Below, in pieces: positions 1-64,000 of a stretch of 64,000 bases of DNA. The stretch lies in contig JACPFR010000018.1 in assembly GCA_016182905.1 (NCBI GenBank), positions 1-64,000 of the forward strand. Direction: 5' to 3'. Below the pieces are notes generated by a model. That model had not been told where the DNA came from. It searched no databases and saw only the letters and a list, made by a program, of their open reading frames with translations. Both the position numbers and the translations under genes were made by a program. The stretch comes from Elusimicrobiota bacterium (GTDB taxonomy: Bacteria > Elusimicrobiota > Elusimicrobia > UBA1565 > UBA9628). The first letter of the stretch is position 1. Every line of letters starts with the position of its first letter.

Positions 1-3000
1 CGCCGCCGCCGTAGCCGCCGCCGGCGCCGCCGCCGCCGCCGTTGCGGATGCCGCGATCGTCGTGGCCGCCGCCGCCGCCGCCGCCGCGCGCGGCCGTCGT
101 ATTGAGCGCTCCGTCGTTGGCCGTGCCCGCGCCGCCGCCCGCGGAGCCGGCGCCGGCCGCGCAGTTGAAGTTGATGCAGCCGGATCCTCCTTTGCCGACC
201 ACCCCGTCCGCCCACTCGCCCGAGACGCCGCCGGAGACGGAGGCGGGGACGCCGCCTCGATAACCCAGGCCGTTCGCCGAGATGGACCCGCCCGCGTCGA
301 CCGTCACCGTCTGCGCGGCGGCGAAGACCAGCACGCCGCCCTTCGCTCCGTCCCACGGTGACGCGGTCAAAGAGGCGCCGGACTGGATCGCGACCGTGGT
401 CCACTGCGGGATGCGCTGAAGCACGACCTTCTGGTTCGCGAACGCCGTCCCGCGATAGGACTTCTGCGGGGGCTTGCGCAGGAGGACCGTCGCGGAATCC
501 GGAACGGAGTAGACGGTATGGATCTCGTAGTTGCCCACGTCGGCGGTGTCGCCCGCCGCGCCGCGAAGATTGATCAACAGCGCCAGGTCGCCGGGGGCGA
601 AGCCCGCGCTCGCCGCGACGCTCACGGCCGCGCCCGTCGGATCAGCCGTCACCGTCGTGACCGCGCCGTCGGGAACGCCGGAGCGCGCGCTGCCTAAGAT
701 CGCCGTATTGATGTTGCCCGAGGCGGAGAGCGTGACCGCGCCGTCGCGGCCGTCGCCGAAGCCTCCGCCGCCGACCAGGGTCCACGGTCCCGAAGCCGCG
801 GTCGCCCACTGCAGTTGGAAGCTCTCCGCGCCCGCGCCCAGCGCGGCGCCCACCGCGCGCGCGCTCACGCGCAGGCGGACGGGATCAAAGCTATCGAGGA
901 CGGCCGGCACGTTGACGCCCGCCAGCGCGGCTCCCGGGGCGAGCGCGTCGGCGTTGCGGTAGACGCGGAACTCGCGCTGGACCAGGCCGGTACGCAGGGT
1001 GGTCAGGTCGAGCAGGTCGACCGCGGTCCCCGGGGAGACGTCGGCGCCGCCGGCCGCCACGTCGACGGCCGGATTGGCGATGCGGAGGTCGAGCGTCTGG
1101 CCGTTGGCCGCGCCGGCGAGCACGTCCACCTCGGCGTAGAAGCAGACCTGAGCGGAACCGACGGCCAGGCTCCCGGCGACGGTGGCGGCCTCCGCGGCGA
1201 AGGCGGCCGCCGTGCCGTACACGGCCTCGGTCCCGTCATACTGACAGGCGTCGGAGGTCTCGTAGCGCAGACGCAGATTGGAGAGGTTCGCGGCGGCGTT
1301 GACGCTGCCGGCCTCCGAGACGGCGAGCGCCGTGACCGTGACGTTTCCGCCCAGGGCGCGCAAGGTGAAGGCGCCGCCGAGGTAGACGCCGGTCTCGCCG
1401 ATGGCCGCGTCCGCGACCTGAGCGCCGAAAGCTCCGACGACCACGCCCGGCGCGGTCGCCGTCGAACCGACGAACACGTAGTTCGGCATCAAGGCATGGT
1501 TGAGCGAGGCGACCCGCAGGTAGTAGGTCGTGCCGAGGAGAAGCCCGGTGACCGTCAAAGTGCTCGGCTGTACGCCCAAGGTCTGCGAGGAGATCAGCGC
1601 GCCGCCGAAGTCGGAGCGCGTCGAGGCCTCGAGGCGGTAGCCGGACGCGCTGTTGGAAGAACCTTCGAGCGCCGCCGTGGGCAGCGGGGTCCAGTTCACC
1701 GTGATGCTGCTTTTCCAAGCGCCGAACACCAGCGCGCTCTGCACGGGGTTGGCGTAGGTGGCCGTCGCGGCGGCGGCGGAATAATGGGTCGTGCCGAACC
1801 AGAGCGCGCCCGCGCGCAGATAGTAGGTCGTATTCGGGTCCAGCCCCGGAAGACCCAGCGATAACTGCGCGGCGCCCGAGACCGAGGAGGAAAATACGAC
1901 GCCGGTGAAGTTGGACGCGGTCGAGGCGGCGAGCTCGTAGCCCTGCGCGTAGACCGAGGCGTACGAGGCCGTGACGCTGGTGCGATGGACGGCCGTCACG
2001 GCGAGGGGATCGGGGGGACGGTTGGACCAGTATACGCGCTGGCCGGCCTCGTCGTCGTAGTCCTCGCCCCACATCTCCCCGGCCGCGGGCTTGTGGAAAT
2101 TCCAGAGGAGCCCCGACGAGGCGCCCTCCACGCGCACGTTATAGGCGGAGGGAGAGGCGAGGGTGCTGCGCGAGACGTCGAAGCGGACATTGACGAAGCC
2201 GGTGGCGGTCGAGACCAGGTCGCGCGCGGTGATATAGGCGTTGGTCCCGCCCGCGATGCCCAGATAGTCGAAGGTCACCGAGGAGAGGAATACCCCGCCG
2301 CTCCCCGCGAGCTGGAGGCCGAGCGAGTCGGCGTTGGTGAACGAGGAGCGAATGGCGCTGAACGCGCCGGAGGAGATCACAGTGTAGTAGGTCGCGGAGG
2401 CGGAGAGCCGGTCGACGACGGTCGGCCAGCCGTCCGCGCCCTCTAGGACGAGGGCGGCTCCCGTCGACACGCGCAGGCGCGACATACCGCCGCGGTAGCC
2501 GTCGGCGCTCCGGCCGAAGAGCAGGCGCTTCTGCGTCCCGGCGTCGGCGGAGGCGGAGAGGAGAGCGAAGCTGAGACGGTCGCCCTCGTAGGGCGCGGCG
2601 TCGGTGAAGTCGATCCGCACCTGGGGCGAAGTCGAAGGGATGTCGAGGTTGACTCGGCTGCCGTTGAAGGGGGGGACCAGGTCGCTGCCGGTGGCCGAGC
2701 CGTCCACGTGCCACTGCCCGGCGCGGAACTCGAGGGTGATGAGCTGGTCCACGGCCGCTGCGTCGTAGACCTGCTTGACGACGGCCGAGAAGCCCGAGCC
2801 GCGGCGCACGACCGCAGCGGTGGCGGTCGAGCGGTACAGGCGATCGGCGTAGCGCAGTTCCCAGGTCGCGCCGGCAAGCAGATAGTCGCCGTGCAGGACG
2901 GCGCGTCCCGCGGTCAAGTCTTGATCAAGCGAAAGCAGGAACCTGCCGTCGGTCGTGAAGCCGGCGGTCGAGTACGCGAGGGCCGGGCTGACGCGGGCGC

Positions 3001-6000
3001 CTTGGAGGATCAGCGACGGCGAACCGGCCAGCGAGATCTGCCACGTGCTGTTGGCCACCGCAGCGCCGCCGAGGTCGTAGCCCCAACGATCTCCGGCCGA
3101 GAGGACGGTCCCGGTCTGCGTCCCCGAGAGACGCAGGCCGTGAGAGGCGTTGCCGTAGGCCGAGTTCCCGACCAGGACCGGAAGCTTGTCCGCGAAGGCG
3201 AAGCCGTCGCCGGTGTTCGAATAGGACACGTTGGCCACATAGAGATTGCCGCCGCGCGCGTCGACATCGTAGAAGCCCTCCTTGGTGTTGCCGTACGCCG
3301 CGTTGAGCAGGAACACGCTGTCCCCGCCGGCGTCGGAGCGCGTGCGCCAGTCGGCCCCGCCGGTCGTCGAGAGGTCCGAGATCTTGAAGCCCTTGCCGAT
3401 GTTGTCGTAGGACTCGTTCGCCGTGACCGTATGCCCCGTGCCGTAGACGCGGATGCCGGCGCCGCTGCCCCAGCCGACGTCATGCACCTTGTTCTTGGAG
3501 ATGAGGGCGTTGAAGCCCGCCACGGTCAGGCCGGTGCCGTCGATGTCGTAGACGTGGTTGCCGACCACGATGTTGTTCATGCCGAGCTCGGTGCCGTTGT
3601 GGCTGCCGGACTTCGGGCCCTGTCTCACGCCCAAGCCCCACCAGCCGCCGCCGAGGCCGTGCACGACGTTGTCCTTGACCGTGGTGCTGTCGCCGTACAC
3701 GCGCAGGCCCTGGCCCCAGCTGGCGTCCGCGTCGTTGGCCAGCACGAGGTTGTCCTTGCCGTGCACGCGGATGGAGGTGTTGCTGTTCTCGAAGGCGTAG
3801 TTGCCGCGGACGACGTTGCGGTCGCCGTTGACGTTGAGGCCGCGCCAGCCGTTATGGATGAAGGTGTTGGAGCTGACGACGTGGCCGCTGCCGTAGATGC
3901 GCAGCCCCACGCAGCCGTTGGCCACGAAGCGGTTGCCGTCGAAGAGCGCCCCGTCGCCCTGCATGCGCACGCCCACGCAGTCGTTGCCGACCGCGTAGTT
4001 GCCGAGCAGGACGTCGCCGGTGGAGTAGAGCTTCAAGGACGGGACGTTGCCGAGCGTGTCGGCGAAGAGGTTGCCGACGTAGCGCGTGCCGGCGCTGTTC
4101 TGCGCGTAGACCGCGAAGTAGTCCGAGCGGTAGATCACGTTGCCCGTCAACGTCACGCTGGACGCCTGGCGCAGGTACACGCCGTACTCGTTCTCCATGA
4201 TGGTCGAGCTCGAGATCGAGCCGCGCGTCCCCGCGCCGTCGAAGGTGACGCCGTAGCGGCCCGGGGCGTCCGTGCCGAGCCACGCGAGCTCGGCGTAGGC
4301 GAGCGCGAAGCTCGTCGCGTTCTCGGCGAGGCTGCGCACGTAGGCGGCCTTGGTGAAATCGGTGCTCGAGGAGCGGATGACGACGTTGCGGTCGAGGTTG
4401 CCGATGGGGACGGGGGCCAGCGCGTAGTGCGAATAGCGCAGAGGGCCTTCCAGCGTGACGGCGTAGGCGGGGCCGCCGCTGATGGCCGCGATCGTCGAGA
4501 CCTCGCTGGACTCGATGGCGACGTCCTCGGTCTTGCCCACGATGAGGCGGTCGCCGACCTGCCAGCCGGCGACGCTCGTCGAGCCGTACACGGAGAGCGC
4601 GGTCGCGCCGGCGAGCGCGTCCACGGACGAGAGCGCGAAGGGGGTCTTGCTCGAGCCGTGGGCCGTGAAATCGGCCCCCTTCTCGACGATGAGGCCGAAG
4701 TAGTCGGCGCCCGCGGGCGCGAGCGCCAGCTCGGTCGCGACGCCGGCCGGGATGGGGTCGCCGTCGCGTCCCAGGTCGAGCGTGCCGCCGGCGGCCACGC
4801 GCACGTCCCCGGCCGCGACGACGAGCTTGGAGGCCGCGGTGCGGCTCGCCCGCAGCGTCCCCAGGACCGCGACGCCGCGCGCCGCGGCGGTCGTGACGTC
4901 CACGGTGACGGAATGCCCGGCCGAGACGGTGACATCCGAGCACTCGGCGGGGGCGGTCCCGCCCCAGGTCGCCGCCTGCGACCAGAGTCCCGAGGCCGCG
5001 CTGACGACGGGCAGGCAGCCGCTGACGGTCGTCGCGCCGGGAATGGCGACGGGACCTGGAGGCCAGCTCAGGTCGCCCGGGTCCACGACGAGGTCCGTGT
5101 AGGCGTTGGCGATGGAGAGCTCCAAAGTCTGCCCCGCCGCGGCGCCGACGACGTCGGCGACGACGTAGACGCACATGGTCTGCGCCGAGCTCAGCGCGAC
5201 CGAGCCGGAGAAGCTCGAGACGCCGTCGGGGCCGGAGAAGCCGTCTACGTCGGTCGCGCCGTACTGCGGCTCCGTGCCCGCGTAGGACTCCGAGGCGCAG
5301 TTGTAGGGCGAGGTGACGTCCAGGTCGTAGCGCAGGCGCACGTTGTCGATCCGCGCCGCCGCGTCGATCGTGCCGCTCTCGCCGATGGTGATCCCCGACA
5401 CGGTCGTCGTGCCCCCGGGCTGGGCGAACACGAAGGCGCCGCCGAGGTAGAGCGCCGTCGCCGTGCTGTTGGCCAGCGCCGTCTGCGCGCCCGCGGCGGT
5501 GACGAACAACCGGTCGGGCAGGGCCGTCGAGATCCCGCCCGCGTAGTGGGCGACCGAGTTCCAGTTCAGGGAGCCGACGCGGAAGTAGAACGTCGACGCC
5601 GTGACCAGCCCGCTGAGCGTCAAAGTCGTCTGGCCGACCGCGGGCGTGAAGCTCGAATAGACGACCCCGGTGAAGTCCGGGGCGCTGGACGCCTGCAGCA
5701 AGTAGCCTTCGGCCGTGCTGGAGGAGCCCGCCTGGGCCGCGGTCGGCAGGGGCAGCCAGTTCAAAGTGACGCTGTCGATATAGACGGCGGCCGCCTGCAG
5801 CCCGGAGACGGCGTTGGTCAAGGTCGAGGTGGACGCCGGCGCGACGGCCGCGTAGACCGTGGTCCCGGCGGCCAAGGTGCCCGCGCGCAGGAAATAGGTC
5901 GTATTGGGAAGCAGGCCTTGCGGGCTCAGGGACAGCAATGAGTTGTTGGCGGTGACCGACGAGTGGACCGCGGAGCTGAAGTCCGAGTGCGTCGAGGCGT

Positions 6001-9000
6001 CGACACGGTAGCCGTCGGCGGCGATGAGTCCGTAGGCGACGGTCAAGGAGGAGAGGTTCACGGCCGTCAGGACGGGGGCGATCGGCACGGGTACCAGCAC
6101 GGCGAAGGGGCCGAGCACGCGCTCGTTGAACGCGCCGTCCACGGAGTGGAAGCGGACCTGGTTGGTGGCGCCGCAGGGTGCTGCGCCGCCGCAGGCGACG
6201 GCGTTCGTCGAGCGGGCCAGGTCCAGGCCCGTGACCGTCAGGATCTGCTCGCCCGTCGAGCCCGCGGCGCCGGTGTACAGGTAGCGGGCCGGATCGGAGG
6301 GGGCCGTCGAGGCGATCACGCGCCAGCTGACGCCCGCGTCCGTGGAGTAGGAGACGAAGCTCGCCGGCGAGGGCCGCAGCTGCGAGGCGGGGACGATCTG
6401 GTTCGCCCCGCCCGGCGGAGTCCAGTAGAAGCGCAGCGCCGCGTCGCCGGTGCAATCGAACGCGCCGATCACGAAGGGGACGAGGCGGTCGCCCTCGAGC
6501 ACGAGGCTGCCGCCGCGCTGCGTGCCGGCCGCGTGCGTGGTGTTGTCCCAGAGGACCTGCCGGCGGTCCACGAAGATGAAGCCGCCGTCGTCGCTGTCGA
6601 TGGCGAAGGTGTAGAGGCCCGAGGCTCCGGTGCGCACCCAGCCGGCGAACAGCGTCGTGAAATTGCCGGCGTTGACGCCGGGCATGGGGGACGCCGCGCC
6701 CCACTGATGGTCGACGCGGGCGTAGAACGTCGTCGCGGCCGCCGCTCCCTGCCAGTTCGCGAAGTCCCCGGCCGCGGCCCCGCTGGGGCAGGCGCCCGCG
6801 TTCCAGAAGAAGCCGGCCGCGCCCTCGGTGGACAGAGGGACGGCCCCGGCCGCCAGCAGCTCGGTCGCGACGCCCGAGTGGCCGACCGCCTGCAGTTCCG
6901 CCAGAAGGCTGGGCATGAAGCCCGCAAGCCCGCCGCGCCCGGAGACGAGGTCGCGCACGCTCAGCTGGGCCGTGGCCGGGGTGAGCAGGTCTCCGGCCTG
7001 CGTCTCGCCGAGCAGGCCGCTCGTCGAGGAGTAGGAGCGGAAGCTCGGCGCGGAGGACTCCGCCGCCGCGACGGTGTCCACGACCACGGTGAAGGCGCCG
7101 CTCCACTCGCCGGTCAGGCCGTTGACGCGCCAGTAGTAGGTGGCGTCATGAGGAAGATCCGTCGTGGCCACGGCGTAGGAGTTCGCCGTCGTGGAGTCGA
7201 CGAGGACGACGGAGAAGCCCGCGTCGGAGGCCACTTGGAGGCGCCAGCTCGCGTTGCCGCCGCTCCAGGTGAACGCCGGCCGGTTCGTCGAGGCGAAGGC
7301 TCCGTTGCCCGGGAAGACCGGGACGGGCCTGCCGCCCAATGAGGCCTGGGCGGTGTTGCCGGAGGAGCCCATGTTGGCCCGGCTCCCGTTGGGCGCGGGC
7401 TCCAGGGCATAGGCCTCGGCCGGGTCGCCCGCGTCGATGGTCCGCGACGTGACGGCGTCGGTCAGGTCGAAGAGTCCCGTCGCCGGGTTGTAGCGGCCGT
7501 TGACGAAGCCGGTCTTGGGATGGAAGTCCTCGACGCCCGCGCCTGGGGCGGCCCAGTGCGGATGGGACGAGATCGAGTCGGCGTCCTTGCCCGTCGCCGC
7601 CGACCAGGGCCAGGCGTAGGCCGCGCCGCCCCAGACCAAGGTGTTGGCCGTGTTCGAGCTGAACCAGTCGTTGTAGTCCGAGTCGAAGCCCGAGACGGCG
7701 TCGGCCGTGAGCGACGCCGAGGAGCCCGTCACCGTCATCGAGGCCAGGAAGACGTTGTTGCGGATCGTGAGGGTCGAGCCGGCCAGCTGCAGCAGGTAGG
7801 CGTCGGTCAATCCGGTGCCGGTCGACAGGACGTCGTTGAACTTGAACGCCGTCTGCGTCACGCCCGCGAAGTAGGCGCCGACGAAGGAGCCCGCGGTGAT
7901 CATGTCCGGGTTGCCGATGCGGTTGTGGTCGATGTTGAGGCTGCTCGCGCTTTGCGCGAACAGGCCGTGGGCCGTGAAGCCGGCTTGGGAGCCGGCGCCC
8001 CTCCAGACGACGGCGTTGTTCTGCAGCGTCGCCCCGCTGGTCAAGCCGTCGAGGCGGACGCCGTAGGTGTCGAAGGCGGCCGTGACCGGGACCACGACCG
8101 TGCTCGAGGTGAGCCACACTTTGGTCCCCGCCGCCTGCGTGCCGACGAACACGCCGTAGCGCGCGCCCATGACCGTGATCGTCGAGAGCGTCAGCGCGCC
8201 GCGATTCTGCGAGGAGATGTTCACGCCCCAGCCCTGCGGGCCGCCGATGAAGGTCGAGGAGCTCAAAGTCAGGTTGACCGAGCCGCGCGTGTCCATCCAC
8301 AGCGCGCTGCCCATGACGTTGGTGGACACCAGGACGCTGCCCGAGATCGTCGTGCCCGTGCTGCGCGACACCCAGACGGCCGTCGAGGCCTGGACGTAGG
8401 AGGACGCCAGCGTCGAGGTCGAGATATTGTCGAAGAACACGCCGACGCCCGCGGCCGTGATCGTGCTGCGCGCGATCGTGCCGCGGCCGCCGAGGAAGCG
8501 CGCGCCGCGGCCGCCCGAAGCGGGGGACAAGAGGAAGGAGTCCTCGACCGCGTTGCCCGTGCCGCCCGCGAAGGACACGGCCTGCTCCGAGGCAACCGAC
8601 GTGACGAGCCGGCTCGCGCTGACCGTGTTGTTGGAGCCGGTGAAATAGACGCCGTTGCCGCTCACGCCGCCGCAGTACGACTCGCTGATGAGGCCGCCGC
8701 TGCCGCTGAGCGCGCAGGCGCCGGCGCTGCCGCCGCTGGTCGTCGAGAACGTGCTGCGCAGGACGGTGTTGCCGCTGCCGCCGAGGCTCAGGCCGTTGCT
8801 GTTGCCGCTGCGCGGCCCGAAGACCCCGTCGAGCCGGTTCATGCCGCCGTTGATGGAGACGACCCACGTGCCGGAGGCGGAGACGGTGCTGTTGTAGACG
8901 GCGTTGTTGTTCGACGTCGAGTCCCAGTTGAGGCCGCGGCCGCTGCCGTGGGCGTTGTAGACGAACATCCCCGTGAAGGTGTTGGAGGAGGAGCCCGCCA

Positions 9001-12000
9001 AGGTCAAGGCGTCGACGACGGACACCGAGCTCGCGGCCGTGCTGTTGGAAACGGCGTTGTAGTTCGAGCCGCTCGCGAAGCGCCACGCCGTCCCGGGGGT
9101 GTTGGAGGCCAGCGTCACGGTGAAGGTATTGGACGAGGCGCCGGTCGCGAGCAGCCCGTAGAAGGACGCGCTGCCCGCCTGGAAGGTGCTGTAGGACACC
9201 GCCGTCATCGTGCTGCCGACGAGCCACAGGCCGTGCGCGGCCTGGACGGTCACGCTGGAGTAGCTGATCGCGCTGCGGCTCGAGAGACTCACGCCCGCCT
9301 GCCAGATGCGCCCGCCCGAGTCGACGTTCATCGAACTGATCCGGAGGTGGACCGATGAGCCCCAGACGCCGTACTGGACCGCGGCGGTCGGCTTGACGTC
9401 GATGCCGGAAACGTTGACCGAGGCGTTGGCGATCAGGAAGGCCGCCGTCGAGCCCGCGGGAGGCGCCACCACCGGGCGCAGGCCCGACGCCGGGTCGGCC
9501 ATGATGGTGATCGTCGAGCCGCCGACGATGAAGTTGCGCACGGTCACCTGCTCGGCGTAGGTCGCCCCGTCGAGCACGACGACGCAGGCGTGCCCGGTCA
9601 GCGGGTTGGGCAGCGAGTCCACGCCCGCCTGGATGGTGGCCAGTCCCTCTCCCGTCTTGGAGACCAGCGCGCTCGCGGCGCAGCCCGAGTAGGACGCGCG
9701 CGCGGTCTGCGTGGAGCCCAAGGACGTGAAGGACGCCCTCCCGTCCCAGTCGAGGGTCCCGACGCGCAGATAGTAAGTCGCGGGATACGCCAGCCCCGTG
9801 AACGTCAAGGTGCTCAGGCTCATGTTCGGGGTGAAGCTCGAGAGCACGGTCCCCGTGAAGTCCGGCGCCGTGGAGGTCTCCAGCAGATAACCCCGCGCCG
9901 ACTCGGAGGACGCGTCCGGAGGGCTCGACGGACGCGAGACCCAGGTCGCCGTGAACGACGAGCTCCACACCGCCTTGACCGACCCCGCGCTCACGGGCTT
10001 GGCCGGCGAGGACCGGGGGGACCCGCCCGCCGCCGCGTAGTGGGTCGTCGCGCCCACGAGCGAGCCCGCGCGCGCGTGGTAGATCGTGTTGGGGCTCAGG
10101 CCCGAGACGGCCAGGACGGAGGGCACGGGATTGGCGGTGACCGAGGTGAAGACCACGCCCGTGAAGTCCGCGGCGGTGGAGAGCTCGACCATCTGGTTCG
10201 TGCCGTTGGCCGGAACGAAGGAGACCGTGGCGCTCGAGAGATGCAGTCCCGTGAGCAGGATGGACTCGGGGGCCAGGCTGACGGAGCGCGAGGCCTCCGC
10301 CGTCGCGCCGTAGGAGCCCATGTTCGCCGCGGGACCGCGGGGGCTGGTCTCCGCGGCGTACGGCTCTGCCGGGTCCGCGGCGTCGACGACGGGGGAGTGC
10401 GCCGCGTCGGCCGCGAAGGACTGCGTCGCCGGGTTCCAGCGGCCGCCCGTCGAACGCGGGTGGTAGTCCTCGACGCCGGCCGACGGGTCGAACCACTGCG
10501 GATGGGCCGAGATCGAGCCCGCGTCCTTTCCCAACGCCCCCGACCACGGCCAGGCGTAGGCCGCGCCGCCCCAGACCACGGTGTTGGCCGTGTTCGAGCT
10601 GAACCAGTCGTTGTAGTTCGAGTCGAAGCCCGAGGCCGCGTCGGCCGTGAGCGACGCCGAGGAGCCCGTCACCGTCATCGAGGCCAGGAAGACGTTGTTG
10701 CGGATCGTGAGGGTCGAACCGTCCAACTGCAGCAGGTAGGCGTTGGTCAATCCGGTGCCGGTCGAGAGGACGTCGTTGAACTTGAACGCCGTCTGCGTCA
10801 CGCCCGCGAAGTAGGCGCCGACGAAGGAGCCCGCGGTGATCATGTCCGGTTGGCCGATGCGGTTGTGGTCGATATTGAGGTTGTTCGCGCTTCGCGCGAA
10901 CAGGCCGTAGCCGGTGAAGCCGGCTTGCGAGGCGGACCGGCGCCACACGACCGCGTTGTTCTGGATCGTCGCTCCCGTGGTCAAGCCGTCCAGGTAGACG
11001 CCGTAGGTGTCGGCGGAGGCGGAGATCGAGGAGACGATCGTGTTGGAGGTCACCCAGATCTGCGCCCCCGCGGTCTGCGTGGCGATGAAAAGTCCGTAGC
11101 GCGGCCCGGCGAGGAAGGAGTTCGTCGAGATCACGATCAGTCCCGCGTTGCCCGTGGAGAGGAGCAGCGAGTAGCCCTGCGCTCCCGCGCGGAAGGTGTT
11201 CGACGTCGCCGTCACGTCCAGGCTGCCCTGGACGTGGAGAGCGATGCCGGCGCCGCCGTCGGCCTCCAGGCGGCTGCCGGCGATGTAGGACGCCGTGGAG
11301 CGGTAGACGGCGACCGCGGTCGAGCCTTGGACGTACGAGTCGAGGATGGTCGCGCTGGAGACGGACACGGCGAGCGCGCCGTAGCCGCCCGACGTGACGG
11401 TGCTGCGCGTGATCGCGCCGCGGCCGGACTCGAAGCTCACGCCGCGCGCGCCGGAGCCGGAGCCGGGGGCGAGCACGCGCGCGTACTCGACGATGTTGCC
11501 CGAGCCTCCGCCGAAGACCACGGCGCTCTGGTTGTTGGAGTGGAGAGTGCTCGAGCTGACCCGGTTGTCGGTGCCGCTGACGCGCAGCCCGTCGCCGTTG
11601 CCCTGGCAGTACGACTCGGAGAGGAGGTTGCGGCTTCCGCTGATGCTGCAGGCCTGCGCGCTGCCGCTGCTGGAGTTGGAGAAAGTGCTGCGGCGCACGG
11701 TGTTGCTGTTGCCGGAGAGGATGAGGGCGTTGGTGATGCCGGCCGTGACCCCGAAGAGGCCGTCGACCACGTTCATGCTGCCGCTGATCGACAAGGTCAG
11801 AGAGCCTTGCGCCGCGACCGTGCTGCCCGTGAGCGTGTTGTTGCCCGAAGTCGCGTCCAGGGAGATGCCGTTGCCCCAGGTGTCCGTGTTGGACGCGTAG
11901 AAGCCCGTGATGGTGTTCGAAGAGGACGCCAGCAGGTCGACGACGTTCGACGACGCCGCCCGGCTCGCGGCGCTGCTGAAGGAGACGGTGTTGCGATGCG

Positions 12001-14695
12001 AGCCGCTCGCGAAGCGCCACGCCGTCCCGAGCGTGTTGGAGGCCAGCACCACGGTGAAAGTGTTGGACGAGGCTCCCGTGGCGAGCAGACCGTAAACGCC
12101 CGAGCCGCGCGCCGAGAAGGTGCTGTAGCTGACCGCCGTCATCGTGGAGCCGTCGAGCCAGAGGCCGTGGGAGTTCCACGCCGTCACCGAGCTGTAGCTC
12201 ACGACGCTCCACGAGCTGATCCGGATGCCCGCCGTGTAGAAGCCCCGCCCCGTCGTCCCCATGGTGCTGACGCTCACGCTCGAGATCGTCACGTAGGCCG
12301 AGGAGGCCCAGATGGCGTAAGGGATGCTCGAGCCCGAGAGCGAGGCGACGTCGAGCCCGGCGATGACGACCGAGGAGTTCATGATCCGGAACGCCGCGGT
12401 CGACGCCGCGGGCGGCGTCACCACCGGGCGCAGTCCCGACGCCGGATCGGCCATGATCGTGATCGAGGAGCCGTTGTTCGTGAAGTTCTGCACCGTCACC
12501 TGCTCGGCGTAGGTGGCCCCGTCCTTGATCACCACGCACGCGTGCCCGGACAGGGACTTGGGCAGGTCGTCGACGGCGGACTGGATCGTCGTGTAGGGGC
12601 CCGTGCTCTTGCTGACGTTGCGCGCGCTCGCGCAGCCGGCCGGAGGCATGTCGGTCAGCGGCCCGATGTAGTTCGAAGTCGAGATTTTCAGCTCGTCGAA
12701 ATAGGCGGCGTGGGTGACGGCGCCGGCGGCGCTGAAGCCGAGCCCGACGGCGACCCGGTTCCACGAGCCGGCGTCGGAGAGGTCGACTGTGGGGCTCCAA
12801 GCCAGACCCCCGTCGAGCCAGAAGGAGGGATTGACTGAGGCCCCGATGGGGGGAGCGTAGAGCTCGACGGAGTGCCAGGCGTCGGCCGTGACGGGGATGG
12901 AGATGTTGCTGTAGACGCCGAGGCTGTCGAAGACCTCGAAGAGCAATGCCGAGGCGCCCCCGGCGGTCTTCTGGCCGAGGACGCCGGCGTAGCGGCCGTT
13001 GGAGGCGCTGAAGATGTCGGCGAGGTCTTGCTGGTCGCCGTTGGCCATCGCGGAGAAGAAACTCGAGGGCAGATACACGTAGAGGCGCATATACATCTTG
13101 CTCTGACCGGCGGCGAACGTCTTTCGCAGACGGGCGCCGACGCCGACGGTCTTGTCGTGGGAGTAGAGGCCGTAGCCGCCGCGAAAGCTCACCGTCGAGA
13201 GCCGGAGCTCGTTGCCCGCGTCGAGCCAGGTCTCCGCCAGCGGCCAAGCGCCGATGATCGGGTCCTCGTCGTCCAGGCCGTCGTAGGGACGGTTGAAATC
13301 GTCGATGAAGAAGCGCGCCGGCTGGACCTGGACGAAGGTCGCCGTGCTGGTCCCGCCGGGCGCGAGCAAAGAGGCGTCCACCGTCACGGTCGAGAAGCGG
13401 TTGTCGACCTGCTCGGCGACGGTCAGGAGCACTCCCGTAAACGAGTCCGTCGAGACGACGGCCGTCACGGCGGGGCCGGGGTTCAAAGCGTAGCGCGCGG
13501 GGTCGACGAAACGCCCGTCGGCCGTGCTGACCGCCATGTCGAAGTAGACCTTGACCTGGTTGGCGTCGACGACGGAGGCCGACCTGACGGCGGGCGGGTC
13601 TATCGGACCGATGTACGTCACGGTGGAAGTCCGGATCTCGTCGAAATAGGCCGCGTGCGTGACCGTCGCGTCGGCCATGTAGCCGAGTCCCACCGTGACC
13701 GTGCTCCATGAGACGGCGTCGGCGTAGTTGGCCGGAATACGGCCCACGAGCACGCCGTCGAGCCAGAAGGTCGCGCTCGACCCGGCGACCGCGGGCGGGG
13801 CATGCATCTCGACGCTGTGCCAGGCGTCCGCCGTGACGGTGGTCGTGAAGTTCTTGTAGCCGTCGCCGCTGAAGGTCTCCCATATCAAGCGGGGATTGCC
13901 GCCGGCGTCCTTTTGGGCGATGACGCCGACATAGCGCGAGTTGAAGGTGGAGAGGACGTCGACCAGGTCGTGCTGGGAGCCGTTGGCCATCGCCGAAAAG
14001 AAACTCGACGGCAGGTAGACATAGGCGCGCAGATAGACCTGGGTCTGGGCGCCGAAGCGCTTCACCAAGCGGGCCGCCGTGCCCGTCGCCGAGGCGTCTC
14101 GCGACTCGAGTCCGTGGTCGCCGCGCACGCTCCAGGTCGAGAGCGCGACCGTGTTGCCGGAGTCGATCCAGGAGAAAGCCGAGTCCCAGGAGCCCGGGAT
14201 CGCGTCGTTGTCCAGGATTCCGGCGGCGAGGCGGTTGAAGTCGTCGGTGAAGAAGGGGGCGGGATTGACGCCGGCGAAGGTCGCCGTGCTGCTCGCCGAG
14301 TCGAGCGTATTCGCGGAAACCGCCACGATGTTGGACGCCGTCAAAGTGAAGGTCGTGTTGTTCGTCAGCGCTCCGCCGAGGGTGAGCCGGGCGGAGTAGT
14401 TCGAATCCTGCCGCGCGGCCGAGTTGACCGCGATCGAGGGGGACAGGGAGAAGTTCGATGAGCTATCGGCGCTGGCGTCGACGGGCTCGCTGAAGTACAC
14501 CTTGACCGTGCCCGAGCTGATGACGCTGGTCCCGACGACGCGCAAAGTCGCGGCCGCCGCGGCGGCGGGGGGTGACGCGAGGAGCACCGCGACGCCGGCG
14601 GCTATCAGACTCGCGCGCGTATAAAGTAAAGCCGCCGGTCCCTTCCGGAAGAGGAAGCCGGCGACCGGCGACTGCGGAGGCTTAGAACGGATCAT
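1..14695 (-). CDS. Giant exported beta-helix/LamG/PA14/G8 mosaic protein (3' end outside window)
   Basis: One frame stays open from the ATG at 14695 to the left edge, so the protein has at least 4,898 residues and no stop is in view. Residues 1-48 look like a signal peptide (basic start, hydrophobic core, Ala-rich cleavage region). An Ig-like segment (KVYFSEPVD) follows. Two LamG-like domains each open with FF-x-DDFNR (about 135-350 and 450-670). Two near-identical beta-helix modules lie at about 680-1380 and 1665-2380. FN3-like repeats with TYYLRVG or TYYWRV motifs recur near 1480-1660, 2450-2535, 2880-3045 and 4235-4405. A PA14 domain (GLYTFAIDSDDGGFIFVD) sits near 2645-2760 and a G8 domain (LWSQAATWGG) near 3230, followed by a right-handed beta-helix to about 3900. 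The last visible residues are GGGGGAGGGYGGG. These families suggest a surface or secreted carbohydrate-binding or carbohydrate-acting protein; the actual activity is unknown. The very long open frames in other frames here are codon-bias shadows. Confidence 0.9.
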   Translation of the reverse strand, partial: MIRSKPPQSPVAGFLFRKGPAALLYTRASLIAAGVAVLLASPPAAAAAATLRVVGTSVISSGTVKVYFSEPVDASADSSSNFSLSPSIAVNSAARQDSNYSARLTLGGALTNNTTFTLTASNIVAVSANTLDSASSTATFAGVNPAPFFTDDFNRLAAGILDNDAIPGSWDSAFSWIDSGNTVALSTWSVRGDHGLESRDASATGTAARLVKRFGAQTQVYLRAYVYLPSSFFSAMANGSQHDLVDVLSTFNSRYVGVIAQKDAGGNPRLIWETFSGDGYKNFTTTVTADAWHSVEMHAPPAVAGSSATFWLDGVLVGRIPANYADAVSWSTVTVGLGYMADATVTHAAYFDEIRTSTVTYIGPIDPPAVRSASVVDANQVKVYFDMAVSTADGRFVDPARYALNPGPAVTAVVSTDSFTGVLLTVAEQVDNRFSTVTVDASLLAPGGTSTATFVQVQPARFFIDDFNRPYDGLDDEDPIIGAWPLAETWLDAGNELRLSTVSFRGGYGLYSHDKTVGVGARLRKTFAAGQSKMYMRLYVYLPSSFFSAMANGDQQDLADIFSASNGRYAGVLGQKTAGGASALLFEVFDSLGVYSNISIPVTADAWHSVELYAPPIGASVNPSFWLDGGLAWSPTVDLSDAGSWNRVAVGLGFSAAGAVTHAAYFDELKISTSNYIGPLTDMPPAGCASARNVSKSTGPYTTIQSAVDDLPKSLSGHACVVIKDGATYAEQVTVQNFTNNGSSITIMADPASGLRPVVTPPAASTAAFRIMNSSVVIAGLDVASLSGSSIPYAIWASSAYVTISSVSVSTMGTTGRGFYTAGIRISSWSVVSYSSVTAWNSHGLWLDGSTMTAVSYSTFSARGSGVYGLLATGASSNTFTVVLASNTLGTAWRFASGSHRNTVSFSSAASRAASSNVVDLLASSSNTITGFYASNTDTWGNGISLDATSGNNTLTGSTVAAQGSLTLSISGSMNVVDGLFGVTAGITNALILSGNSNTVRRSTFSNSSSGSAQACSISGSRNLLSESYCQGNGDGLRVSGTDNRVSSSTLHSNNQSAVVFGGGSGNIVEYARVLAPGSGSGARGVSFESGRGAITRSTVTSGGYGALAVSVSSATILDSYVQGSTAVAVYRSTASYIAGSRLEADGGAGIALHVQGSLDVTATSNTFRAGAQGYSLLLSTGNAGLIVISTNSFLAGPRYGLFIATQTAGAQIWVTSNTIVSSISASADTYGVYLDGLTTGATIQNNAVVWRRSASQAGFTGYGLFARSANNLNIDHNRIGQPDMITAGSFVGAYFAGVTQTAFKFNDVLSTGTGLTNAYLLQLDGSTLTIRNNVFLASMTVTGSSASLTADAASGFDSNYNDWFSSNTANTVVWGGAAYAWPWSGALGKDAGSISAHPQWFDPSAGVEDYHPRSTGGRWNPATQSFAADAAHSPVVDAADPAEPYAAETSPRGPAANMGSYGATAEASRSVSLAPESILLTGLHLSSATVSFVPANGTNQMVELSTAADFTGVVFTSVTANPVPSVLAVSGLSPNTIYHARAGSLVGATTHYAAAGGSPRSSPAKPVSAGSVKAVWSSSFTATWVSRPSSPPDASSESARGYLLETSTAPDFTGTVLSSFTPNMSLSTLTFTGLAYPATYYLRVGTLDWDGRASFTSLGSTQTARASYSGCAASALVSKTGEGLATIQAGVDSLPNPLTGHACVVVLDGATYAEQVTVRNFIVGGSTITIMADPASGLRPVVAPPAGSTAAFLIANASVNVSGIDVKPTAAVQYGVWGSSVHLRISSMNVDSGGRIWQAGVSLSSRSAISYSSVTVQAAHGLWLVGSTMTAVSYSTFQAGSASFYGLLATGASSNTFTVTLASNTPGTAWRFASGSNYNAVSNSTAASSVSVVDALTLAGSSSNTFTGMFVYNAHGSGRGLNWDSTSNNNAVYNSTVSASGTWVVSINGGMNRLDGVFGPRSGNSNGLSLGGSGNTVLRSTFSTTSGGSAGACALSGSGGLISESYCGGVSGNGVYFTGSNNTVSASRLVTSVASEQAVSFAGGTGNAVEDSFLLSPASGGRGARFLGGRGTIARSTITAAGVGVFFDNISTSTLASSYVQASTAVWVSRSTGTTISGSVLVSTNVMGSALWMDTRGSVNLTLSSSTFIGGPQGWGVNISSQNRGALTLSTITVMGARYGVFVGTQAAGTKVWLTSSTVVVPVTAAFDTYGVRLDGLTSGATLQNNAVVWRGAGSQAGFTAHGLFAQSASSLNIDHNRIGNPDMITAGSFVGAYFAGVTQTAFKFNDVLSTGTGLTDAYLLQLAGSTLTIRNNVFLASMTVTGSSASLTADAVSGFDSDYNDWFSSNTANTLVWGGAAYAWPWSAATGKDADSISSHPHWAAPGAGVEDFHPKTGFVNGRYNPATGLFDLTDAVTSRTIDAGDPAEAYALEPAPNGSRANMGSSGNTAQASLGGRPVPVFPGNGAFASTNRPAFTWSGGNASWRLQVASDAGFSVVLVDSTTANSYAVATTDLPHDATYYWRVNGLTGEWSGAFTVVVDTVAAAESSAPSFRSYSSTSGLLGETQAGDLLTPATAQLSVRDLVSGRGGLAGFMPSLLAELQAVGHSGVATELLAAGAVPLSTEGAAGFFWNAGACPSGAAAGDFANWQGAAAATTFYARVDHQWGAASPMPGVNAGNFTTLFAGWVRTGASGLYTFAIDSDDGGFIFVDRRQVLWDNTTHAAGTQRGGSLVLEGDRLVPFVIGAFDCTGDAALRFYWTPPGGANQIVPASQLRPSPASFVSYSTDAGVSWRVIASTAPSDPARYLYTGAAGSTGEQILTVTGLDLARSTNAVACGGAAPCGATNQVRFHSVDGAFNERVLGPFAVLVPVPIAPVLTAVNLSSLTVAYGLIAADGYRVDASTHSDFSSAVHSSVTANNSLLSLSPQGLLPNTTYFLRAGTLAAGTTVYAAVAPASTSTLTNAVSGLQAAAVYIDSVTLNWLPLPTAAQAGSSSTAEGYLLQASSAPDFTGVVYSSFTPAVGQTTLTLSGLVTASTFYFRVGSLNWNSVAHYAGGISTALPDRLFVTAAGAQTALANSTATALYLGGAFVFAQPGGTTTVSGITIGESGTIDAAARIDNVRLRYDLDVTSPYNCASESYAGTEPQYGATDVDGFSGPDGVSSFSGSVALSSAQTMCVYVVADVVGAAAGQTLELSIANAYTDLVVDPGDLSWPPGPVAIPGATTVSGCLPVVSAASGLWSQAATWGGTAPAECSDVTVSAGHSVTVDVTTAAARGVAVLGTLRASRTAASKLVVAAGDVRVAAGGTLDLGRDGDPIPAGVATELALAPAGADYFGLIVEKGADFTAHGSSKTPFALSSVDALAGATALSVYGSTSVAGWQVGDRLIVGKTEDVAIESSEVSTIAAISGGPAYAVTLEGPLRYSHYALAPVPIGNLDRNVVIRSSSTDFTKAAYVRSLAENATSFALAYAELAWLGTDAPGRYGVTFDGAGTRGSISSSTIMENEYGVYLRQASSVTLTGNVIYRSDYFAVYAQNSAGTRYVGNLFADTLGNVPSLKLYSTGDVLLGNYAVGNDCVGVRMQGDGALFDGNRFVANGCVGLRIYGSGHVVSSNTFIHNGWRGLNVNGDRNVVRGNYAFENSNTSIRVHGKDNLVLANDADASWGQGLRVYGDSTTVKDNVVHGLGGGWWGLGVRQGPKSGSHNGTELGMNNIVVGNHVYDIDGTGLTVAGFNALISKNKVHDVGWGSGAGIRVYGTGHTVTANESYDNIGKGFKISDLSTTGGADWRTRSDAGGDSVFLLNAAYGNTKEGFYDVDARGGNLYVANVSYSNTGDGFAFADKLPVLVGNSAYGNASHGLRLSGTQTGTVLSAGDRWGYDLGGAAVANSTWQISLAGSPSLILQGARVSPALAYSTAGFTTDGRFLLSLDQDLTAGRAVLHGDYLLAGATWELRYADRLYRSTATAAVVRRGSGFSAVVKQVYDAAAVDQLITLEFRAGQWHVDGSATGSDLVPPFNGSRVNLDIPSTSPQVRIDFTDAAPYEGDRLSFALLSASADAGTQKRLLFGRSADGYRGGMSRLRVSTGAALVLEGADGWPTVVDRLSASATYYTVISSGAFSAIRSSFTNADSLGLQLAGSGGVFLSSVTFDYLGIAGGTNAYITARDLVSTATGFVNVRFDVSRSTLASPSAYNVRVEGASSGLLWNFHKPAAGEMWGEDYDDEAGQRVYWSNRPPDPLAVTAVHRTSVTASYASVYAQGYELAASTASNFTGVVFSSSVSGAAQLSLGLPGLDPNTTYYLRAGALWFGTTHYSAAAATATYANPVQSALVFGAWKSSITVNWTPLPTAALEGSSNSASGYRLEASTRSDFGGALISSQTLGVQPSTLTVTGLLLGTTYYLRVASLNHALMPNYVFVGSTATAPGVVVGAFGAQVADAAIGETGVYLGGAFTLRALGGNVTVTALAVSEAGSVNAAANLSNLRLRYETSDACQYDGTEAVYGTAAAFAAEAATVAGSLAVGSAQVCFYAEVDVLAGAANGQTLDLRIANPAVDVAAGGADVSPGTAVDLLDLTTLRTGLVQREFRVYRNADALAPGAALAGVNVPAVLDSFDPVRLRVSARAVGAALGAGAESFQLQWATAASGPWTLVGGGGFGDGRDGAVTLSASGNINTAILGSARSGVPDGAVTTVTADPTGAAVSVAASAGFAPGDLALLINLRGAAGDTADVGNYEIHTVYSVPDSATVLLRKPPQKSYRGTAFANQKVVLQRIPQWTTVAIQSGASLTASPWDGAKGGVLVFAAAQTVTVDAGGSISANGLGYRGGVPASVSGGVSGEWADGVVGKGGSGCINFNCAAGAGSAGGGAGTANDGALNTTAARGGGGGGGHDDRGIRNGGGGGAGGGYGGG
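7360..12640 (-). repeat. In-frame duplication of a ~2.94 kb beta-helix module
   Basis: The DNA at about 7360-9690 and 10300-12640 is the same module twice, offset by 2,934-2,952 bases (exactly 2,940, or 980 codons, around 7621 and 10561). Stretches of over a hundred bases are almost identical, for example 7621-7900 against 10561-10840. The central part of the helix (8100-8900 against 11040-11840) has diverged. FN3-like linkers separate the copies. The near-identity of the ends suggests recent duplication or gene conversion, and such repeats are also prone to assembly collapse. Confidence 0.85.
12690..14290 (-). repeat. Tandem LamG-like domain pair
   Basis: Two copies of a roughly 220-residue LamG-like domain lie 942 bases (314 codons) apart. 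Anchor points are the matching segments at 13041 and 13983 and the FF-x-DDFNR openings near 14250 and 13305. They form the N-terminal part of the giant protein, just after the signal peptide and Ig-like segment. Confidence 0.75.
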
Positions 14696-14786
14696 TTAAG
14701 CTGGCGCAATTGTTCCTTATTGGTGCGAAATTCATGTTTCGTACGCGCACAATTGCAGCGCACTTGAGTATTTACCGTAATATATT

Positions 14787-15267
14787 ATTGCGCATTCTAT
14801 TTGCCCGTCGAACGGCGGATCGACGCCAGGAGCGCCTGGACCCGCCGCAGCCCCAGCTTGACACCCCAGCGCCGGTCGATATAGGCCCGCGCGCTTTTCC
14901 CATCCCAACCGCCAGGAGGCGCCGGCGCGTCCGACGAAGAGCCGCCCAGCACAGCGCGCAGCCGATCGAGCTGATCGGCCGTCAGGCGCGGGCGGCGTCC
15001 AGAATGTTTTTTATCGTTTAATCCATTACATTTATCGCGAACATAACGATTAGTCCAATACTCCACGCTGCGCGGGGAATCGCCGAGCAAACGGGCGGCT
15101 TGGCGGCAGCTGAGGCCTCCCGCCACGAGTAGAACGGCATGGAGACGGTGCAGACGGCGCACCTGCGGCGTCGCGCGCAATTGAGCGCGGATCTGATCGA
15201 AGGCTCCCGGATCCAATCGAATGGCTCTCATGACCAGAGTATACATCGGCAATATAATATGCGCAAT
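14787..15267. mobile_element. Possible minimal IS630-like remnant with terminal inverted repeats
   Basis: An AT-rich segment is bounded by imperfect ~20-base inverted repeats. The left arm at 14787-14805 reads inward ATTGCGCATTCTATTTGCC. The right arm at 15248-15267 reads inward ATTGCGCATATTATATTGCC. The first nine bases are identical and similarity stops at the outer edges. The arms enclose a transposase-type HTH gene whose stop codon overlaps the left arm. No catalytic DDE domain is present and no clear target duplication is visible. The arms could instead be operator sites. Positions 14696-14786 hold only AT-rich sequence upstream of the giant gene. Confidence 0.4.
14797..15231 (-). CDS. 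IS630-type winged helix-turn-helix protein, no catalytic domain
   Basis: The product has 144 residues from the ATG at 15231 (MRAIRLDPGAF); an upstream ATG at 15339 would add 36 residues of unlikely sequence. Residues about 20-65 form a helix-turn-helix (SCRQAARLLGDSPRSVEYW). A Lys/Arg hinge (SGRRPRLT) follows, then a second winged-helix segment (ARAYIDRRWGVKLGLRRVQALL). This is the usual N-terminal half of IS630-family transposases, but the protein stops before any DDE nuclease domain. It is either a truncated transposase or a domesticated DNA-binding protein. It lies upstream of the giant gene on the same strand and between inverted repeats, and its flanks are markedly more AT-rich than the surroundings. 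Confidence 0.7.
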   Translation of the reverse strand: MRAIRLDPGAFDQIRAQLRATPQVRRLHRLHAVLLVAGGLSCRQAARLLGDSPRSVEYWTNRYVRDKCNGLNDKKHSGRRPRLTADQLDRLRAVLGGSSSDAPAPPGGWDGKSARAYIDRRWGVKLGLRRVQALLASIRRSTGK

Positions 15268-15276
15268 CTTTAAATT

Positions 15277-15299
15277 CGTCATATTTGATTTCGATGACG
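15277..15299. promoter_or_regulatory. Candidate operator upstream of the ECF/molybdenum-storage operon
   Basis: An inverted repeat CGTCAT-N11-ATGACG lies just upstream of the -10 box at 15313. Its left arm (CGTCATATT) matches the ModE half-site CGTTATATA at 7 of 9 bases, but the right arm is weaker. Regulation by ModE is a guess from context. Confidence 0.35.
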
Positions 15300-15312
15300 C
15301 TTCCGTGACTGC

Positions 15313-15318
15313 TATACT
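15313..15318 (+). promoter_or_regulatory. Extended -10 box, probable leaderless start
   Basis: TGC-TATACT ends eight bases before the ATG at 15327 and there is no Shine-Dalgarno sequence. Transcription would start at or very near the start codon. Confidence 0.5.
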
Positions 15319-15326
15319 ACGGCGGC

Positions 15327-16508
15327 ATGATCCACTCACCGCGCGCGCGAGTCGGCTGCCTCCTCGCGATCTCGCTGTCGGCCTTCTTCATCGAGGGTCT
15401 GGAGCCGCTGCTGGCACTGGTCCTCCTGCAGGCGGGACTTTGGACGCTCGCGCGCCTGCCGATGAGGGACCTCGCGCGCGCCCTCTCGCGCCTGCTGCCG
15501 TTCTCGCTCTCCGTCCTGATCCTCTTCGCGCTCTTCCCGCCGGAGGGCGCGGGCCCGGCGACGCGCGAATGGACCGTCCTGGGATTGCGCCTGGGCTGGC
15601 ATCCCGACGGCCTCGGCCACGGCGCGCGGATGATCCTGCGCGTTCTCGCCGTCGTCGCCGCGTCCGGCTGGGCGCGGCGCACCGGCGCTCCGGGAGATTT
15701 CGTGGCCGGGCTGCGCGGCTGGCTGCTCCCCGAAGCCGTGGCGGGCACGATCGCCGCGACTTTGTCCATGCTGGACTCGGAGCCCGAGCAACGCGGCGGG
15801 GGAGGAGGCGGAGGGGGCCGCGGTCGGGGCGACGGCGGCGGAAGGAACGCGCGCGCCATGGAAGCGGGCCAGCCCACCTTGCGCCGCATTCTTAAAGGAG
15901 AAGTCGATTTTCTTCCGGGGCTCATCGACTCCTCGGTCGCCCGCGCGCGCGGCCTAGCGTCGGGCATGAGCAGCGCCGAGCTGCGCGACGACGTCGCCGT
16001 GCTCTCCGGCGTCTGCCTGCTCATGCTCGGCGCCAAGCTCGCGAAGATCCTGCCGGGGATACCGTTCGCGCCCGGCTACAAGACCGCGCTCCTGCTCCCG
16101 CTCTACTTCGTCGCCGCCGACCGCACGCGCATGCGCCTCGGCGCCACCGTCGCCGGCACGACCTTGGGCGTGATCTCCTTCCTCTTCGGCGACGGGCGCT
16201 ACGGCGTGTTCGAGATCCTCAAGCACCTGGCGCCCGGCCTTGTCGTCGACGCGGCCGCGCCCGCCTTCGGCGCCCTGCGCGGGCGCACCGTTCCTTTCGT
16301 GGTCATCTCGGCTTTCGCCGCCGCCGCCCGGCTGTCCAGCATACTCGCCGTGGTCTGGCTCGTGGACGGGAACGCCGCGCTCTACGCCGCCGCCGCGCTC
16401 CAGGGCTCGTCCCAATTGGCGTTCGGGGCGGCCAGCGGCGTCGTCGCGGCCCGGCTGCTGCGCGCGCGGGGAAACTCAGCGTCGTCCGAGGAGGAAAGGA
16501 ATGCGTGA
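15327..16508 (+). CDS. Membrane protein resembling a fused ECF transporter T and S component
   Basis: This is a 393-residue polytopic membrane protein. The first half (about 1-210) has an EcfT/CbiQ-like layout: hydrophobic segments at 10-40, 55-70 and 100-115, a helical stretch ending LPGLIDSSVARARG that resembles the RG-containing coupling helices of EcfT, and a Gly/Arg-rich insertion at about 155-172. The second half (about 225-385) has roughly five further membrane segments with PG..VD sequences reminiscent of ECF substrate-binding S components. I infer a T-S fusion that would need an EcfA ATPase encoded elsewhere. It overlaps the first molybdenum-storage-like gene by 8 bases, which suggests metal or cofactor transport. 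The substrate is unknown and the S assignment is the weaker half. Confidence 0.55.
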   Translation: MIHSPRARVGCLLAISLSAFFIEGLEPLLALVLLQAGLWTLARLPMRDLARALSRLLPFSLSVLILFALFPPEGAGPATREWTVLGLRLGWHPDGLGHGARMILRVLAVVAASGWARRTGAPGDFVAGLRGWLLPEAVAGTIAATLSMLDSEPEQRGGGGGGGGRGRGDGGGRNARAMEAGQPTLRRILKGEVDFLPGLIDSSVARARGLASGMSSAELRDDVAVLSGVCLLMLGAKLAKILPGIPFAPGYKTALLLPLYFVAADRTRMRLGATVAGTTLGVISFLFGDGRYGVFEILKHLAPGLVVDAAAPAFGALRGRTVPFVVISAFAAAARLSSILAVVWLVDGNAALYAAAALQGSSQLAFGAASGVVAARLLRARGNSASSEEERNA

Positions 16509-17343
16509 AGAGCGCGCCGCCCTGCGGCAGAAGCACCTTCAGGGAGGACTCAAGGCCGAGTCGCTCATGGACAAGGGCGTCCTGCGCGCGAGCGCGACCG
16601 AGAAGGAGGTGGTCATCCTCCCCGACGTCGAAGTCATCGCGATCGGCGGCGCGAGCATCATGGATCGCGGCGCTTCCGCGATCCTTCCGCTCGTCTCGGA
16701 GATCGCCCGCCTCAAAAAACGGCACAACCTCGTCATCGGCGTGAGCGGAGGAGCGCGCACGCGCCACGTCTTCAAGATCGCGCTCGACCTCGGCCTGCCC
16801 ACGGGAGGGCTGGCGCACCTGGCCGGGGCATCGGAGGAGCAGAACATGAAAATGCTCCAGGCCCTGCTCGCCAAGCACGGCGGCATCTCGATGACCAAGG
16901 ACCACTTCTGGGACCTGCCCCATAAGCTCGCCTCGGGGATGATCCCGATCATGATCGGGATGCCGCCCTATCACTACTGGGAGCAGCCGCCGCGCCGCGG
17001 CCGCCTGCCGATGAACGGGTCCGACTTCGGGCTCTTCGTCTTCGCCGAGACCATCGGCGCCCGCCGCGTGGTCTATCTCAAGGACCAGGACGGCCAGCAC
17101 GAGGCGGACCCGAAGCGCGTCCCCCGCGCCGAGCTCCTGCGCCGGGTCTCGGCGCGCGACCTGCTGCGCCTGCCCGACGAGGACCTGATCGTGGAGCGCA
17201 TGGCGCTCGAGACCATGCTGAGCGCGCGCCACGTGCGGGAGATCGTCGTGACCAACGGTCTGAAGCCGGGCTCGCTGACGAAGGCCCTCGCCGGACGGAG
17301 CACGGGCACGGTGATCTATGCCCCGAAGGAGGCCGGACGATGA
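16501..17343 (+). CDS. mosA: Molybdenum storage protein-like subunit (alpha type)
   Basis: This 280-residue protein has an amino-acid-kinase fold. In Azotobacter the MoSto alpha/beta heterohexamer packs polyoxomolybdate clusters using ATP. Visible motifs are GGASIMDRGASAILPLV near residue 45, the glycine loop GVSGGARTRH near 80, the family-typical MPPYHYWE near 155, and LKDQDGQHEADPKR near 190. The start is the ATG at 16501 behind a strong GAGGAAAGGA ribosome site. It overlaps the upstream membrane gene by 8 bases and the next subunit by 4. Its N-terminal ~45-residue extension relative to the partner matches the alpha/beta length difference known for MoSto. A UMP-kinase-like activity is the alternative, but the pair and the Mod genes nearby favour storage. 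Confidence 0.75.
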   Translation: MREERAALRQKHLQGGLKAESLMDKGVLRASATEKEVVILPDVEVIAIGGASIMDRGASAILPLVSEIARLKKRHNLVIGVSGGARTRHVFKIALDLGLPTGGLAHLAGASEEQNMKMLQALLAKHGGISMTKDHFWDLPHKLASGMIPIMIGMPPYHYWEQPPRRGRLPMNGSDFGLFVFAETIGARRVVYLKDQDGQHEADPKRVPRAELLRRVSARDLLRLPDEDLIVERMALETMLSARHVREIVVTNGLKPGSLTKALAGRSTGTVIYAPKEAGR

Positions 17344-18077
17344 AGACCAGCCCGATCGTGCGCATCCTGCCGGACGTGCACGTCCTCAAGTTCGGCGGAC
17401 AGAGCGTGATGGACCGCGGACGCGCCGCCGTCTACCCGCTCGTCGCGGAACTCGCGCGCCTCAAGCGCGGCCACCGCATGATCATATGCTCGGGCGGCGG
17501 CACGCGCGCGCGGCACGCCTACGACATCGCCCTGGGCCTCGGGCTTCCCACCGGAGTGCTGGCCGCGCTCGGCGAGGCGCCGCCGCGCCAGAACGCGCGC
17601 ATGCTCCAGATGCTCCTGGCCAAGCACGGCGGCGTCTACATCATGCCCGACGATTTCGACAAGCTCCCGCTGTATCTCGCGATGGACTGCCTGCCCATCA
17701 TGAGCGGCATGCCGCCCTACGACTACTGGGAGAAGCCGCCGATGGGCGCGCGCATCCCGGCGAACCGGACGGACTCGGGCACCTACCTGACCGCCGAATA
17801 CCTCGGCGCGAAGTCCCTGACCTACATCAAGGACGTCGACGGCCTCTACACCGCCGACCCGAAGAAGGACCGAAAGGCGACGCTGATCCCGCGCATCAGC
17901 GTCTCGGAACTCCTGGCGCTCGATCTGGGGGACCTGGCGCTGGAGCGCGTCGTGCTCGAGAACATGCGGCACGCGCGCCACATGACGAGCCTGCGCATCA
18001 TCAACGGCCTCAAGCCCGGCAACGTCGCCAAAGCGCTCGCCGGGAAGAACGTCGGCACTTTCATCTATCGCGATTGA
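17340..18077 (+). CDS. mosB: Molybdenum storage protein-like subunit (beta type)
   Basis: This 245-residue amino-acid-kinase family protein is clearly paralogous to the preceding subunit. Shared motifs are GGQSVMDRGRAAVYPLV, the glycine loop CSGGGTRARHAYD, MPPYDYWEKPP and IKDVDGLYTADPKKD. The last is the nucleotide-binding segment best kept in UMP kinase relatives. The ATG overlaps the upstream stop as ATGA, so the two subunits are translationally coupled, as expected for a heteromeric complex. In the known family the beta-type subunit binds ATP. Both subunits end in almost the same motif (GLKPGN/S-x-x-KALAG), supporting duplication from one ancestor. Confidence 0.75.
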   Translation: MKTSPIVRILPDVHVLKFGGQSVMDRGRAAVYPLVAELARLKRGHRMIICSGGGTRARHAYDIALGLGLPTGVLAALGEAPPRQNARMLQMLLAKHGGVYIMPDDFDKLPLYLAMDCLPIMSGMPPYDYWEKPPMGARIPANRTDSGTYLTAEYLGAKSLTYIKDVDGLYTADPKKDRKATLIPRISVSELLALDLGDLALERVVLENMRHARHMTSLRIINGLKPGNVAKALAGKNVGTFIYRD

Positions 18078-18102
18078 CAACCCGGGGAAGGGCGGATATC
18101 AT
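18074..18102 (+). promoter_or_regulatory. Sigma70-type promoter, leaderless
   Basis: TTGACA at 18074-18079, a 17-base spacer and TATCAT at 18097-18102, then six bases to the ATG at 18109. The -35 box overlaps the stop codon of the previous gene, so the small exported protein may be transcribed separately from the storage operon. Confidence 0.6.
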
Positions 18103-18108
18103 CCTGCT

Positions 18109-18600
18109 ATGAGAATCTCCCTCGCGACGCTCCTCGTCCTCCTGGCCCTTCCCGCGCCGTGCGGCGAGCCGCCCAAGCCCCGGACGGCCGCGCCGGAGGC
18201 GGTCGGAGCCGAGGAGAACGCCCGCCAGCGCCGCGACAAGCACGCCGAGCACCGTCAGAAGATGTCCGCGCTCCACGACGAATTCCGCGCCGCGAAGACC
18301 CGCGAGGAGCGCGCGGCGGTCCAGGAGCGCATGCGGGGCCTGCGCCGCGAGCGCAAGGAGCAGATGCGCCGATCCGGACGCACCGGCGGCGACGAGTCCT
18401 CGTCCGAAGGCCGCGGCAACGGCCGGGGCGGAGGCCGGGGAAAAAGGCAAGGCGGGAACGGCGATGGAGGCGGACGGGGAGACGGCAGCGGCGGCGGACG
18501 ACGCGCGCCCAAAGCCGCGTCGCCGGCCCCGCCCGCGGATCCCGGAACACCCGCTGCGCCGGCCGATCCCGACAAGCCGGCGAAACCCGCGAAGCCCTGA
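18109..18600 (+). CDS. Small exported Arg/Gly-rich protein in the molybdenum island
   Basis: This 163-residue protein was not recognised. Residues 1-18 form a short hydrophobic signal sequence ending near APCGE; a Cys is present but the lipobox is not canonical. Residues about 35-90 are a highly charged predicted helix (for example KHAEHRQKMSALHDEFRAAK). Residues about 95-135 are Gly/Arg-rich low complexity, and the tail is Pro/Ala-rich. The helical part resembles the charged helices of periplasmic Spy/CpxP-type proteins only in composition. It sits between the storage genes and modE, convergent with modE with a 6-base gap. A role in metal handling is possible but is context only. Confidence 0.55.
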   Translation: MRISLATLLVLLALPAPCGEPPKPRTAAPEAVGAEENARQRRDKHAEHRQKMSALHDEFRAAKTREERAAVQERMRGLRRERKEQMRRSGRTGGDESSSEGRGNGRGGGRGKRQGGNGDGGGRGDGSGGGRRAPKAASPAPPADPGTPAAPADPDKPAKPAKP

Positions 18601-18606
18601 CCGAGG

Positions 18607-19386
18607 CTAGACGTTCACGCCGAGGATGATGCTGCCGGGACTGACGCTCGCCCGCACCGTGCGGCCGGGACGCAATGACAGCCTCTTCGCTGCCGCCTCG
18701 GCGAGCACGGCGACCAGAGGCGCCCCGCCGGGCAGGCGGACCAGGACTTCGGTGTTGACCTTCCCCGGAGAGAGCCTCTCGACGCGGCCGGCGAAGACGT
18801 TGCGCGCGCCGGCGGAGGGGACCGAGCCGCCCGAGGAGAGGAGGACCCACGAAGCCTTGACCAGCGCGAACGCCGACACGCCGCGCGCCAAGCCGAGTTC
18901 ACGCACGCTCTCATTGGTGATGACGGCGACGAGGCGGTCGCCGCCGCGTAGAGCCAAGGCCACCTCCGTGCTGATCTCGCCGCGCCGCAGGCCGGACACC
19001 ACGCCGAAGAACTGGTTGCGCGCCGAGGTCCGCATCGAAAGCCGGCGAAGCCAGCCGAGCAAAGGGGCCAGTTCCCCGGCCTTCCCGCCGAGCCCGCGCA
19101 GGAAGCTCAGGCGTTCCTTGTCGACCGCGCGGAAGGCCGCGACGAGCTTGCGGCCCTTGGCGGTCAGCCGGGTGCCGCCGCCGCCCGCGCCGCCGGCGAC
19201 GCGCTCCACGAGGGCTTCGTCCGACGCCGCGTTCAGGGCCGACACGGCGTCCCAGGCCGCCTTGTAGCTCAGCCCGACCGCGCGCGCCGCGGCCGTGATC
19301 GAGCCCAGGGCGCCGATGCGCTCGAGCAGGCCGAGCCTGCGGCGCAGCAGCGCGTCGACGTCGCGGGCGCCTCTCTTGCGCGCCAT
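18607..19386 (-). CDS. modE: ModE-type molybdate-responsive regulator
   Basis: This is a 259-residue transcription factor. The N-terminal winged helix (about 15-110) shows the LysR-like HTH typical of ModE (GSITAAARAVGLSYKAAWDAV). The C-terminal half has two Mop/TOBE molybdate-binding domains, starting near SARNQFFGVVSGLRRGEIST and near GARNVFAGRVERLSPGKVNT. Molybdate-bound ModE usually represses modABC. Here the gene is the third of a modB-modC-modE operon: the ATG overlaps the modC stop by one base. A near-perfect ModE box lies upstream of that operon at 20734-20757, so autoregulation is likely. Confidence 0.92.
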   Translation of the reverse strand: MARKRGARDVDALLRRRLGLLERIGALGSITAAARAVGLSYKAAWDAVSALNAASDEALVERVAGGAGGGGTRLTAKGRKLVAAFRAVDKERLSFLRGLGGKAGELAPLLGWLRRLSMRTSARNQFFGVVSGLRRGEISTEVALALRGGDRLVAVITNESVRELGLARGVSAFALVKASWVLLSSGGSVPSAGARNVFAGRVERLSPGKVNTEVLVRLPGGAPLVAVLAEAAAKRLSLRPGRTVRASVSPGSIILGVNV

Positions 19387-20036
19387 CAGGAGCGGGCCGC
19401 CACCCGCCCGCCGGACAGGACGAGCACGGTCGTCGACAGCCTGGAGATTTCACCTCGGTCGTGGCTGACCAATAGCGCCGTGAACTTCCTGGCGCGATGC
19501 AGGCGCAGGAGCTCGTCCTGCAGCTCGGCGCGCGATTCCTCGTCGAGGGCGGAGAGAGGCTCGTCCAGGAGGAGCAGCCCCGGCTCCGGCACGAGGCCGC
19601 GCGCGAGCGCCACCCGCTGCTTCTGTCCGCCCGACAGATTCGCGGGGTAGCGGCGCGCCAGCGAAGAGAGCCCGGCGATCTCGAGCATGGCGCCCACCGC
19701 GGCCGCGTCCTGGTCCGGGCGCAGGGCGAAGCGCAGGTTCTCCTCGACCGTCATGTTGGGAAAGAGCGCGTGGTCCTGGAAGACGAAGCCGACACGCCGG
19801 CGCTGAGGGGGCTCGTCCACTCCGCCCGCCGCGTCGAACCAGACCCGCCCCGAGCACTCCAGCCTGCCGGCGTCGGGGCGGGTCAGGCCCGCCAGCATCC
19901 GAAGAATCGTGGTCTTGCCCGCGCCCGAGCGGCCGAACAAGGTGGTCACGGCGCCTTGCGCCAGCTCGAAGTCGGCCTCGAGGAGCTGGGCGCCGTCGGT
20001 CGTGTCGAGGGTCTTGCGCAGGCTCGCCTTGAGCAT
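19386..20036 (-). CDS. modC: Molybdate ABC transporter ATP-binding protein
   Basis: The product has 216 residues. It shows Walker A (GRSGAGKTT) near residue 37, a Q-loop (FVFQDHALFPNMTVEEN), the signature LSGGQKQRVALARGL, Walker B LLLLDEPLSALD and the switch His in SHDRGE. It is shorter than the roughly 350-residue E. coli ModC because the C-terminal Mop domain is absent; ModE supplies the only Mop domains in this island. The start ATG at 20036 overlaps the modB stop by one base and the stop overlaps the modE start, so the three genes are tightly coupled. Confidence 0.92.
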   Translation of the reverse strand: MLKASLRKTLDTTDGAQLLEADFELAQGAVTTLFGRSGAGKTTILRMLAGLTRPDAGRLECSGRVWFDAAGGVDEPPQRRRVGFVFQDHALFPNMTVEENLRFALRPDQDAAAVGAMLEIAGLSSLARRYPANLSGGQKQRVALARGLVPEPGLLLLDEPLSALDEESRAELQDELLRLHRARKFTALLVSHDRGEISRLSTTVLVLSGGRVAARS

Positions 20037-20707
20037 CAGAGCACCTCGACGGGACGGCGGCGATAAATTTGAAGCGCCAACAGGACCGGTAAAGTCACGG
20101 CCAGGAGGATCAGCGCGTGCCGGTGCGCCATGGCGTAGTTCATCGATTCGACCTCGGCGAAGATGGCGATGGAGGCGACCCGGGTCCGGCCGGGGATCGA
20201 GCCTCCGATCATCAGGACGACGCCGAACTCGCCGATGGTGTGAGCGAAGCTGAGGACCGCGGCGGTCAGCACGGCCGGCCGCACGTTGGGCAGAAGCACC
20301 CGCCAGAAGGTCTCCCAGCGGGTCTTCCCCAGGACATAGGCCGCCTCGGCGAGCGAGGGGGGGAGAGCGGCGAGAGCGGTCTCGATCGGCTGGACCATGA
20401 ACGGAAGGCTGTAAAACACCGAGCCGATGACGAGCCCGGGAAAGGAAAAGACGAGACGCAGGCCCAGGACGCTCTCGAGCCACCGCCCGAACGGTCCCGC
20501 CGGGCCGAGCAGCATCAGGAGGTAGAATCCGAGCACCGTCGGGGGCAGGACGAGGGGGAGGCTGACCAGGGCGTGGACGAGCGGACGCAGGCGGCTTCGG
20601 CTGAAGGCCAGCCAGTAGGCGAGCGGGAGCCCCACGACGAGAAGGACGGCCGTCGTCGCGGCGGCCAGCTCCACGGACAAGGCCAGGGGCTGCCAGAAGC
20701 TCGTCAT
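20036..20707 (-). CDS. modB: Molybdate ABC transporter permease
   Basis: This 223-residue inner-membrane permease has about five transmembrane helices and a BPD_transp_1 coupling loop (EAAYVLGKTRWETFWRVLLP) with the EAA motif. The segment GRTRVASIAIFAEVE near the C-terminus is characteristic of ModB. The start chosen is the ATG at 20707 (MTSFWQP), which gives the normal family length; the frame is open further upstream but that would read through the shared promoter. It is divergent from modA with 52 bases between the starts. Confidence 0.92.
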   Translation of the reverse strand: MTSFWQPLALSVELAAATTAVLLVVGLPLAYWLAFSRSRLRPLVHALVSLPLVLPPTVLGFYLLMLLGPAGPFGRWLESVLGLRLVFSFPGLVIGSVFYSLPFMVQPIETALAALPPSLAEAAYVLGKTRWETFWRVLLPNVRPAVLTAAVLSFAHTIGEFGVVLMIGGSIPGRTRVASIAIFAEVESMNYAMAHRHALILLAVTLPVLLALQIYRRRPVEVL

Positions 20708-20724
20708 ATCGTCAGGGCCGGGGC

Positions 20725-20757
20725 TTGACGCATCGTTATGTATAGTAGTATATAACG
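20725..20757. promoter_or_regulatory. ModE box and modA promoter (divergent control region)
   Basis: CGTTATGTA (20734-20742), a TAGTAG spacer and TATATAACG (20749-20757) form an inverted repeat with 8 of 9 positions symmetric, matching the known ModE operator CGNTATATA-N6-TATATAACG. It lies inside the modA promoter: TTGACG at 20725-20730, an 18-base spacer and TATATA at 20749-20754, so bound ModE would block RNA polymerase. The same site lies between modA and the modBCE operon and could control both. Confidence 0.88.
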
Positions 20758-20759
20758 GT

Positions 20760-21527
20760 ATGGAAATCCAGGGGCAGGCGAAACACCTGCTGCTCGCCCT
20801 CGCGCTTCCGGGCTTCGTCCGGGCCGCCCCAGCCGAATCGCTCTCCGTCGCCGTCGCCGCGAACATGATGCCCGTGATGGAGGAGATCCGCCCGGGCTTC
20901 CTGGCCGAGACCGGCGTCGACCTCGTCCTCACGCCCGGCGCGTCCGGGAAGTTCGTGGCGCAGATCGAGAACGGCTCGCCGTTCGATCTTTTCGTGTCGG
21001 CCGACATGGAATTTCCCGAGAAGCTGTTCCAGGACGGCTTCGCCGCCGCCAAGCCGGACCGCTACGCCACGGGCACCTTGATCCTTTGGACCCTCAAGAA
21101 AATGGACCTCTCCCAAGGACTCTCCGCGCTCAAGGACGCGTCGATCGTGAAGATCGCGCTGGCGGACCCCGTGACGGCGCCGTACGGAAGGCAGGCGGAG
21201 GCGGCGCTCAAGGCCTCCGGCGTCCATGACGCGGTCTCCGCCAAGCTGGTCTACGGCGAGAGCCTCGGCCAGGCGAACCAGTTCATCACCACGCGGGCCG
21301 CCGACGCCGGCTTCACCGCCCGGTCCATCGTGGAGACGGCGCAGTGGAAGGACAAGGGCGTCTGGGTGGAGGTCGACCAGGCGCTCTACACGCCGATCGA
21401 TCAGGGGCTGGTCATTCTCAAGCACGGCGCCCGGAACAATCCAAAGCTCTCCCGCCGTCTCAGGAACTACATTCTGGGCCCGAAGAGCCGCGCCGTCCTG
21501 AAGCGCTACGGCTATCTCCTTCCCTAG
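20760..21527 (+). CDS. modA: Molybdate ABC transporter substrate-binding protein
   Basis: This 255-residue periplasmic binding protein has a signal peptide (about 1-22, LLLALALPGFVRAA). Family motifs are SVAVAANMMPVMEEI, the oxyanion-loop region TPGASGKFVAQIENGSPFDLFVSAD, and LADPVTAPYGRQAEAALKASG. Length is normal for ModA. It is split from modBCE and read divergently, with the ModE box ending two bases before the ATG. The promoter spacing predicts an mRNA starting at the ATG, without a leader. No Shine-Dalgarno sequence is visible. Confidence 0.92.
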   Translation: MEIQGQAKHLLLALALPGFVRAAPAESLSVAVAANMMPVMEEIRPGFLAETGVDLVLTPGASGKFVAQIENGSPFDLFVSADMEFPEKLFQDGFAAAKPDRYATGTLILWTLKKMDLSQGLSALKDASIVKIALADPVTAPYGRQAEAALKASGVHDAVSAKLVYGESLGQANQFITTRAADAGFTARSIVETAQWKDKGVWVEVDQALYTPIDQGLVILKHGARNNPKLSRRLRNYILGPKSRAVLKRYGYLLP

Positions 21528-21533
21528 CCGGCT

Positions 21534-22226
21534 CTAGGGGCGGAAGAGGTAGCCCACGCGGATCACGGTCTCCACGTGGGCGCCGAAGGCGGGAAGCTTT
21601 TTGCGCAGGGATTCGACGTGCTTGTCCACGGTGCGCGTGGACATGTCGGGCTCCGTGTCCCACACTTTTTCGAGCAGCATGCCCCGGGTGACCACGCGCT
21701 GGGGATGGCGCAGGAAATACGCGAGCAGCTTGAACTCGAGATGCGTCAACGTCACGGGCTTGCCCGCGACCTCGACGCGGTGCTCGTCGAGGTAGACCGT
21801 CATGTCGATGAAGCGCAGGCTCTCCGACGGCGGCGGCGCCGCCGCGGCCGCGGGCCTGCGGCGCAGCAGCCCCGCGACGCGCACGACGAACAATTCCAGA
21901 TCCAACGGCTTGCCCATGTACTCGTCGGCGCCGAGCTCGAGGCTCTTGATCACGTCGGGCGTGGCGCGCTCGGAAGCGGTGATGGCCAGGATCGGCATCC
22001 TCTTGGTGGCCGCGTTCTCGCGCAGGACGCGGATCACGTCGCGGCCATGGATCCCGGGCAGCTTCATGTCGAGGACGCAGAGGTCGGGCAAGGTCTTGTC
22101 CAGGGAGTCGAGGAAACGCCCGGGAGTGGCGTAGGTTTTCACCTCGTAGCCGCTCTTGCCCAGAACCAGCGCCACCAGGCCGAGCATCTCTTCGTCGTCG
22201 TCGACGACGGCCAGCTTCGCCTTCAA
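21534..22226 (-). CDS. OmpR-type response regulator
   Basis: The product is 230 residues if the start is the TTG at 22226, which overlaps the upstream stop as TTGA. The receiver domain (about 1-120) has the acidic pair DDDEE, the phosphoacceptor Asp in VLDMKLPG, the conserved Ser/Thr in ITASERAT and the Lys in GKPLDLE. An Ala/Pro linker follows. A winged-helix effector (about 140-228) has LTHLEFKLLAYFLRHP and DKHVESLRKKL. No ATG lies at a sensible distance. No histidine kinase is adjacent, so the partner is unknown. It forms an operon with the single-domain receiver upstream. Confidence 0.88.
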   Translation of the reverse strand: MKAKLAVVDDDEEMLGLVALVLGKSGYEVKTYATPGRFLDSLDKTLPDLCVLDMKLPGIHGRDVIRVLRENAATKRMPILAITASERATPDVIKSLELGADEYMGKPLDLELFVVRVAGLLRRRPAAAAAPPPSESLRFIDMTVYLDEHRVEVAGKPVTLTHLEFKLLAYFLRHPQRVVTRGMLLEKVWDTEPDMSTRTVDKHVESLRKKLPAFGAHVETVIRVGYLFRP

Positions 22227-22606
22227 CGCCGGGCCGTCTCGAGCGCGCCGGCGACGCGCTCGAGGAGGGCGTCCATCTCGAAGGGTTTGAGCACGTAGTC
22301 CGTGATTCCCGCGTCGAGGCCTTCCTGGATGGCGACCATGGCCGAACGCACTGTACACATGAGCACGGGGACCTTCTCGGAGCCGGGGAGCTTGCGCAGG
22401 CGGCGGCACACCTCGATCCCGTCCAGGTCGGGAAGATTGCCGTCGAGAACCACGAGGTCGGGCTTGTGCTCCGTGAACGCGGCCAGCCCCGCCGTTCCGT
22501 CGGGAGCGGTCACGGTGTCGTAGCCGCCGCGCTCGAGGACATGCGCGCAGATGGCGCGGAAATCGTGCTCGTCGTCAACGATAAGGACAAGGGGGCGCTT
22601 GCTCAC
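22223..22606 (-). CDS. Single-domain response regulator (CheY-like receiver)
   Basis: This 127-residue protein is a receiver domain only. Key residues visible are the acidic triad start IVDDEHD, the phosphoacceptor Asp in LVVLDGNLPDLDG, a Thr in MCTVRSA and the Lys in VLKPFEMD. The start is a GTG at 22606, with a -10-like TACATT ending six bases upstream, which predicts a leaderless transcript. It is coupled to the OmpR-type regulator by a TTGA overlap, so the two may work in a phosphorelay. It is divergent from the coiled-coil gene at 22666. Confidence 0.85.
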   Translation of the reverse strand: MSKRPLVLIVDDEHDFRAICAHVLERGGYDTVTAPDGTAGLAAFTEHKPDLVVLDGNLPDLDGIEVCRRLRKLPGSEKVPVLMCTVRSAMVAIQEGLDAGITDYVLKPFEMDALLERVAGALETARR

Positions 22607-22628
22607 GTATGGAATGTATCAAATAGCC

Positions 22629-22657
22629 TTGAAATTGTAACAGGGAGGACCTATCCT
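22629..22657 (+). promoter_or_regulatory. Sigma70-type promoter for the coiled-coil gene pair
   Basis: TTGAAA at 22629-22634, a 17-base spacer and TATCCT at 22652-22657, then eight bases to the ATG at 22666. A GGGAGG tract lies before the -10 box rather than between it and the ATG, so it cannot act as a ribosome site on this transcript. Confidence 0.6.
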
Positions 22658-22665
22658 TAATAAGC

Positions 22666-23349
22666 ATGCCGCCGAATGAAGACTCGATGGATTGGCTGGG
22701 GGAACTGTCCTGGCAGGGCTATCCCCGGCTGGCCCCGATCCGGGACGTGACCGCGGCCGCCGACGCGGCGCCCGACGTCCCGCGCCCGCGGAAGGGCGGC
22801 GACGTCCGGGTCGAGACCTTGGCCCGGGAGAACGAGGCGCTGCGCGCCAAGCTCGACGCCCTGGCCGGCCTCGCCGCCGAGTTCGAGCGCCGCCTCGCCG
22901 AGGCCGCGTCGGCCTACGAAGGCGCCGCGCTGGAGTCGGATTCCGCTCGCCGCGCGGCCGAGCTCGAGAACGCCCGGCTGTCCGGCGAGCTGGAGAGCGC
23001 CCGCGCCGAGCTGTCGCGCCGCGAGTCCCGGGAGCTCGCTCGCGAGTCCGACCTCGCGCTCGAGCGCGAGCGCCGCGCCGACGCGGAGAAGGCGCTGCTC
23101 GAGGCTCGAAGAAGGGTGAACGACCTGGAGGCCGATGTGGCTGCCGCCCGCTCCAAGGCCGGGGAGCTTTCCGGCAGCGTCGGCGAGCTCCGCCGCCAGG
23201 CCTCGGCCTCGCACGAGCGCCTCCTGCAGGCCAAGACCCTCACTGACCAGGACGTGCAGATCCTGCGCGCCGAGATGCGGGAGTTCCTCGCCAAATTCCA
23301 CCGGATCCAGGAGACGTTCTCGGAGAACAAGCCCGGAGACAATCGATGA
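22666..23349 (+). CDS. Coiled-coil protein of unknown function
   Basis: This 227-residue cytoplasmic protein has no recognised family. The first 50 residues are Pro-rich and probably disordered. Residues about 52-200 are a long coiled coil rich in Glu, Arg, Leu and Ala heptads (for example LARENEALRAKLDALAGL). The tail ends with a shorter helix (FLAKFHRIQETFSENK). The stop overlaps the next ATG as ATGA. The partner also has a coiled coil, so the two products may form a hetero-oligomer. The nearby response regulators are divergent and share the intergenic region. Confidence 0.7.
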   Translation: MPPNEDSMDWLGELSWQGYPRLAPIRDVTAAADAAPDVPRPRKGGDVRVETLARENEALRAKLDALAGLAAEFERRLAEAASAYEGAALESDSARRAAELENARLSGELESARAELSRRESRELARESDLALERERRADAEKALLEARRRVNDLEADVAAARSKAGELSGSVGELRRQASASHERLLQAKTLTDQDVQILRAEMREFLAKFHRIQETFSENKPGDNR

Positions 23350-24389
23350 AATATTGGACCTACATGAAGGGAGAGGTGCCCGGCAGCTACGAGCCCGCGG
23401 CTCTCGCCGCGCTCCCCGGCTTCACGATGACCACTCTCGTCTGCCCCGGAGAGGGGGAGATCGCCGAGAAGAACTGGCGCCGCGCGGGCGAGTTCGAGGA
23501 CATCGTCCGCGCCCTCGACGCGCATCAGGCCATGACCCCTCCTTCCGCGCCTCTCGGCGGGCCGCCAACCGCCAACGACGTCGACGCCCTCCTCGACGGC
23601 GCGAGCACCCGCCTGTTCTCCCACGTCGCCGACCTCATGAAGGAGCTCGAGACGCGCCGCGACGAGAAGTCCCTCGTGACCTCGCTCCAGCGCCAGATCT
23701 CCGCGCTCAAGCAGGAGCTCGCCTCCGCCCGCGAGACCGCGACCATGCTCGAGATCCGCATGCCGCGCATCGCCGAGCTCGAGGAGGCCCTGAGCAAGAG
23801 CCAGGCCGCCCTCGTCCAGGCCCAGACCACCCTCGCCACCCGCGAAGCCCAGCTCGCCGAGATCCGCATGGCCGCGGAGAAGATGCGAAGCGACCTCGAC
23901 ACGGCCAAGCGCCGCGCCACGCAGTCGGAGGGGGACCTCGCGATCCGCAACCGCCTGGTGGACAAGCTCTCCAAGGAACTGTCGGACAAGGAGCTCTCCT
24001 TGGCCAAGGCGCTCGGAGTGATCCGCCGCCTCGAGGAGGACCTCAACCGCCTCTGCCCTTCCCCCGAGCTGCTCAGGGCCGCCGCCGCCGAGCCCACGCC
24101 CGCGCCCCGGCCCGCCCCCGTCCGCGCCGCGCCTCCTCCGCCGCCGCCCCCGGCCGCGACGGCCCCCGAGGCCGCCGCCCCGGAAGCCGTCGAGCCCGTC
24201 GTCCGCCGGGTGCTCTCCGTCCCCGAGTTCAAGACGCCCGTGCCGCCGCCCATCACCGGCACCTTCACCAACGACGATCCGCCTCCCGCCCCGCCCTACC
24301 TCGAGCCCCAGCATCCCGTCGAGCAGCCCAAGGCCCAAGAGGCGCTGATGAGCTTCCTGCGCCGCGTCTTCCCGGGGCAGAACCACTAG
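23346..24389 (+). CDS. GYF-2-like domain plus coiled-coil protein
   Basis: This is a 347-residue protein. The N-terminus (about 1-55) has the WTYMKGEVPGSYEPAAL...LVCPGEG pattern seen in GYF_2/DUF4339 peptide-binding domains (Trp-Tyr opening, Gly-Pro turn, Leu-Val strand). Residues about 85-240 are coiled coil. Residues about 250-300 are a Pro/Ala-rich linker with runs of seven prolines. The C-terminal 30 residues (EALMSFLRRVFPGQ) form a short helix. The ATGA overlap with the preceding coiled-coil gene indicates an operon. Function is not known; a scaffold or membrane-linked adaptor is plausible. Confidence 0.65.
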   Translation: MKYWTYMKGEVPGSYEPAALAALPGFTMTTLVCPGEGEIAEKNWRRAGEFEDIVRALDAHQAMTPPSAPLGGPPTANDVDALLDGASTRLFSHVADLMKELETRRDEKSLVTSLQRQISALKQELASARETATMLEIRMPRIAELEEALSKSQAALVQAQTTLATREAQLAEIRMAAEKMRSDLDTAKRRATQSEGDLAIRNRLVDKLSKELSDKELSLAKALGVIRRLEEDLNRLCPSPELLRAAAAEPTPAPRPAPVRAAPPPPPPPAATAPEAAAPEAVEPVVRRVLSVPEFKTPVPPPITGTFTNDDPPPAPPYLEPQHPVEQPKAQEALMSFLRRVFPGQNH

Positions 24390-24415
24390 ACCCCGCGGTT
24401 CCGCTGAAACAGGGA

Positions 24416-24536
24416 GGGGCGAAGGATCGACGCCCCTCGGGGACGCGCGGCATCGAGCCGCGCTCGGGGGTCTTGCGCGACCATGAGCATCTCCGTCGCG
24501 CGACCCACGCCCCTCGGGGCGTCGATCCTTCGCCCC
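24416..24536. repeat. Cloverleaf-type palindromic element, copy 1
   Basis: A perfect 21-base outer stem (24416-24436 pairs with 24516-24536) encloses two hairpins. The first pairs GCGCGGC with GCCGCGC around ATCGA. The second pairs GCGCGAC with GTCGCGC around CATGAGCATCTCC. It lies in the gap between the coiled-coil operon and groES and matches copy 2 in inverted orientation. It may act as a terminator or be a mobile REP/MITE-like element. Confidence 0.75.
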
Positions 24537-24614
24537 TTCCTCCCGGAAGCGCGGGGGTCGCGTGGTTCATCGCTTCGCGATGTTATAAAGCACACGGCAG
24601 CGAGGCGCATACAG

Positions 24615-24739
24615 GGGGGCGGGGAAGCGACGACCCGAGGGGCTTGGGATAGACGCGACCATGGTCTTCATAGTCGCGTCTATCCCGGAGGGCGCGGCCA
24701 ATCGCGCCCGTCCCCGAGGGTCGTCGCTTCCCCGCCCCC
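24615..24739. repeat. Cloverleaf-type palindromic element, copy 2 (inverted)
   Basis: A perfect 22-base outer stem (24615-24636 with 24718-24739) encloses a 14-base-pair hairpin (24646-24659 with 24673-24686, 13-base loop) and a smaller hairpin (GGGCGCG, loop GCCAAT, CGCGCCC). Read on the minus strand, the order of parts and the CCCTCGGGGACG junction match copy 1, so the two are inverted copies of one family. Several compensated stem differences suggest the fold is conserved. Confidence 0.75.
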
Positions 24740-24781
24740 GCCCATCAGCCCCGCCCGTTAACTGGCAGTCGAATGATTCGA

Positions 24782-24837
24782 TTGACAACTTTCGGGACCT
24801 CGTGTTATAATTAGCACTGGATGGCGGCGAGTGCCAA
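24782..24837 (+). promoter_or_regulatory. groESL promoter with CIRCE operator
   Basis: TTGACA at 24782-24787, an 18-base spacer and TATAAT at 24806-24811. A CIRCE element follows immediately at 24811-24837: TTAGCACTG-N9-GAGTGCCAA, which differs from the consensus TTAGCACTC-N9-GAGTGCTAA at one position per arm. This implies HrcA repression and heat-shock induction. The ATG is 50 bases further on, behind GGAGG. Confidence 0.9.
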
Positions 24838-24887
24838 TAAACTCCTCGCCGGAATTTAAGACGGTAAGATACCCGGAGGTAATTCAG

Positions 24888-25199
24888 ATGGCCGAAGCGA
24901 CTCTCTCGAAAGTGAAGATCCAGCCCCTCGGCGACCGCGTGCTCGTCAAGCCCGTGGAAGCGAAGGAGACGAAGCGCGGCGGGATCATCATCCCCGACTC
25001 CGCGAAGGAAAAGCCGCAGGAAGGCGTGATCGCGGCGTGCGGCAAGGGCAAGACGACCGAAGACGGCAAGGTGATCGCGCTCGACGTCAAGGTCGGCGAC
25101 AAGATCCTGTACGGCAAGTACTCGGGCTCCGAGATCAAGCTGGAGGATGAGGATTATCTCATCATGCACCAGGACGACATCCTCGGGATCCTGAAGTAA
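24888..25199 (+). CDS. groES: Co-chaperonin GroES
   Basis: This 103-residue GroES forms the heptameric lid of the GroEL folding chamber in the cytoplasm. Motifs seen are [15 protein letters not shown] at the start, the mobile-loop region [21 protein letters not shown] and the C-terminal DILGILK. The start is the ATG at 24888 ([10 protein letters not shown]) behind CCCGGAGGT; an in-frame ATG at 24831 lies inside the CIRCE element and is not used. groEL follows after a 47-base gap. Confidence 0.97.
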
Positions 25200-25237
25200 A
25201 TACGGACAAGCCCTCAATTCCCTTATAACGGAGATAG

Positions 25238-26875
<1,638 letters not shown>

Positions 26876-26885
26876 GAGACATCCG

Positions 26886-26905
26886 AACTAACGGCAACGT
26901 TAGTT
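26886..26905 (+). terminator. Small hairpin after groEL
   Basis: AACTAACG-GCAA-CGTTAGTT is a perfect 8-base-pair stem with a GCAA tetraloop, 10 bases after the groEL stop. It may protect the 3' end of the message rather than terminate it, as no U-tract follows. Confidence 0.5.
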
Positions 26906-26928
26906 CCCATGCCTCGCGAAGGATAAAC

Positions 26929-26962
26929 AAGCCCCCCTGGTTCGAAAGGACCAGGGGGGCTT
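26929..26962 (+). terminator. Strong hairpin terminator of groESL
   Basis: AAGCCCCCCTGG at 26929-26940 pairs perfectly with CCAGGGGGGCTT at 26951-26962, with a 10-base loop, followed by TCTCTC. Confidence 0.75.
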
Positions 26963-26981
26963 CTCTCAAAAACGAATTCCC

Positions 26982-27683
26982 ATGGACGAAATAATCAAAG
27001 TCATCGCGTATCCAATCGTTATTCTTATTCTGGGCCTGGTATTCATGTCCATGTTTAAGAGTCCCATCACAAATCTGATTGGGCGCGCGCGGAAAGTAAA
27101 ACTTCCAGGATTTGACGCTGACACCGAAGCATTAGCTCAGCCGACAACCACGAATCAGAACACCCCCGCAATTTCTCAACCGGCACACAGCGATTCACCA
27201 GCAAACGCGCCCAGCGACACTCACATCCTAAACATGGAAGCATTGCGCGAATTCGACAGCCCCTTGCTCGTCGAGATCGAAAACAACATCTATGCAGAAT
27301 TGGAAAAGAGGAAAATCAATCCGCCCGTTGGCTCCCGTCCCGGGGCCGTCACTCTGCTTGTAAAGAGCCTAGGCAAGCTCATCATCCAAACTCAATTCGA
27401 AGGGATCTACGATCATATTTTCCGCAGTCAGCTGGAGATTCTTGCGCACCTCAATTCACTCGCACCCAAAGGTGAAACGGAGAAGTCAATTAAGGAGTAT
27501 TACACCAAGGCTCAGGAGCAGCAACCTCGCCTCAAGGATTACGCCTTCACCAACTTTATCGGATACTTGCTTGCGCATCAATTAATACGCAAGGACGGAA
27601 ACATCTTTGCCGCTACTGTTAAGGGCCGGGAATTTCTTTCCTATATACCGAGTTCAGGCAAGAGTTTCGTACGGCCGTTGTAA
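26982..27683 (+). CDS. Low-GC membrane-anchored orphan protein
   Basis: This 233-residue protein was not recognised. Residues 5-25 are one hydrophobic helix (VIAYPIVILILGLVFMSMF), followed by a basic cytoplasmic edge (GRARKVKLPG). Residues 40-80 form a Thr/Asn/Pro/Ser-rich linker. A soluble domain (about 85-233) is mostly helical; it has LVKSLGKLIIQTQFEGIYDHIFRSQLEIL and ends with a wHTH-like piece (FTNFIGYLLAHQLI...AATVKGREFLSYI). Base composition is close to 50% GC with many A/T-ending codons, unlike both neighbours, so recent acquisition is likely. The hairpin of groESL ends 19 bases before the ATG. No Shine-Dalgarno sequence is evident. Confidence 0.75.
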   Translation: MDEIIKVIAYPIVILILGLVFMSMFKSPITNLIGRARKVKLPGFDADTEALAQPTTTNQNTPAISQPAHSDSPANAPSDTHILNMEALREFDSPLLVEIENNIYAELEKRKINPPVGSRPGAVTLLVKSLGKLIIQTQFEGIYDHIFRSQLEILAHLNSLAPKGETEKSIKEYYTKAQEQQPRLKDYAFTNFIGYLLAHQLIRKDGNIFAATVKGREFLSYIPSSGKSFVRPL

Positions 27684-27720
27684 TTGATAAATTGATTTAG
27701 CCCAACCCAAGGAGCATAAA

Positions 27721-28131
27721 ATGACCCCGACCCTCGAAAAGCCGCTCGCCCTTTCCGCCGTGGAATACTTCAAGGCCAAGCTCTCCTACGAGATGACCCC
27801 GTGGACGCTCAAGGGTCTCCTCATCGACGGAACCCCGACCTCCTGCGGCCTCAAGTCCTCCGACGTGCTCGTGCTCGACGTCCGCTCGGCCGAGGCGTAC
27901 GCCGAGGGGCACCTCCCGACCGCGCTCAACATCCCGCTCGCCGACCTCCCGGGCAAGCTCGCGACCTTGCCGAAGGACAAGACCATCGTGACCTACTGCG
28001 GCAACCTCACCTGCGCCTTGGCCCCCAAGGCCGCGCTCGTGCTCGCCGAGAAGGGCTTCAAGGTCATGGAGCTGTTCGGCGGCCTGCAGACCTGGCAGGA
28101 GAAGGGCTTCCGCGTCGAGAAGAAAGCCTAA
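27721..28131 (+). CDS. Rhodanese-like protein, copy 1
   Basis: This 136-residue single rhodanese domain protein has a 40-residue N-terminal extension (SAVEYFKAKLSYEMTPWTL). The domain shows VLDVRSAEAYAEGHLPTALNIPL and the active-site loop TYCGNLTCALA, whose first Cys would carry the persulfide. It has no signal peptide, so it is cytoplasmic. The start follows an AAGGAG site. It shares the N-terminal extension and the loop layout with the protein at 28926, so they are paralogues. A hairpin terminator follows at 28158. The sulfur acceptor is unknown. Confidence 0.88.
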   Translation: MTPTLEKPLALSAVEYFKAKLSYEMTPWTLKGLLIDGTPTSCGLKSSDVLVLDVRSAEAYAEGHLPTALNIPLADLPGKLATLPKDKTIVTYCGNLTCALAPKAALVLAEKGFKVMELFGGLQTWQEKGFRVEKKA

Positions 28132-28157
28132 GCCTTCGCCGCGATCTGAAATGGGAC

Positions 28158-28182
28158 CGCCCCGAAAGGGGCGTTCCTTTTT
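28158..28182 (+). terminator. Intrinsic terminator after rhodanese copy 1
   Basis: CGCCCC-GAAA-GGGGCG stem-loop at 28158-28173 followed by a T-rich tract (TTCCTTTTT). Confidence 0.85.
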
Positions 28183-28224
28183 GTGGGATATCCCACTTGA
28201 CATTTTTCCCACTCCTGCTACACT
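28183..28224 (+). promoter_or_regulatory. Operator palindrome and promoter of the toxin-antitoxin-like pair
   Basis: A perfect palindrome GTGGGATATCCCAC (28183-28196) abuts TTGACA (28197-28202). TACACT at 28219-28224 follows after 16 bases and ends six bases before the ATG at 28231. The half-site TCCCAC recurs at 28207-28212, within the spacer. This is the layout expected for autorepression by an antitoxin. Confidence 0.65.
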
Positions 28225-28230
28225 AAACGC

Positions 28231-28530
28231 ATGGCCAAGAATAAAGGCGGGGCGACGATGCTGGCGGACGGGCATTTCACCTTCCTCGGCGAGACGCGGA
28301 CGGATTCGAAGAAGCGCGTCGTGCTGAAGGGGGAGGTTTCGAAGCATTATATGGCTTACGTCAACGACGCCGGCCAGATCCTCCTCGAGCCGATGTCGCT
28401 GATCCCGACGCGCAGCTTCAACTCCCTGAGCGCCAAGACCCGGGCGTCGGTGCTTCGGGGCCTCAAGCAGGCGAAGGAAGGCGAGGGCCGCTACCTGGGA
28501 AGCTTCGCCAAGCACGCGAAAGCAGGCTAG
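28231..28530 (+). CDS. AbrB/MazE-like candidate antitoxin
   Basis: This 99-residue basic protein is probably cytoplasmic and DNA-binding. The core (about 20-60) reads TDSKKRVVLKGEVSKHYMAY, then a G-Q-I-LLEP strand, resembling the swapped-hairpin SpoVT/AbrB or MazE fold, where a beta hairpin ends in L-x-P. The C-terminal helical part is basic (VLRGLKQAKEG). It is the first gene of a two-gene unit, with the RelE-like gene starting six bases after its stop, and its promoter carries a perfect palindrome. Family assignment is from pattern only and is moderate. Confidence 0.55.
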   Translation: MAKNKGGATMLADGHFTFLGETRTDSKKRVVLKGEVSKHYMAYVNDAGQILLEPMSLIPTRSFNSLSAKTRASVLRGLKQAKEGEGRYLGSFAKHAKAG

Positions 28531-28535
28531 TACGC

Positions 28536-28832
28536 GTGAACTTCCGCCTGATATTCCAGCCCGAGGCGGAAGGACAGCTTTCGGCTCTCGCAGGCGCTTC
28601 CGGCTCGTCCGCACGCCTCAAGGCCGTTCGTAAATGCCTCGGCTTTCTGGAAACGAACCCTCGCCACCCCGGCCTCAACACTCATAAGTACGACTCTCTC
28701 TCGGGTCCGCGCGGGGAAGAAGTATTCGAGGCCTACGCCCAGAATCGCACGCCCGGGGCTTTTCGCGTCTTCTGGTATTACGGTCCAAACCCCGGCTGCA
28801 TCACGATCCTCGCCATCAATTCGCACCCCTAA
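28536..28832 (+). CDS. RelE/ParE-like candidate toxin
   Basis: The product has 98 residues from a GTG start. The pattern fits the RelE/ParE superfamily: an opening strand NFRLIFQPEAEGQL, a two-helix segment ending CLGFLETNPRHPGLNTHK, then strands with the core AFRVFWYYGPNPGCITILAINSHP (residues about 75-98, including the final I-x-I-L-x-I pattern seen in these toxins). Members cleave mRNA on the ribosome or poison gyrase; which applies here cannot be told. It is 5 bases downstream of the candidate antitoxin, so the two should be co-translated. Confidence 0.6.
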   Translation: MNFRLIFQPEAEGQLSALAGASGSSARLKAVRKCLGFLETNPRHPGLNTHKYDSLSGPRGEEVFEAYAQNRTPGAFRVFWYYGPNPGCITILAINSHP

Positions 28833-28925
28833 GGCGGAACAATTTCCTGACGCCCCGGTCACCCGGACGCGCGCGCGGCTTTGGTAGCCTCCTCGCCGAA
28901 GCCGTTCCACGCTCAAGGAGGCCCC

Positions 28926-29330
28926 ATGACCCCGCACGCGACCACGAAGCCGCTGAAGACGCCGAAGACGCACGAGCCGTCCGCCGCGGACTACTTCATC
29001 GCCAAGCTCAAGTACGAGATGAGCCCTTACGGCCTCAACGCCTTGATGGAGGAGGGGGCGAGCGGCTATCAGATCATCGATGTCCGCTCGTCCGAAGATT
29101 ACGACGCGGGCCACATCCACGGCGCGCTGAACATACCGCTCGTGGACCTTCCCAAGATGCTCTCCGAGATCCCCAAGGGCAAGACCATCGTCACCTACTG
29201 CGGGAGCATCACCTGCCAGCTCGCGCCGAAGGCCGCGCTCGAGCTCGCGCAGAAAGGGTTCACGGTCATGGAACTGCACGGCGGGCTCAAGGAGTGGCAG
29301 AGCTACGGCTATCCCGTGGAGAAATCCTAA
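28926..29330 (+). CDS. Rhodanese-like protein, copy 2
   Basis: This 134-residue single rhodanese domain protein is closely similar in layout to the copy at 27721: N-terminal extension SAADYFIAKLKYEMSPYGL, then IIDVRSSEDYDAGHIHGALNIPL, the catalytic loop TYCGSITCQLA and LHGGLKEWQ. The start is the ATG at 28926, preceded by AAGGAGG; an in-frame ATG at 28881 lacks a ribosome site. Both copies keep two Cys in the loop. The toxin-antitoxin-like pair sits between the two paralogues, which suggests either insertion into a tandem duplication or two independent sulfur-transfer genes. Confidence 0.88.
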   Translation: MTPHATTKPLKTPKTHEPSAADYFIAKLKYEMSPYGLNALMEEGASGYQIIDVRSSEDYDAGHIHGALNIPLVDLPKMLSEIPKGKTIVTYCGSITCQLAPKAALELAQKGFTVMELHGGLKEWQSYGYPVEKS

Positions 29331-29348
29331 AAAGTGAAAAAGTGGAAT

Positions 29349-29358
29349 GCCAGGCACC
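29349..29358. repeat. Short match to the pdh-operon palindrome
   Basis: GCCAGGCACC, the reverse of GGTGCCTGGC that opens the palindrome at 46405, occurs here just after the rhodanese copy. It is not part of a visible hairpin here. It could be a REP fragment or chance. Confidence 0.3.
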
Positions 29359-29359
29359 G

Positions 29360-29926
29360 TCAAAGGCCGGCTTTATGGACGCTGATCCACTGGATGGGGG
29401 CGTTCCAGACCACGGGGGCGGGGCGGAAGGGCCGGGGCTCGGGGGCCGCGGCGGGAGCGGCGGCGCGGGTGATGACGGGGCCGTCGGACAAGGTGCGCGT
29501 GCCGTCGAAGCTGGTCAGGACGTGCTGCTCGCGCGGGGCATAGGCGATGGAGGCGGAGACGGCCGGCTCCGGCTCCGGCTCGGGGCCGAGGTCGCCGAGG
29601 AGCGGGGCGGGGCTCGCGGAGCGGGTCTCGACCGGGGTCGGCTCGGCCTGCAGGGGCATCGGCGCGAAAGCCGAGGCCGGAGCGGCCGCCTGGGCGGCCT
29701 CGCGGCGTTCGAAGGGGCGGGCCTCGCCGGCGACCGTCTCGGGAGTCTCGGGGACGCGGGGAGAGGCCAGCACGGCGCCGGCGCCGATCAGGGCCAGGCT
29801 CGCGACGGCGGCGACGGCGAGTCCGGCGGTCTCCTTCTCGCGGCAGGAAGGGGCGATGGGGGCCATCAAAGAGACTCGGGTCCGCATCGCCGGGTGGGGG
29901 GTGTACGCGAGCTCGAGCGCGTCCAT
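29360..29926 (-). CDS. Small single-pass membrane protein with Pro/Ala-rich outer part
   Basis: This 188-residue protein was not recognised. Residues about 35-55 form one transmembrane helix (GLAVAAVASLALIGAGAVL), preceded by a polar N-terminus. The remainder is Ala/Pro/Glu-rich low-complexity sequence, probably disordered, ending with APIQWISVHKAGL. Orientation with most of the protein outside is likely. A TANNNT box (TAAGCT) ends six bases before the ATG, like other first genes here. The competing open frame on the plus strand (29294-29986) is Gly/Arg-rich and lacks any domain. I prefer the minus strand but with limited certainty. Confidence 0.5.
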   Translation of the reverse strand: MDALELAYTPHPAMRTRVSLMAPIAPSCREKETAGLAVAAVASLALIGAGAVLASPRVPETPETVAGEARPFERREAAQAAAPASAFAPMPLQAEPTPVETRSASPAPLLGDLGPEPEPEPAVSASIAYAPREQHVLTSFDGTRTLSDGPVITRAAAPAAAPEPRPFRPAPVVWNAPIQWISVHKAGL

Positions 29927-30090
29927 GACGGAAGCTTAACCCCGGACCCATGTACGGGATGTTTCAGGATGGATAAATCCCGGTAAAAACGGGGGCGCGG
30001 AGCTAGAGGTCGAAAAACCGCGTCTAAATAGGCCTTTCGGCCCATTCCGTGTAATTTCGCTCACGAAGTGTGCTATAATGATTATGTTCG

Positions 30091-30759
30091 GTGTTCATTG
30101 ACAACCTAGAAAAAATCCGCTACCGCATGAACGCGGCAGCCGCACGGACGAACCGTGACGGCGGCTCGTTGACCTTGGTGGCGGTCACAAAATACGCTCC
30201 GCTCGCCGCGGTCCGCGAGGCCTTGTCGTCCGGCCTCGTGACGGACGCGGGAGAGAGCCGCGTGCAGGACGCCGAGAAGAAGAAGCTGGAGCTCGGCCCG
30301 CTCGCGGGGAAGGTCCGGTGGCGCCTCATCGGGCATCTGCAGACGAACAAGGCGAAGAAGGCCGTTCAGACCTTCGACGCGATCGACTCCGTGGACAGCG
30401 AAAGGCTGGCGGCGGCGCTCGACGCGGCGATGAAAGGCTCGGACCGGAAGCTCCCCGTGATGCTGCAGGTGAAGCTCTCCGAGCGCGAGACGCAGTACGG
30501 CGTGAGCCCGGCGGAGCTGCCGGGACTGATCGAGGCGGTGAGCAAGCTCCCGCGCCTCGAGCTCCAAGGCCTCATGGGCATCGCGCCCAACGTCGAGCCC
30601 TTGGAAGCGGTCAGGCCGAGCTTCAGGCTTCTGAGGGAGCTGAGGGACGAGCACCTGCCCGGAGGAAAGCTCTCGATGGGCATGAGCCGCGATTTCGAGA
30701 TCGCGATCGAAGAAGGCGCGGACATGATCCGCGTCGGAACACAGATTTTTGCACCCTAG
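30091..30759 (+). CDS. yggS: YggS/PLPBP family pyridoxal phosphate-binding protein
   Basis: This 222-residue cytoplasmic protein of the YggS/PROSC family helps PLP homeostasis and has no known turnover activity. The PLP lysine is in LVAVTKYAPLAAVREAL. Other motifs are WRLIGHLQTNKAKKAV, MGIAPNVEP and the phosphate-binding region LSMGMSRDFEIAIEEGADMIRVGT. The start is the GTG at 30091; a TATAAT at 30074-30079 with TG extension lies 11 bases upstream. It differs from many relatives in having GESRVQDAEKK in place of GENYVQE, a typical but divergent version. The DUF167 gene follows after 23 bases. Confidence 0.92.
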   Translation: MFIDNLEKIRYRMNAAAARTNRDGGSLTLVAVTKYAPLAAVREALSSGLVTDAGESRVQDAEKKKLELGPLAGKVRWRLIGHLQTNKAKKAVQTFDAIDSVDSERLAAALDAAMKGSDRKLPVMLQVKLSERETQYGVSPAELPGLIEAVSKLPRLELQGLMGIAPNVEPLEAVRPSFRLLRELRDEHLPGGKLSMGMSRDFEIAIEEGADMIRVGTQIFAP

Positions 30760-30782
30760 TCCGACATCAAGGAGGCCCCTGC

Positions 30783-31046
30783 ATGATCGTGAAAGTGCGC
30801 GTCATTCCTAACGCCATGGACAACGAAGTGGTCAGCCGCATCGGCAGCGTGCTGCGGGTGAAAGTCGCCGCCCCGGCGGTCGACGAGAAGGCCAACGCCG
30901 CGCTCAAGGATTACCTCGCCGAGTTCTTCGAGGTTCCCGGAAAGCGCGTCAGCATTCTGCGCGGGGCCAACGGCCGTGAGAAGACGGTCGAGATCGTGGG
31001 CAAGACGGAGGAGCAGCTCAAGCGGGTGATGGACTCCATCCCCTAA
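30783..31046 (+). CDS. DUF167/YggU family protein
   Basis: This 87-residue protein has the compact DUF167 fold: VKVRVIPNAMDNEVV, VKVAAPAVDEKANAALKDYLAEFF and the strand ...RVSILRGANGREKTVEI. These match the YggU family found next to yggS in many bacteria, including here. Function is not established. The start is the ATG at 30783 behind an AAGGAGG site. A long perfect hairpin follows at 31081. Confidence 0.88.
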   Translation: MIVKVRVIPNAMDNEVVSRIGSVLRVKVAAPAVDEKANAALKDYLAEFFEVPGKRVSILRGANGREKTVEIVGKTEEQLKRVMDSIP

Positions 31047-31080
31047 AGAGCGGCGCTTCGGTCTCGCCGGCGCGAAGTGC

Positions 31081-31115
31081 GAGGGCGAACAAGGCAGCAA
31101 GCCTTGTTCGCCCTC
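31081..31115 (+). terminator. Hairpin terminator after the yggS unit
   Basis: GAGGGCGAACAAGGC at 31081-31095 pairs perfectly with 31101-31115 (15 base pairs, AGCAA loop). There is no clear U-tract, so termination may be partial or bidirectional. Confidence 0.6.
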
Positions 31116-31168
31116 GTCCCGTTTATACGGGCCCTGCCTTAAAAGCTATAATCGCTTTCGAAAAAAGA

Positions 31169-32203
31169 ATGGCCAAGAAGCCGCTGCACGAAGACCCGAT
31201 CAAGCACATCGTCTGGAAGGGGGACCGCCTCATCGTCCTCGACCAGCGCTATCTGCCGAGGACCGTCAAGTACGCGACCTGCCGCACCGCCGCCGACGTG
31301 GCCAAGGCGACCAAGGACATGGTCCTGCGGGGCGCCCCGCTGATCGGCTGCGCCGCCGCCTACGGGATGGCGCTCGCCGCCCGCCGCAACAAGCTCTCCG
31401 ACGTGCTCAAGGCCGAGCCCGTCCTGCGCCGCGCCCGCCCCACCGCCGTGAACCTGATGCACGCGCTCGACCACATGCTGGCCGTCGCGAAGGCCGGCCC
31501 GGAGAAGACCCTCTCCAAGCGCATGGCCGCCGCCGCGGTGAAGTACTACGAGGACGACCTCGGCTTCAACGCCCGCATGGCGACTCTCGGAGCGCGGCTC
31601 CTGCGGCGCGGCTCGAGCGTCATCACCCACTGCAACGCCGGAGCCCTGGCCACCGCCGGGATCGGGACCGCGGTCGGCATGATCCGCGGAGGCTGGCTGG
31701 CCGGAAAGGTCTCGCACGTGTACCCGTGCGAGACCCGGCCCTACCTCCAGGGCGCGCGGCTGACTTTGTGGGAGCTGATGATGGCCGGCATCCCGGCGAC
31801 CCTCATCACCGACAACATGGCCGCCCACCTGATGAAGACGAGGAAGATCGACGCGGTGATCGTCGGCTCCGACCGCATCGCCGCCAACGGCGACGTGTGC
31901 AACAAGATCGGCACGTACGGCCTGGCCATCCTCGCCAAGCACCACGGCATCCCGTTCTACGTGGTGGCCCCGTCCACCACCGTCGACCTGTCGACCAAGC
32001 ACGGGGATCTCATCCCGATCGAGGAGCGTTCGACCCAGGAAGTCGTCGAGATCTTCGGGGTCAAGATCGCTCCGAAGGGGGCGAACGCCCATCATTTCGG
32101 CTTCGACGTCACGCCCCACGCGCTCGTCACCGCGATCGTCACGGAGAAAGGGGTCGTCTCGCCGGTCAACGGCGCGAATCTAAGGAAGGTTCTAAACAAC
32201 TAA
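31169..32203 (+). CDS. mtnA: S-methyl-5-thioribose-1-phosphate isomerase
   Basis: This 344-residue enzyme of the methionine salvage pathway interconverts methylthioribose-1-P and methylthioribulose-1-P. Family motifs are MVLRGAPLIGCAAAYG, the catalytic Cys in THCNAGALATAG, RPYLQGARLTLWEL and the catalytic Asp in GSDRIAANGDVCNKIGTY. A TATAAT box at 31147-31152 lies 16 bases upstream. It overlaps the pyruvate kinase start by one base (TAATG). No other methionine-salvage gene is in the window. The close homologue ribose-1,5-bisphosphate isomerase is an alternative, but length and motifs fit MtnA. Confidence 0.9.
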   Translation: MAKKPLHEDPIKHIVWKGDRLIVLDQRYLPRTVKYATCRTAADVAKATKDMVLRGAPLIGCAAAYGMALAARRNKLSDVLKAEPVLRRARPTAVNLMHALDHMLAVAKAGPEKTLSKRMAAAAVKYYEDDLGFNARMATLGARLLRRGSSVITHCNAGALATAGIGTAVGMIRGGWLAGKVSHVYPCETRPYLQGARLTLWELMMAGIPATLITDNMAAHLMKTRKIDAVIVGSDRIAANGDVCNKIGTYGLAILAKHHGIPFYVVAPSTTVDLSTKHGDLIPIEERSTQEVVEIFGVKIAPKGANAHHFGFDVTPHALVTAIVTEKGVVSPVNGANLRKVLNN

Positions 32204-33672
32204 TGTCCAATCACCAGCACAAGCCGCCGACGACCCGCCCCAAGCTCACCAAGATCCTCGCCACGCTCGGCCCCGTCTCGGCCAAGCCCGCCGTGATGCT
32301 CGACCTGCTCGCCGCCGGCGTCGACGCGTTCCGCCTGAACTGCTCCCACGCCTCGCTCGCGGAGCTCGAGAAGAACGTCAACCTGATCCGCTCCATGTCC
32401 CGGCAGAGCCGCCGCGCCTGCTCCGTCGTCATGGACCTCCAGGGCCCGCGCCTGCGCGTCGGCCGCCTGCGCAACGGCGAGGCCATCGACCTGCGCAAGG
32501 GGGCGAAGACGCGCATCAGCGTCGCCGACATCCCGGGAACGGCCGAGGAATTCTCCACGAGCTTCAAGAAGCTCCCCCAGACCGTGAGGAAGGGGATGGA
32601 GATCCGCCTGGACGACGGCTCCATCGTGCTGTCCGTGCTCAAGACCGGCTCGAACTGGGTGGACTGCGAGGTCGTCATCGGCGGCAAGCTCAAGGAGCAC
32701 AAGGGCATCAACCTGCCCGGCGCCGACATCGACCTGCCCGCGCTGACCGCGAAGGACCTGCGCGACCTGGAGATGGGCCTCAAGTGCGGCATTGATCATG
32801 TGGCTCTTTCCTTTGTTCGCTCGCCCGACGACATCCTCAAGGCCCGCCGCATCATCCAGAAGGCGGGGGCGCCGACGCGCATCATCGCGAAGATCGAGCA
32901 TCCGCTCGCGCTCGACCGCATCGACGACATCCTCGACGCGGCCGACGGCATCATGATCGCCCGCGGCGACCTGGCCGTCGAGCTGTCCGCCGCCGAGGTG
33001 CCCGCCCTGCAGAAGATGCTCGTGCGCCGGGCCAACGACGCCGGCAAGCTCTCCATCGTCGCCACGCAGATGCTCGAGAGCATGATCAGCCACGCCCAGC
33101 CGACGCGCGCGGAGGCCTCCGACGTGGCCAACGCGATCTACGACGGCGCCGACGTGGTCATGCTGTCCGGCGAGTCCGCCGTCGGGCTCTATCCCGTCGA
33201 GACGGTGACGGTGATGGCCGACATCATCCGCCGCGCCGAGGCCTCTAATTTCAGGTACAGGATGATACCCCACGGCCTGCTCGACTCCCCGGAGACGGGC
33301 TTCGCTCACGCGCTCGCGCGCGCGACGCACGACGCCTGCGACGTCACCGGCGCCAAGGCCGTCATCGTCTACACGATGACCGGCTGGTCGGCGCGCATCA
33401 TGTCGAAGTACCGGCCCTACGCGCCGATCGTGGCGATGACCCCTCTCAAGGCGACCTACAACCAGCTCGCGCTGTACTGGAGCATCGCGCCGATGATCTG
33501 CCCCCTCGGCAAGACGACCGACGAGATGCTCGGCTACGGCGAGAGGATCCTGCTCAAGAGCGGCGTCGTCAGGCAAGGGGAAACGACCCTCGTCACGGCC
33601 GGCGGCACGGCGAAGCACAAGGCCTCGAACATGCTGAAGATCCACGTCGTCGGGTCCTTGACCTACCGCTGA
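32203..33672 (+). CDS. pyk: Pyruvate kinase
   Basis: This 489-residue glycolytic enzyme makes ATP and pyruvate from PEP. It has the barrel with FRLNCSHAS (substrate Arg/Asn/Ser), MDLQGPRLRVG, the catalytic Lys in IIAKIEHP, the metal site GIMIARGDLAVEL and VVATQMLESM-type sequence ATQMLESMISHAQPTRAEASDVANAI. The C-terminal domain has VIVYTMTGWSARIMSKYRP. DLQGPRLRVG replaces the common DTKGPEIR, a version seen in a divergent pyruvate kinase branch. The ATG overlaps the mtnA stop. The 3' end overlaps the convergent metallopeptidase-like gene by 10 bases. Confidence 0.93.
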   Translation: MSNHQHKPPTTRPKLTKILATLGPVSAKPAVMLDLLAAGVDAFRLNCSHASLAELEKNVNLIRSMSRQSRRACSVVMDLQGPRLRVGRLRNGEAIDLRKGAKTRISVADIPGTAEEFSTSFKKLPQTVRKGMEIRLDDGSIVLSVLKTGSNWVDCEVVIGGKLKEHKGINLPGADIDLPALTAKDLRDLEMGLKCGIDHVALSFVRSPDDILKARRIIQKAGAPTRIIAKIEHPLALDRIDDILDAADGIMIARGDLAVELSAAEVPALQKMLVRRANDAGKLSIVATQMLESMISHAQPTRAEASDVANAIYDGADVVMLSGESAVGLYPVETVTVMADIIRRAEASNFRYRMIPHGLLDSPETGFAHALARATHDACDVTGAKAVIVYTMTGWSARIMSKYRPYAPIVAMTPLKATYNQLALYWSIAPMICPLGKTTDEMLGYGERILLKSGVVRQGETTLVTAGGTAKHKASNMLKIHVVGSLTYR

Positions 33673-35243
33673 GCGGCGGCGCGCCGCAGGGCGCGCGTCC
33701 ACGCCCGCAGGCGCGCGTCCATCGCGTCGAGGTAGGCGTTGAAGCGGTCGAGCTCCTTCAGCTGACGGTCCACCCGCGCCCCCGCCGCCGCCTTCGGCCC
33801 CGTCCGGGGCTCGGCCGCCTTGAAGGCGGCCAAGGTCACGGCGCGCGCCCGCGAGCCGTGGGCGGAGGGGACGTTCGAATAGCCGTACGGCACGGCCGCG
33901 ATCGTCTTCGCGATGGTCTCCGGCTTCCAGAAGAACGACAAGCGCTCGCTGCCGGCGAAGGCGGCCGCGCGCTCCGGATGGCGCTTCGCGAAGGCCTTCA
34001 CGAAGAGCGCCTGCACGGTGAAGGCCTCGCGCTCGTCCTCGTGGCCGTACAGCATGGCCGCGTCGGTCGTCGTCATCCTCGAGGCGTCGGCATGCAGGCG
34101 CTGCAGGCGGTGCGTGGTCTCGTGGACTATGATCGGGGCCATCTCGAGGGCGAAGTCCGCCAGGAGCGCGTCGTCGGTCAGGAGGTCTCCGGCCTTTCGT
34201 CCGCGCTCGAGCAGGAACAGCCCCAGGTTCTCACGCGAGACGATCAGGCGGTCGGTCTCGTTCTGGTAGCCGCCGAGCGCCGTCTCGAGCTGGTCGAGCT
34301 CGACGCGGCCCAGCGCCCGGTCGAGGACCGGCTCCGCGGGCGTGCCGGCGGCCCAGCGCTTGACGGCGGCGGGCAGGCGGGCCGAGACGGCCGCGAGCGT
34401 CCTCTTGGATATCTTCTCCGGCGTCGAGCCGGGAGCGTCGCTCTCCGCGAGCCGGTCGAGGGCGCCGCGCGCGGCGTCCATGTCGCCGGCGGCGCTGACG
34501 GCGCCGAGCACGGCGGACAGCCCCTCGTCCCGGGCGCGCCTCGCGGCGCGGCGAGCGCGCCGCAGGTCGGCGGCCAGGGCCTCGTGACGCTCCAAAGTCC
34601 GGTCCATCCGGTAGTCCTCGTTGGCCGACATATAGGGCGCGGCGCGCCGGGCGAACTCCTCGAGACGCGCGCGGTAAGCGGTCCCGTCCATGGACAGACG
34701 GCGCCCCTGAAGGAGCTGCTCGCGCAGCGCGGCGACGATCGCCGAGGAGCGCTCGTCCACGGTCAGGCCCTCCCAGAGCTCCTCGGTCGCGCCCGCCGCG
34801 CCGAGCCAGCCGCGCAGCTCCGCGTCGAGCGTGCGCCATTCGGCGAGGGCCGCGACGACTTTCCGCATCTCGGCCGAGGCCAGGCCGCGGCCCGCGTAGA
34901 AGGCGCGGATGTCGGCGGGCCTGCGGAAGGACGGCTCGGAGTCGCGAGCGACCAGGGCGCGGCGCAGGTTGGCGGCGTCCTCGTATTGACCGGGCAGCGC
35001 GGCGAGATCGAGTATCTCATGCGCGCGCTGGAAGGAGGGGGCGAGCATGCCCGGATCCCGGGCGCGCAGAAGGGCCTGGGCCGCGTCGTCGCGCAGGAAC
35101 GACGCCGCGGCGCCGGTCCGGTAGGAGGTCAAGCCGGCCTGGTAGCCCGCGAGACGCTGCGGGACGGAGACGACGCCGGCGGCCGCGCCGACGGCGAGAA
35201 GCAGCGGGAGTAAAGCCCCGAGGACGAGCCGGAACGGCTTCAT
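33663..35243 (-). CDS. Exported protein with HETTH zinc-peptidase motif
   Basis: This 526-residue protein has an N-terminal signal sequence (LVLGALLPLLLAVGAAAG). Most of the chain is helical and Ala/Arg-rich. Near residue 374 lies IIVHETTHRLQRL, which fits the HExxH zinc site, and about 20 residues later GHEDEREAFTVQAL has Glu residues placed as in gluzincins. I infer a periplasmic or surface zincin, but do not recognise the family and cannot exclude a chance match. A TATCCT box ends six bases before the ATG at 35243. It is convergent with pyruvate kinase. Confidence 0.65.
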   Translation of the reverse strand: MKPFRLVLGALLPLLLAVGAAAGVVSVPQRLAGYQAGLTSYRTGAAASFLRDDAAQALLRARDPGMLAPSFQRAHEILDLAALPGQYEDAANLRRALVARDSEPSFRRPADIRAFYAGRGLASAEMRKVVAALAEWRTLDAELRGWLGAAGATEELWEGLTVDERSSAIVAALREQLLQGRRLSMDGTAYRARLEEFARRAAPYMSANEDYRMDRTLERHEALAADLRRARRAARRARDEGLSAVLGAVSAAGDMDAARGALDRLAESDAPGSTPEKISKRTLAAVSARLPAAVKRWAAGTPAEPVLDRALGRVELDQLETALGGYQNETDRLIVSRENLGLFLLERGRKAGDLLTDDALLADFALEMAPIIVHETTHRLQRLHADASRMTTTDAAMLYGHEDEREAFTVQALFVKAFAKRHPERAAAFAGSERLSFFWKPETIAKTIAAVPYGYSNVPSAHGSRARAVTLAAFKAAEPRTGPKAAAGARVDRQLKELDRFNAYLDAMDARLRAWTRALRRAAAQR

Positions 35244-35344
35244 AGACCGAGGATAAGCGAGGCGCGAAGCGTCCTACAGGGTCTTTGGTCAGGGGCTCCC
35301 TGGGACCGGGCCCAGAAAGGGGCCTATCTGCTAGAATGGCGGCC

Positions 35345-35665
35345 ATGGCGAGCCCCTTTCGCGTCGTACTGATGACCGCTCCGCGCGGAAAGCGGGCCGA
35401 GATCCTGGCCCGGGGGCTCGTGACCGAGAGGCTCGCGGCCTGCGTCAACGTCGTCCCGGGCGCGGTATCGCATTACCGCTGGCGGGGAAGGATGCGCCGC
35501 GACGCGGAAAGCCTGCTCGTCGCGAAGACTTCCGCGGCGAAGCTGCCCGCGCTCAAGCGCTGGGTCGCGGCGCGCCACCCCTACGCGATCCCCGAGGTGC
35601 TCGCGCTGAAGGTCGAGGACGGCGCCAAGCCCTACCTCCAGTGGCTCGCGGGGGAGCTCGAATGA
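35345..35665 (+). CDS. cutA: CutA1-like divalent-cation tolerance protein
   Basis: This 106-residue protein of the CutA1 family makes very stable trimers; its role in copper tolerance is debated. Motifs are VVLMTAPRGKRAEILARGLVTERLAACVNVVPG, SHYRWRGRMRRDAESLLVAKTS and the C-terminal RHPYAIPEVLALKVEDG. Two in-frame ATGs at 35336 and 35345 are possible. I chose 35345 because TGC-TAGAAT ends seven bases upstream, matching the leaderless pattern of this genome, and 35336 would lie inside the promoter. The next gene begins 43 bases downstream. Confidence 0.9.
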   Translation: MASPFRVVLMTAPRGKRAEILARGLVTERLAACVNVVPGAVSHYRWRGRMRRDAESLLVAKTSAAKLPALKRWVAARHPYAIPEVLALKVEDGAKPYLQWLAGELE

Positions 35666-35685
35666 ATCCGCCCTCGGAGCCGCGG

Positions 35686-35701
35686 CTATCCTCGAGGATA
35701 G
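35686..35701. promoter_or_regulatory. Palindrome upstream of the flavoprotein gene
   Basis: CTATCCTCGAGGATAG, a perfect 16-base palindrome 7 bases before the ATG at 35709. It contains TATCCT and could be promoter plus operator, or a short hairpin in the leader. Confidence 0.35.
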
Positions 35702-35708
35702 TCGAACG

Positions 35709-36437
35709 ATGAACAAACCCGTCCACCCGACCTACTGGCCCGTCCTCCTCGAGGCCCGCGACGAGGCGCCCGGCGCGCGCACCTTCCGCTTCGCCTCCCC
35801 CGCGGGGTTCCGCTTCACGCCCGGTCAGTTCCTGATGTTCCATTTCGCCGACGACCCGAAGACCTGGCGCGCGTACTCGATCTGCTCCTCGCCGCTCGCG
35901 GAAAGCGAGTATTTCGAGGTGACGGTGGGAATGGTGGGGGCGTTCTCCGAGCGCCTCGGGGCGCTGAAGCCGCACGCGGAGGGGGGGCTCGCCGTGCGCG
36001 GACCGTTCGGGCGCTGGACCTACGACGGCTCGCTGCGCCACGCGGTGCTGGTGTCCGGCGGCACGGGGCTGACGCCGTTCCGGGCGATGTGCCTGCTGAA
36101 GATAGGCATGAAGAACGAGAACCGGATCACGTTGTGCTGCGCGGCGAAGAAGCCCGAAGGACTGTTGTATCGCCATGAATATGAAGGCTGGCGAAGCCAC
36201 GGCATCAACGTCAACGAGAAGGTGACCCAACCGGGCGCCGGGACGGACTGGGACGGAGAAATAGGCCGATGGAACGCGGGCTCGGTGTTCGCCGCCGCGA
36301 ACGACGCGGCGGCGGTTTATTACCTGTGCGGGCCGAACAAGATGGTTCAGGAACTGAGGGAAGGATTGGAGGGGCTCGGAATCCCGCCCCAAAGCATACG
36401 GACCGAGAAATGGGGCGATTACACGGACCTCTTTTGA
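35709..36437 (+). CDS. Ferredoxin-NADP reductase-like flavoprotein
   Basis: This 242-residue protein has an FAD-binding barrel and NAD(P)-binding domain like ferredoxin or flavodoxin reductases. Motifs are the FAD site TWRAYSICSSP near residue 55, GPFGRWTYDG, the NAD site SGGTGLTPFRAMC and the C-terminal YYLCGPNKMVQELREGLEGLG. There is no [2Fe-2S] domain, so it probably reduces a separate electron carrier. It precedes maf, whose TTG start overlaps its TGA. The partner is unknown and no ferredoxin gene is in the window. Confidence 0.85.
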   Translation: MNKPVHPTYWPVLLEARDEAPGARTFRFASPAGFRFTPGQFLMFHFADDPKTWRAYSICSSPLAESEYFEVTVGMVGAFSERLGALKPHAEGGLAVRGPFGRWTYDGSLRHAVLVSGGTGLTPFRAMCLLKIGMKNENRITLCCAAKKPEGLLYRHEYEGWRSHGINVNEKVTQPGAGTDWDGEIGRWNAGSVFAAANDAAAVYYLCGPNKMVQELREGLEGLGIPPQSIRTEKWGDYTDLF

Positions 36438-36988
36438 AGCTCATACTCGCCTCGGCTTCACCTCGGCGTCGCGCGATATTGCGGGCGGCCGGAGTGAGCT
36501 TCAGCGTCGACCCGAGCGGAGTGGATGAGAACATCGATGAGAAGGATCCGCGGAAGCACGTCGTCAAATTAGCGCGGCTTAAAGCGCTGGATGTCGCGAA
36601 GCGCCATCCCGGCCGGCCCGTGCTCGGCGCCGACACCATCGTCGTCTGCATGGGCGAGATCCTGGGCAAGCCCAAGGACCTGAAGGACGCGGTGCGCATG
36701 ATCACTTTGCAGTCGGGACGAACCCAGCGCGTCTACACCGGCACGGCGCTCGCGATCGGGCGGCGGGTGTACACCGAGGTCGCGGTCACCAAGGTCTACG
36801 CCCGCCTCCTCGACGCGGACCGGCTGAAGCGGCTGGCGGGCAAGCACATGGACAAGGCGGGGGCGTACGCCGTCCAGGACCGCCATGACCCGCTCGTCGC
36901 GCGCATCGTCGGCGACCGCGACAACGTGACCGGCCTGCCGATGCGCTCGGTCAGACGGCTTCTGGCTCGGGCGCGACGGGAAGCGTGA
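36434..36988 (+). CDS. maf: Maf family nucleoside triphosphate pyrophosphatase
   Basis: This 184-residue protein of the Maf/YhdE family hydrolyses non-canonical or m7G/dTTP-type nucleotides. The start chosen is the TTG at 36434, which overlaps the previous TGA as TTGA and gives the canonical opening LKLILASASPRRR. The alternative ATG at 36410 would add eight residues. Other motifs are SGVDEN, the catalytic Asp region LGADTIVV and a C-terminal D-x-DNVTGLP. Subclass is not clear; the Y/K residues that separate YceF and YhdE types should be checked. The 3' end overlaps the convergent histidine kinase by 38 bases. Confidence 0.88.
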   Translation: MKLILASASPRRRAILRAAGVSFSVDPSGVDENIDEKDPRKHVVKLARLKALDVAKRHPGRPVLGADTIVVCMGEILGKPKDLKDAVRMITLQSGRTQRVYTGTALAIGRRVYTEVAVTKVYARLLDADRLKRLAGKHMDKAGAYAVQDRHDPLVARIVGDRDNVTGLPMRSVRRLLARARREA

Positions 36989-38378
36989 AGTAGAACCGGG
37001 CGCCCTTCTCCTCGGCGTCGCCGACGCCGATCGCGCCGCCGTGGCGGGTGACGACCTTCTCGCACAGGGCCAGCCCCAGGCCGACGTTGCCCACGTGGCG
37101 CTTCATGTCCCGCTGGAAGAACTTCCGGAAGAGCTCCTCGCGCGCCTCGGGGGGGACGCCGGGGCCCGAGTCGCTCACCTCGACGAGCACCTTGTCCGGG
37201 CCTTCGGCGCGGACCTTGATCGAGATGCGCCCTCCCGAAGGCGTATGCTCGACGGCGTTGTGCACGAGGTTGTCGAGGACGCGGCGCAGCAGGGCCGGGT
37301 CGCCGAGCACGGGAGGAGGGGCGTCGTCGGGGAGGGCCAGGTCGAGGCTTTGCTTGCGGTCGGCCACGATCAGGCCGAAATCCTTGGCGCAGGCGCGGGC
37401 CAGCGCACTCATCTCCACGAGGTCGGTGTTGGACAGGATGGACGTCTCCTCGAGCTTGGCGAGCTGGAGCACGTCCTCGACCATGCGTTGGAGGCGGGCC
37501 GTCGACATCTCGAGCAGCTCGAAGGTCCGGTTGTGCTCGCGCTTGCCGCCCTTCGTCGCGAAATCGGAGAGCAAGGTGAGGCCGGAGCGGATGACGGTCA
37601 TCGGCGTCTTGAGGTCGTGGACGAGCATCGCGGCGAGCTCGCGCTTCTCCGCCTCGAGCGTGCGCCGGCGGCGGGTCTCGGCCTTGAGGCTCACGCCCAT
37701 GCGGTTGAACGCGGCGGTCAGGCGGGAGACCTCGTCGCCGTCGCCCTCGCCGCCCAGGCGCCGGAAGTTCTGCGGGTCGGCGGCCATCGCCTCGAGCCGC
37801 CCGACCAGGCGCTCGAGGCGCTCGCCCGCGAACAGGCCGATCAGCCAGGCGATCAAGGTGATCGCGCCGAAGGCGGTGACGCCCGCCTGCACGCCGCGCG
37901 CGCCGATCTCGTCGAGGCGCCGCTCGAGGGCGTCCGTCCGGAAGCCGACCTGCACGACGCCCCTGCCGCGCGGCCCGAGGTCCACCGGCCCCTCGACGTC
38001 GAAGATCCCGTCGGTCACCTGGGCGATGCGGCGGCCGGACTTGGGCTCGCGGCCGATCAGCTTCGAGTCCTCGGAGCTGCCGACGAGGCGCCTGCCCCTG
38101 CGGTCGCGGACGACGATCGTCGCGATCTGAGCGCGGCGGATGAGGTCGGTGAAGCGCTTGCCGACCTCGCCCAGACGGCCCTGGCGCGCCTCGGACTGGA
38201 CCACGGCCTGCACGGCGGTCAAGGTCACGGCCCCCAGATGCTCGGCCTGCGCGTAGGCCTCGTGCCGCGAGGAGCGCACGCCCAAAAGGACGAGGCCGCC
38301 GGCGACGAGGCCGCCGGACACGGCGAAGACGAGGGCGAGGCTCAGACTCAGGCGCATGGGGTTTCGGACCTGGCTCAT
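36951..38378 (-). CDS. Membrane sensor histidine kinase
   Basis: This is a 475-residue two-helix sensor kinase. Transmembrane helices are at about 10-30 and 165-185, with an outer sensor region between (contains IVVRDRRGRRLVGSSEDS, PAS-like or CACHE-like in length). A HAMP-like stretch follows. HisKA has the phosphoacceptor His at about 254 in MLVHDLKTPMTVI. The HATPase domain has NLVHNAVEHTPSGG, VSDSGPGVP and GLGLALCEKVV. The start is the ATG at 38378; 38357 is also possible. No response regulator is adjacent; the orphan regulators at 21.5-22.6 kb are possible partners. Confidence 0.88.
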   Translation of the reverse strand: MSQVRNPMRLSLSLALVFAVSGGLVAGGLVLLGVRSSRHEAYAQAEHLGAVTLTAVQAVVQSEARQGRLGEVGKRFTDLIRRAQIATIVVRDRRGRRLVGSSEDSKLIGREPKSGRRIAQVTDGIFDVEGPVDLGPRGRGVVQVGFRTDALERRLDEIGARGVQAGVTAFGAITLIAWLIGLFAGERLERLVGRLEAMAADPQNFRRLGGEGDGDEVSRLTAAFNRMGVSLKAETRRRRTLEAEKRELAAMLVHDLKTPMTVIRSGLTLLSDFATKGGKREHNRTFELLEMSTARLQRMVEDVLQLAKLEETSILSNTDLVEMSALARACAKDFGLIVADRKQSLDLALPDDAPPPVLGDPALLRRVLDNLVHNAVEHTPSGGRISIKVRAEGPDKVLVEVSDSGPGVPPEAREELFRKFFQRDMKRHVGNVGLGLALCEKVVTRHGGAIGVGDAEEKGARFYFTLPVAPEPEAV

Positions 38379-38408
38379 TCTATGATTTTCGGCTATACTT
38401 GGCGCGCG

Positions 38409-39677
38409 ATGACCCCCGCGCTCTGGGCGCTGCGCGCCGTGAACCTCCTTCTCGTGCTGGCCGCCGCCTTCCTCGGCGCGCGCGGCAAGGCCGTCAGCGT
38501 CTCGCTGCCCGCGCTCGCCGCGCTGGCCGCCGTGGCCGCGTCGGCCGCGGCCGTCTTCTCCGGCAGGATCCGGGACGCGAAGGCTCGGCGGTCCGCCCTC
38601 GCGGCCTTCTGCGCGGGGGACATCCTGCTCGTCATGTGGACCGCGCAGTGGACCCAGCAGTGGGCCGGCGTCATCGACCTCGGCGTGCTGGTCCCGGCCG
38701 TCGTCCTCGCCCTGGAGTTCGGCGCGGCCGCCGGGGCCCTGGCCGCCGTCGTTCCGGCCGGCTTCACCGCGTTCCTCATCGCCACGGTGGGCCCCGCGGC
38801 CGAGGCGAACCCGGAGCTGGTCTGGACCCTCGTCCTGCGCGGCCTCCTGTTCGCGCTCGCTCCCGCGGCGGCGGGCCTGGCCCTCGGCCCCGCCCGCTCG
38901 CGCGCAGCGGCCGTCGCCCGCGGCACGATCGCCCGCCTTCGCGCCGCCCAGGTCGGGGAATACCTCTCCTACGCCCTGTTCCAGCTGCGCGACTACGCGA
39001 TCACCATCACCTCGGTCGCCGAGGCGATCGCGCTGGCGCCCAAGGACGACCCGAGGCAGGCGGAGCGCGTGGAGCGCCTGCGCAAGGCCGCCGGAGAACT
39101 CGGCGTCAAGCTCTCGCGCGTGCTGGGCGACCAGAGCGCGCTGACGACGGCGCGTCCGCCGGCGGCGGCGGTGGACCTCGCCGGGCTCGTCGGCGCCTGC
39201 GTCGACGAGTGCCGGGAGGCGTTCGCCCCCGACGGCGTCCAGGTGTCCATCCTCGTCCAGAGCGCGCCGCCCCCGGTCCATTCCGAGCGCCGCTCGATCG
39301 AGCTGGCGCTGCTCTCCGTCCTGCAGAACTCCCTCGAGGCCTGCGCCTCCCGCGGCGGGGGGGCCGTGACGGTCCTGCTGCGCCGCGAGGGCGCCAACGC
39401 CGAGATCGAGGTCTCCGACGACGGCGGCGGCGTCTCCGAGACCGACAAGGTCACGATGTTCGAGCCCTTCGTCTCGGCCCGCCGCGGCTCGCACGGCCTG
39501 GGGCTGGGCCTGTCCATGTCGCGCCGGTTCCTCGAGCGCATCGGCGGCGGCCTGAAGGTCAAGAGCAAGGGCGGGTACACCGCCGCGCTGCTCGTCGTGC
39601 CGCTCGAGCGCGAGCTGCCGAAGATCCGCCTCGAGGACTCGACGTGGGCCGGACGCCGCGCGGAGCAGAGATCATGA
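38409..39677 (+). CDS. Membrane histidine-kinase-like protein lacking a phosphoacceptor His
   Basis: This is a 422-residue protein. Residues 1-165 hold about five to six hydrophobic helices. The linker where HisKA should be (GEYLSYALFQLRDYAITITS) has no His in the expected helix. The GHKL ATPase domain is complete: N box LQNSLEACASRGGG, G1 SDDGGGVSETD, F box FEPFVSARRGS and G2 HGLGLGLSMSRR. It therefore should bind ATP but probably cannot autophosphorylate as usual. It may be an ATP-dependent sensor, or the phosphate site may lie elsewhere. TATACT ends nine bases before the ATG. It is ATGA-coupled to the YIP1-like gene. Confidence 0.78.
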   Translation: MTPALWALRAVNLLLVLAAAFLGARGKAVSVSLPALAALAAVAASAAAVFSGRIRDAKARRSALAAFCAGDILLVMWTAQWTQQWAGVIDLGVLVPAVVLALEFGAAAGALAAVVPAGFTAFLIATVGPAAEANPELVWTLVLRGLLFALAPAAAGLALGPARSRAAAVARGTIARLRAAQVGEYLSYALFQLRDYAITITSVAEAIALAPKDDPRQAERVERLRKAAGELGVKLSRVLGDQSALTTARPPAAAVDLAGLVGACVDECREAFAPDGVQVSILVQSAPPPVHSERRSIELALLSVLQNSLEACASRGGGAVTVLLRREGANAEIEVSDDGGGVSETDKVTMFEPFVSARRGSHGLGLGLSMSRRFLERIGGGLKVKSKGGYTAALLVVPLERELPKIRLEDSTWAGRRAEQRS

Positions 39678-40792
39678 GCGAACCCGCCGCCGAGAAGAAA
39701 GAAGCCCCGCCGCCCCCGGCGCCGGCGATCCCGGAGCTGCTCGAGCTCTCTCTGACGGCGCTCGTCAACGCGCCCGGCGTCTTCGCCAAGCTCGCGGCGC
39801 GCCCCGCGGCCGGCCCCGGCGCCGCCTTCGCGGCCGCGCTGTTCTGGGGCGCGCTGTTCTTCGCGCTGAACCTGGTCAAGATCGCGCTGTCGAACCCCGA
39901 CCTCCTGCGCTCCTACCCCGCGTGGCAGATCGGGGCCGTCGGCCTCCTCGCCCTCGGCGCCTGGGCGTCGCTGTACCTCCTCGCCTCGAGCCTGCTCTAC
40001 GGCCTCGGACGCGCCCTCGGGTCCGCCGGGGATTTCGACCGGGCCCTGCTCGTCGCCGCGGTCGCGCTCGCCGCCGCGCCCGTCCAGGCGCTGACCCAGT
40101 GGTTTCCGTCGGCGTGGGTCGCGCCGGCGCTCCTCGCCGCGTGGATCGCGGCGTGCGGCCTGGCCTCGCTGTTCCAGGCGAACGCCTGGGCGGCGCGCGG
40201 CGCCTGCGCCGCGCTCGCCGCCGCCGTCCTCGGCCTCCAGTACGGGACGGGCCTGCTCGTGGAGAAGTCCTCGGCGGCCGCCCAGATGGCCGCGGTCGCG
40301 GCGCAGGCGGCCCCGACCGAGGATCAGATGGCGGAGCTCCAGCGGCAGATGCAGCAGGTGCAGGCGGCCGCGGCGCAGGCGCCGGAGGCCGGGGCCCCCG
40401 CGGGCGCCTCCGGGCTCGACCTTCTGCGCGGGCCCGGCGGCGAGGAGGCTCCCGCCGCCGTGCCCGACGAGATGCAGAAGGTCCAGCAGATGACGGCCCA
40501 GGGCGACGCGATGAACAAGAGCATGGTGGGCATGCTCGAGTCGATCGCCCCGATGCTGAGCAACCCCGCGATCACGAGGAACATGACGCCTCAGCAGAAG
40601 GCCGATTTCGACGAGCTCAACGAGATGCTCCGGGACCTCAAGAGCGGCATCGCCTCGAACACGATCACGACCCCTCAGGAGCAGCAGGCCAAGATGCAGA
40701 AGATCCAGCAGCTCGTGATGCGCATGCTGAGCAGCGGCCTCGCGATGCCGAAGCCGGGGCCGGCGCCGCCGCCCCAGGGGACGAAGAAATGA
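39674..40792 (+). CDS. YIP1-like multi-pass membrane protein
   Basis: This 372-residue protein has an N-terminal Pro-rich tail, then five transmembrane helices at about 50-210 in a YIP1-type layout (Leu/Ala-rich, with FWGALFFALNLVKI and ASLYLLASSLLYGLGRALG). The C-terminal third is soluble, Gln/Met-rich and coiled (MAELQRQMQQVQ), with a Gly/Ala linker, and ends Pro-rich. Function of bacterial YIP1 proteins is unknown. The ATGA overlap ties its synthesis to the kinase-like protein upstream, and it overlaps the SDR gene the same way, so all three should be one operon. Confidence 0.7.
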   Translation: MSEPAAEKKEAPPPPAPAIPELLELSLTALVNAPGVFAKLAARPAAGPGAAFAAALFWGALFFALNLVKIALSNPDLLRSYPAWQIGAVGLLALGAWASLYLLASSLLYGLGRALGSAGDFDRALLVAAVALAAAPVQALTQWFPSAWVAPALLAAWIAACGLASLFQANAWAARGACAALAAAVLGLQYGTGLLVEKSSAAAQMAAVAAQAAPTEDQMAELQRQMQQVQAAAAQAPEAGAPAGASGLDLLRGPGGEEAPAAVPDEMQKVQQMTAQGDAMNKSMVGMLESIAPMLSNPAITRNMTPQQKADFDELNEMLRDLKSGIASNTITTPQEQQAKMQKIQQLVMRMLSSGLAMPKPGPAPPPQGTKK

Positions 40793-41526
40793 ACCTGAAG
40801 GGCAAGGTCGTCCTCGTCACGGGCTCGGCGCGGCGCGTGGGGCGCGTGATCGCGCTCGCCTTCGCCGCCAAGGGCGCGCGCGTCGCCGCGCACTACAACA
40901 CCTCCGCGGCCGAGGCGCGCGAGCTCGTCGCGGGCGTGAAGTCCCTGTCCGGCGCCGACGCCGACGTCTTCCGCGCCGACCTGCTCGACGCGGACGCGCC
41001 GCGCAAGCTCGCCGACGCGGTCGCCCGCCGCTTCGGCGGCGTCGACGTCCTCGTCAACTCCGCCTCGCTGTACGAGCGCACCCCGTTCGCGTCCGCGACC
41101 CCCGAGGATTGGGACCGGCACATGGCCGTGAACGCGCGCGCGCCCTACCACCTCGCGCAGGCCTGCGCCCCCTGGCTGAAGAGGACCGGAGGGGGGGCCG
41201 TGATCAACATCGCGGACTGGGCCGGGCACCGCCCGTACGCCGACTTCGGGCCTTACTGCGCCTCCAAGGCGGCCTTGCTGTGCGTCAACAAGCTGCTCGC
41301 GAAGTCCCTCGCGCCCGAGATCCGCGTGAACGCGATCCTCCCGGGCCCCGTGCTCGCGCCGGAGGACATGGGCGAGGCGGAGAAGCGCAAGGTGTCCGAG
41401 GCGACCTTGCTCAAGCGCCTGGGCACGCCCGAGGCCGTCGCGCGCGCCTGCCTGTACCTCGCCGAGTCCGCCGACTACTCGACGGGCGCCGAGCTCGCCG
41501 TGGACGGCGGACGCCTCGTCGCCTGA
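40789..41526 (+). CDS. Short-chain dehydrogenase, pteridine-reductase-like
   Basis: This is a 245-residue SDR with the NAD(P) loop TGSARRVGRVIA, the NSAS motif and the catalytic Tyr-x3-Lys in YCASKAA. The usual catalytic Ser is in the segment INIADWAGHRPY, where an Ala-Asp pair is found, as in pteridine reductase PTR1 and FolM relatives (N-I-x-D-W). The arginine-rich glycine loop also fits that group, which prefers NADPH. FolB and a 6-PTPS-like gene lie directly downstream on the other strand, supporting a pterin role. A general 3-oxoacyl reductase is the alternative. Confidence 0.75.
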   Translation: MNLKGKVVLVTGSARRVGRVIALAFAAKGARVAAHYNTSAAEARELVAGVKSLSGADADVFRADLLDADAPRKLADAVARRFGGVDVLVNSASLYERTPFASATPEDWDRHMAVNARAPYHLAQACAPWLKRTGGGAVINIADWAGHRPYADFGPYCASKAALLCVNKLLAKSLAPEIRVNAILPGPVLAPEDMGEAEKRKVSEATLLKRLGTPEAVARACLYLAESADYSTGAELAVDGGRLVA

Positions 41527-41529
41527 CGC

Positions 41530-42159
41530 TTAGCGGGCCCGGCTCTTGGGCTTGGAGGGAAAGGACGCGGCTATCTGCGTCTCGATCCTCGGGTTGACGG
41601 TCTTCACGCCCTTGAGGAGCTTGTCCCACATCTTCGGGTCGGCCCACTCGGCCTTCGCCTGGGGGGAGAACACGATGTCCTTCAAGGCGATCTCGCCCAT
41701 CTGCGCGTCGTAGGCGTCCTGACGGAAGCACTGCGCGTAGCCGGTCTCGGTCTCGTGCAGGATCACGGAGTGGACCCGCGCGGTGTCGTCGCCGTTGGTC
41801 TTCACCGTGTTGTCGAGCATCGCCTGGACGGCGACGAAGATCACGCGCGTGAGTTGCTCGGCCGTCGGGGAGACGGGCAAAGAGACCCAGCGCTTGGAGT
41901 TGTCCTTCATCGCCTTGACGTAGGCCGGGGCCTCCTTGTCCCAGAACAGCGAGGCGTGGTCGAAGCCGTCGAGGAAGTCCTTCACCCCGCCCTTGAGCAG
42001 GCCGAAGTCGTAGACCATCTGCCCGCGGTCGAGGCGGTCGGCGGTGAGGAACAGCTCGCAGCGGAAGCTGTGGCCGTGCACGGAGTACTTGCAGCGGTCG
42101 GAGGAGCAGTTCCGGACGATGTGCGACGCCTCGAAGCGGTACAGCTTTCGGATGATCAT
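41530..42159 (-). CDS. 6-pyruvoyl-tetrahydropterin synthase/QueD-like protein, extended
   Basis: This 209-residue protein of the 6-PTPS/QueD family acts on 7,8-dihydroneopterin triphosphate. Zinc ligands are the His in FEASH and the HGHS pair, the Cys of NCSSDRCKYS is close to the expected catalytic position, and FDHASLF and ETETG complete the active site. It is much longer than the usual 120-140 residues because of a C-terminal extension of about 65 residues ending in basic PSKPKSRAR. Whether it makes carboxytetrahydropterin for queuosine or a pterin for another use is unclear. It is coupled to folB by an ATGA overlap and ends three bases from the convergent SDR. Confidence 0.85.
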   Translation of the reverse strand: MIIRKLYRFEASHIVRNCSSDRCKYSVHGHSFRCELFLTADRLDRGQMVYDFGLLKGGVKDFLDGFDHASLFWDKEAPAYVKAMKDNSKRWVSLPVSPTAEQLTRVIFVAVQAMLDNTVKTNGDDTARVHSVILHETETGYAQCFRQDAYDAQMGEIALKDIVFSPQAKAEWADPKMWDKLLKGVKTVNPRIETQIAASFPSKPKSRAR

Positions 42160-42515
42160 CTCGTCCTCCGTATCTCGACGACGACCTCTCGGGTCTTGGG
42201 CATGACGGCCGGGGTCTTGCGCACGCGGATCGTCACCGCCGAGGCGGAGGCGTTCGCCTTCAGCACGGCGGCGGCCAGGCGCTCGGCCATGGTCTCGATC
42301 AGGGCGCACTCCCGGGACTCGGCCTCGGCGCGGATCAGCTTCTCGACCGCCCAGTAATCCACCGTCAGGCGGAAGTCGTCCCGCGCGGCGGCGGGGCGGG
42401 CGTCCACCTCGAGCCCCGCGTCCACCAGGAGCTTCTGACGGCGCGCGCGCTCGGCGGCCGGAACCCCGATCTTCGAGCGGCATTCGACCCCGTTGAGCCA
42501 GATCATGTCGGACAT
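42156..42515 (-). CDS. folB: Dihydroneopterin aldolase
   Basis: This 119-residue protein of the FolB family splits dihydroneopterin to 6-hydroxymethyl-dihydropterin in folate synthesis. Motifs are CRSKIGVPAAERARRQ near the start, LTVDYWAVEKL, the catalytic region ALIETMAERLAAAVL and VRKTPAVMP near the end. FolB also works as an epimerase on some substrates. The rest of the folate pathway is not in view. It starts 78 bases from trxB in the divergent direction and is the first gene of the folB-queD-like pair. Confidence 0.9.
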   Translation of the reverse strand: MSDMIWLNGVECRSKIGVPAAERARRQKLLVDAGLEVDARPAAARDDFRLTVDYWAVEKLIRAEAESRECALIETMAERLAAAVLKANASASAVTIRVRKTPAVMPKTREVVVEIRRTR

Positions 42516-42578
42516 CGTCTTATTCTAGCAAGGCCGGCCCCCGGAAAGGCGCCCCGGACGGGCGCGGGGGGGGTGAAA

Positions 42579-42587
42579 TGTTATAAT
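42579..42587 (+). promoter_or_regulatory. Extended -10 box of trxB, leaderless
   Basis: TG-T-TATAAT ends six bases before the ATG at 42594, and no -35 box is evident. The TG extension explains promoter strength without one. An upstream in-frame ATG at 42573 would lie before the -10 box and is rejected. Confidence 0.65.
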
Positions 42588-42593
42588 CGCCTC

Positions 42594-43529
42594 ATGGCAG
42601 AATCGAAGAAAATCGTCGTCATCGGGTCCGGCTCGGCCGCCTACACCGCCGCGATCTACGCCGCGCGGGCGAACATGGACCCCCTCGTCTTCGGAGGCGT
42701 CTCCATGGGCGGGCAGCTCATGATCACCTCGGACGTGGAGAACTTCCCCGGCTTCCCCGAGCCCATCGCCGGCCCCGAGCTCATGGAGCGCATGCAGAAG
42801 CAGGTGCAGCGCCTGGGCGTGAAGATCGTCAACGAGTACGTGACCAAGGTCGACCTCAAGAACGGCAGCCCGTTCTACGTCGAGACCTCGGAGGGCACGG
42901 CCGCCTCGGCCCAGGCCCTGATCATCGCCACCGGCGCCAACGCCAAGTGGCTCGGCATCGACAGCGAGAAGCGCCTGATGGGCCACGGCGTCTCGGCCTG
43001 CGCGACCTGCGACGGCTTCTTCTTCAAGGGCAAGGACGTCGTCGTCGTCGGCGGCGGCGACACCGCCATGGAGGAGGCCACCTTCCTCACGAAGTTCGCC
43101 GCGAAGGTCGTCCTCGTCCACCGCCGCGACTCGTTCCGGGCCTCGAAGATCATGCTCGACCGCGCCCGCAAGAACCCCAAGATCACCTTCGTCGTGGACT
43201 CGGTCGTCGACGAGATCCTGGGCAACGGCCATGTCGACGGCGTTCGCCTCAAAAACCTCAAGACGAACGCGCTCACCGAGTTCAAGACCGGCGGCGTGTT
43301 CATGGCCATCGGCCACGAGCCGACGACCGGCTTCCTCGGCGGCCAGCTCGAGCAGGACGAGAACGGCTACATCGTGACCGACGACCGCACGCGCACCTCG
43401 GTGCCGGGCGTGTTCGCGGCCGGCGACGTCATGGACCACCGCTACCGCCAGGCGATCACGGCCGCGGGCAACGGCTGCAAGGCCGCCCTCGAGGCCGAGC
43501 GCTGGCTGGCCGACCAGGGCCACCACTGA
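42594..43529 (+). CDS. trxB: Thioredoxin reductase
   Basis: This 311-residue NADPH-dependent flavoprotein reduces thioredoxin. The FAD site is VIGSGSAAYTAAIYAARA, the redox pair is CATC in SACATCDGFFF, the NADPH site is VVVVGGGDTAMEEATFL with the HRRDSFRAS loop, and the FAD tail is GVFAAGDVMDHRYRQ. Length is normal. It is the first gene of the unit that continues with lipA and the pyruvate dehydrogenase genes; lipA starts two bases after its stop. A link between dithiol redox control and lipoyl enzymes is a reasonable reading of the order. Confidence 0.95.
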   Translation: MAESKKIVVIGSGSAAYTAAIYAARANMDPLVFGGVSMGGQLMITSDVENFPGFPEPIAGPELMERMQKQVQRLGVKIVNEYVTKVDLKNGSPFYVETSEGTAASAQALIIATGANAKWLGIDSEKRLMGHGVSACATCDGFFFKGKDVVVVGGGDTAMEEATFLTKFAAKVVLVHRRDSFRASKIMLDRARKNPKITFVVDSVVDEILGNGHVDGVRLKNLKTNALTEFKTGGVFMAIGHEPTTGFLGGQLEQDENGYIVTDDRTRTSVPGVFAAGDVMDHRYRQAITAAGNGCKAALEAERWLADQGHH

Positions 43530-43531
43530 GC

Positions 43532-44428
43532 ATGCCGCGGGCCGCGGAGCGCCTTCCTCCCTGGCTGAAGGTCAAACTTCCCACCGGCCCGGTCGTCGCG
43601 CGCCTGAAGGACGCCTCGCGCTCGCGCGGGCTGTCCACCGTCTGCGAGGAGGCGCGCTGCCCGAACATGGGCGAGTGCTGGGGCGGGGGGACCGCGACCT
43701 TCATGGTGATGGGAGACACGTGCACGCGCGGCTGCCGTTTCTGTTCCGTGGGCACGGCCCTGAAGCCGCCGGCGCCCGACGCGGAAGAACCCGCCAAGCT
43801 CGCCCTGACGCTGAAGGAGATGGCGGTCGATTACGTGGTCCTGACCACGGTCTGCCGCGACGACCTGCCCGATCAGGGCGCCGGACACCTCGCCGCGTGC
43901 ATACGCGAGATCAAGAAGGTCAATCCGGACATGAAGCTCGAGATGCTGCTTCAAGATTTCAGGGGTGATAAGGGGCTTCTCGAGACGGTCCTCGACGCCG
44001 GTCCGGATGTGGTGGCGCACAACGTCGAGTGCGTGGAGCGGCTGACGGCGACGGTGCGGGACGCGAAAGCGGGGTATAGGCAGTCTCTCGACGTTTTGGC
44101 TTACGCCAAAACGTATCGAACGAAGGCGCCGACCAAAACGTCTTTGATGCTCGGACTCGGAGAAACGGAAGGGGAACTCATTCAGAGCTTCAAGGACATC
44201 CGCGAGGCGGGGGTCGAGATATTGACGCTCGGGCAATATCTGCGGCCCTCGGGGTCGCGTCACCACCTCATGGTAGAACGGTTTGTGCATCCCGACGAAT
44301 TCAAAAGATATGGCGAGATCGCGAAGAGGCACGGCTTTCTCTACGTGGCGTCGGGGCCCTTCGTGCGGTCCTCGTATCGCGCCGCCGAACTTTTCATGAA
44401 GGGACACCTGGAGAACCATGCCCCTTAA
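43532..44428 (+). CDS. lipA: Lipoyl synthase
   Basis: This 298-residue radical SAM enzyme inserts two sulfurs into octanoyl groups on lipoyl domains. The auxiliary cluster is CEEARCPNMGEC, the radical SAM cluster is CTRGCRFC, and the C-terminal RSSY motif (PFVRSSYRAAE), needed for the auxiliary cluster, is present. The start is the ATG at 43532, two bases after trxB. The 3' end overlaps the pdhA start by 11 bases. Its place before the lipoylated E2 gene, with lipB behind E3, shows the operon makes the complex and its cofactor together. Confidence 0.95.
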   Translation: MPRAAERLPPWLKVKLPTGPVVARLKDASRSRGLSTVCEEARCPNMGECWGGGTATFMVMGDTCTRGCRFCSVGTALKPPAPDAEEPAKLALTLKEMAVDYVVLTTVCRDDLPDQGAGHLAACIREIKKVNPDMKLEMLLQDFRGDKGLLETVLDAGPDVVAHNVECVERLTATVRDAKAGYRQSLDVLAYAKTYRTKAPTKTSLMLGLGETEGELIQSFKDIREAGVEILTLGQYLRPSGSRHHLMVERFVHPDEFKRYGEIAKRHGFLYVASGPFVRSSYRAAELFMKGHLENHAP

Positions 44429-45397
44429 GACGATCGCCTCCATCGACATCAAACGCCTCGAGATCCTCGCGATCGACGGGACCGTCGATAAATCACTGAT
44501 GCCCAAGGCGTCGGACAAGCTTCTGTTGGAGATGTACCGTCTTATGTTCCAGATCCGCGCCTTCGATGAGCGCGCGATCCTCCTCCAGCGCTCCGGCCGC
44601 CTCGGCACGTATCCGATGATCACCGGCCAGGAGGCGACGCAGTGCGTCCCGCCGCTGGCGCTGAAGCCCTCCGACTGGGTCGTGCCCACGTACCGGGGCG
44701 GGGGCGTTTATTTCGCGCGCGGCATGCGGATGCGCTACGCCCTGCTGTACTGGGCCGGCGACGACCGCGGGACGCATTTTCCCGACGGGAACAACGACAT
44801 GATCTTCTCCATCCCGGTCGGCACGCACCTGACCCAGGTCGCGGGCCTCGCCTGGGGCCAGAAGCTCAAGGGCCAGGGCGGCGTGGCGATGACCTACTGC
44901 GGGGACGGGACCTCCTCGAAGGGCGACCTGCACGAGGCGCTGACCTTCGCCGGCCAGTTCAAGCTGCCCGCGATCTACGTCATCGAGAACAACGGCTGGG
45001 CCATCTCGGTCCCGCGCAAGCGCCAGGCCGCACGTATCGCATGGGCCACCACACGACGGCGGACGACGCGACGCGCTATCGAGAAGACAAAGAGGTCGAG
45101 AGCTGGAAGAAGAGGGATCCGATCGCGCGGTTCAAGAAGTTCCTGACGGCCAAAAAGTTATGGGACGACAAGAAGGAAAACGAATTAACCACGAAGACAC
45201 GAAGCTGGATCGACGGCGAAGTGAAAGCGTATGAGGAATTCCCGGCGCCCAATCCGCTGAACATGTTCGCGGACAACTACGACAAGGCGCCGCGGGCCCT
45301 CATCGAGCAGCGCGCCGAGCTGGAGGAACTGCTCAAGTTCAAGGGCGGCGCGAAGATCCTCATGTCGCTTCCTCCGACGGAAGGGAGGTTTCCGTGA
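44418..45397 (+). pseudogene. pdhA: Pyruvate/2-oxoacid dehydrogenase E1 alpha, internal deletion and frameshift
   Basis: The N-terminal 200 codons are normal E1-alpha: VVPTYRGGGVYFARG, and the thiamine motif from CGDGTSSKGDLHEAL to IENNGWAISVPRKRQ. After codon ~202 (near 45027) the frame is lost. The true C-terminal part resumes in another frame with TYRMGHHTTADDATRYRED and runs to the stop at 45397. Compared with ordinary ~365-residue family members, about 50-57 residues are missing at the junction, so a simple one-base error cannot repair it. The frame as read gives a 242-residue protein with a nonsense basic tail. Either the gene is broken, or this copy of the sequence has a deletion artefact. 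Confidence 0.85.
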
Positions 45398-46401
45398 AGA
45401 CCGTCCCGAAGCCCGCCGCCACGCGCACGCTGAACCTAGTGCAGGCCGTCAACGAGGCGCTCGACGTCTCCATGGGCCGGGACGAGCGCGTCATGATCCT
45501 CGGCGAGGACATCGGCCGCAACGGCGGCGTGTTCCGGGCCACCGAGGGCCTGTGGAAGAAGTACGGCGACGAGCGCGTCGTCGACACCCCGCTCGCCGAG
45601 ATCGGCATCATGGGCTCGGCCATCGGCCTGGCCATCACGGGAATGAGGCCTATCGCGGAGATACAGTTCGACGGCTTCATGCCCTCCGTGTTCGACCAGG
45701 TGGTCTGCCACCTCGGCCGCATCCGCTCCCGCTCGCGCGGCAAGATGTCCGTGCCGCTCGTCCTGCGCGCCCCTCACGGCGGGCTGATCCACGCCCCGGA
45801 GCATCACTCGGAGAGCCCGGAGGCCTACTTCTGCCACACGCCCGGCATCAAGGTCGTCATTCCATCGACTCCATACGACGCCAAAGGCCTGCTGATCGCC
45901 GCCATCGAGGATCCCGATCCCGTCGTGTTCTTCGAGCCGAAGTTATTGTACCGGGCCGCTCGCGGCCCGGTTCCCGCGGGCCATTACACCGTCGAGATCG
46001 GCAAGGCGCGCCTCGTCAAGGAAGGCAAGGACATCACCTTGCTGACCTGGGGAGCGATGACCGTCACCTGCGAGAAGGCGGCCGAGCGCCTGGAGAAGGA
46101 AGACGGGGCCTCCGTCGAGATCCTCGACCTCAGGACGCTCGCGCCTCTCGATCTGGAAGCCGTGCTCGCCTCGGTCGGCAAGACCGGCCGCTGCGTCATC
46201 GCCCACGAGGCGCCGAACACCGGCTCCTGGGCGGCGGAACTCTCGGCCCTGATCGCGGAACGAGGACTGCTCCGCCTCCTCGCCCCCGTCGCCCGCGTCG
46301 GCGGCTGGGACATCCGCATGCCCCTTTTCCGTCTCGAGCAATACTACATCCCCGACGCCGATCGCGTCGTGATGGCCGCACGTAAAACGTTAAGCTTTTG
46401 A
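45394..46401 (+). CDS. pdhB: Pyruvate/2-oxoacid dehydrogenase E1 beta
   Basis: This 335-residue protein completes the E1 heterotetramer. Motifs are VMILGEDIGRNGGVFRATEGL, ERVVDTPLAEIGIMGSAIGLA, FMPSVFDQVVCHLGRIRSRS, the APHGGLIHAPEHHSESPEAYF loop and RRWGWDI-type GGWDIRMP near the end. The start is a GTG at 45394 overlapping the end of pdhA as GTGA. The protein looks intact, but its alpha partner upstream is disrupted. The substrate could be pyruvate or branched 2-oxoacids; BCDH and PDH of this heteromeric type are not separable from sequence alone. Confidence 0.92.
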   Translation: MKTVPKPAATRTLNLVQAVNEALDVSMGRDERVMILGEDIGRNGGVFRATEGLWKKYGDERVVDTPLAEIGIMGSAIGLAITGMRPIAEIQFDGFMPSVFDQVVCHLGRIRSRSRGKMSVPLVLRAPHGGLIHAPEHHSESPEAYFCHTPGIKVVIPSTPYDAKGLLIAAIEDPDPVVFFEPKLLYRAARGPVPAGHYTVEIGKARLVKEGKDITLLTWGAMTVTCEKAAERLEKEDGASVEILDLRTLAPLDLEAVLASVGKTGRCVIAHEAPNTGSWAAELSALIAERGLLRLLAPVARVGGWDIRMPLFRLEQYYIPDADRVVMAARKTLSF

Positions 46402-46404
46402 TAT

Positions 46405-46491
46405 GGTGCCTGGCCTACCGGTATTTGCATTATTCCGGCAGGGAACGGCGGCGGGTCCGGAGTTTGCGCAAATACCGGTAGGCAAGGCACC
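46405..46491. repeat. Palindromic element between E1 beta and E2
   Basis: A 24-base arm (46405-46428, opening GGTGCCTGGCCTACCGG) pairs with 46468-46491 with one mismatch, around a 39-base inner segment that can fold again. CTTTTT follows at 46491-46496. It could attenuate transcription between E1 and E2/E3 genes, or be a REP-like insertion. Confidence 0.7.
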
Positions 46492-46509
46492 TTTTTAAAG
46501 AGAGAGAAC

Positions 46510-48312
46510 ATGAACTTCGAATTCAATCTGCCGGATATCGGAGAAGGACTCGTCGAAGGGGAAATCGTCAAGTGGTTCGTCCAAGTGGGCGAGACCGTGG
46601 CGGAGCATCAACCCATCGCGGCGGTATTGACGGATAAAGCCGAGGTCGAGATTCCGAGCCCGAAGGCGGGCAAGATCGTCGCGCTTCACGGCAAGCCGGG
46701 CGAGAAGATCAAGGTGCACACGCCTTTGGCGACGATCGAGGTCGGCGGCGGAGCCGCCGAAGCTCCGAAGAAAGAGGAAAAAGTCGCCGTCAAGAATTCC
46801 GGCGCGGCGCCGAAGGCGCCGCAAGCTTCGGCGACCGAGGTCGTGGAACGTCCCGCGGCCGCGTCCGGCGCGGGGACCTTCGTGTTCAACTTGCCCGACA
46901 TAGGAGAGGGGCTCGTCGAAGGGGAACTGGTGAAGTGGTTCGTCAATGAAGGCGCCAAAGTCGAAGAAAACGAGCCGATCGCCGCGGTATTAACGGATAA
47001 AGCGGAGGTCGAGATCCCGTCGCCGAAGACAGGTACGATTTCCAAGCTGCACGCGAAGCCTGGCGAAAAGGTGAAGGTGCATGGTCCGTTGGTCACGTAC
47101 GCGGGCGTCAAAGGGTCCGTCGGAACGAGCTCTCCCTCCGTTGCCGTTACGACCGATTCTCCTAAGGCCGCCGCCGCGCAAGCGGCGCCGCGGCCGTCCA
47201 GGCCCGCCTCCGAGGTACTGGCCACTCCGATGGTGAGGAAGATGGCGAAGGATCAGGGGATCGATATCGGGCAAGTCCAAGGAACGGGCCCTCAGGGCCG
47301 CGTGCTCGCGAACGACCTCGCGGGGTTCACGGCCGGCGGCTCCGCCGCCGCGACGCCGTCGCGCGGCGCTTCGTACGATAACTCGAAGGCGAACGCGACG
47401 CCGGCGGTGAAGAAATTGGCGACCGACCTTGGAGTGGATCTATCAAGCATCTCGGGCACTGGCCCCGGAAAACGGATATCCGAGACCGACGTGCGCGCGA
47501 AGGCGGCTTTGGCGCCTGCGGCGCCTACGGCGACGGCAACGACGAAACGACAAGAACCCGTTCCCGCATCCACGACCTCGTCCGCGACCGGCTACGCGCC
47601 GGTGTCGGTGCAGCGGCAGAGCGGCGACACGACGGTTCCCTTCTCCGGAATACGCCGCAAGATCGCGGAGAAGATGCAGCAGTCCAAGCGCACCGTGGCG
47701 CATGTCACGCATATGGATGAATGCGACATGACCGCCGTTCTGGCCCTGCGCGAGTCGCTGAAGCCCGAGGCCGCCAAACGCGGCGTCAAGCTGACGTTCC
47801 TGCCCTTCATCGTTCGCGCCTTGTCCAAAGCGCTCTCCGAGTTCCCCATGTTCAACTCGTCTTTGGATGAAGCCGCGGGAGAGATCGTCATCAAGCGGCG
47901 CCACAACGTCGGCATCGCCGTCGCCGCGCCGCAGGGACTGGTCGTTCCCAACGTCAAGGCCGCCCAGGACAAGGACATCTGGGCCCTGGCGGTCGAGATC
48001 GCGACCCTCGCGGAGAAGGTCCGCGCCAAGACGATCGAGGTGTCCGCGCTGCAGGACGGGACGGTCACGATCACGAACATCGGACCCATCGGGGGGCTCT
48101 TCGCTACTCCCATAGTGAACCACCCCGAGGTCGCGATCCTCGGCCTGATGAAGCTCGGGAAGCGCCCGGTCGTGCGCGACGGCAAGGTCGTTGCACGGGA
48201 CGTCATGAACCTGGTGCTGTCCTTCGACCACCGCATCGTGGACGGGGCCGACGCCGCGAGCTTCATGAACACCATCATCAAGCATCTCGAGAACCCGCAG
48301 ACCCTTCTCTAA
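46510..48312 (+). CDS. pdhC: Dihydrolipoyl acyltransferase E2 with two lipoyl and two E3-binding domains
   Basis: This is the 600-residue core protein of the 2-oxoacid dehydrogenase complex. Lipoyl domain 1 (about 1-78) has the lipoyl Lys 43 in TDKAEVEIPSP; domain 2 (about 120-200) has Lys 164 in the same motif. Two peripheral-subunit-binding domains follow: ATPMVRKMAKDQGI...GPQGRV (about 236-273) and ATPAVKKLATDLGV...GPGKRI (about 296-333). Ala/Pro/Thr linkers separate them. The catalytic domain (about 375-600) ends with SFDHRIVDGADAA, the HxxxDG active site. Two tandem binding domains are unusual; most E2 proteins have one. It is AAAGAGAGAGAA-preceded, 13 bases before E3. Confidence 0.92.
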   Translation: MNFEFNLPDIGEGLVEGEIVKWFVQVGETVAEHQPIAAVLTDKAEVEIPSPKAGKIVALHGKPGEKIKVHTPLATIEVGGGAAEAPKKEEKVAVKNSGAAPKAPQASATEVVERPAAASGAGTFVFNLPDIGEGLVEGELVKWFVNEGAKVEENEPIAAVLTDKAEVEIPSPKTGTISKLHAKPGEKVKVHGPLVTYAGVKGSVGTSSPSVAVTTDSPKAAAAQAAPRPSRPASEVLATPMVRKMAKDQGIDIGQVQGTGPQGRVLANDLAGFTAGGSAAATPSRGASYDNSKANATPAVKKLATDLGVDLSSISGTGPGKRISETDVRAKAALAPAAPTATATTKRQEPVPASTTSSATGYAPVSVQRQSGDTTVPFSGIRRKIAEKMQQSKRTVAHVTHMDECDMTAVLALRESLKPEAAKRGVKLTFLPFIVRALSKALSEFPMFNSSLDEAAGEIVIKRRHNVGIAVAAPQGLVVPNVKAAQDKDIWALAVEIATLAEKVRAKTIEVSALQDGTVTITNIGPIGGLFATPIVNHPEVAILGLMKLGKRPVVRDGKVVARDVMNLVLSFDHRIVDGADAASFMNTIIKHLENPQTLL

Positions 48313-48325
48313 GAAAGAGGTAACT

Positions 48326-49747
48326 ATGGCTATTTCGACGGACGTGCTCATCATCGGCGGCGGCCCCGGCGGCTACGTGGCGGCCATCAAGGCCGGCCAG
48401 CTCGGCAGGAAGGTCCTGCTCGTGGACCGAGACAAGCTCGGCGGCGAGTGCCTCAACTACGGCTGCATACCGTCGAAGGCGCTGATCGCCGCCGCGGGGC
48501 ACGCCCACAAGTCCAAGAAGTCGAAGGACGCCGGCTTCGACGACCCCAAGCACCAGCTCGACTGGACCAAGGTCGTGGCGTGGAAGGACCAGATGATCGG
48601 CGGCTTCGTGAAGAACATCGGCGTCCTGGTCAAGGGGAACAAGGGCGAGCACATCCAGGGCTCGGCCGTGTTCACGACCGCCAACACCGCCGTGGTCACG
48701 AAGGCCGACGGCTCCGCCGAGGAGGTGGAGTTCAAGCACGCGATCATCGCGACCGGCTCGGAGATCGTCTCGGTCCCCGGCTTCACGATCGACGGCAAGG
48801 ACATCCTGGGCTCCAAGGAGGCGCTCGACCTCAAGACCCCGCCCGAGGGCCTGGTCGTCGTCGGCGGCGGCGTGATCGGCCTCGAGATCGGGACCTTCTT
48901 CGCCAAGCTCGGCACGAAGGTGACGGTCGTGGAGTTCACGGACTCGCTCCTGCCGGTCATCGAGAAGGACCTGGTCTCGCCGGTATCGCGCAATCTGACC
49001 AAGCTCGGCGTGGACGTCATGCTCTCCTCCAAGGCGAAGTCGTGGACGAAGAAGGGCAAGCGCCTCGAGGTCGTCGCGGAGACCCCGGAGGGGGAGAAGA
49101 AGATCCTCTGCGACAAGGTGCTGATGTCCGTCGGCCGCGCTCCGCGCTCCAAGGGCCTCGGCCTCGAGAAGCTCGGCGTCGAGGTCGACAAGCGCGGCCA
49201 CGTCGTCGTGGACACCGAGATGCTGTCCTCCGCCGGCAACATCTACGCCATCGGGGACGTCGTCGGCCAGCCCTACCTGGCCCACAAGGCCAGCCGCGAG
49301 GGCATCCTCGCGGCGCAGTCCATCGCGGGCGAGCCCCTCGAGACGCGCGGCCAGGTGCCGTGGGCCGTGTTCACCGACCCCGAGATCTCCTGGGTCGGCA
49401 TGACGGACCCCGAGGCCAAGGCCGCGGGATTCACGACGGTGACGGGCAAGTTCCCGTTCGCCGCCTCCGGCCGCGCGATGGCCGTGCGCGAGACCGACGG
49501 CTTCTGCAAGGTCGTCGCCGACAAGGCGACGAACCGCATCCTCGGCGCCGGGTTCGTCGGCACGAACGCGTCGGACCTCATCGGGGAAGCCTGCCTCGCG
49601 GTGTCCGTCGGCGTCACCCTCGAGCAGGTCGCGCAGACCATCCACCCGCACCCGACCCTGACCGAGACCTTCGCGGAGGCCTGCGAGGTCGCCCTCGGCC
49701 ATCCCGTGCACATGCTGCAGGTCAAGCGCGAAGCCCCGGTCTTCTAG
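48326..49747 (+). CDS. lpdA: Dihydrolipoamide dehydrogenase E3
   Basis: This 473-residue flavoprotein reoxidises the lipoyl groups of E2 with NAD. Motifs are the FAD loop IIGGGPGGYVAAIKAGQ, redox-active GGECLNYGCIPSKAL, NAD loop VVGGGVIGLEIGTFFA, FAD tail NIYAIGDVVGQPYLAHKAS and the catalytic His-Glu region HPHPTLTETFAEA. Length and motifs are standard. It follows E2 after 13 bases, with a GAAAGAGG ribosome site, and precedes lipB by three bases. Confidence 0.96.
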   Translation: MAISTDVLIIGGGPGGYVAAIKAGQLGRKVLLVDRDKLGGECLNYGCIPSKALIAAAGHAHKSKKSKDAGFDDPKHQLDWTKVVAWKDQMIGGFVKNIGVLVKGNKGEHIQGSAVFTTANTAVVTKADGSAEEVEFKHAIIATGSEIVSVPGFTIDGKDILGSKEALDLKTPPEGLVVVGGGVIGLEIGTFFAKLGTKVTVVEFTDSLLPVIEKDLVSPVSRNLTKLGVDVMLSSKAKSWTKKGKRLEVVAETPEGEKKILCDKVLMSVGRAPRSKGLGLEKLGVEVDKRGHVVVDTEMLSSAGNIYAIGDVVGQPYLAHKASREGILAAQSIAGEPLETRGQVPWAVFTDPEISWVGMTDPEAKAAGFTTVTGKFPFAASGRAMAVRETDGFCKVVADKATNRILGAGFVGTNASDLIGEACLAVSVGVTLEQVAQTIHPHPTLTETFAEACEVALGHPVHMLQVKREAPVF

Positions 49748-49750
49748 ACG

Positions 49751-50380
49751 ATGCTCGTCCGGGATCTGGGTCTCAAGGAGTACGAGGAGGTCTGGAACCT
49801 CCAGCGCAAGCTCGTCTTCGAGCGGAGCGAGGAGAAGATCCCGGACACCGTCGTGCTGTGCCAGCACCACCCGGTCTACACGATCGGACGCTCGTCGAAG
49901 CAGGCCGTCCCCGAGGCGCTCCCGTACCCCGTCCACAAGATCGAGCGCGGGGGCGACCTGACCTGGCACGGCCCGGGGCAGCTCGTCGGCTACCCGATCT
50001 TCCATCTGCCCGGGCTCGGCCTCAAGGCCCGCTCGTACCTGGCCGCCCTGGAGGCCGTGCTCATCGAGGCGATCGCGCCGTTCGGCGTGAAGGCGACGAC
50101 CGTCAAAGGCTTCACCGGCCTGTGGGTCGGGCGCAAGAAGCTGGCCTCGATCGGCGTCGCGGTGCGCGGCGGCGTCGCGTACCACGGCTTCGCGCTGAAC
50201 ATGAACAACACCTTGGCCCCTTTCGGCCTCATCCACCCCTGCCGGCTCGAGAGCGAGGTCATGACCACCATGGCCCGCCTGACGGGGGGAAGCGTCGACG
50301 AGCACGCCGTGAGCAAGGCCGTCGGCCAGGCGATGCTCCAGTATTTCGGACGGATGGTCAGGGACGATGCCCGCCCCTGA
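49751..50380 (+). CDS. lipB: Octanoyltransferase LipB
   Basis: This 209-residue enzyme moves octanoyl from ACP to lipoyl domains, the step before LipA. Motifs are HHPVYTIGRSS, IERGGDLTWHGPGQLVGYPI, the catalytic Lys in GRKKLASIGVAVRGG and the catalytic Cys in LIHPCRLESEV. It completes the set lipA, lipB and their substrate E2 in one unit. The next gene (phospholipase D-like) begins 36 bases downstream. Confidence 0.95.
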   Translation: MLVRDLGLKEYEEVWNLQRKLVFERSEEKIPDTVVLCQHHPVYTIGRSSKQAVPEALPYPVHKIERGGDLTWHGPGQLVGYPIFHLPGLGLKARSYLAALEAVLIEAIAPFGVKATTVKGFTGLWVGRKKLASIGVAVRGGVAYHGFALNMNNTLAPFGLIHPCRLESEVMTTMARLTGGSVDEHAVSKAVGQAMLQYFGRMVRDDARP

Positions 50381-50416
50381 CCGCTTGAACGGCCTCGACA
50401 TCATCCTGGAGGACTC

Positions 50417-51619
50417 ATGATCCGACTTTCCTCGCTGCTGCTGGCCCTGCTCGCGACGACCGCCCGCGCGGAGTTCTCCGTCCCGGGCTTCGAGCTCGTC
50501 TACTCTTATCCCGTCGAGACGGCCCTCGCCGAGCCCGACCTGCGCCTGGCCCAGGACGCCTGGCCCGCGATGTTCGACGCGGCGCAGAAGACGATCGACA
50601 TCGAGCAGTTCTACGTGACCCCGTCCACGGGCGAGCCCCTCGAGCAGTCCCTCCAGGCCCTCGAGCGCGCCGCCGCGCGCGGCGTGAGGATCCGCGTCCT
50701 CCTCGAGAAGAAGTTCGAGAAGAACTCGCTCGACGGCATCGCGCGGCTCAAGTCCATCCCCGGCCTCGACCTGCGCATCATCGAATGGTCCAAGGTCAAC
50801 GGCGACGGGATCGTCCACGCCAAGTTCTTCGTCGTCGACTCGACGCAGGCCTTCGTCGGCAGCCAGAACTTCGACTGGCGGGCCCTCAAGCACATCCACG
50901 AGCTCGGGCTGAGGATCACCGACGCCGGCGTCGTCGCGAGCGTCCAGCGGGTGTTCGAGCACGACTGGAAGGAGGCCGACACGAGGGTGTACGAGCTCGG
51001 CTTCAAGCCGGAGCCGCCGCCGGCGCCCGCGAGCCGCGACGCGGACCGCTCCGGGCGGGCCTACCTCGTCGCCAGCCCGTGGCGGAAGAACCCGCCCGGG
51101 GTGGGGGACTCCGAGTCCGAGCTGGTCCGGCTCATCGGCGAGGCCAAGTCCGAGCTGGCCGTCCAGCTCCTCGACTACAACCCGACGACCTACTCCCGTC
51201 CCAAGCGCTTCTACGCCCCGATCGACAACGCCCTGCGCGACGCGGCGGTGCGCGGCGTGAAGGTCAAGCTGCTCGTCTCCCACTGGAACACCGACGAGCA
51301 GTCCGTCGTCCACCTGAAGAGCCTTTCCCTGATCCCCGGCGTCGAGGTGAAGGTCATCACCGTGCCCGAGGCCAAGGAGGGCCGCATCCCCTTCTCGCGC
51401 ACCGCGCACTCCAAGTACATGGTCGCCGACGGCAAGGTCGCCTGGGTCGGCACGAGCAACTGGGCGGGGGGCTACCTCGACTCCTCCCGAAACCTCGAGA
51501 TCGTGGTGAAGGACGAGTCCCTCGCCGCGCGCGCCGCGAGGATCCACGCCCATCTGTGGGGCTCTCCTTACGCCGAGCCGCTGCAGCTCCTGAAGGACTA
51601 CCCGAAGCCCCGGAAATGA
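50417..51619 (+). CDS. Exported phospholipase D-like protein
   Basis: This 400-residue protein has a signal peptide (LSSLLLALLATTARAEF). It has two HKD motifs: VHAKFFVVDSTQAFVGSQNF near residue 135 and AHSKYMVADGKVAWVGTSNW near residue 332. Both sets of His, Lys and Asp are present, and a GSxNF/GTSNW turn follows each, so it should be an active two-domain enzyme of the PLD superfamily (phospholipase, cardiolipin synthase or nuclease type). The periplasmic location fits a phospholipid or nucleic acid substrate. The ATGA overlap with the MFS gene suggests uptake of its product, perhaps a glycerophosphate. Confidence 0.88.
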   Translation: MIRLSSLLLALLATTARAEFSVPGFELVYSYPVETALAEPDLRLAQDAWPAMFDAAQKTIDIEQFYVTPSTGEPLEQSLQALERAAARGVRIRVLLEKKFEKNSLDGIARLKSIPGLDLRIIEWSKVNGDGIVHAKFFVVDSTQAFVGSQNFDWRALKHIHELGLRITDAGVVASVQRVFEHDWKEADTRVYELGFKPEPPPAPASRDADRSGRAYLVASPWRKNPPGVGDSESELVRLIGEAKSELAVQLLDYNPTTYSRPKRFYAPIDNALRDAAVRGVKVKLLVSHWNTDEQSVVHLKSLSLIPGVEVKVITVPEAKEGRIPFSRTAHSKYMVADGKVAWVGTSNWAGGYLDSSRNLEIVVKDESLAARAARIHAHLWGSPYAEPLQLLKDYPKPRK

Positions 51620-52821
51620 GGAAGGCGCTCGACACCGCCGCGCTCGGCTTCGCCGGGCTGTGCCTCGGCCTGGCCGCCGGCGCCCTGCCCGCGGCGGCGT
51701 CGGCGGAGGCGAGGCTGGAGCTGTCCAAATCCCAGCTGGCCCTGACGCTCGGCCTGGGGCTGTGGACGCGCGCCTTGGCCTCCGGCTTCGCCGGCGCGCT
51801 CGTCGACCGCTTCGGCGTCCGCCGCGCCCTGCGCGGCGCGGCGGCGGGCGCCGCCGCCGCCGGGCTCGGCCTCGGCCTCCTGTTCCTCGGCGGGAGGGAG
51901 GAGACGGCGTTCGTCGGCGTCGCCATCCTGCACGCCGCCCTGTGCTATTTCCTGGCCTTCGCCGGGCCCGCCGCGGCCCGCATGAACGCCGCGCGCCTCG
52001 AGCCCGCGCTCCGCGGACGCCACTCCGGCCTTTACGGCGCGATCGCCTTCCCGGCCGAGTTCCTCGCCCTGCCGGCCGGCCTGTGGCTCGGCGGGCGTCT
52101 CCCCGCCGCGGCCTTCGTCTTACTGCCGGCCGGCGCCGCGCTCCTCGCCCTCGCCGCCGCCTTGCTCGCCCCCCGCGGGACGCGGGAGGACGAGCCCCAT
52201 CCCCGGCTCGCCGAGCTCGCCGTCCTCGCCCGCCGCCGGGACGTGCTCCTGCCCGCCTCCCTCGAGGCCTGCGCGGGGGCCGCGCGCTGGGGCCTGCTGG
52301 GCTGGTCGGCGCAATTCCTGAACGAGGTGCACCACGTCCGGCTCGGGACGCCGCTGTTCGGCGCGGCGCTCGCCGCGGCCGCGGGCGGGGCCTTCCTGGG
52401 CCCCGTCCTCGCCGGGCTCGCGTCGGACAAGGGCTTCGGCGGACGCCGCGGGCCCGCGGCGGCGGTCTTCTTCGCGGCGCTGACCGGGGCGCTGATCGGC
52501 CTCGGCCGGGCGCTGGAGCCGGTCACCGCCGTCGCTTTCCTGGGCGCGGCCTGCGCCGCGTCCTTCGGCGTCCACGCCCTTCTCAGCGGCGCCGCCGCGA
52601 TGGACGCCGGCGGCCGGCGCTCGGCCGGCGCGGTCTCCGGCCTGCTCGACGGCGTCCACCACGCGGCCGGAGGGCTCGCGATGCTGCTCGTCGGCGCGAT
52701 GATCGACCGCGGCGGCTGGGCCGCCTGGACCCGCGCCTTGATCCCCTTCGCCGTCGCCGGCGCCGGCCTGTCTTTCCTGCTTGGCGCCTTTAAGGCTGAA
52801 GCTCCGGATCCTTGCCCTTGA
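51616..52821 (+). CDS. MFS transporter, divergent OPA-like
   Basis: This 401-residue membrane protein has about 12 helices and a very Ala/Leu-rich composition. The loop ALVDRFGVRRAL is the MFS motif A variant. Near the C-terminus HALLSGAAAMDAGGRRSAGAVSG aligns with the signature of organophosphate:phosphate antiporters in the neighbour gene (HGILSGTSTTDFGGAKNAGA). The start is the ATG at 51616, ATGA-coupled to the phospholipase D-like gene. Glycerol-phosphate-like products are possible substrates by context. The 3' end overlaps the convergent transporter by 32 bases. Confidence 0.75.
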   Translation: MRKALDTAALGFAGLCLGLAAGALPAAASAEARLELSKSQLALTLGLGLWTRALASGFAGALVDRFGVRRALRGAAAGAAAAGLGLGLLFLGGREETAFVGVAILHAALCYFLAFAGPAAARMNAARLEPALRGRHSGLYGAIAFPAEFLALPAGLWLGGRLPAAAFVLLPAGAALLALAAALLAPRGTREDEPHPRLAELAVLARRRDVLLPASLEACAGAARWGLLGWSAQFLNEVHHVRLGTPLFGAALAAAAGGAFLGPVLAGLASDKGFGGRRGPAAAVFFAALTGALIGLGRALEPVTAVAFLGAACAASFGVHALLSGAAAMDAGGRRSAGAVSGLLDGVHHAAGGLAMLLVGAMIDRGGWAAWTRALIPFAVAGAGLSFLLGAFKAEAPDPCP

Positions 52822-54175
52822 GCAGCTGAGCGACCGGAGCCTGGCGCTTCTTCGGCACCGCGTGCCAGATCTTCACCGCGAGGGCGAGGCCGATCAATGA
52901 GAAAGGCACCAAGAAGACCGGCCACCAGAACCAGTTCGACGCGATCTTCGCCGCGTCGCCCGTAGGCGTGATCGAGCCGATGATGACGGACTGCAGGCCG
53001 GTCCCGAGATAGACCATGCCGTCGACGATGCCGACGGCGGCGCCCGCGTTCTTCGCGCCGCCGAAATCGGTGGTCGAGGTGCCCGAGAGGATGCCGTGCA
53101 CGCCGATGACCGCCATCGACATCAGGATGACCGCCGCGCCGGCCCACCACAGCGCCTGATCGAGGGTGAACGCCAGGACCACCGCGCAGATCGCCATGAG
53201 GCCGTAGAGGACGCCCGCCATCGGCGCGCGCCGCGATTGGAAGAGACGGTCCGAGGCCCACCCGGTCAGGATGGAGCCGGCCACGCCCGCCAGGAACAGC
53301 ACCATGCCCCAGTTCTGGACCACCCAGAAGGTCTTCTTGAAGCCGACCTCGGCCGCGAACAGCGGATACCAATGCATGATGCCGTTGCGCAGGATGCCGG
53401 AGCAGAATTCGATCCCGCATACGACGATCAGCACCGGATGGGTGACGATCTTCTTGAAGACCTGCATGACCGGCAGGCGCTTGCCGTCGTGGGACAGGGC
53501 TTCCTCGCCGGTGTCGAAATCCTTGTAGCCCGCCTCGCCGGGGGAGTCGCAGAGGTATCTCCACATGATGATCCAGGTCACGCCCAGCAGGGCCGCCGGG
53601 ACGAAGAAAAGCCACCAATTCTGGTTCATCCCGGTGCCGCTCGGCAGGAAGAAATGGGCGATCGAAGCCCAGACGCCGAGCTTCTCGGGCAGGGCCGCGC
53701 GCGTGGCTTCGACGATGGCGAAGCCGGTCCCGCGCTCGCGAACGTGGAACCAAGGGGCCTTGACGGTCACGATCGCGACGGCGCCGTAGCTCTGGAAGTG
53801 CATGTTGATCGCGTACAAGACCATGAACATCCAGAACAGGGAGATGTTCCAGCCCCAGTTGCCCATGCCGTACAGCGCCAGGCCCATGACGGCGTTGACG
53901 ATGAGCGCGCCGCCGGTGCCGACGAGCATCGCGTTGCGTCCGCCGAGCTTGTCGGTGAGCGGCCCGGACGCGAGGAACGAGACGCCGTAGACCCACGCGC
54001 CGACGGCGAAGATCGTCCCGAATTGAGCCTTGGTCATCAGGGCGTCGCCGAGCGCGCTCTTGGCGACGGTCAGGTTGTAGCGCCCCATGTAGAGGAATGC
54101 GTAGGCCAGGCCCATCGGGACCCAATTGAGGGCGCGGCGAAGACGGTAGTCGAAAGCGTGGCGGGGATAGTCCAT
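52790..54175 (-). CDS. OPA-family organophosphate:phosphate antiporter-like MFS protein
   Basis: This 461-residue, 12-helix MFS protein has the N-terminal GlpT/UhpC-type signature MGRYNLTVAKSALGDAL, SGPLTDKLGGRNAML as MFS motif A and HGILSGTSTTDFGGAKNAGAAVGIVDG as the OPA-family loop. The likely substrate is glycerol-3-phosphate or a hexose phosphate. The ATG at 54175 (MDYPRHAF) is chosen because TATGAT ends seven bases upstream; the in-frame ATG at 54187 overlaps that -10 box. It is divergent from the HAD gene and overlaps the other transporter tail-to-tail. Confidence 0.85.
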   Translation of the reverse strand: MDYPRHAFDYRLRRALNWVPMGLAYAFLYMGRYNLTVAKSALGDALMTKAQFGTIFAVGAWVYGVSFLASGPLTDKLGGRNAMLVGTGGALIVNAVMGLALYGMGNWGWNISLFWMFMVLYAINMHFQSYGAVAIVTVKAPWFHVRERGTGFAIVEATRAALPEKLGVWASIAHFFLPSGTGMNQNWWLFFVPAALLGVTWIIMWRYLCDSPGEAGYKDFDTGEEALSHDGKRLPVMQVFKKIVTHPVLIVVCGIEFCSGILRNGIMHWYPLFAAEVGFKKTFWVVQNWGMVLFLAGVAGSILTGWASDRLFQSRRAPMAGVLYGLMAICAVVLAFTLDQALWWAGAAVILMSMAVIGVHGILSGTSTTDFGGAKNAGAAVGIVDGMVYLGTGLQSVIIGSITPTGDAAKIASNWFWWPVFLVPFSLIGLALAVKIWHAVPKKRQAPVAQLLKGKDPELQP

Positions 54176-54182
54176 AGGGGAA

Positions 54183-54192
54183 ATCATACAAT
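54183..54192. promoter_or_regulatory. Overlapping divergent -10 boxes
   Basis: TATGAT on the minus strand (54188-54183) ends seven bases before the transporter ATG at 54175. TACAAT on the plus strand (54187-54192) ends six bases before the HAD gene ATG at 54199. The two -10 boxes overlap by two bases, so the two promoters should exclude each other. Confidence 0.55.
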
Positions 54193-54198
54193 AGAAGC

Positions 54199-54936
54199 AT
54201 GATTCCTCAATCGATCGGTCACGTGACGCAAAAAGCCCTGCTCGACGCCCTGCTGGACGAGACGGCGGCCGCCGCGAAGCGGGGGAACGCCATCGTCGTC
54301 TTCGACCTCGACGACACCTTGTTCTCGACGGCCGACCGCCACCTGCGCATCCTCGCGGAGTTCGCGGCGATGATCGAGGGAAGCGACGCCCGCTCGGCCG
54401 GCGTCCTGCGCGGCATCGCGCGCGAGAAGCTGCGCTACTCGATCTCCGACACGGCCAAGGACCACGGCCTCGAGGAGAAGCTCGCCAAGGACCTGCGCGA
54501 CTTCTGGTTCGCGCGCTTCTTCAAGAACCCGTACCTGCTCGAGGACTCGATCATCGCCGGCGGGCCGGAGTACGCGGCCGAGGTGATCGCGCGCGGGGGG
54601 AAGTCCTTCTACATGACCGGCCGGGACGAGGGCATGCGCGAGGGCACCGAGGCGTCTTTGCTGCGCCACCGCTTCCCGGACCCCGACGGCAAGGGCGCCA
54701 CGCTCGTGCTCAAGCCGCGCTTCGACACGCCCGACTTCGCCTTCAAGAACGAGGCCCTGCACCGGCTCGCGGAGTTGGGCGCGGTCGTGGGCTCCTTCGA
54801 GAACGAGCCGGCGCACGTGAACATGTTCGTCGAGCGCTTCCCGAAAGGCAGACACTTCCTGCTCGAGACGAAGCACTCGGGCAAGCCCGTCGAGCTCCAC
54901 GCCGGCGTCCACCGCATCAAGGACTTCCGCCGCTAG
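54199..54936 (+). CDS. HAD-superfamily hydrolase
   Basis: This 245-residue protein has the nucleophile motif DLDDT in VVFDLDDTLFSTADRHL near residue 35 and motif II Thr in SFYMTGRDEGMREG near 135. Motif III Lys may be in KPRFDTPDFAFKNEAL. Acidic residues near ENEPAHVNMF fit motif IV. It is soluble, has no signal peptide, and belongs to the acid-phosphatase/HAD-III-like group in layout. Substrate unknown. A leaderless transcript is predicted (TACAAT-N6-ATG). It ends at a hairpin shared with the convergent dipeptidase. Confidence 0.82.
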   Translation: MIPQSIGHVTQKALLDALLDETAAAAKRGNAIVVFDLDDTLFSTADRHLRILAEFAAMIEGSDARSAGVLRGIAREKLRYSISDTAKDHGLEEKLAKDLRDFWFARFFKNPYLLEDSIIAGGPEYAAEVIARGGKSFYMTGRDEGMREGTEASLLRHRFPDPDGKGATLVLKPRFDTPDFAFKNEALHRLAELGAVVGSFENEPAHVNMFVERFPKGRHFLLETKHSGKPVELHAGVHRIKDFRR

Positions 54937-54938
54937 GG

Positions 54939-54982
54939 GGGACTATCCTCACGGATAGTCCCGACTGTTTCCGGAAACAGTC
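54939..54982. terminator. Double palindrome between convergent genes
   Basis: GGGACTATCC-TCAC-GGATAGTCCC (54939-54962, 10 base pairs) is followed at once by the perfect 20-base palindrome GACTGTTTCCGGAAACAGTC (54963-54982), which overlaps the dipeptidase stop codon. It probably terminates transcription in both directions. Confidence 0.65.
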
Positions 54983-56141
54983 AGCGGGCGGGCAGACGCT
55001 CCAGGAGGAATCGCATCGCGTTCCCTCCCATCACCGACGCGATGTCCTTCTCCGGCATGCCCTGCCTCATCAGCGCCTGGGTGATGAGCGGCATGCCCGA
55101 CGCGTCGAAGGGCTGGGCCACCGCCCCGTCGAAGTCCGAGCCGAGCGCGACGTGCCGCGCGCCGGCGACCTTGACGGCGTGGACGATCGCCCGCGCCGCG
55201 GCGTCGGCGTCGTCGCCGCAGGTGGCGATCCTCCAGAAGCCGATCGCGATGAGGCCGCCCTTGGCGGCGATGCGCCTGAGCTGATCGTCCGTGAGGTTCC
55301 GCTCGTTGGGGCAGGTCCCGCGCACGCCGGTGTGCGAGACTATGGGGGGCGTCTTGCCGAAGGCGAGGACGTCGTCGATGAGCGCGGGCGAGGCGTGGGC
55401 GACGTCCACGATCATGCGCAGCTCCTCGAGAGCCGAGAGGACCTTCCGCCCGAACTCCGACAGCCCGGCGCGGCTCGTACCGTGGGCCGACCCGCCGACC
55501 TCGTTGTCGATGAAATGCGTCAGCCCCACCATGCGCACGCCCATGTCGTACAGCGCCGCGACGCTCTCGAGCTTCCCGTCCAGGGCCTGGGCGCCCTCGA
55601 CCGACAGGAGGCCCGCCACCGTCCCCGTGCCGCGGGCCGCCAGGTAGCCCGACAGGTCCTCCCGCGCGAGGATCACGACGAGCCGTCCGCCGGAGCGCGC
55701 CGCCGCGCCGTCGAAGGCCGCCGCCTGGTGCCTCGCCCGCTCCAGCTTGCTCGTCCAGGTCTTCCGCGGCCAGCCCGAAGCGACCGCCAGCGCCGTGATC
55801 AGGTCGCCCTGCCCCGCGTCGTTGCTCTTGATGTTGATGCCCTTGGGCGCGTGGGTGACGATCGAGAACACCTGGAGCGCCGCGCCGCCGTCGACGAGGC
55901 GCGGCACGTCGACGTGGCCGAGCGCGTTGCGCCTGAGCAGGTCGCGGCCCCAGAACAGCGGGTCCGCGTGCATGTCCGCGACGGTCAGGCGGGAGTGGAG
56001 CGCCCGCGCCTCGGGGGATACGGCATAGGGGGGGCGAGCCAGGACCTTATTGACCCTCTTCTCGGCTTGGGCCGTGATGAGGTTCTCGGCGGCGGCGGGC
56101 AGCGCCAGCAGCCCGACGCACAGCGCCGCGGCGGCCCTCAC
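54981..56141 (-). CDS. Exported M19-type membrane dipeptidase
   Basis: This 386-residue renal-dipeptidase-family protein starts at the GTG at 56141, which overlaps the stop of the small gene upstream as GTGA. A signal peptide follows (AAALCVGLLALPAAAENL). Metal ligands are the His-x-Asp in VADMHADPLF, the Glu in LLSVEGAQAL, the His in IVDVAHASP and IVSHTGVRG, and GSDFDG near the end. It should hydrolyse dipeptides, possibly with D-residues, in the periplasm. It is the last gene of the long minus-strand run. The protein also has the conserved ALYDMGVRMVGLTH. Confidence 0.9.
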   Translation of the reverse strand: MRAAAALCVGLLALPAAAENLITAQAEKRVNKVLARPPYAVSPEARALHSRLTVADMHADPLFWGRDLLRRNALGHVDVPRLVDGGAALQVFSIVTHAPKGINIKSNDAGQGDLITALAVASGWPRKTWTSKLERARHQAAAFDGAAARSGGRLVVILAREDLSGYLAARGTGTVAGLLSVEGAQALDGKLESVAALYDMGVRMVGLTHFIDNEVGGSAHGTSRAGLSEFGRKVLSALEELRMIVDVAHASPALIDDVLAFGKTPPIVSHTGVRGTCPNERNLTDDQLRRIAAKGGLIAIGFWRIATCGDDADAAARAIVHAVKVAGARHVALGSDFDGAVAQPFDASGMPLITQALMRQGMPEKDIASVMGGNAMRFLLERLPAR

Positions 56142-56362
56142 TTGCCGAGCAGGTCCGCGAAGAACTTCTTCTTGTTGGGCACCGCGTGATAGGCGGCGAC
56201 CTTGTCGAGGCGCGCGATCAAGGTGATGTAGGTGCCCGCGTCGAAATAAACGCCGTGCTTGTGCAGCACGCTCATCACCCGCGCCTGGTCCTTCTTCAGG
56301 AGCTCGAGCAAGGTGGGGAGCTTCTTCTTGGCGGCTACGCCGCCGTGCTTTCTTTTTGCCAT
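56138..56362 (-). CDS. Small basic protein of unknown function
   Basis: This 74-residue protein (MAKRKHGGVAAKKKLPTLLE) is very Lys-rich with about 50 helical residues (ELLKKDQARVMSVLHKHGVY). It is not recognised. It overlaps the hydroxyacyl-CoA dehydrogenase gene by 28 bases and its stop overlaps the dipeptidase GTG as GTGA. The tight coupling on both sides argues it is translated. It may be a small nucleic-acid-binding protein, but that rests on charge only. Confidence 0.5.
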   Translation of the reverse strand: MAKRKHGGVAAKKKLPTLLELLKKDQARVMSVLHKHGVYFDAGTYITLIARLDKVAAYHAVPNKKKFFADLLGK

Positions 56363-57411
56363 TCAAAAGGCCCCTTGGGGAAGTTCATCGCGAGCTTGAT
56401 CGCGGTGTCGATGTCGGATTTACCGGCGGTACCCTCGGAGACGAGCCGTTCTGCCTCTAATATGATGGCGCCCGCAAGGTTACTCCAAATGTCCTTCGCC
56501 GTTAAAAGGTTTCCAGGAGCGAGGTCGTTCTGCACCCGCATGTTCTCCCCGATCTTTTTGCCGTTCTCGTAAACGTAAAATCCCTTCCCCGTCTTCCGCC
56601 CAAGCTCGCCCGCCCCCACGAGCTTCTTCTGGAGGGCGGGCGGCGCAAATCGTTCCGGTCTCCCCAGAGCCTCATAGATGGCCGTCGTAATGGCCAGGTT
56701 CGTGTCCAGCCCGATCAGATCCATGAGTTCAAATGGGCCCATCGGCACGCCGCCAATGCCGCGAGCGCCGTCATCAACGGCGGCGCAGCTCGTCTGTGTA
56801 TTGACCATCCGCTGCGCCGTGACGTAATAAGGCCTCATCACGCGGTTGACGATGAACCCCGGCACGTCCTTCACATCGACCGGCGTCCGCCGCAGGCCCA
56901 TCAACAGGAACTCCCACGCGGCCTGGAACGCTTCCGGAGAGGTCTCATCCGTCCGTATCATCTCGACCAGCTTCATCGCGACGGGGGGGTTGAAAAAGTG
57001 CACGCCGAGGGTCCTCTCCGGCGATTTGGCCCTCTTCATGATCTCCGCGACCGACAAAGAGGACGTGTTCGTCGCCAGAAGCCCGTCGGGGCAGACCTCC
57101 GAGAGCTTCTCGAACAGCTCCTGCTTCAGCGCCAGATCCTCCGGCGCCGCCTCGATGACCAGGTCCGCCCCCGCGAGGTCGTCGATATCGTTGACCGCGG
57201 AGATGGAATGGAACGCTCTTTCCGCCTGCTGCGTGGAGAGCTTCCCTTTGAGGACCGCCGTGTCGAACGACTTCTTCAGGCGCCCCGGGAGCGCCGCCAG
57301 CGCCGCCGGCAAGGCGTCGTGCACCTTCACGGAGAACCCGGACTGGGCGCACAGCTGAGCGATGCCCGCGCCCATCGTGCCCGCCCCCACGACCGCCACG
57401 CGCTGGATCAT
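56335..57411 (-). CDS. 3-hydroxyacyl-CoA dehydrogenase (PaaH/Hbd-like)
   Basis: This 358-residue soluble NAD enzyme has the NAD loop VVGAGTMGAGIAQLCAQ, the catalytic region LGVHFFNPPVAMKLVE with the His, and NRVMRPYYVTAQRMV and GLDTNLAITTAIYEALG in the helical domain. GKGFYVYENG is the usual end of the dehydrogenase domain; about 70 further residues form an extra 3HCDH-type C-terminal half-domain. The PaaH and Hbd families both have this size range. With the crotonases at 62.5-64 kb and the PaaA-like protein it could oxidise a phenylacetyl- or acyl-CoA intermediate. It starts four bases after the radical SAM gene. Confidence 0.9.
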   Translation of the reverse strand: MIQRVAVVGAGTMGAGIAQLCAQSGFSVKVHDALPAALAALPGRLKKSFDTAVLKGKLSTQQAERAFHSISAVNDIDDLAGADLVIEAAPEDLALKQELFEKLSEVCPDGLLATNTSSLSVAEIMKRAKSPERTLGVHFFNPPVAMKLVEMIRTDETSPEAFQAAWEFLLMGLRRTPVDVKDVPGFIVNRVMRPYYVTAQRMVNTQTSCAAVDDGARGIGGVPMGPFELMDLIGLDTNLAITTAIYEALGRPERFAPPALQKKLVGAGELGRKTGKGFYVYENGKKIGENMRVQNDLAPGNLLTAKDIWSNLAGAIILEAERLVSEGTAGKSDIDTAIKLAMNFPKGPFEWQKESTAA

Positions 57412-57415
57412 CGCC

Positions 57416-58930
57416 TCAGACCTTCTTGACCGGCGGCGCCAGCTTCATGCGGCTGAGGATCCCGCTCAGCGCCATCTCGCCGCGGGACTCGTGATGGCCC
57501 GTCCTCAGGTTGTGCAAGGTCGTGAGGAAGCGCGAGGGGCGGAACAGGTAGTTGCTGCCGTAGAACACCGCGAAGCCGAGCCAGTTGTAGATGCGCAGCC
57601 ACCGGGACGAGATGTGGTCGGTGTAGGAGATCGTTTCCGTGATGTCCACGTAGGCGAGCTTGTCGAAGTACTCGTCGTCGTGCTTGATCTTGCCTTCCTT
57701 GACCAGGCGCGCGTACAGCTCCGACCCGGGATAGGGGGAAAAGGCGCCGACGGAGACGTCGTGCGCCCCGTGCCAGGACATCTTCACGAGGAACCACAGC
57801 GTCTTCCACGTGTCGAGGTGCGTGTCGTCGGGCATGCCGATGATGATGTTGAGCTTGACGTTGAGCCCGGCCTTCACCGCGTCGCGCAGGGACTGCGTCA
57901 GCCGGGGGATGCTGACGTTCTTCTTCATGCGCTTGAGGCTCTCGGCGGAGCCGCTCTCGGGCGCGTAGTTCATGTTGCGGCAGCCCGAGGCGTACAGCCA
58001 TTTGGAGACCTCGGCGTCGATGGCCTCGGAGCGCGTGCCGCTGGGCAGCTGCCAGGTGATGCCGAGCTTGCGCTCGACGAGGCCCTTGGCGAACTCGAGG
58101 ATCCAGTCGCGCTTGACGATCGCGGTGAGGTCGTAGAAGTCCACGTTGCTGACGCCGAAGCGCTTGACGTAATCCTCGATCTCGTCGAGGACGAGGTTCG
58201 GGGCGCGCGCGATCCAGCGCGTCGTCCACATCACCGGGTTCGAGCAGAACGTGCACTGGTAGGGGCAGCCGCGGGAGGCGAGCATCGGCATGCTCTTGCC
58301 GCGGTTGACGCCGTAAGAGAGGAAGTTGTCCCAGTAGGCCCTGAGCGGGATCAAGTCCCAGGCGGGCTTGGCGATCCGGTCCACGGAGCGGATGCGCGCG
58401 CGCTCGCCGGTGAGGAGCACGCCGCCGCCGTCGCGCAGGGCCAGGCCCTTCACGAGCTTCAGGTCGCCGCCCTTCTCGAGCGCCGCCGCCACCTCGACGA
58501 TGGTCTCCTCGCCCTCGCCGAGGACGCAGACGGAGAGGCCGGGGCACTGCTTCATGCTGACGGCGGGCTCGGCGGTGAAATGCTCGCCGCCGGCGACGAG
58601 CGGGATGCCCGGGCGCGCGGCGCCGATCTTGTTGATCAACTCGCGGATGTGGACCCACTCCGAGGAGAACATGCCGGAGACGCCGATGAGGCCGGCGTCC
58701 CTCGGTATCCGCTCGCAGATCTCCTCGAAGGTCAGCCCGCGCAGGACGAGGTTGTAGGCGATCGGCACGCTCTGAAGGGGCTTCTCCCCGATGCCGTCGA
58801 TCAAAACGACCTCGTGGCCGGCCTCGCGCAGGGCCGAGGCGATGTAGGCGAGGCCGATGGGAGGCGTCAGGGACGCGATGTACGAGACGGGGTTAACGAT
58901 CGACGGGGGCCGGACGAGGCAGATCTTCAT
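57416..58930 (-). CDS. B12-binding radical SAM protein
   Basis: This 504-residue protein has an N-terminal cobalamin-binding domain (about 1-150; PPIGLAYIASALREAGHEVVLIDG) without the classic DxHxxG motif. The radical SAM barrel carries the cluster CPYQCTFC near residue 220, PESGSAESLKRMKK and IIGMPDDTHLDTWKT. It belongs to the large P-methylase/HpnJ-like branch whose members methylate or rearrange unactivated carbons. A TATCCT and an AGGGGAAG ribosome site precede the ATG. The neighbours (methyltransferase, glycosyltransferase and membrane protein) suggest modification of a lipid or surface polymer; the substrate is unknown. Confidence 0.88.
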   Translation of the reverse strand: MKICLVRPPSIVNPVSYIASLTPPIGLAYIASALREAGHEVVLIDGIGEKPLQSVPIAYNLVLRGLTFEEICERIPRDAGLIGVSGMFSSEWVHIRELINKIGAARPGIPLVAGGEHFTAEPAVSMKQCPGLSVCVLGEGEETIVEVAAALEKGGDLKLVKGLALRDGGGVLLTGERARIRSVDRIAKPAWDLIPLRAYWDNFLSYGVNRGKSMPMLASRGCPYQCTFCSNPVMWTTRWIARAPNLVLDEIEDYVKRFGVSNVDFYDLTAIVKRDWILEFAKGLVERKLGITWQLPSGTRSEAIDAEVSKWLYASGCRNMNYAPESGSAESLKRMKKNVSIPRLTQSLRDAVKAGLNVKLNIIIGMPDDTHLDTWKTLWFLVKMSWHGAHDVSVGAFSPYPGSELYARLVKEGKIKHDDEYFDKLAYVDITETISYTDHISSRWLRIYNWLGFAVFYGSNYLFRPSRFLTTLHNLRTGHHESRGEMALSGILSRMKLAPPVKKV

Positions 58931-58979
58931 GTCTTCCCCTTAAGGATAGCCCCGTCGAGGACCCGCGTCAATGCCGCGC

Positions 58980-59756
58980 TCACCCGGGCTTCGTCCCGGA
59001 GACCCGCCAGGAGGTCCCGACGTAGAAATCCACGTGCGCGTCCTTCCAGCCCTCGACCCAGGAGCGCGCCTGCGCTTCGGTGATCAGGTGGGTGGTCGGG
59101 GCGTTGAGCTTGTCGAAGACGTTCAATAAACGACGTTGGTAGGTCGAGTCCCGAAGGTTCTTGCAGTACGAATAATACGGGAAGGTTTCCGGAAGGGGGA
59201 GGCGATAGAAGGTGTGCATGAGCGCGGTGCCGACGACGGTCAAGACATGGCTCAGGCCCATGACGACGGGCCGCGGAAGGTAATCCAGGAAATATTTCTT
59301 CAAGGGCTCCAGGATCCAATACACGAATCCGTTCCCTTCCCGCGAGTACAGCCAGAAGATGATCCTCCCGCCCGGCTTGACCAAGGTCTTCAGATGCGCG
59401 GCCGTCGCGTCGGGGTCCTGCGTGTGGTGGACGACGCCGACGGAATACACCACGTCGAAGCGCTCGCCGGTGTCCCACTTGGCGATGTCGCCGGAGACGA
59501 TCTCCACGTTCGGCAGGTCCTTGAGCTTCTCCCGGGCGATCGGGGAGGTGTTGAGGTCCACGCCGACGACCCGCTTGGCGTACCTCGCCGAGAGCCGCGA
59601 ATGATGCCCCGGCCCGCAGCCCGCGTCCATCACGGTCTTACCGGCGAAGCTCTCGATCGTGTTCGGGTGGATCCAGGCGCGGAACAGCCACTCGTCGTTG
59701 TCCTGGAGGTTCGTCCAGAGATAGTTCCATTCCTGCTGATTGGCTTGCATGGTCAT
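58980..59756 (-). CDS. SAM-dependent class I methyltransferase
   Basis: This 258-residue protein has motif I VMDAGCGPGHHSRLSA near residue 41, an acidic loop VVGVDLNTSP, motif IV region FDVVYSVGVVHHT and post-motif RIIFWLYSREG. Hydrophobic stretch YFLDYLPRPVVMGLSHVL after motif IV is larger than usual and suggests membrane association or a lipid-like substrate. It could act on a lipid or quinone precursor. The start overlaps nothing; the glycosyltransferase stop is one base upstream. The radical SAM gene follows after 49 bases. Confidence 0.85.
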   Translation of the reverse strand: MTMQANQQEWNYLWTNLQDNDEWLFRAWIHPNTIESFAGKTVMDAGCGPGHHSRLSARYAKRVVGVDLNTSPIAREKLKDLPNVEIVSGDIAKWDTGERFDVVYSVGVVHHTQDPDATAAHLKTLVKPGGRIIFWLYSREGNGFVYWILEPLKKYFLDYLPRPVVMGLSHVLTVVGTALMHTFYRLPLPETFPYYSYCKNLRDSTYQRRLLNVFDKLNAPTTHLITEAQARSWVEGWKDAHVDFYVGTSWRVSGTKPG

Positions 59757-59757
59757 G

Positions 59758-60990
59758 TCAGTGTCCCCAGGTCAGGGCCCTCAGCCACAGTGCGGCCGCC
59801 CTGGCCTGCCCCTGGAAGGCCCAGACCAGGACGTTCGCGCCGAGCCAGGCGGAGGAGGCCCGAGTGAAGCGCTTCTCGCCGGCCGCGTCGCGAGCGGCCT
59901 TCATGCCGACGACGGCGAGGAGCACGATGAACGGCGAGACGCCCTGGCGGTAGCGCGAGGCGTAGCCGCCGAAGAAGGTGAACACGATGAGCGAGCACAG
60001 CACCGCGCCGGCGACGGGCCACAGCTCCTTGCGGCGCGCGGCGACGGCGCAGCCGAGCAGCCAGAAAGGGACGATGAAGGCGTAGGTCCAATCGTACTGC
60101 GGGAGGAACGGGTACAGGATGCTGAGCAGGTTGTAGACGTAAGCCTTGGCGATCTGGCCGGCGGTCAAGGTCGCGGCCAGGGCCTTGTAGGCGCGGGCGA
60201 AGTCCGCGTCGCGCTCGAGCTCGCTCATCGTCGCGGGAGGCGCGTGGCGCTCCCCGGCGAGGCCCATCTTGGCGGCGGGGAGGTACAGCGACAGGTAGCC
60301 GACGCTCTTGCCGACGGAGCTGGCGGGCATGATGCGTCCAAGTGCCGCAAAATTCCTCCCGACCCATACGCCGACGATCAAGGCGACGACGGCCAGGGCC
60401 GAAAGCGCCTCCTTGCGGGAGAATCTCGCCCAGAGATACGGCATGAGCAGGATCGAGCAGACGATGTACGGGAGCGGCTCGGGGCGGACGAGGTAGAGGC
60501 AGGCGGAGAGCGCGGCGAAGCACACGGCGCGGCGCAAGGGCTTCCAGGACGGGTGGTAGAGTCCCCAGACGGACAGCACGAGGAAGAAGCTGTACAGGCA
60601 CTCGCTGAGGGGGGCGGCGGCGGGGACGATCAGATCGTAGTAGAGGGCCGCGACGGCGCCGCAGGCGACCGCCCACTTCTCAGGGACGAAGCGCCGGGCG
60701 AGATCGAGCAGGATCACGCAGGTCAAAGCCCCGAGGAGGCACTGGGCGGCGATGACCGCCTCGGGCGAGGCGCCGAAGAGGACGCGCAGCCCGGCGAGGA
60801 AGAGCGGGTAGCCCGGCATGCGGGAGGCGGCCTCGCCGTTCGGGCCGAGGTAGCGCCCGGTCTCGACGAGATTGCGCGCGAAGGCGTCGTACTCCAGCGC
60901 GTCGCCGACGAGCGGGAGCGTCCCCTGGAGCCGCCAGAACGCGAGGCGGGCCGCCAGCGCCGTCCCGAAAACGGCGGCCGCCGCCCTCAT
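59758..60990 (-). CDS. GT39-like membrane glycosyltransferase
   Basis: This 410-residue polytopic protein has about 9-10 helices. The N-terminal loop GDALEYDAFARNL carries the acidic pair of GT-C (PMT/ArnT-like) enzymes that use polyprenyl-phosphate sugars. Further sequence GRNFAALGRIMPASSVG and YASRYRQGVSPFIVLL is typical of this fold. It probably adds a sugar to a lipid or protein on the outer face of the membrane. The ATG at 60990 overlaps the stop of the upstream membrane gene. The surrounding membrane and methyltransferase genes support a glycolipid or surface-polymer task. Confidence 0.8.
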   Translation of the reverse strand: MRAAAAVFGTALAARLAFWRLQGTLPLVGDALEYDAFARNLVETGRYLGPNGEAASRMPGYPLFLAGLRVLFGASPEAVIAAQCLLGALTCVILLDLARRFVPEKWAVACGAVAALYYDLIVPAAAPLSECLYSFFLVLSVWGLYHPSWKPLRRAVCFAALSACLYLVRPEPLPYIVCSILLMPYLWARFSRKEALSALAVVALIVGVWVGRNFAALGRIMPASSVGKSVGYLSLYLPAAKMGLAGERHAPPATMSELERDADFARAYKALAATLTAGQIAKAYVYNLLSILYPFLPQYDWTYAFIVPFWLLGCAVAARRKELWPVAGAVLCSLIVFTFFGGYASRYRQGVSPFIVLLAVVGMKAARDAAGEKRFTRASSAWLGANVLVWAFQGQARAAALWLRALTWGH

Positions 60991-61658
60991 GCCTGTTTCA
61001 GGCGGCCCGAGCGCCAGGCCTCGATCGGGAAGGCGACGCAGGCGAAGAGCGGGATCACCGTGGTGAAGAAGCGGTCGAGCAGGCCCGGGGCCAAGGCGCG
61101 CGTGAGGATCACGCAGCCCTCCTGGAACGCCCAGAACCCGGCGAGGAGGACGAAGAAGAAGCCGGCGTTCGCCCGCAAGGTGCGGAAGCCGAGCAGCAGG
61201 GCGCCGAGCGCGCCGGACGACTCGCGGCGGCGGGCGGCGGCGATCGAGGAGACGGCGCCGAGGCCGAAGGCCGCCAGCTTGCCCAAGGCGAGGATGAGGT
61301 AGAGGCCGGCCATGGAAACGCCCTGGGAGAGGCCCGCGTGGAGGAGCCAGTAGGCCAGCGGCGTCGTCAACAGGCCGAACACGAACAGCAGCGGGTAGGG
61401 GATGATGAACAAGGTCCCGGTCTCGACGAGGCGCCGCGGATCCACGCTCCGCCCGTCGCCGAGCCACAGCTCGGCGAAGAACGTCGTCACCACGACCGTC
61501 ATCAGCGCTCCGAGCAGGACGCCCAGCATGACGGAGCCGGGCAGGCCGGGGGAGAGCAAGGACAGGAGGTTCTGGCCGAGCAGTCCCAGCAAGGGTGGAA
61601 CGACCAGCCAGGGTCGCGTCAGCGCGCGGTCGCGGACCTCGTCTATCAAGCGCCCCAC
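60987..61658 (-). CDS. Polytopic membrane protein of unknown function
   Basis: This 223-residue protein has about six hydrophobic helices (for example LVVPPLLGLLGQNLLSLLS and LGVLLGALMTVVVTTFF), an N-terminal basic tail and a short cytoplasmic C-terminus (EAWRSGRLKQA). The start is the GTG at 61658, three bases after the PaaA-like stop. No family recognised. It overlaps the glycosyltransferase ATG as ATGA, so the two are translationally coupled. Confidence 0.7.
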   Translation of the reverse strand: MGRLIDEVRDRALTRPWLVVPPLLGLLGQNLLSLLSPGLPGSVMLGVLLGALMTVVVTTFFAELWLGDGRSVDPRRLVETGTLFIIPYPLLFVFGLLTTPLAYWLLHAGLSQGVSMAGLYLILALGKLAAFGLGAVSSIAAARRRESSGALGALLLGFRTLRANAGFFFVLLAGFWAFQEGCVILTRALAPGLLDRFFTTVIPLFACVAFPIEAWRSGRLKQA

Positions 61659-61660
61659 GT

Positions 61661-62488
61661 CTATCCGGGGATGAAAGGCTCTTCGGACATCTTGGCCGCG
61701 ACCGGCGTCCACGCCGGGACCTTCAAGCCGAACTTCGCGGCCTTGTCCTTGATGTCGGCGGCGAAGGCCTGCCGGACCTCGTCGTTGTCGCGCTTCTTCA
61801 GGCCGTACTTGCGGTAGAGCGCGTTCTTCGGCGAGTTGGCGCGGCCGAAGATGTTCATCGTGCGCGGGTACCCCTTGTCGAACGCCTTCTGGAGGTCGTC
61901 GTGCGTCTTCGGGTCCTCGGACAGCCTCTTCGCCCACTGGTCGCCGTGCGCCATGTGCATCTCCTCCTCCTTGAAGATGCCCTCCATGCCGTCGCACCAG
62001 GGCTTGTAGGAGCAGTCGAGGGAGTCCTCGAGCTGATGCCCCGCGCCGCGGTCCATGCAGAAGTTGAACATGATGAAGTCGTACCAGGTCTCGATCGGGT
62101 AGTAGAAGATGTTGACGCGCTTGTCGTCGGCGGCGCGCAAGGTGCCGATGTCGTCGGCGTCGACGCGCAGGTTGAAGTTGTGGGTCTTGTAGTACTCGTC
62201 GACGTCCACGCCCATGCCCTCGAGCAGGCGGTACATCACGCGCGCGTGGCGCACCTCGTCCTTGACGATCTGCGCGACCTGCAGGGTCTCCTTGATGTCG
62301 GGGGACTTCTGGATCCACGGCACGTAGCCGAACGCGCCGGCCAGCTCGGAGTCGGCCTGCATCGACATCAGGTTCGTGAGGTGCTCGCGGTAGTCGTCGC
62401 TCATCTCGGACAGCTCGGTGATCTTCTGGCCCTTGGCGATCTTGGCGAGGAGCTTCTCTTCGCGGATGCGGTTCGGTTCGAGGGTCAT
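61661..62488 (-). CDS. PaaA/PaaC-type ferritin-like di-iron protein
   Basis: This 275-residue protein is of the phenylacetic acid catabolism family (PF05138-like). Di-iron ligands fit the ferritin pattern: Glu in MQADSELAGAF, ExxH in KDEVRHARVMYRLL, and Glu and ExxH in KEEEMHMAHGDQW. In the known enzyme PaaA is the oxygenase that epoxidises phenylacetyl-CoA with PaaC, PaaB and PaaE; none of these partners is here. The next gene two bases downstream (upstream on the minus strand) is PaaG-like. I read it as a di-iron oxygenase or oxidase in a CoA-linked pathway; the substrate is not certain. Confidence 0.8.
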   Translation of the reverse strand: MTLEPNRIREEKLLAKIAKGQKITELSEMSDDYREHLTNLMSMQADSELAGAFGYVPWIQKSPDIKETLQVAQIVKDEVRHARVMYRLLEGMGVDVDEYYKTHNFNLRVDADDIGTLRAADDKRVNIFYYPIETWYDFIMFNFCMDRGAGHQLEDSLDCSYKPWCDGMEGIFKEEEMHMAHGDQWAKRLSEDPKTHDDLQKAFDKGYPRTMNIFGRANSPKNALYRKYGLKKRDNDEVRQAFAADIKDKAAKFGLKVPAWTPVAAKMSEEPFIPG

Positions 62489-62489
62489 C

Positions 62490-63281
62490 TCATTCTCCTT
62501 TGAACTGCGCGGGGCGCTTCTCGAGGAAGGCCGTGACGCCTTCGGCGTGATCGGACGTCTTTCCGAGGACCTCCTGCAGCTGGGCCTCGTACTCCATCTG
62601 CTCGTCGAGCGACGGGGACTCGGCGGAGCGGTTGACCGCCCGCTTGGTGAGCGCGAGCGCCAGCGGGGGCATCTTCACGAGCTCGGCGGCGAGCATCTGG
62701 GCCTCGACGAGGACGAACTCGGCGGGCACGACCTTGTTGACGAGGCCGCAGGCGAGGGCCTGCTCGGCGGTGACGGGCTTGGCGAGCCACATGTGCTCGA
62801 GGGCCTTCGAGTAGCCGAGGAAGCGGGGCAGAGAGTAGGTCATGCCGGAGTCGGGGACCAGTCCGACGCGGACGAAGGCGTTCAAGAAGGTGGCCTTCTC
62901 AGCGCACACCTTTATATCGGTCGCCAGGATTATGCTGGCGCCGGCGCCCGCGGCGAGGCCGTTGATCGCGCCGATGACGGGCTTCTCCAGACGCCGGATC
63001 TGAGCGACCAACGGATTGAAGTGGTCGCGGAGCTCGTCGCCGAGGGAGAACGACTTGACGGACTGCCGCTTCTTGAGGTCGCCGAGGTCGGCGCCGGCGC
63101 AGAAGGCGCGGCCGCTCGCGGTGAGAATGACGGCCTTGACGGACTTGTCCGAGGACGCTTTTTTGAGCGCTTCGCGGATGCCCTTCATCATGTCCAGGGT
63201 CAATGCGTTCAGGACTTCGGGGCGATTCAGGGTGAGAGTGAGGACGCCGTCTTTGAGCTCGTTGAGGAGATCCATGCTCAT
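62490..63281 (-). CDS. PaaG-like crotonase
   Basis: This 263-residue crotonase has the oxyanion loop SGRAFCAGADLGDL and GLAAGAGASIILATD. The segment FVRVGLVPDSGMTYSLPRFLG has Asp in place of the hydratase Glu, as in PaaG (ring 1,2-epoxy-phenylacetyl-CoA isomerase). The ATG at 63281 overlaps the upstream crotonase stop as ATGA; an ATG at 63293 is less likely. Length matches PaaG (about 262). Confidence 0.85.
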   Translation of the reverse strand: MSMDLLNELKDGVLTLTLNRPEVLNALTLDMMKGIREALKKASSDKSVKAVILTASGRAFCAGADLGDLKKRQSVKSFSLGDELRDHFNPLVAQIRRLEKPVIGAINGLAAGAGASIILATDIKVCAEKATFLNAFVRVGLVPDSGMTYSLPRFLGYSKALEHMWLAKPVTAEQALACGLVNKVVPAEFVLVEAQMLAAELVKMPPLALALTKRAVNRSAESPSLDEQMEYEAQLQEVLGKTSDHAEGVTAFLEKRPAQFKGE

Positions 63282-64000
63282 TTGCCGCTCCAAACGGGCT
63301 TTCGTTTTTCCGCGAAGGCCTTCATGCCCTCTTTCTGGTCCTGCGTGTCGAACAAACGGTAAAACGACTGGCGCTCGAATGACAGACCTTCCGACAACCG
63401 CGAATCTAACGATTCACGGACTGAAGCTTTCGCCGCCTGCACGGCGAGCGGCGGTTGAGCGGCGATGGTGTGGGCCAACTTTTTAGCTTCGCTTAAAAAC
63501 GATTCCACCGGCACGACTCGATTCACCAAACCCAATGACAGGGCCTCGCGCGCCGTCAGTTTTCGGCCCGTGAGGTTCATCTCCATGGATAAAGCCTTGC
63601 CGACGGCTTTGGTCAATCTCTGAGTGCCTCCGGCGCCGGGCATAACGCCTATTAATACCTCCGGCTGGCCGAAGACGGCGGTTTCGGAAGCGACGATCAT
63701 GTCGCAGGCCATCGCCAATTCGCATCCGCCGCCCAAGGCGAAACCCGAAACGGCGGCGACGACCGGCTTTTTCAGGTTCCCGATCCGGTCCCAATTCGAC
63801 AGGTGGCGAGCGAGCTGCTTTTCGGCGGCTGCGCCGCCGGTGATATCCTTCATCTCGGCGATGTCGGCGCCGGCGGCGAACGCCTTCGGAAGACCCGCGA
63901 GGACCATGGCGTGGATGCTCGGATCTCGGTCGAATCCGCCCAAGGCCTCGGAAACGGCGTCCATGACGGAGATCGACAGAGCATTCAACGCCGACGGACG
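63278..64000 (-). CDS. Enoyl-CoA hydratase (PaaF-like), N-terminus outside window
   Basis: This crotonase fragment is at least 240 residues, cut at the right edge just inside the R-P-x-ALNALS motif. The oxyanion loop is AFAAGADIAEM and the catalytic Glu pair is in GGGCELAMACD and FGQPEVLIGVMPGAGGTQ, so it should be a true hydratase, as PaaF or crotonase. The last ~15-20 residues at the N-terminus are missing. It overlaps the next crotonase as ATGA. A single crotonase pair with one hydratase and one PaaG-type member is typical of phenylacetate catabolism. Confidence 0.88.
   Translation of the reverse strand, partial: RPSALNALSISVMDAVSEALGGFDRDPSIHAMVLAGLPKAFAAGADIAEMKDITGGAAAEKQLARHLSNWDRIGNLKKPVVAAVSGFALGGGCELAMACDMIVASETAVFGQPEVLIGVMPGAGGTQRLTKAVGKALSMEMNLTGRKLTAREALSLGLVNRVVPVESFLSEAKKLAHTIAAQPPLAVQAAKASVRESLDSRLSEGLSFERQSFYRLFDTQDQKEGMKAFAEKRKPVWSGK

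Follow-up and report, generated by a model that had tools for sequence, protein, structure and literature searches.

A molybdenum island with uptake, sensing and probable storage genes in one Elusimicrobiota bacterium genome

Results

Gene content and organization of the island

The stretch of DNA analyzed here (the window) comprises 64,000 nucleotides from an Elusimicrobiota bacterium and carries, at about 15.3-21.5 kb, a molybdenum island with genes for uptake, sensing and probable storage of the metal (Table 1). All genes named in the original prediction, namely two encoding proteins similar to the molybdenum storage protein (MoSto), modA and modBCE, are present close to the positions given there, and the idea of a molybdenum homeostasis island is borne out, as MoSto-family proteins occur here together with uptake genes and with ModE and its operator. 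Besides, the region contains two genes that had not been named, TS and a small ORF.

Overlapping ends (8 bp between TS and w1, 4 bp between w1 and w2) together with good ribosome-binding sites in front of w1 and w2 argue that TS, w1 and w2 very probably form a single operon, while it is uncertain if the small ORF is part of it. On the minus strand, modB, modC and modE each touch the next gene.

Table 1. Features of the island and its left border, with positions counted from the first nucleotide of the window.
Feature	Position	Strand	Description
Giant open frame	2-14695	-	about 4900 codons
IS630-like fragment	14797-15339	-	helix-turn-helix fragment at the island's left edge
Inverted repeat CGTCAT-N11-ATGACG	15277-15299		perfect 6-bp arms; 27 bp ahead of the start of TS
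TS	15327-16508	+	CbiQ/EcfT-like N-terminal domain and second membrane domain; heads the operon
w1	16501-17343	+	divergent MoSto-like subunit with amino-acid-kinase fold; Ala at MosA K45/MosB K42, His at MosA H156
w2	17340-18077	+	MoSto-like (MosB-side) subunit; catalytic-site Lys kept
Small ORF	18109-18600	+	predicted secreted, basic, Arg/Gly/Lys-rich; without family match
modE-like	18607-19386	-	HTH and two Mop/TOBE domains
modC	19386-20036	-	ATPase domain only, without C-terminal TOBE domain
modB	20036-20707	-	molybdate ABC permease
ModE box ATCGTTATGTATAGTAGTATATAACGGT	20732-20759		divergent modB/modA promoter region
modA	20760-21527	+	molybdate-binding protein, divergent from modB

Molybdate transport and regulation

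ModA (168 bits, TIGR01256, cut-off 62.5) and ModB (232 bits, TIGR02141, cut-off 183) exceed the NCBIfam cut-offs; ModC stays below (217 bits, TIGR02142, cut-off 285) and matches residues 5-213 of the 353-residue model. The ModE-like protein passes the cut-off of the Mop model and scores below those of the full-length model PRK10676 and of the ModE domain. The box ATCGTTATGTATAGTAGTATATAACGGT in the modB/modA gap shows two mismatches to the Escherichia coli ModE consensus ATCGNTATATA-N6-TATATANCGAT (PMC545781), and a match of this quality was obtained in 0 of 100 shuffled sequences. The inverted repeat ahead of TS is a weak match to the consensus and differs from the modB/modA box; it may serve as a second operator, for ModE or another regulator. 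A search of positions 14600-21700 returned no molybdenum riboswitch or other RNA family. The uptake and regulation parts of the island are ordinary.

w1 and w2 belong to the MoSto superfamily in the broad sense

Profile searches assign both w1 and w2 to the amino-acid-kinase fold (PF00696). Among all PDB sequences, the best match of either protein is MoSto beta (E 3.4e-58 for w1, 1.9e-73 for w2), followed by MoSto alpha, and since these values are far ahead of those for UMP kinases (E 4e-4 and 1.6e-10, respectively), the likeness to MoSto is not due to chance. The predicted model of w1 (pLDDT 86, built with 29 relatives) aligns to MoSto chains with Z 34-35 (34.8 to 6rj4_B) and an rmsd of 1.9-2.6 over 240-256 residues, compared to Z 25.8 for a UMP kinase. 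Clustering of the two kinases with UMP kinases, the outcome that had been named as speaking against a MoSto identity, was not seen, as UMP kinases form a separate clade and the MoSto family is set apart from them with a support of 100/100. Both proteins are members of the MoSto superfamily in the broad sense.

A scan of genome contigs yielded 17 genuine MoSto loci (L010-L026), to which Azospirillum plasmids and six further Chloroflexota genomes were added later. The view of MoSto as a speciality of Azotobacter does not hold, as the scanned loci come from six phyla (Acidobacteriota, Myxococcota, Chloroflexota, Planctomycetota, Cyanobacteriota and Pseudomonadota). Each of three trees places the MoSto family clear of archaeal UMP kinases and resolves the clades A and B as well as a third group, which consists of seven single-gene Chloroflexota proteins, the Chloroflexota pair L162 and w1/w2. 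Within this group w1, a long branch (1.45-1.56), and w2 are mutually nearest with moderate support (91-93/67-79), and they branch together outside both the MosA and the MosB clade. A tree with w1 among the MosA sequences is rejected by the AU test (p 0.0085), which rules w1 out as a MosA orthologue. Judged from these trees, the pair w1/w2 is not orthologous to MosA/MosB; of the predicted alpha and beta subunits, the two MoSto-family genes stand, and the assignment to alpha and beta gives way to a separate branch. They probably arose when a MoSto-like gene was duplicated independently, which is likely and not proven because the support for the pair is only moderate.

The single-gene Chloroflexota relatives (L020, L022, L023, L024, L159-L161) are the closest clade to w1/w2 and resemble the island in the metal-oxyanion transport neighbors of several members, but have one gene instead of two and TupABC, DUF134 and NifX-like neighbors instead of modE. 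A DUF134 neighbor recurs repeatedly and a NifX-like one often beside L020, L022, L023, L024, L159 and L161, and TupABC-like tungstate transport genes adjoin several of these single genes (tup genes in L020, L023 and L161); modABC adjoins the MoSto genes in L013, L015 and L026. The pair L162 shares with w1/w2 the paired paralogues, the side of the tree and a His at position 156 in one member, but has an ABC exporter between its genes, the catalytic-site Lys in both proteins and no adjacent mod genes. Directly upstream of mosBA we observed a SAM-dependent methyltransferase gene (confirmed in L016 and L018), or a gene with a similar starting motif (L011, L014, L015, L016, L018, L021, L025). MosB relatives on Azospirillum plasmids (L145:8905-9717, L147:6905-7717) adjoin mosA, and their annotation as uridine (monophosphate) kinase is likely wrong.

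Ligand and active-site residues

MosA and MosB of Azotobacter vinelandii (PDB 2ogx, 4f6t, 6rj4) are the best match by sequence and fold, with about 40% identity to w1/w2 over the whole chain; they are likewise tandem paralogues with an amino-acid-kinase fold. In contrast to them, w1 and w2 have modABC/modE and an ECF-like gene as neighbors, and they differ at key residues. In Azotobacter MosA, octamolybdate is bound covalently via His156 and Glu129 (PMC4504029). At MosA positions 129, 130, 140 and 156, w1 has T, K, K and H, and w2 has M, P, Y and D, so that the His at 156 in w1 is the sole match to the ligands E129, H156 and H140. E129, H130, H140 and HHH156-158 are kept in the classic A subunits (Azotobacter, Azospirillum, Chloroflexota L163 and L164), but are missing from the non-classic A subunits; non-classic B subunits carry Glu at 129 and none of the histidines. 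Lack of the cluster-binding residues, the other outcome named beforehand as speaking against MoSto, thus applies to most of these positions in w1/w2, yet it applies to most of the family too. In consequence, w1/w2 may have another cluster chemistry or may no longer store metal.

At the position of MosA K45/MosB K42, Ala is found in w1 only; the other 45 MoSto relatives of the alignment all have Lys, and w2 has Lys as well. In MosA of the Azotobacter type, Glu takes the place of the Lys normally found at 190. Each system therefore has one subunit with an altered active site, by different substitutions, and this common pattern suggests that w1 is a non-catalytic partner of w2. Since the PDB holds the MoSto variants K42S-beta and H156A, both positions have already been studied.

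The TS membrane protein

The N-terminal half of TS matches profiles of CbiQ/EcfT from ECF transporters weakly but repeatedly: i) TIGR02454 with E 3.8e-8, below the curated cut-off, ii) PF02361 with 24.6 bits (cut-off 25) and iii) EcfT structure chains with E 0.0015. Unlike CbiQ/EcfT, TS is fused to a second membrane domain, and no ECF ATPase gene lies within the island. The second half has no match among Pfam families and is weakly colinear (25%, pairwise p 0.012) with an S-component-like protein encoded close to the lone MoSto gene in L020, a locus that also has a separate T protein and an ATPase. Direct BLAST and phmmer comparisons of TS with the Chloroflexota ECF proteins gave no significant match, and an AlphaFold model from two sequences was too poor for a fold search (pLDDT 43). 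TS resembles a fused T+S membrane protein of ECF transporters, in which the second half would be the S domain.

The sole relative of TS that we found is encoded in Bradyrhizobium erythrophlei GAS478 (38% identical, E 8e-47). Its gene lies 14 kb from mosB, beside a moeA that is divided between two ORFs, with modABC in the vicinity; the chance of such proximity to mosB in this 11.7 Mb genome is about 0.002. Plasmids and 384 other Alphaproteobacteria contained no further relative, and in the 10 other MoSto genomes tested no match rose above noise. Because the B. erythrophlei genome was picked for having MoSto and TS is absent from these other genomes, the link between TS and MoSto is suggestive, not general. 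This region (L142/L143) resembles the island in combining a TS-type fused protein, modABC and mosBA within about 17 kb, but differs in its MosA/MosB of the ordinary non-Azotobacter type and in the moeA and RND efflux genes in between, and no modE was seen there.

The island is an insertion specific to this genome

w2 occurs in one of 199 genomes of the phylum, and TS in one of 44 genomes of the family; ModB is found in two of these 44, the second being only distant. Within the genus, the flanks are conserved: they comprise a response-regulator pair, two hypothetical genes and GroES/EL, of which the regulator pair and GroES/EL are 83-97% identical and in the same order in the nearest same-genus genomes. 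As the island genes are nearly absent from relatives and the flanking genes are conserved, the segment between about 15.3 and 21.5 kb is a genome-specific insertion. Contamination of the contig is ruled out by these flanks and by the GC3 of the island genes (0.84-0.93), near the flank mean of 0.92; this host-like composition implies either a donor similar to the host or a stay long enough for the genes to adapt.

To the left of the island, the giant frame probably encodes a repetitive surface protein and has same-place counterparts in L121, L123 and L124 of the same genus; in most relatives examined, the giant surface-protein gene adjoins the response-regulator pair. In three relatives without the island (L119, L120, L125), an IS630-like remnant lies between the two, at the site that corresponds to the similar fragment bordering the island here.

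Molybdenum users in the host

The host genome encodes MoaA, MobA and MoeA (the latter in L116), while MoaC (PF01967) was not found in it. As molybdoenzymes it has a NapA-like protein and a type II DMSO-reductase-like enzyme with an iron-sulfur subunit, the alpha subunit of which is split over two frames (L116:11275-14678, G000:C5) by a frameshift or an assembly error. Five relatives without the island have orthologues of the NapA-like protein (91-97%), so that the molybdenum demand probably predates the arrival of the storage genes.

In addition, the genome contains five NifH-like and 15 NifD/K-like genes, clustered densely with radical-SAM genes (L007 and L008, G000:C45:20001-52893; L009, G000:C5:256000-270525), and some of the NifH-like proteins (780 and 874 aa) carry additional fused domains. 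Eight nif-like proteins from several gene sets were tested, and all fell well below the curated cut-offs (NifH-like 214-275 bits against 394, NifDK-like <50 bits against 320-530); a genuine nitrogenase is therefore not needed to explain the island. The original prediction of either nitrogenase or heavy molybdoenzyme use is thus upheld for molybdoenzymes and not for nitrogenase, and of the moa/moe genes suggested for a genome search MoaA and MoeA emerged and MoaC did not, together with nif-like genes below cut-off. Nitrogenase-like clusters have reportedly been described from groundwater Elusimicrobia, and the sets seen here may be related to them.

Discussion

Based on our data, we consider it likely that the region is a horizontally acquired, ModE-controlled island for uptake and storage of molybdate. 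ModABC would import molybdate, as is known for its family, and molybdate-bound ModE would act at the box in the modB/modA gap to repress modA and modBCE. w1 and w2 would assemble into a heteromeric cage similar to MoSto: ATP hydrolysis by w2 would drive molybdate, or tungstate, into the interior, and w1 would act as non-catalytic structural partner. The fused ECF-like TS from the same operon may provide a second import route or feed the store, and the stored metal would go to the molybdopterin enzymes of the host. Within this scheme w1 and w2 are a variant within the MoSto family, for which metal storage is the probable role. This explanation is weakened by the loss of most ligands of the Mo8 cluster and of the Lys in w1, by the missing MoaC and by ModC and ModE scores below some cut-offs.

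The same residues bear on the question whether w1/w2 still store metal. If the cage chemistry has been lost, they could act as an ATP-dependent molybdate chaperone or sensor instead, which would fit the loss of the E129, H130 and H140 equivalents in both proteins, of the catalytic-site Lys in w1 and the long w1 branch. However, most of the wider family does without these ligands and has nevertheless kept paired genes and molybdenum or tungsten gene neighbors, and the w1 fold appears intact in the predicted model, so that we regard loss of storage as unlikely. Storage of mainly tungstate or another oxyanion is only somewhat easier to envisage and still rather unlikely: the nearest clade in the tree is the single-gene Chloroflexota type with TupABC-like neighbors in L020, L023 and L161, and Azotobacter MoSto itself takes up tungsten (PMC6448029), but the transporter genes of the island are those for ModABC, accompanied by modE, and MobA and a NapA-like enzyme are encoded in the host.

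That the stored molybdenum supplies a FeMo-co-like cofactor of the nitrogenase-like enzymes of the host is suggested by the many NifH- and NifD/K-like genes sharing the genome with radical-SAM clusters and by the donation of molybdenum from Azotobacter MoSto to FeMo-co synthesis (PMC6448029). Yet their scores fall far short of those of nitrogenase proteins, molybdenum use by such enzymes is a supposition, and MoaA, MobA and MoeA together with the NapA-like and DMSO-reductase-like enzymes represent a simpler demand, which makes this destination very unlikely. A UMP kinase identity of w1/w2 is ruled out by tree, sequence and fold. The wider notion of UMP or other small-molecule kinases as mere neighbors of the mod genes could draw on the shared PF00696 fold and the uridine kinase label of the Azospirillum MosB relatives; given the fully supported clade of UMP kinases and their far lower scores by sequence and fold, it is hardly credible.

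Within the uptake-and-storage island, TS is the most novel and least certain part. Its reading as an undescribed ECF-type importer of molybdate or tungstate, working with a cage from an independently duplicated MoSto-like gene, is possible and rather doubtful. If true, two-subunit MoSto cages with one catalytic and one non-catalytic subunit would have evolved more than once.

In a 2019 study, MoSto was described as having no known homologues (PMC6448029). In contrast to this statement, the MoSto family occurs in hosts from at least six phyla, in a single-gene, a classic two-gene and an apparently independent two-gene form. As most members are without the Azotobacter ligands, the residues truly required for metal storage become testable. 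Finally, a rare ECF-like membrane protein accompanies MoSto genes in two lineages without close kinship, which suggests a possible new route of molybdenum import.

Follow-up and report, generated by a model that had tools for sequence, protein, structure and literature searches.

The doublet beside groES

Two inverted copies of a palindrome that folds as a cloverleaf occupy positions 24,416 to 24,739 of the window (the whole 64,000-nt stretch of Elusimicrobiota DNA that was analysed), with a coiled-coil ORF (23,346-24,389) as the upstream neighbour and groES on the other side. Such pairs are here called cloverleaf doublets, a name of convenience. The first element, E1 (24,416-24,536, + strand), is closed by an outer stem in which the 21-nt 5' arm (24,416-24,436) is the perfect complement of the 21-nt 3' arm (24,516-24,536). 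Folding places two hairpins inside it, also on the + strand: P1, with 7 bp and the loop ATCGA (24,445-24,463), and P2, with approximate limits of 24,466-24,507. The spacer, defined by position and assigned to no strand (24,537-24,614), separates E1 from the convergent element E2 (24,615-24,739, - strand). The two arms of the E2 outer stem, 22 nt each (24,615-24,636 and 24,718-24,739), are again perfectly complementary; P2 (24,646-24,686) has a perfect 14-bp stem (24,646-24,659 with 24,673-24,686) and P1 (24,690-24,709) has 7 bp and a loop with CCAAT on the + strand (ATTGG on the - strand), all of these being features of the - strand element. In both elements the two inner hairpins branch from a junction, and below it lies an internal loop of two bases.

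The fold is far more stable than that of shuffled sequence. E1 gave z-scores of -9.7 with DNA and -10.2 with RNA energies, and E2 gave -12.3/-12.6 and -13.5/-13.1, respectively; across both elements and both strands the range was -8.9 to -12.6 for DNA energies and -10.2 to -13.5 for RNA energies. None of 200 shuffles folded as well as the real sequence in any of the eight folds (two copies, two strands, DNA and RNA energies). Aligned in opposite orientation, E1 and E2 are 73% identical and have CCCTCGGGGACG in common, and their stems diverge in sequence with pairing kept. The original prediction had described two inverted cloverleaf copies with perfect outer stems of 21-22 bases, two inner hairpins and a 14-bp hairpin in one copy; all of this was borne out by folding, with the interval correct to a base or two, and the alignment bears out its reading of stems that differ while remaining paired. 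Common origin, proposed from the shared junction, is upheld by the 73% identity and by CCCTCGGGGACG. Directly past the doublet, at 24,782-24,811 of the window, there is a perfect sigma-70-like groES promoter (TTGACA, 18 nt, TATAAT).

A family of convergent doublets

BLASTN with each copy recovered further copies in the same genome, and a covariance model, R1, was built from 17 copies. E1 and E2 score 121.7 and 136.6 bits against R1, and a search of the whole genome (3.98 Mb) found 21 elements at 13 sites, eight of them occupied by pairs and five by single elements, and in addition a weak remnant. The expectation that the palindrome would prove to be a family with other copies is therefore satisfied. 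All eight pairs are ordered + then -. RNAalifold applied to the 17 copies gave 42 base pairs, 27 of which were changed on both sides. An identical 83-nt core was seen by eye on different outer stems in three elements of this genome (the second elements of C7 and C32, and C14a; L116:2367, L118:2998 and L124:1650), which suggests that cores may be converted between copies.

In searches of other genomes, R1 matched 20 of 58 (own genome included) at E 0.01 or better. With a second model, R2, built from 66 sequences, 29 of 235 genomes gave a match at the class level (E 0.001 or better), as did 23 of 340 at the phylum level (E 0.0001 or better). Within the own genus, 15 of 19 genomes matched in both R2 searches, those lacking the family being G002, G008, G012 and G018, and the family is rare elsewhere in the phylum Elusimicrobiota. 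Six elements were found in G037, which belongs to another family of the same order, and one match each at E 0.001 or better in five genomes of genus g53, from another family of the same class. The g53 elements (L249, L253, L254, L255 and L257) have a similar general architecture by eye, with weaker support, and their homology to the main family is uncertain; some of these cloverleaf-like structures sit between purine-synthesis-like genes. When single genomes representing 84,980 species, possibly not including the own genome, were scanned with a pattern, three stretches were obtained, all in Elusimicrobiota/Elusimicrobia. Assembly breaks occur at or within about 160 nt of an element in G007 (contigs C145, C78, C85, C97 and others), G014 (C24) and G009 (C407), so that copies are probably under-counted in fragmented genomes. 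The sites studied in other genomes were fetched loci, a subset of those existing.

Elements matched by R1 or R2 are about 116-140 nt long, in a model of 128 positions, and share one plan: an outer stem of approximately 20 bp, free to vary in sequence, is followed by an internal loop of two bases and then by a three-way junction, which is conserved and from which two inner hairpins branch. As regards a MITE of a DDE transposon, which would be expected to have terminal inverted repeats, a target site duplication and a parent transposon, inspection by eye often shows a loose repeat of the AACGCYGATRYGGGC kind at the outer ends. Alignment of the best 150 of 167 matches (A3), with opposite-strand matches to one place merged before counting, gave 125 distinct elements in 77 sources, namely the window and 76 fetched loci. 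Among these same best 150 of 167 matches, all 43 neighbours less than 400 nt apart are convergent (+/-), with spacers of 0-154 nt, and since many pair sites are mutually orthologous, the 43 pairs do not represent 43 independent events. Six of six additional pairs are also convergent. A further convergent pair, in G019 (L265; 3976-4102, + strand, and 4557-4683, - strand), is 454 nt apart, and the ORFs inside this 454-nt interval score as non-coding.

Identity within pairs is 61-86% (median 74%). Several subfamilies can be recognised by eye in which the doublet consists of two recognisable unlike units and a related spacer, for example at C2 and C8 of the own genome. The proposal that partners are more unlike than expected by chance was unsupported, as 16 of 39 fell below the mean of other elements of the same genome, with no pair above 86% identity. 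Similarly, a 3-kb interval between two elements of G014 was considered as an autonomous element and rejected; it holds what we take from sequence to be an M16-type peptidase gene, present at the same place in the own genome.

Placement and inheritance of sites

Genes and their orientation were called with a home-made program based on codon usage, by which 81 of 82 sites fall outside genes. The 3' ends of adjacent genes lie at a median of 28 nt from the element (70 of 92 within 45 nt), and adjacent 5' ends at a median of 78 nt (11 of 49 within 45 nt). For the 63 sites with both neighbours called, the layout is convergent in 25, co-directional in 30 and divergent in eight. The neighbouring genes are varied, and include some that are presumably groES, RnpA-like, MraZ-like and M16-peptidase-like genes, as judged from their sequences.

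Orthology of the flanks was assigned by blastn and a geometry rule; tblastx was discarded because GC-rich sequence of low complexity led it to join almost every site to the others. By blastn of flanks, 12 of the 13 own sites are orthologous to element-bearing sites in other species. At the groES site, G001 has the doublet, G003 has a truncated remnant (by eye) and the other relatives have none. Two genomes without the doublet, G009 (L143) and G005 (L146), show by eye a plain GC-rich hairpin with a T-run upstream of groES, which is likely to be a terminator.

Covariation and arm-matched change

In an alignment of 66 elements, 46 of 50 base pairs are changed on both sides. Paired cells make up 89.3% of the total, compared with 63.2% after shuffling and 36-49% when the pairing partners are slid, and the covariation score is 0.614 as against 0.155 in the control. 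The alignment used for pair counts (A5) was fitted to R1, so that these counts lean towards the R1 structure. Covariation, which the original prediction had expected a covariance model to reveal, is thus present beyond both the shuffled and the slid controls. It is, however, also what is expected of a DNA palindrome.

In 122 elements from the best 150 of 167 matches (those shorter than 118 nt or identical being left out), the 2559 outer-stem cells comprise 2418 Watson-Crick pairs, 24 G-U, 47 A-C and 70 others on the top strand. Read on the bottom strand, the same 2559 cells give 47 G-U and 24 A-C, so that G-U makes up about 1-2% of cells on either strand. Moreover, 92 orthologous comparisons covered 1260 unchanged and 661 changed outer-stem positions; 490 of the changed positions (74%) differ on both arms and are paired in both species, and 171 changed otherwise. 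Median identity at these orthologous sites is 0.69 for arms, 0.81 for the core and 85% for flanks. The 92 comparisons overlap and, like subfamily members, are not independent, and effective numbers are therefore below the counts. Together, the inheritance of 12 of 13 sites and the changes on both arms indicate that sites are old and stable, with arms drifting together.

The two strands are not equivalent. Within the windows examined, 56 of 122 elements have TC on both sides of the internal loop on the top strand, which corresponds to GA/GA on the bottom strand, and the same motif occurs in P1 of 50 of 122. The P1 loop is AT[TC]GA in 95 of 122. The bottom strand, with the GA/GA internal loops, folds more stably in 103 of 122 elements with RNA energies and in 106 of 122 with DNA energies. 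The top-strand excess of A-C over G-U adds to the evidence of a strand difference. We take the folding bias to suggest that one of the strands has a role in single-stranded form, be it RNA or DNA. It also weighs against the explanation by arm copying given below, as an asymmetry like this would equally follow if selection acted on a transcript or on just one of the DNA strands.

Y1 transposases and relation to REP elements

The own genome has five Y1 genes (L061-L065; on C16, C25 and C12), each with an inverted repeat of about 29-39 nt that is perfect or nearly so. The repeats vary between the genes, most of them beginning with GGTGTCAG or similar. Y1 genes occur in 14 of the 19 genomes of the genus. 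No cloverleaf lies beside any of 32 Y1 loci, where the best matches reached E 0.69 and 1.7, and three genomes (G013, G014 and G015) have 19, 7 and 4 cloverleaf matches, respectively, and no Y1 match, with G014 and G015 only 72-75% complete. A REP-associated Y1 transposase, anticipated by the original prediction, is consequently unsupported as a general rule. A pattern for one Y1-type repeat matched the own genome 19 times, and one of the repeats is found elsewhere in it as short doublets. At C9 (L282) and C63 (L296), a cloverleaf or remnant is enclosed by GGTGTCAG...CTGACACC inverted repeats of Y1 type, that of C9 being nearly the same as the repeat of the Y1 gene at C16; cloverleaves or remnants likewise lie inside such repeats at L196, L210 and L132:1714, and the arrangement is seen by eye in G001 and G003. 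These cloverleaves may be hitch-hiking.

Neither terminal motif of REP elements stands out. GT[AG]G was not clearly enriched (9 top and 10 bottom of 123, against 5 and 1 of 121 in the control), and the same holds for CGTC (12 top and 5 bottom of 123, against 12 and 16 of 121). REP dimers and BIMEs, as outlined in PMC3733652, are extragenic palindromes located mostly downstream of genes, between co-directional or convergent genes. Cloverleaf doublets resemble that outline in having units of opposite orientation and unlike sequence, in being extragenic and mostly 3' of genes, and in spacers of tens of bases that in some cases contain a hairpin. They differ in size, since a unit of about 120-140 nt with a three-way junction contrasts with the REP hairpin of 20-40 bp given in the same account, and are thus 3-6 times longer. 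In addition, unlike REPs and BIMEs, cloverleaves number approximately 20 per genome, lack a clear GTAG/CGTC foot, have an outer stem without fixed sequence and pair in one orientation only. With REPINs and their RAYTs, as portrayed in PMC3116915 and PMC6006769, they have in common an inverted doublet as the basic unit, long vertical persistence and singles that resemble doublets minus one partner; they differ in that no RAYT lies beside the repeats and no recent spread is seen. TIRtrons are described in PMC3733652 as Y1 genes flanked by long terminal inverted repeats, a type that fits the own Y1 genes; a few cloverleaves lie inside such repeats, and most doublets have no frame of this type.

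Hence, the proposal that the elements are REP/BIME-like stands as regards layout, with inverted unlike units downstream of genes, but not as regards foot, size or a general link to Y1 genes. Its alternative of a structured RNA is less favoured than maintenance of the palindrome at the DNA level, given the scarcity of wobble pairs and the both-arm changes at orthologous sites. The family is not filed under REP or REPIN here, because size, junction, foot motif and transposase differ.

Interpretation

The groES-site doublet is probably, in our judgement, a convergent unit of a BIME-like family of palindromic repeats resident in the DNA of one Elusimicrobiota genus, with arms matched by DNA copying. 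The analysis demonstrates the family and its fold, the convergence of every pair, a position just past stop codons, sites passed on vertically and, where these are orthologous, changes that affect both arms. The arms may be kept matched by DNA-templated copying, either through hairpin or cruciform template switching in replication or in a single-stranded transposition step, a mechanism that we infer from the joint change of the two arms and the scarcity of G-U/A-C intermediates. Template switching, according to PMC8794818, makes double changes in one step and so maintains hairpins; under it, several bases should change on both arms with no wobble pair in between, matching the cloverleaf pattern. 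The cases set out in that source are RNA genes, whereas the substrate here is a dispersed intergenic repeat. Cores would occasionally be homogenised between copies within a genome. The doublet may once have spread as a unit through an enzyme whose substrate was most likely single-stranded DNA. In their present 3' untranslated locations, doublets would for the most part no longer move, and would be tolerated or of slight use. Against this explanation, neither a recent jump marked by a clean empty site or a duplicated target nor a mobilising gene was found. A more specific proposal, which must be regarded as doubtful, is that the family forms a separate class of maintained DNA palindrome, in which a doublet of unlike three-way-junction units is recognised as folded single strands by a hypothetical enzyme; each round would copy one arm from the other, so that the outer stem drifts and the fold is inherited.

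Several features would suit a cis-acting structured RNA at mRNA 3' ends, kept by selection on the transcript as a stabiliser or as a terminator without a U-run: the position at a median of 28 nt from gene 3' ends, the strong covariation, the conserved junction and P1 loop, and the tandem G-A loops on the strand that folds better. A plain T-run hairpin also replaces the doublet at groES in G005 and G009 (by eye). Selection on RNA would proceed mostly through G-U pairs, however, and the rarity of G-U in the outer stems (24 of 2559 cells on the top strand and 47 on the bottom) suggests that DNA-level arm copying is to be favoured over it. Strong selection and unequal mutation could contribute to the pattern; double changes could likewise be obtained by strong selection on the fold. 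Pairs are always convergent, so that any transcript carries one unit in each orientation, and singles between co-directional genes have the stabler strand as the sense strand in only 3 of 12 cases. A run of five T or A, counted as a sign of intrinsic terminators, occurs in the element region or within 40 nt at only 5 of 82 sites. No Rfam family matched at gathering score anywhere in the window, and the sub-threshold matches, mostly to microRNA hairpin models, were set aside as hairpin look-alikes. On balance, the structured-RNA reading appears rather unlikely.

Ordinary REPINs, i.e. REP doublets moved by the RAYT (a Y1 HUH transposase) of the same genome, would account for inverted doublets with the right spacing in a genus where 14 of 19 genomes have Y1 genes, and for the few cloverleaves inside GGTGTCAG...CTGACACC repeats, including the near-identity of the C9 and C16 repeats. 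They would not account for 32 Y1 loci with no cloverleaf beside them, for cloverleaves in the Y1-negative genomes G013, G014 and G015 (the last two being the incomplete ones), for the want of a clear GT[AG]G or CGTC foot or for units of several times REP length, and we consider this explanation improbable. Parvovirus ends are T-shaped, which recalls the cloverleaf doublets. If the elements were remnants of the palindromic termini of a replicon or transposon that was linear or ended in hairpins, a short interval could carry a T-shaped palindrome at either end, the two oppositely oriented, with identical arms expected if one was copied from the other, and the 454-nt interval of L265 could be seen as such a member. 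Nevertheless, no replicon-type gene was seen between the pairs, the ORFs of that interval scoring as non-coding, and no autonomous form was found, making an origin of this kind very improbable. The BIME-like DNA repeat family is accordingly retained as the best explanation.

Significance

A literature search, largely at summary level, found no description of the cloverleaf-doublet family. This is a real repeat family, BIME-like in layout and place and otherwise undescribed in the literature searched. It adds to the Elusimicrobiota a large, structured and vertically inherited family, of a sort for which the same search found no precedent in the phylum. Covariation commonly counts as proof that an RNA is functional. 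With 74% of changed outer-stem positions altered on both arms, almost no wobble, and a convergent pairing and placement that fit a DNA repeat, the cloverleaf family lends itself naturally to testing whether RNA covariation can be mimicked by arm copying at the DNA level.
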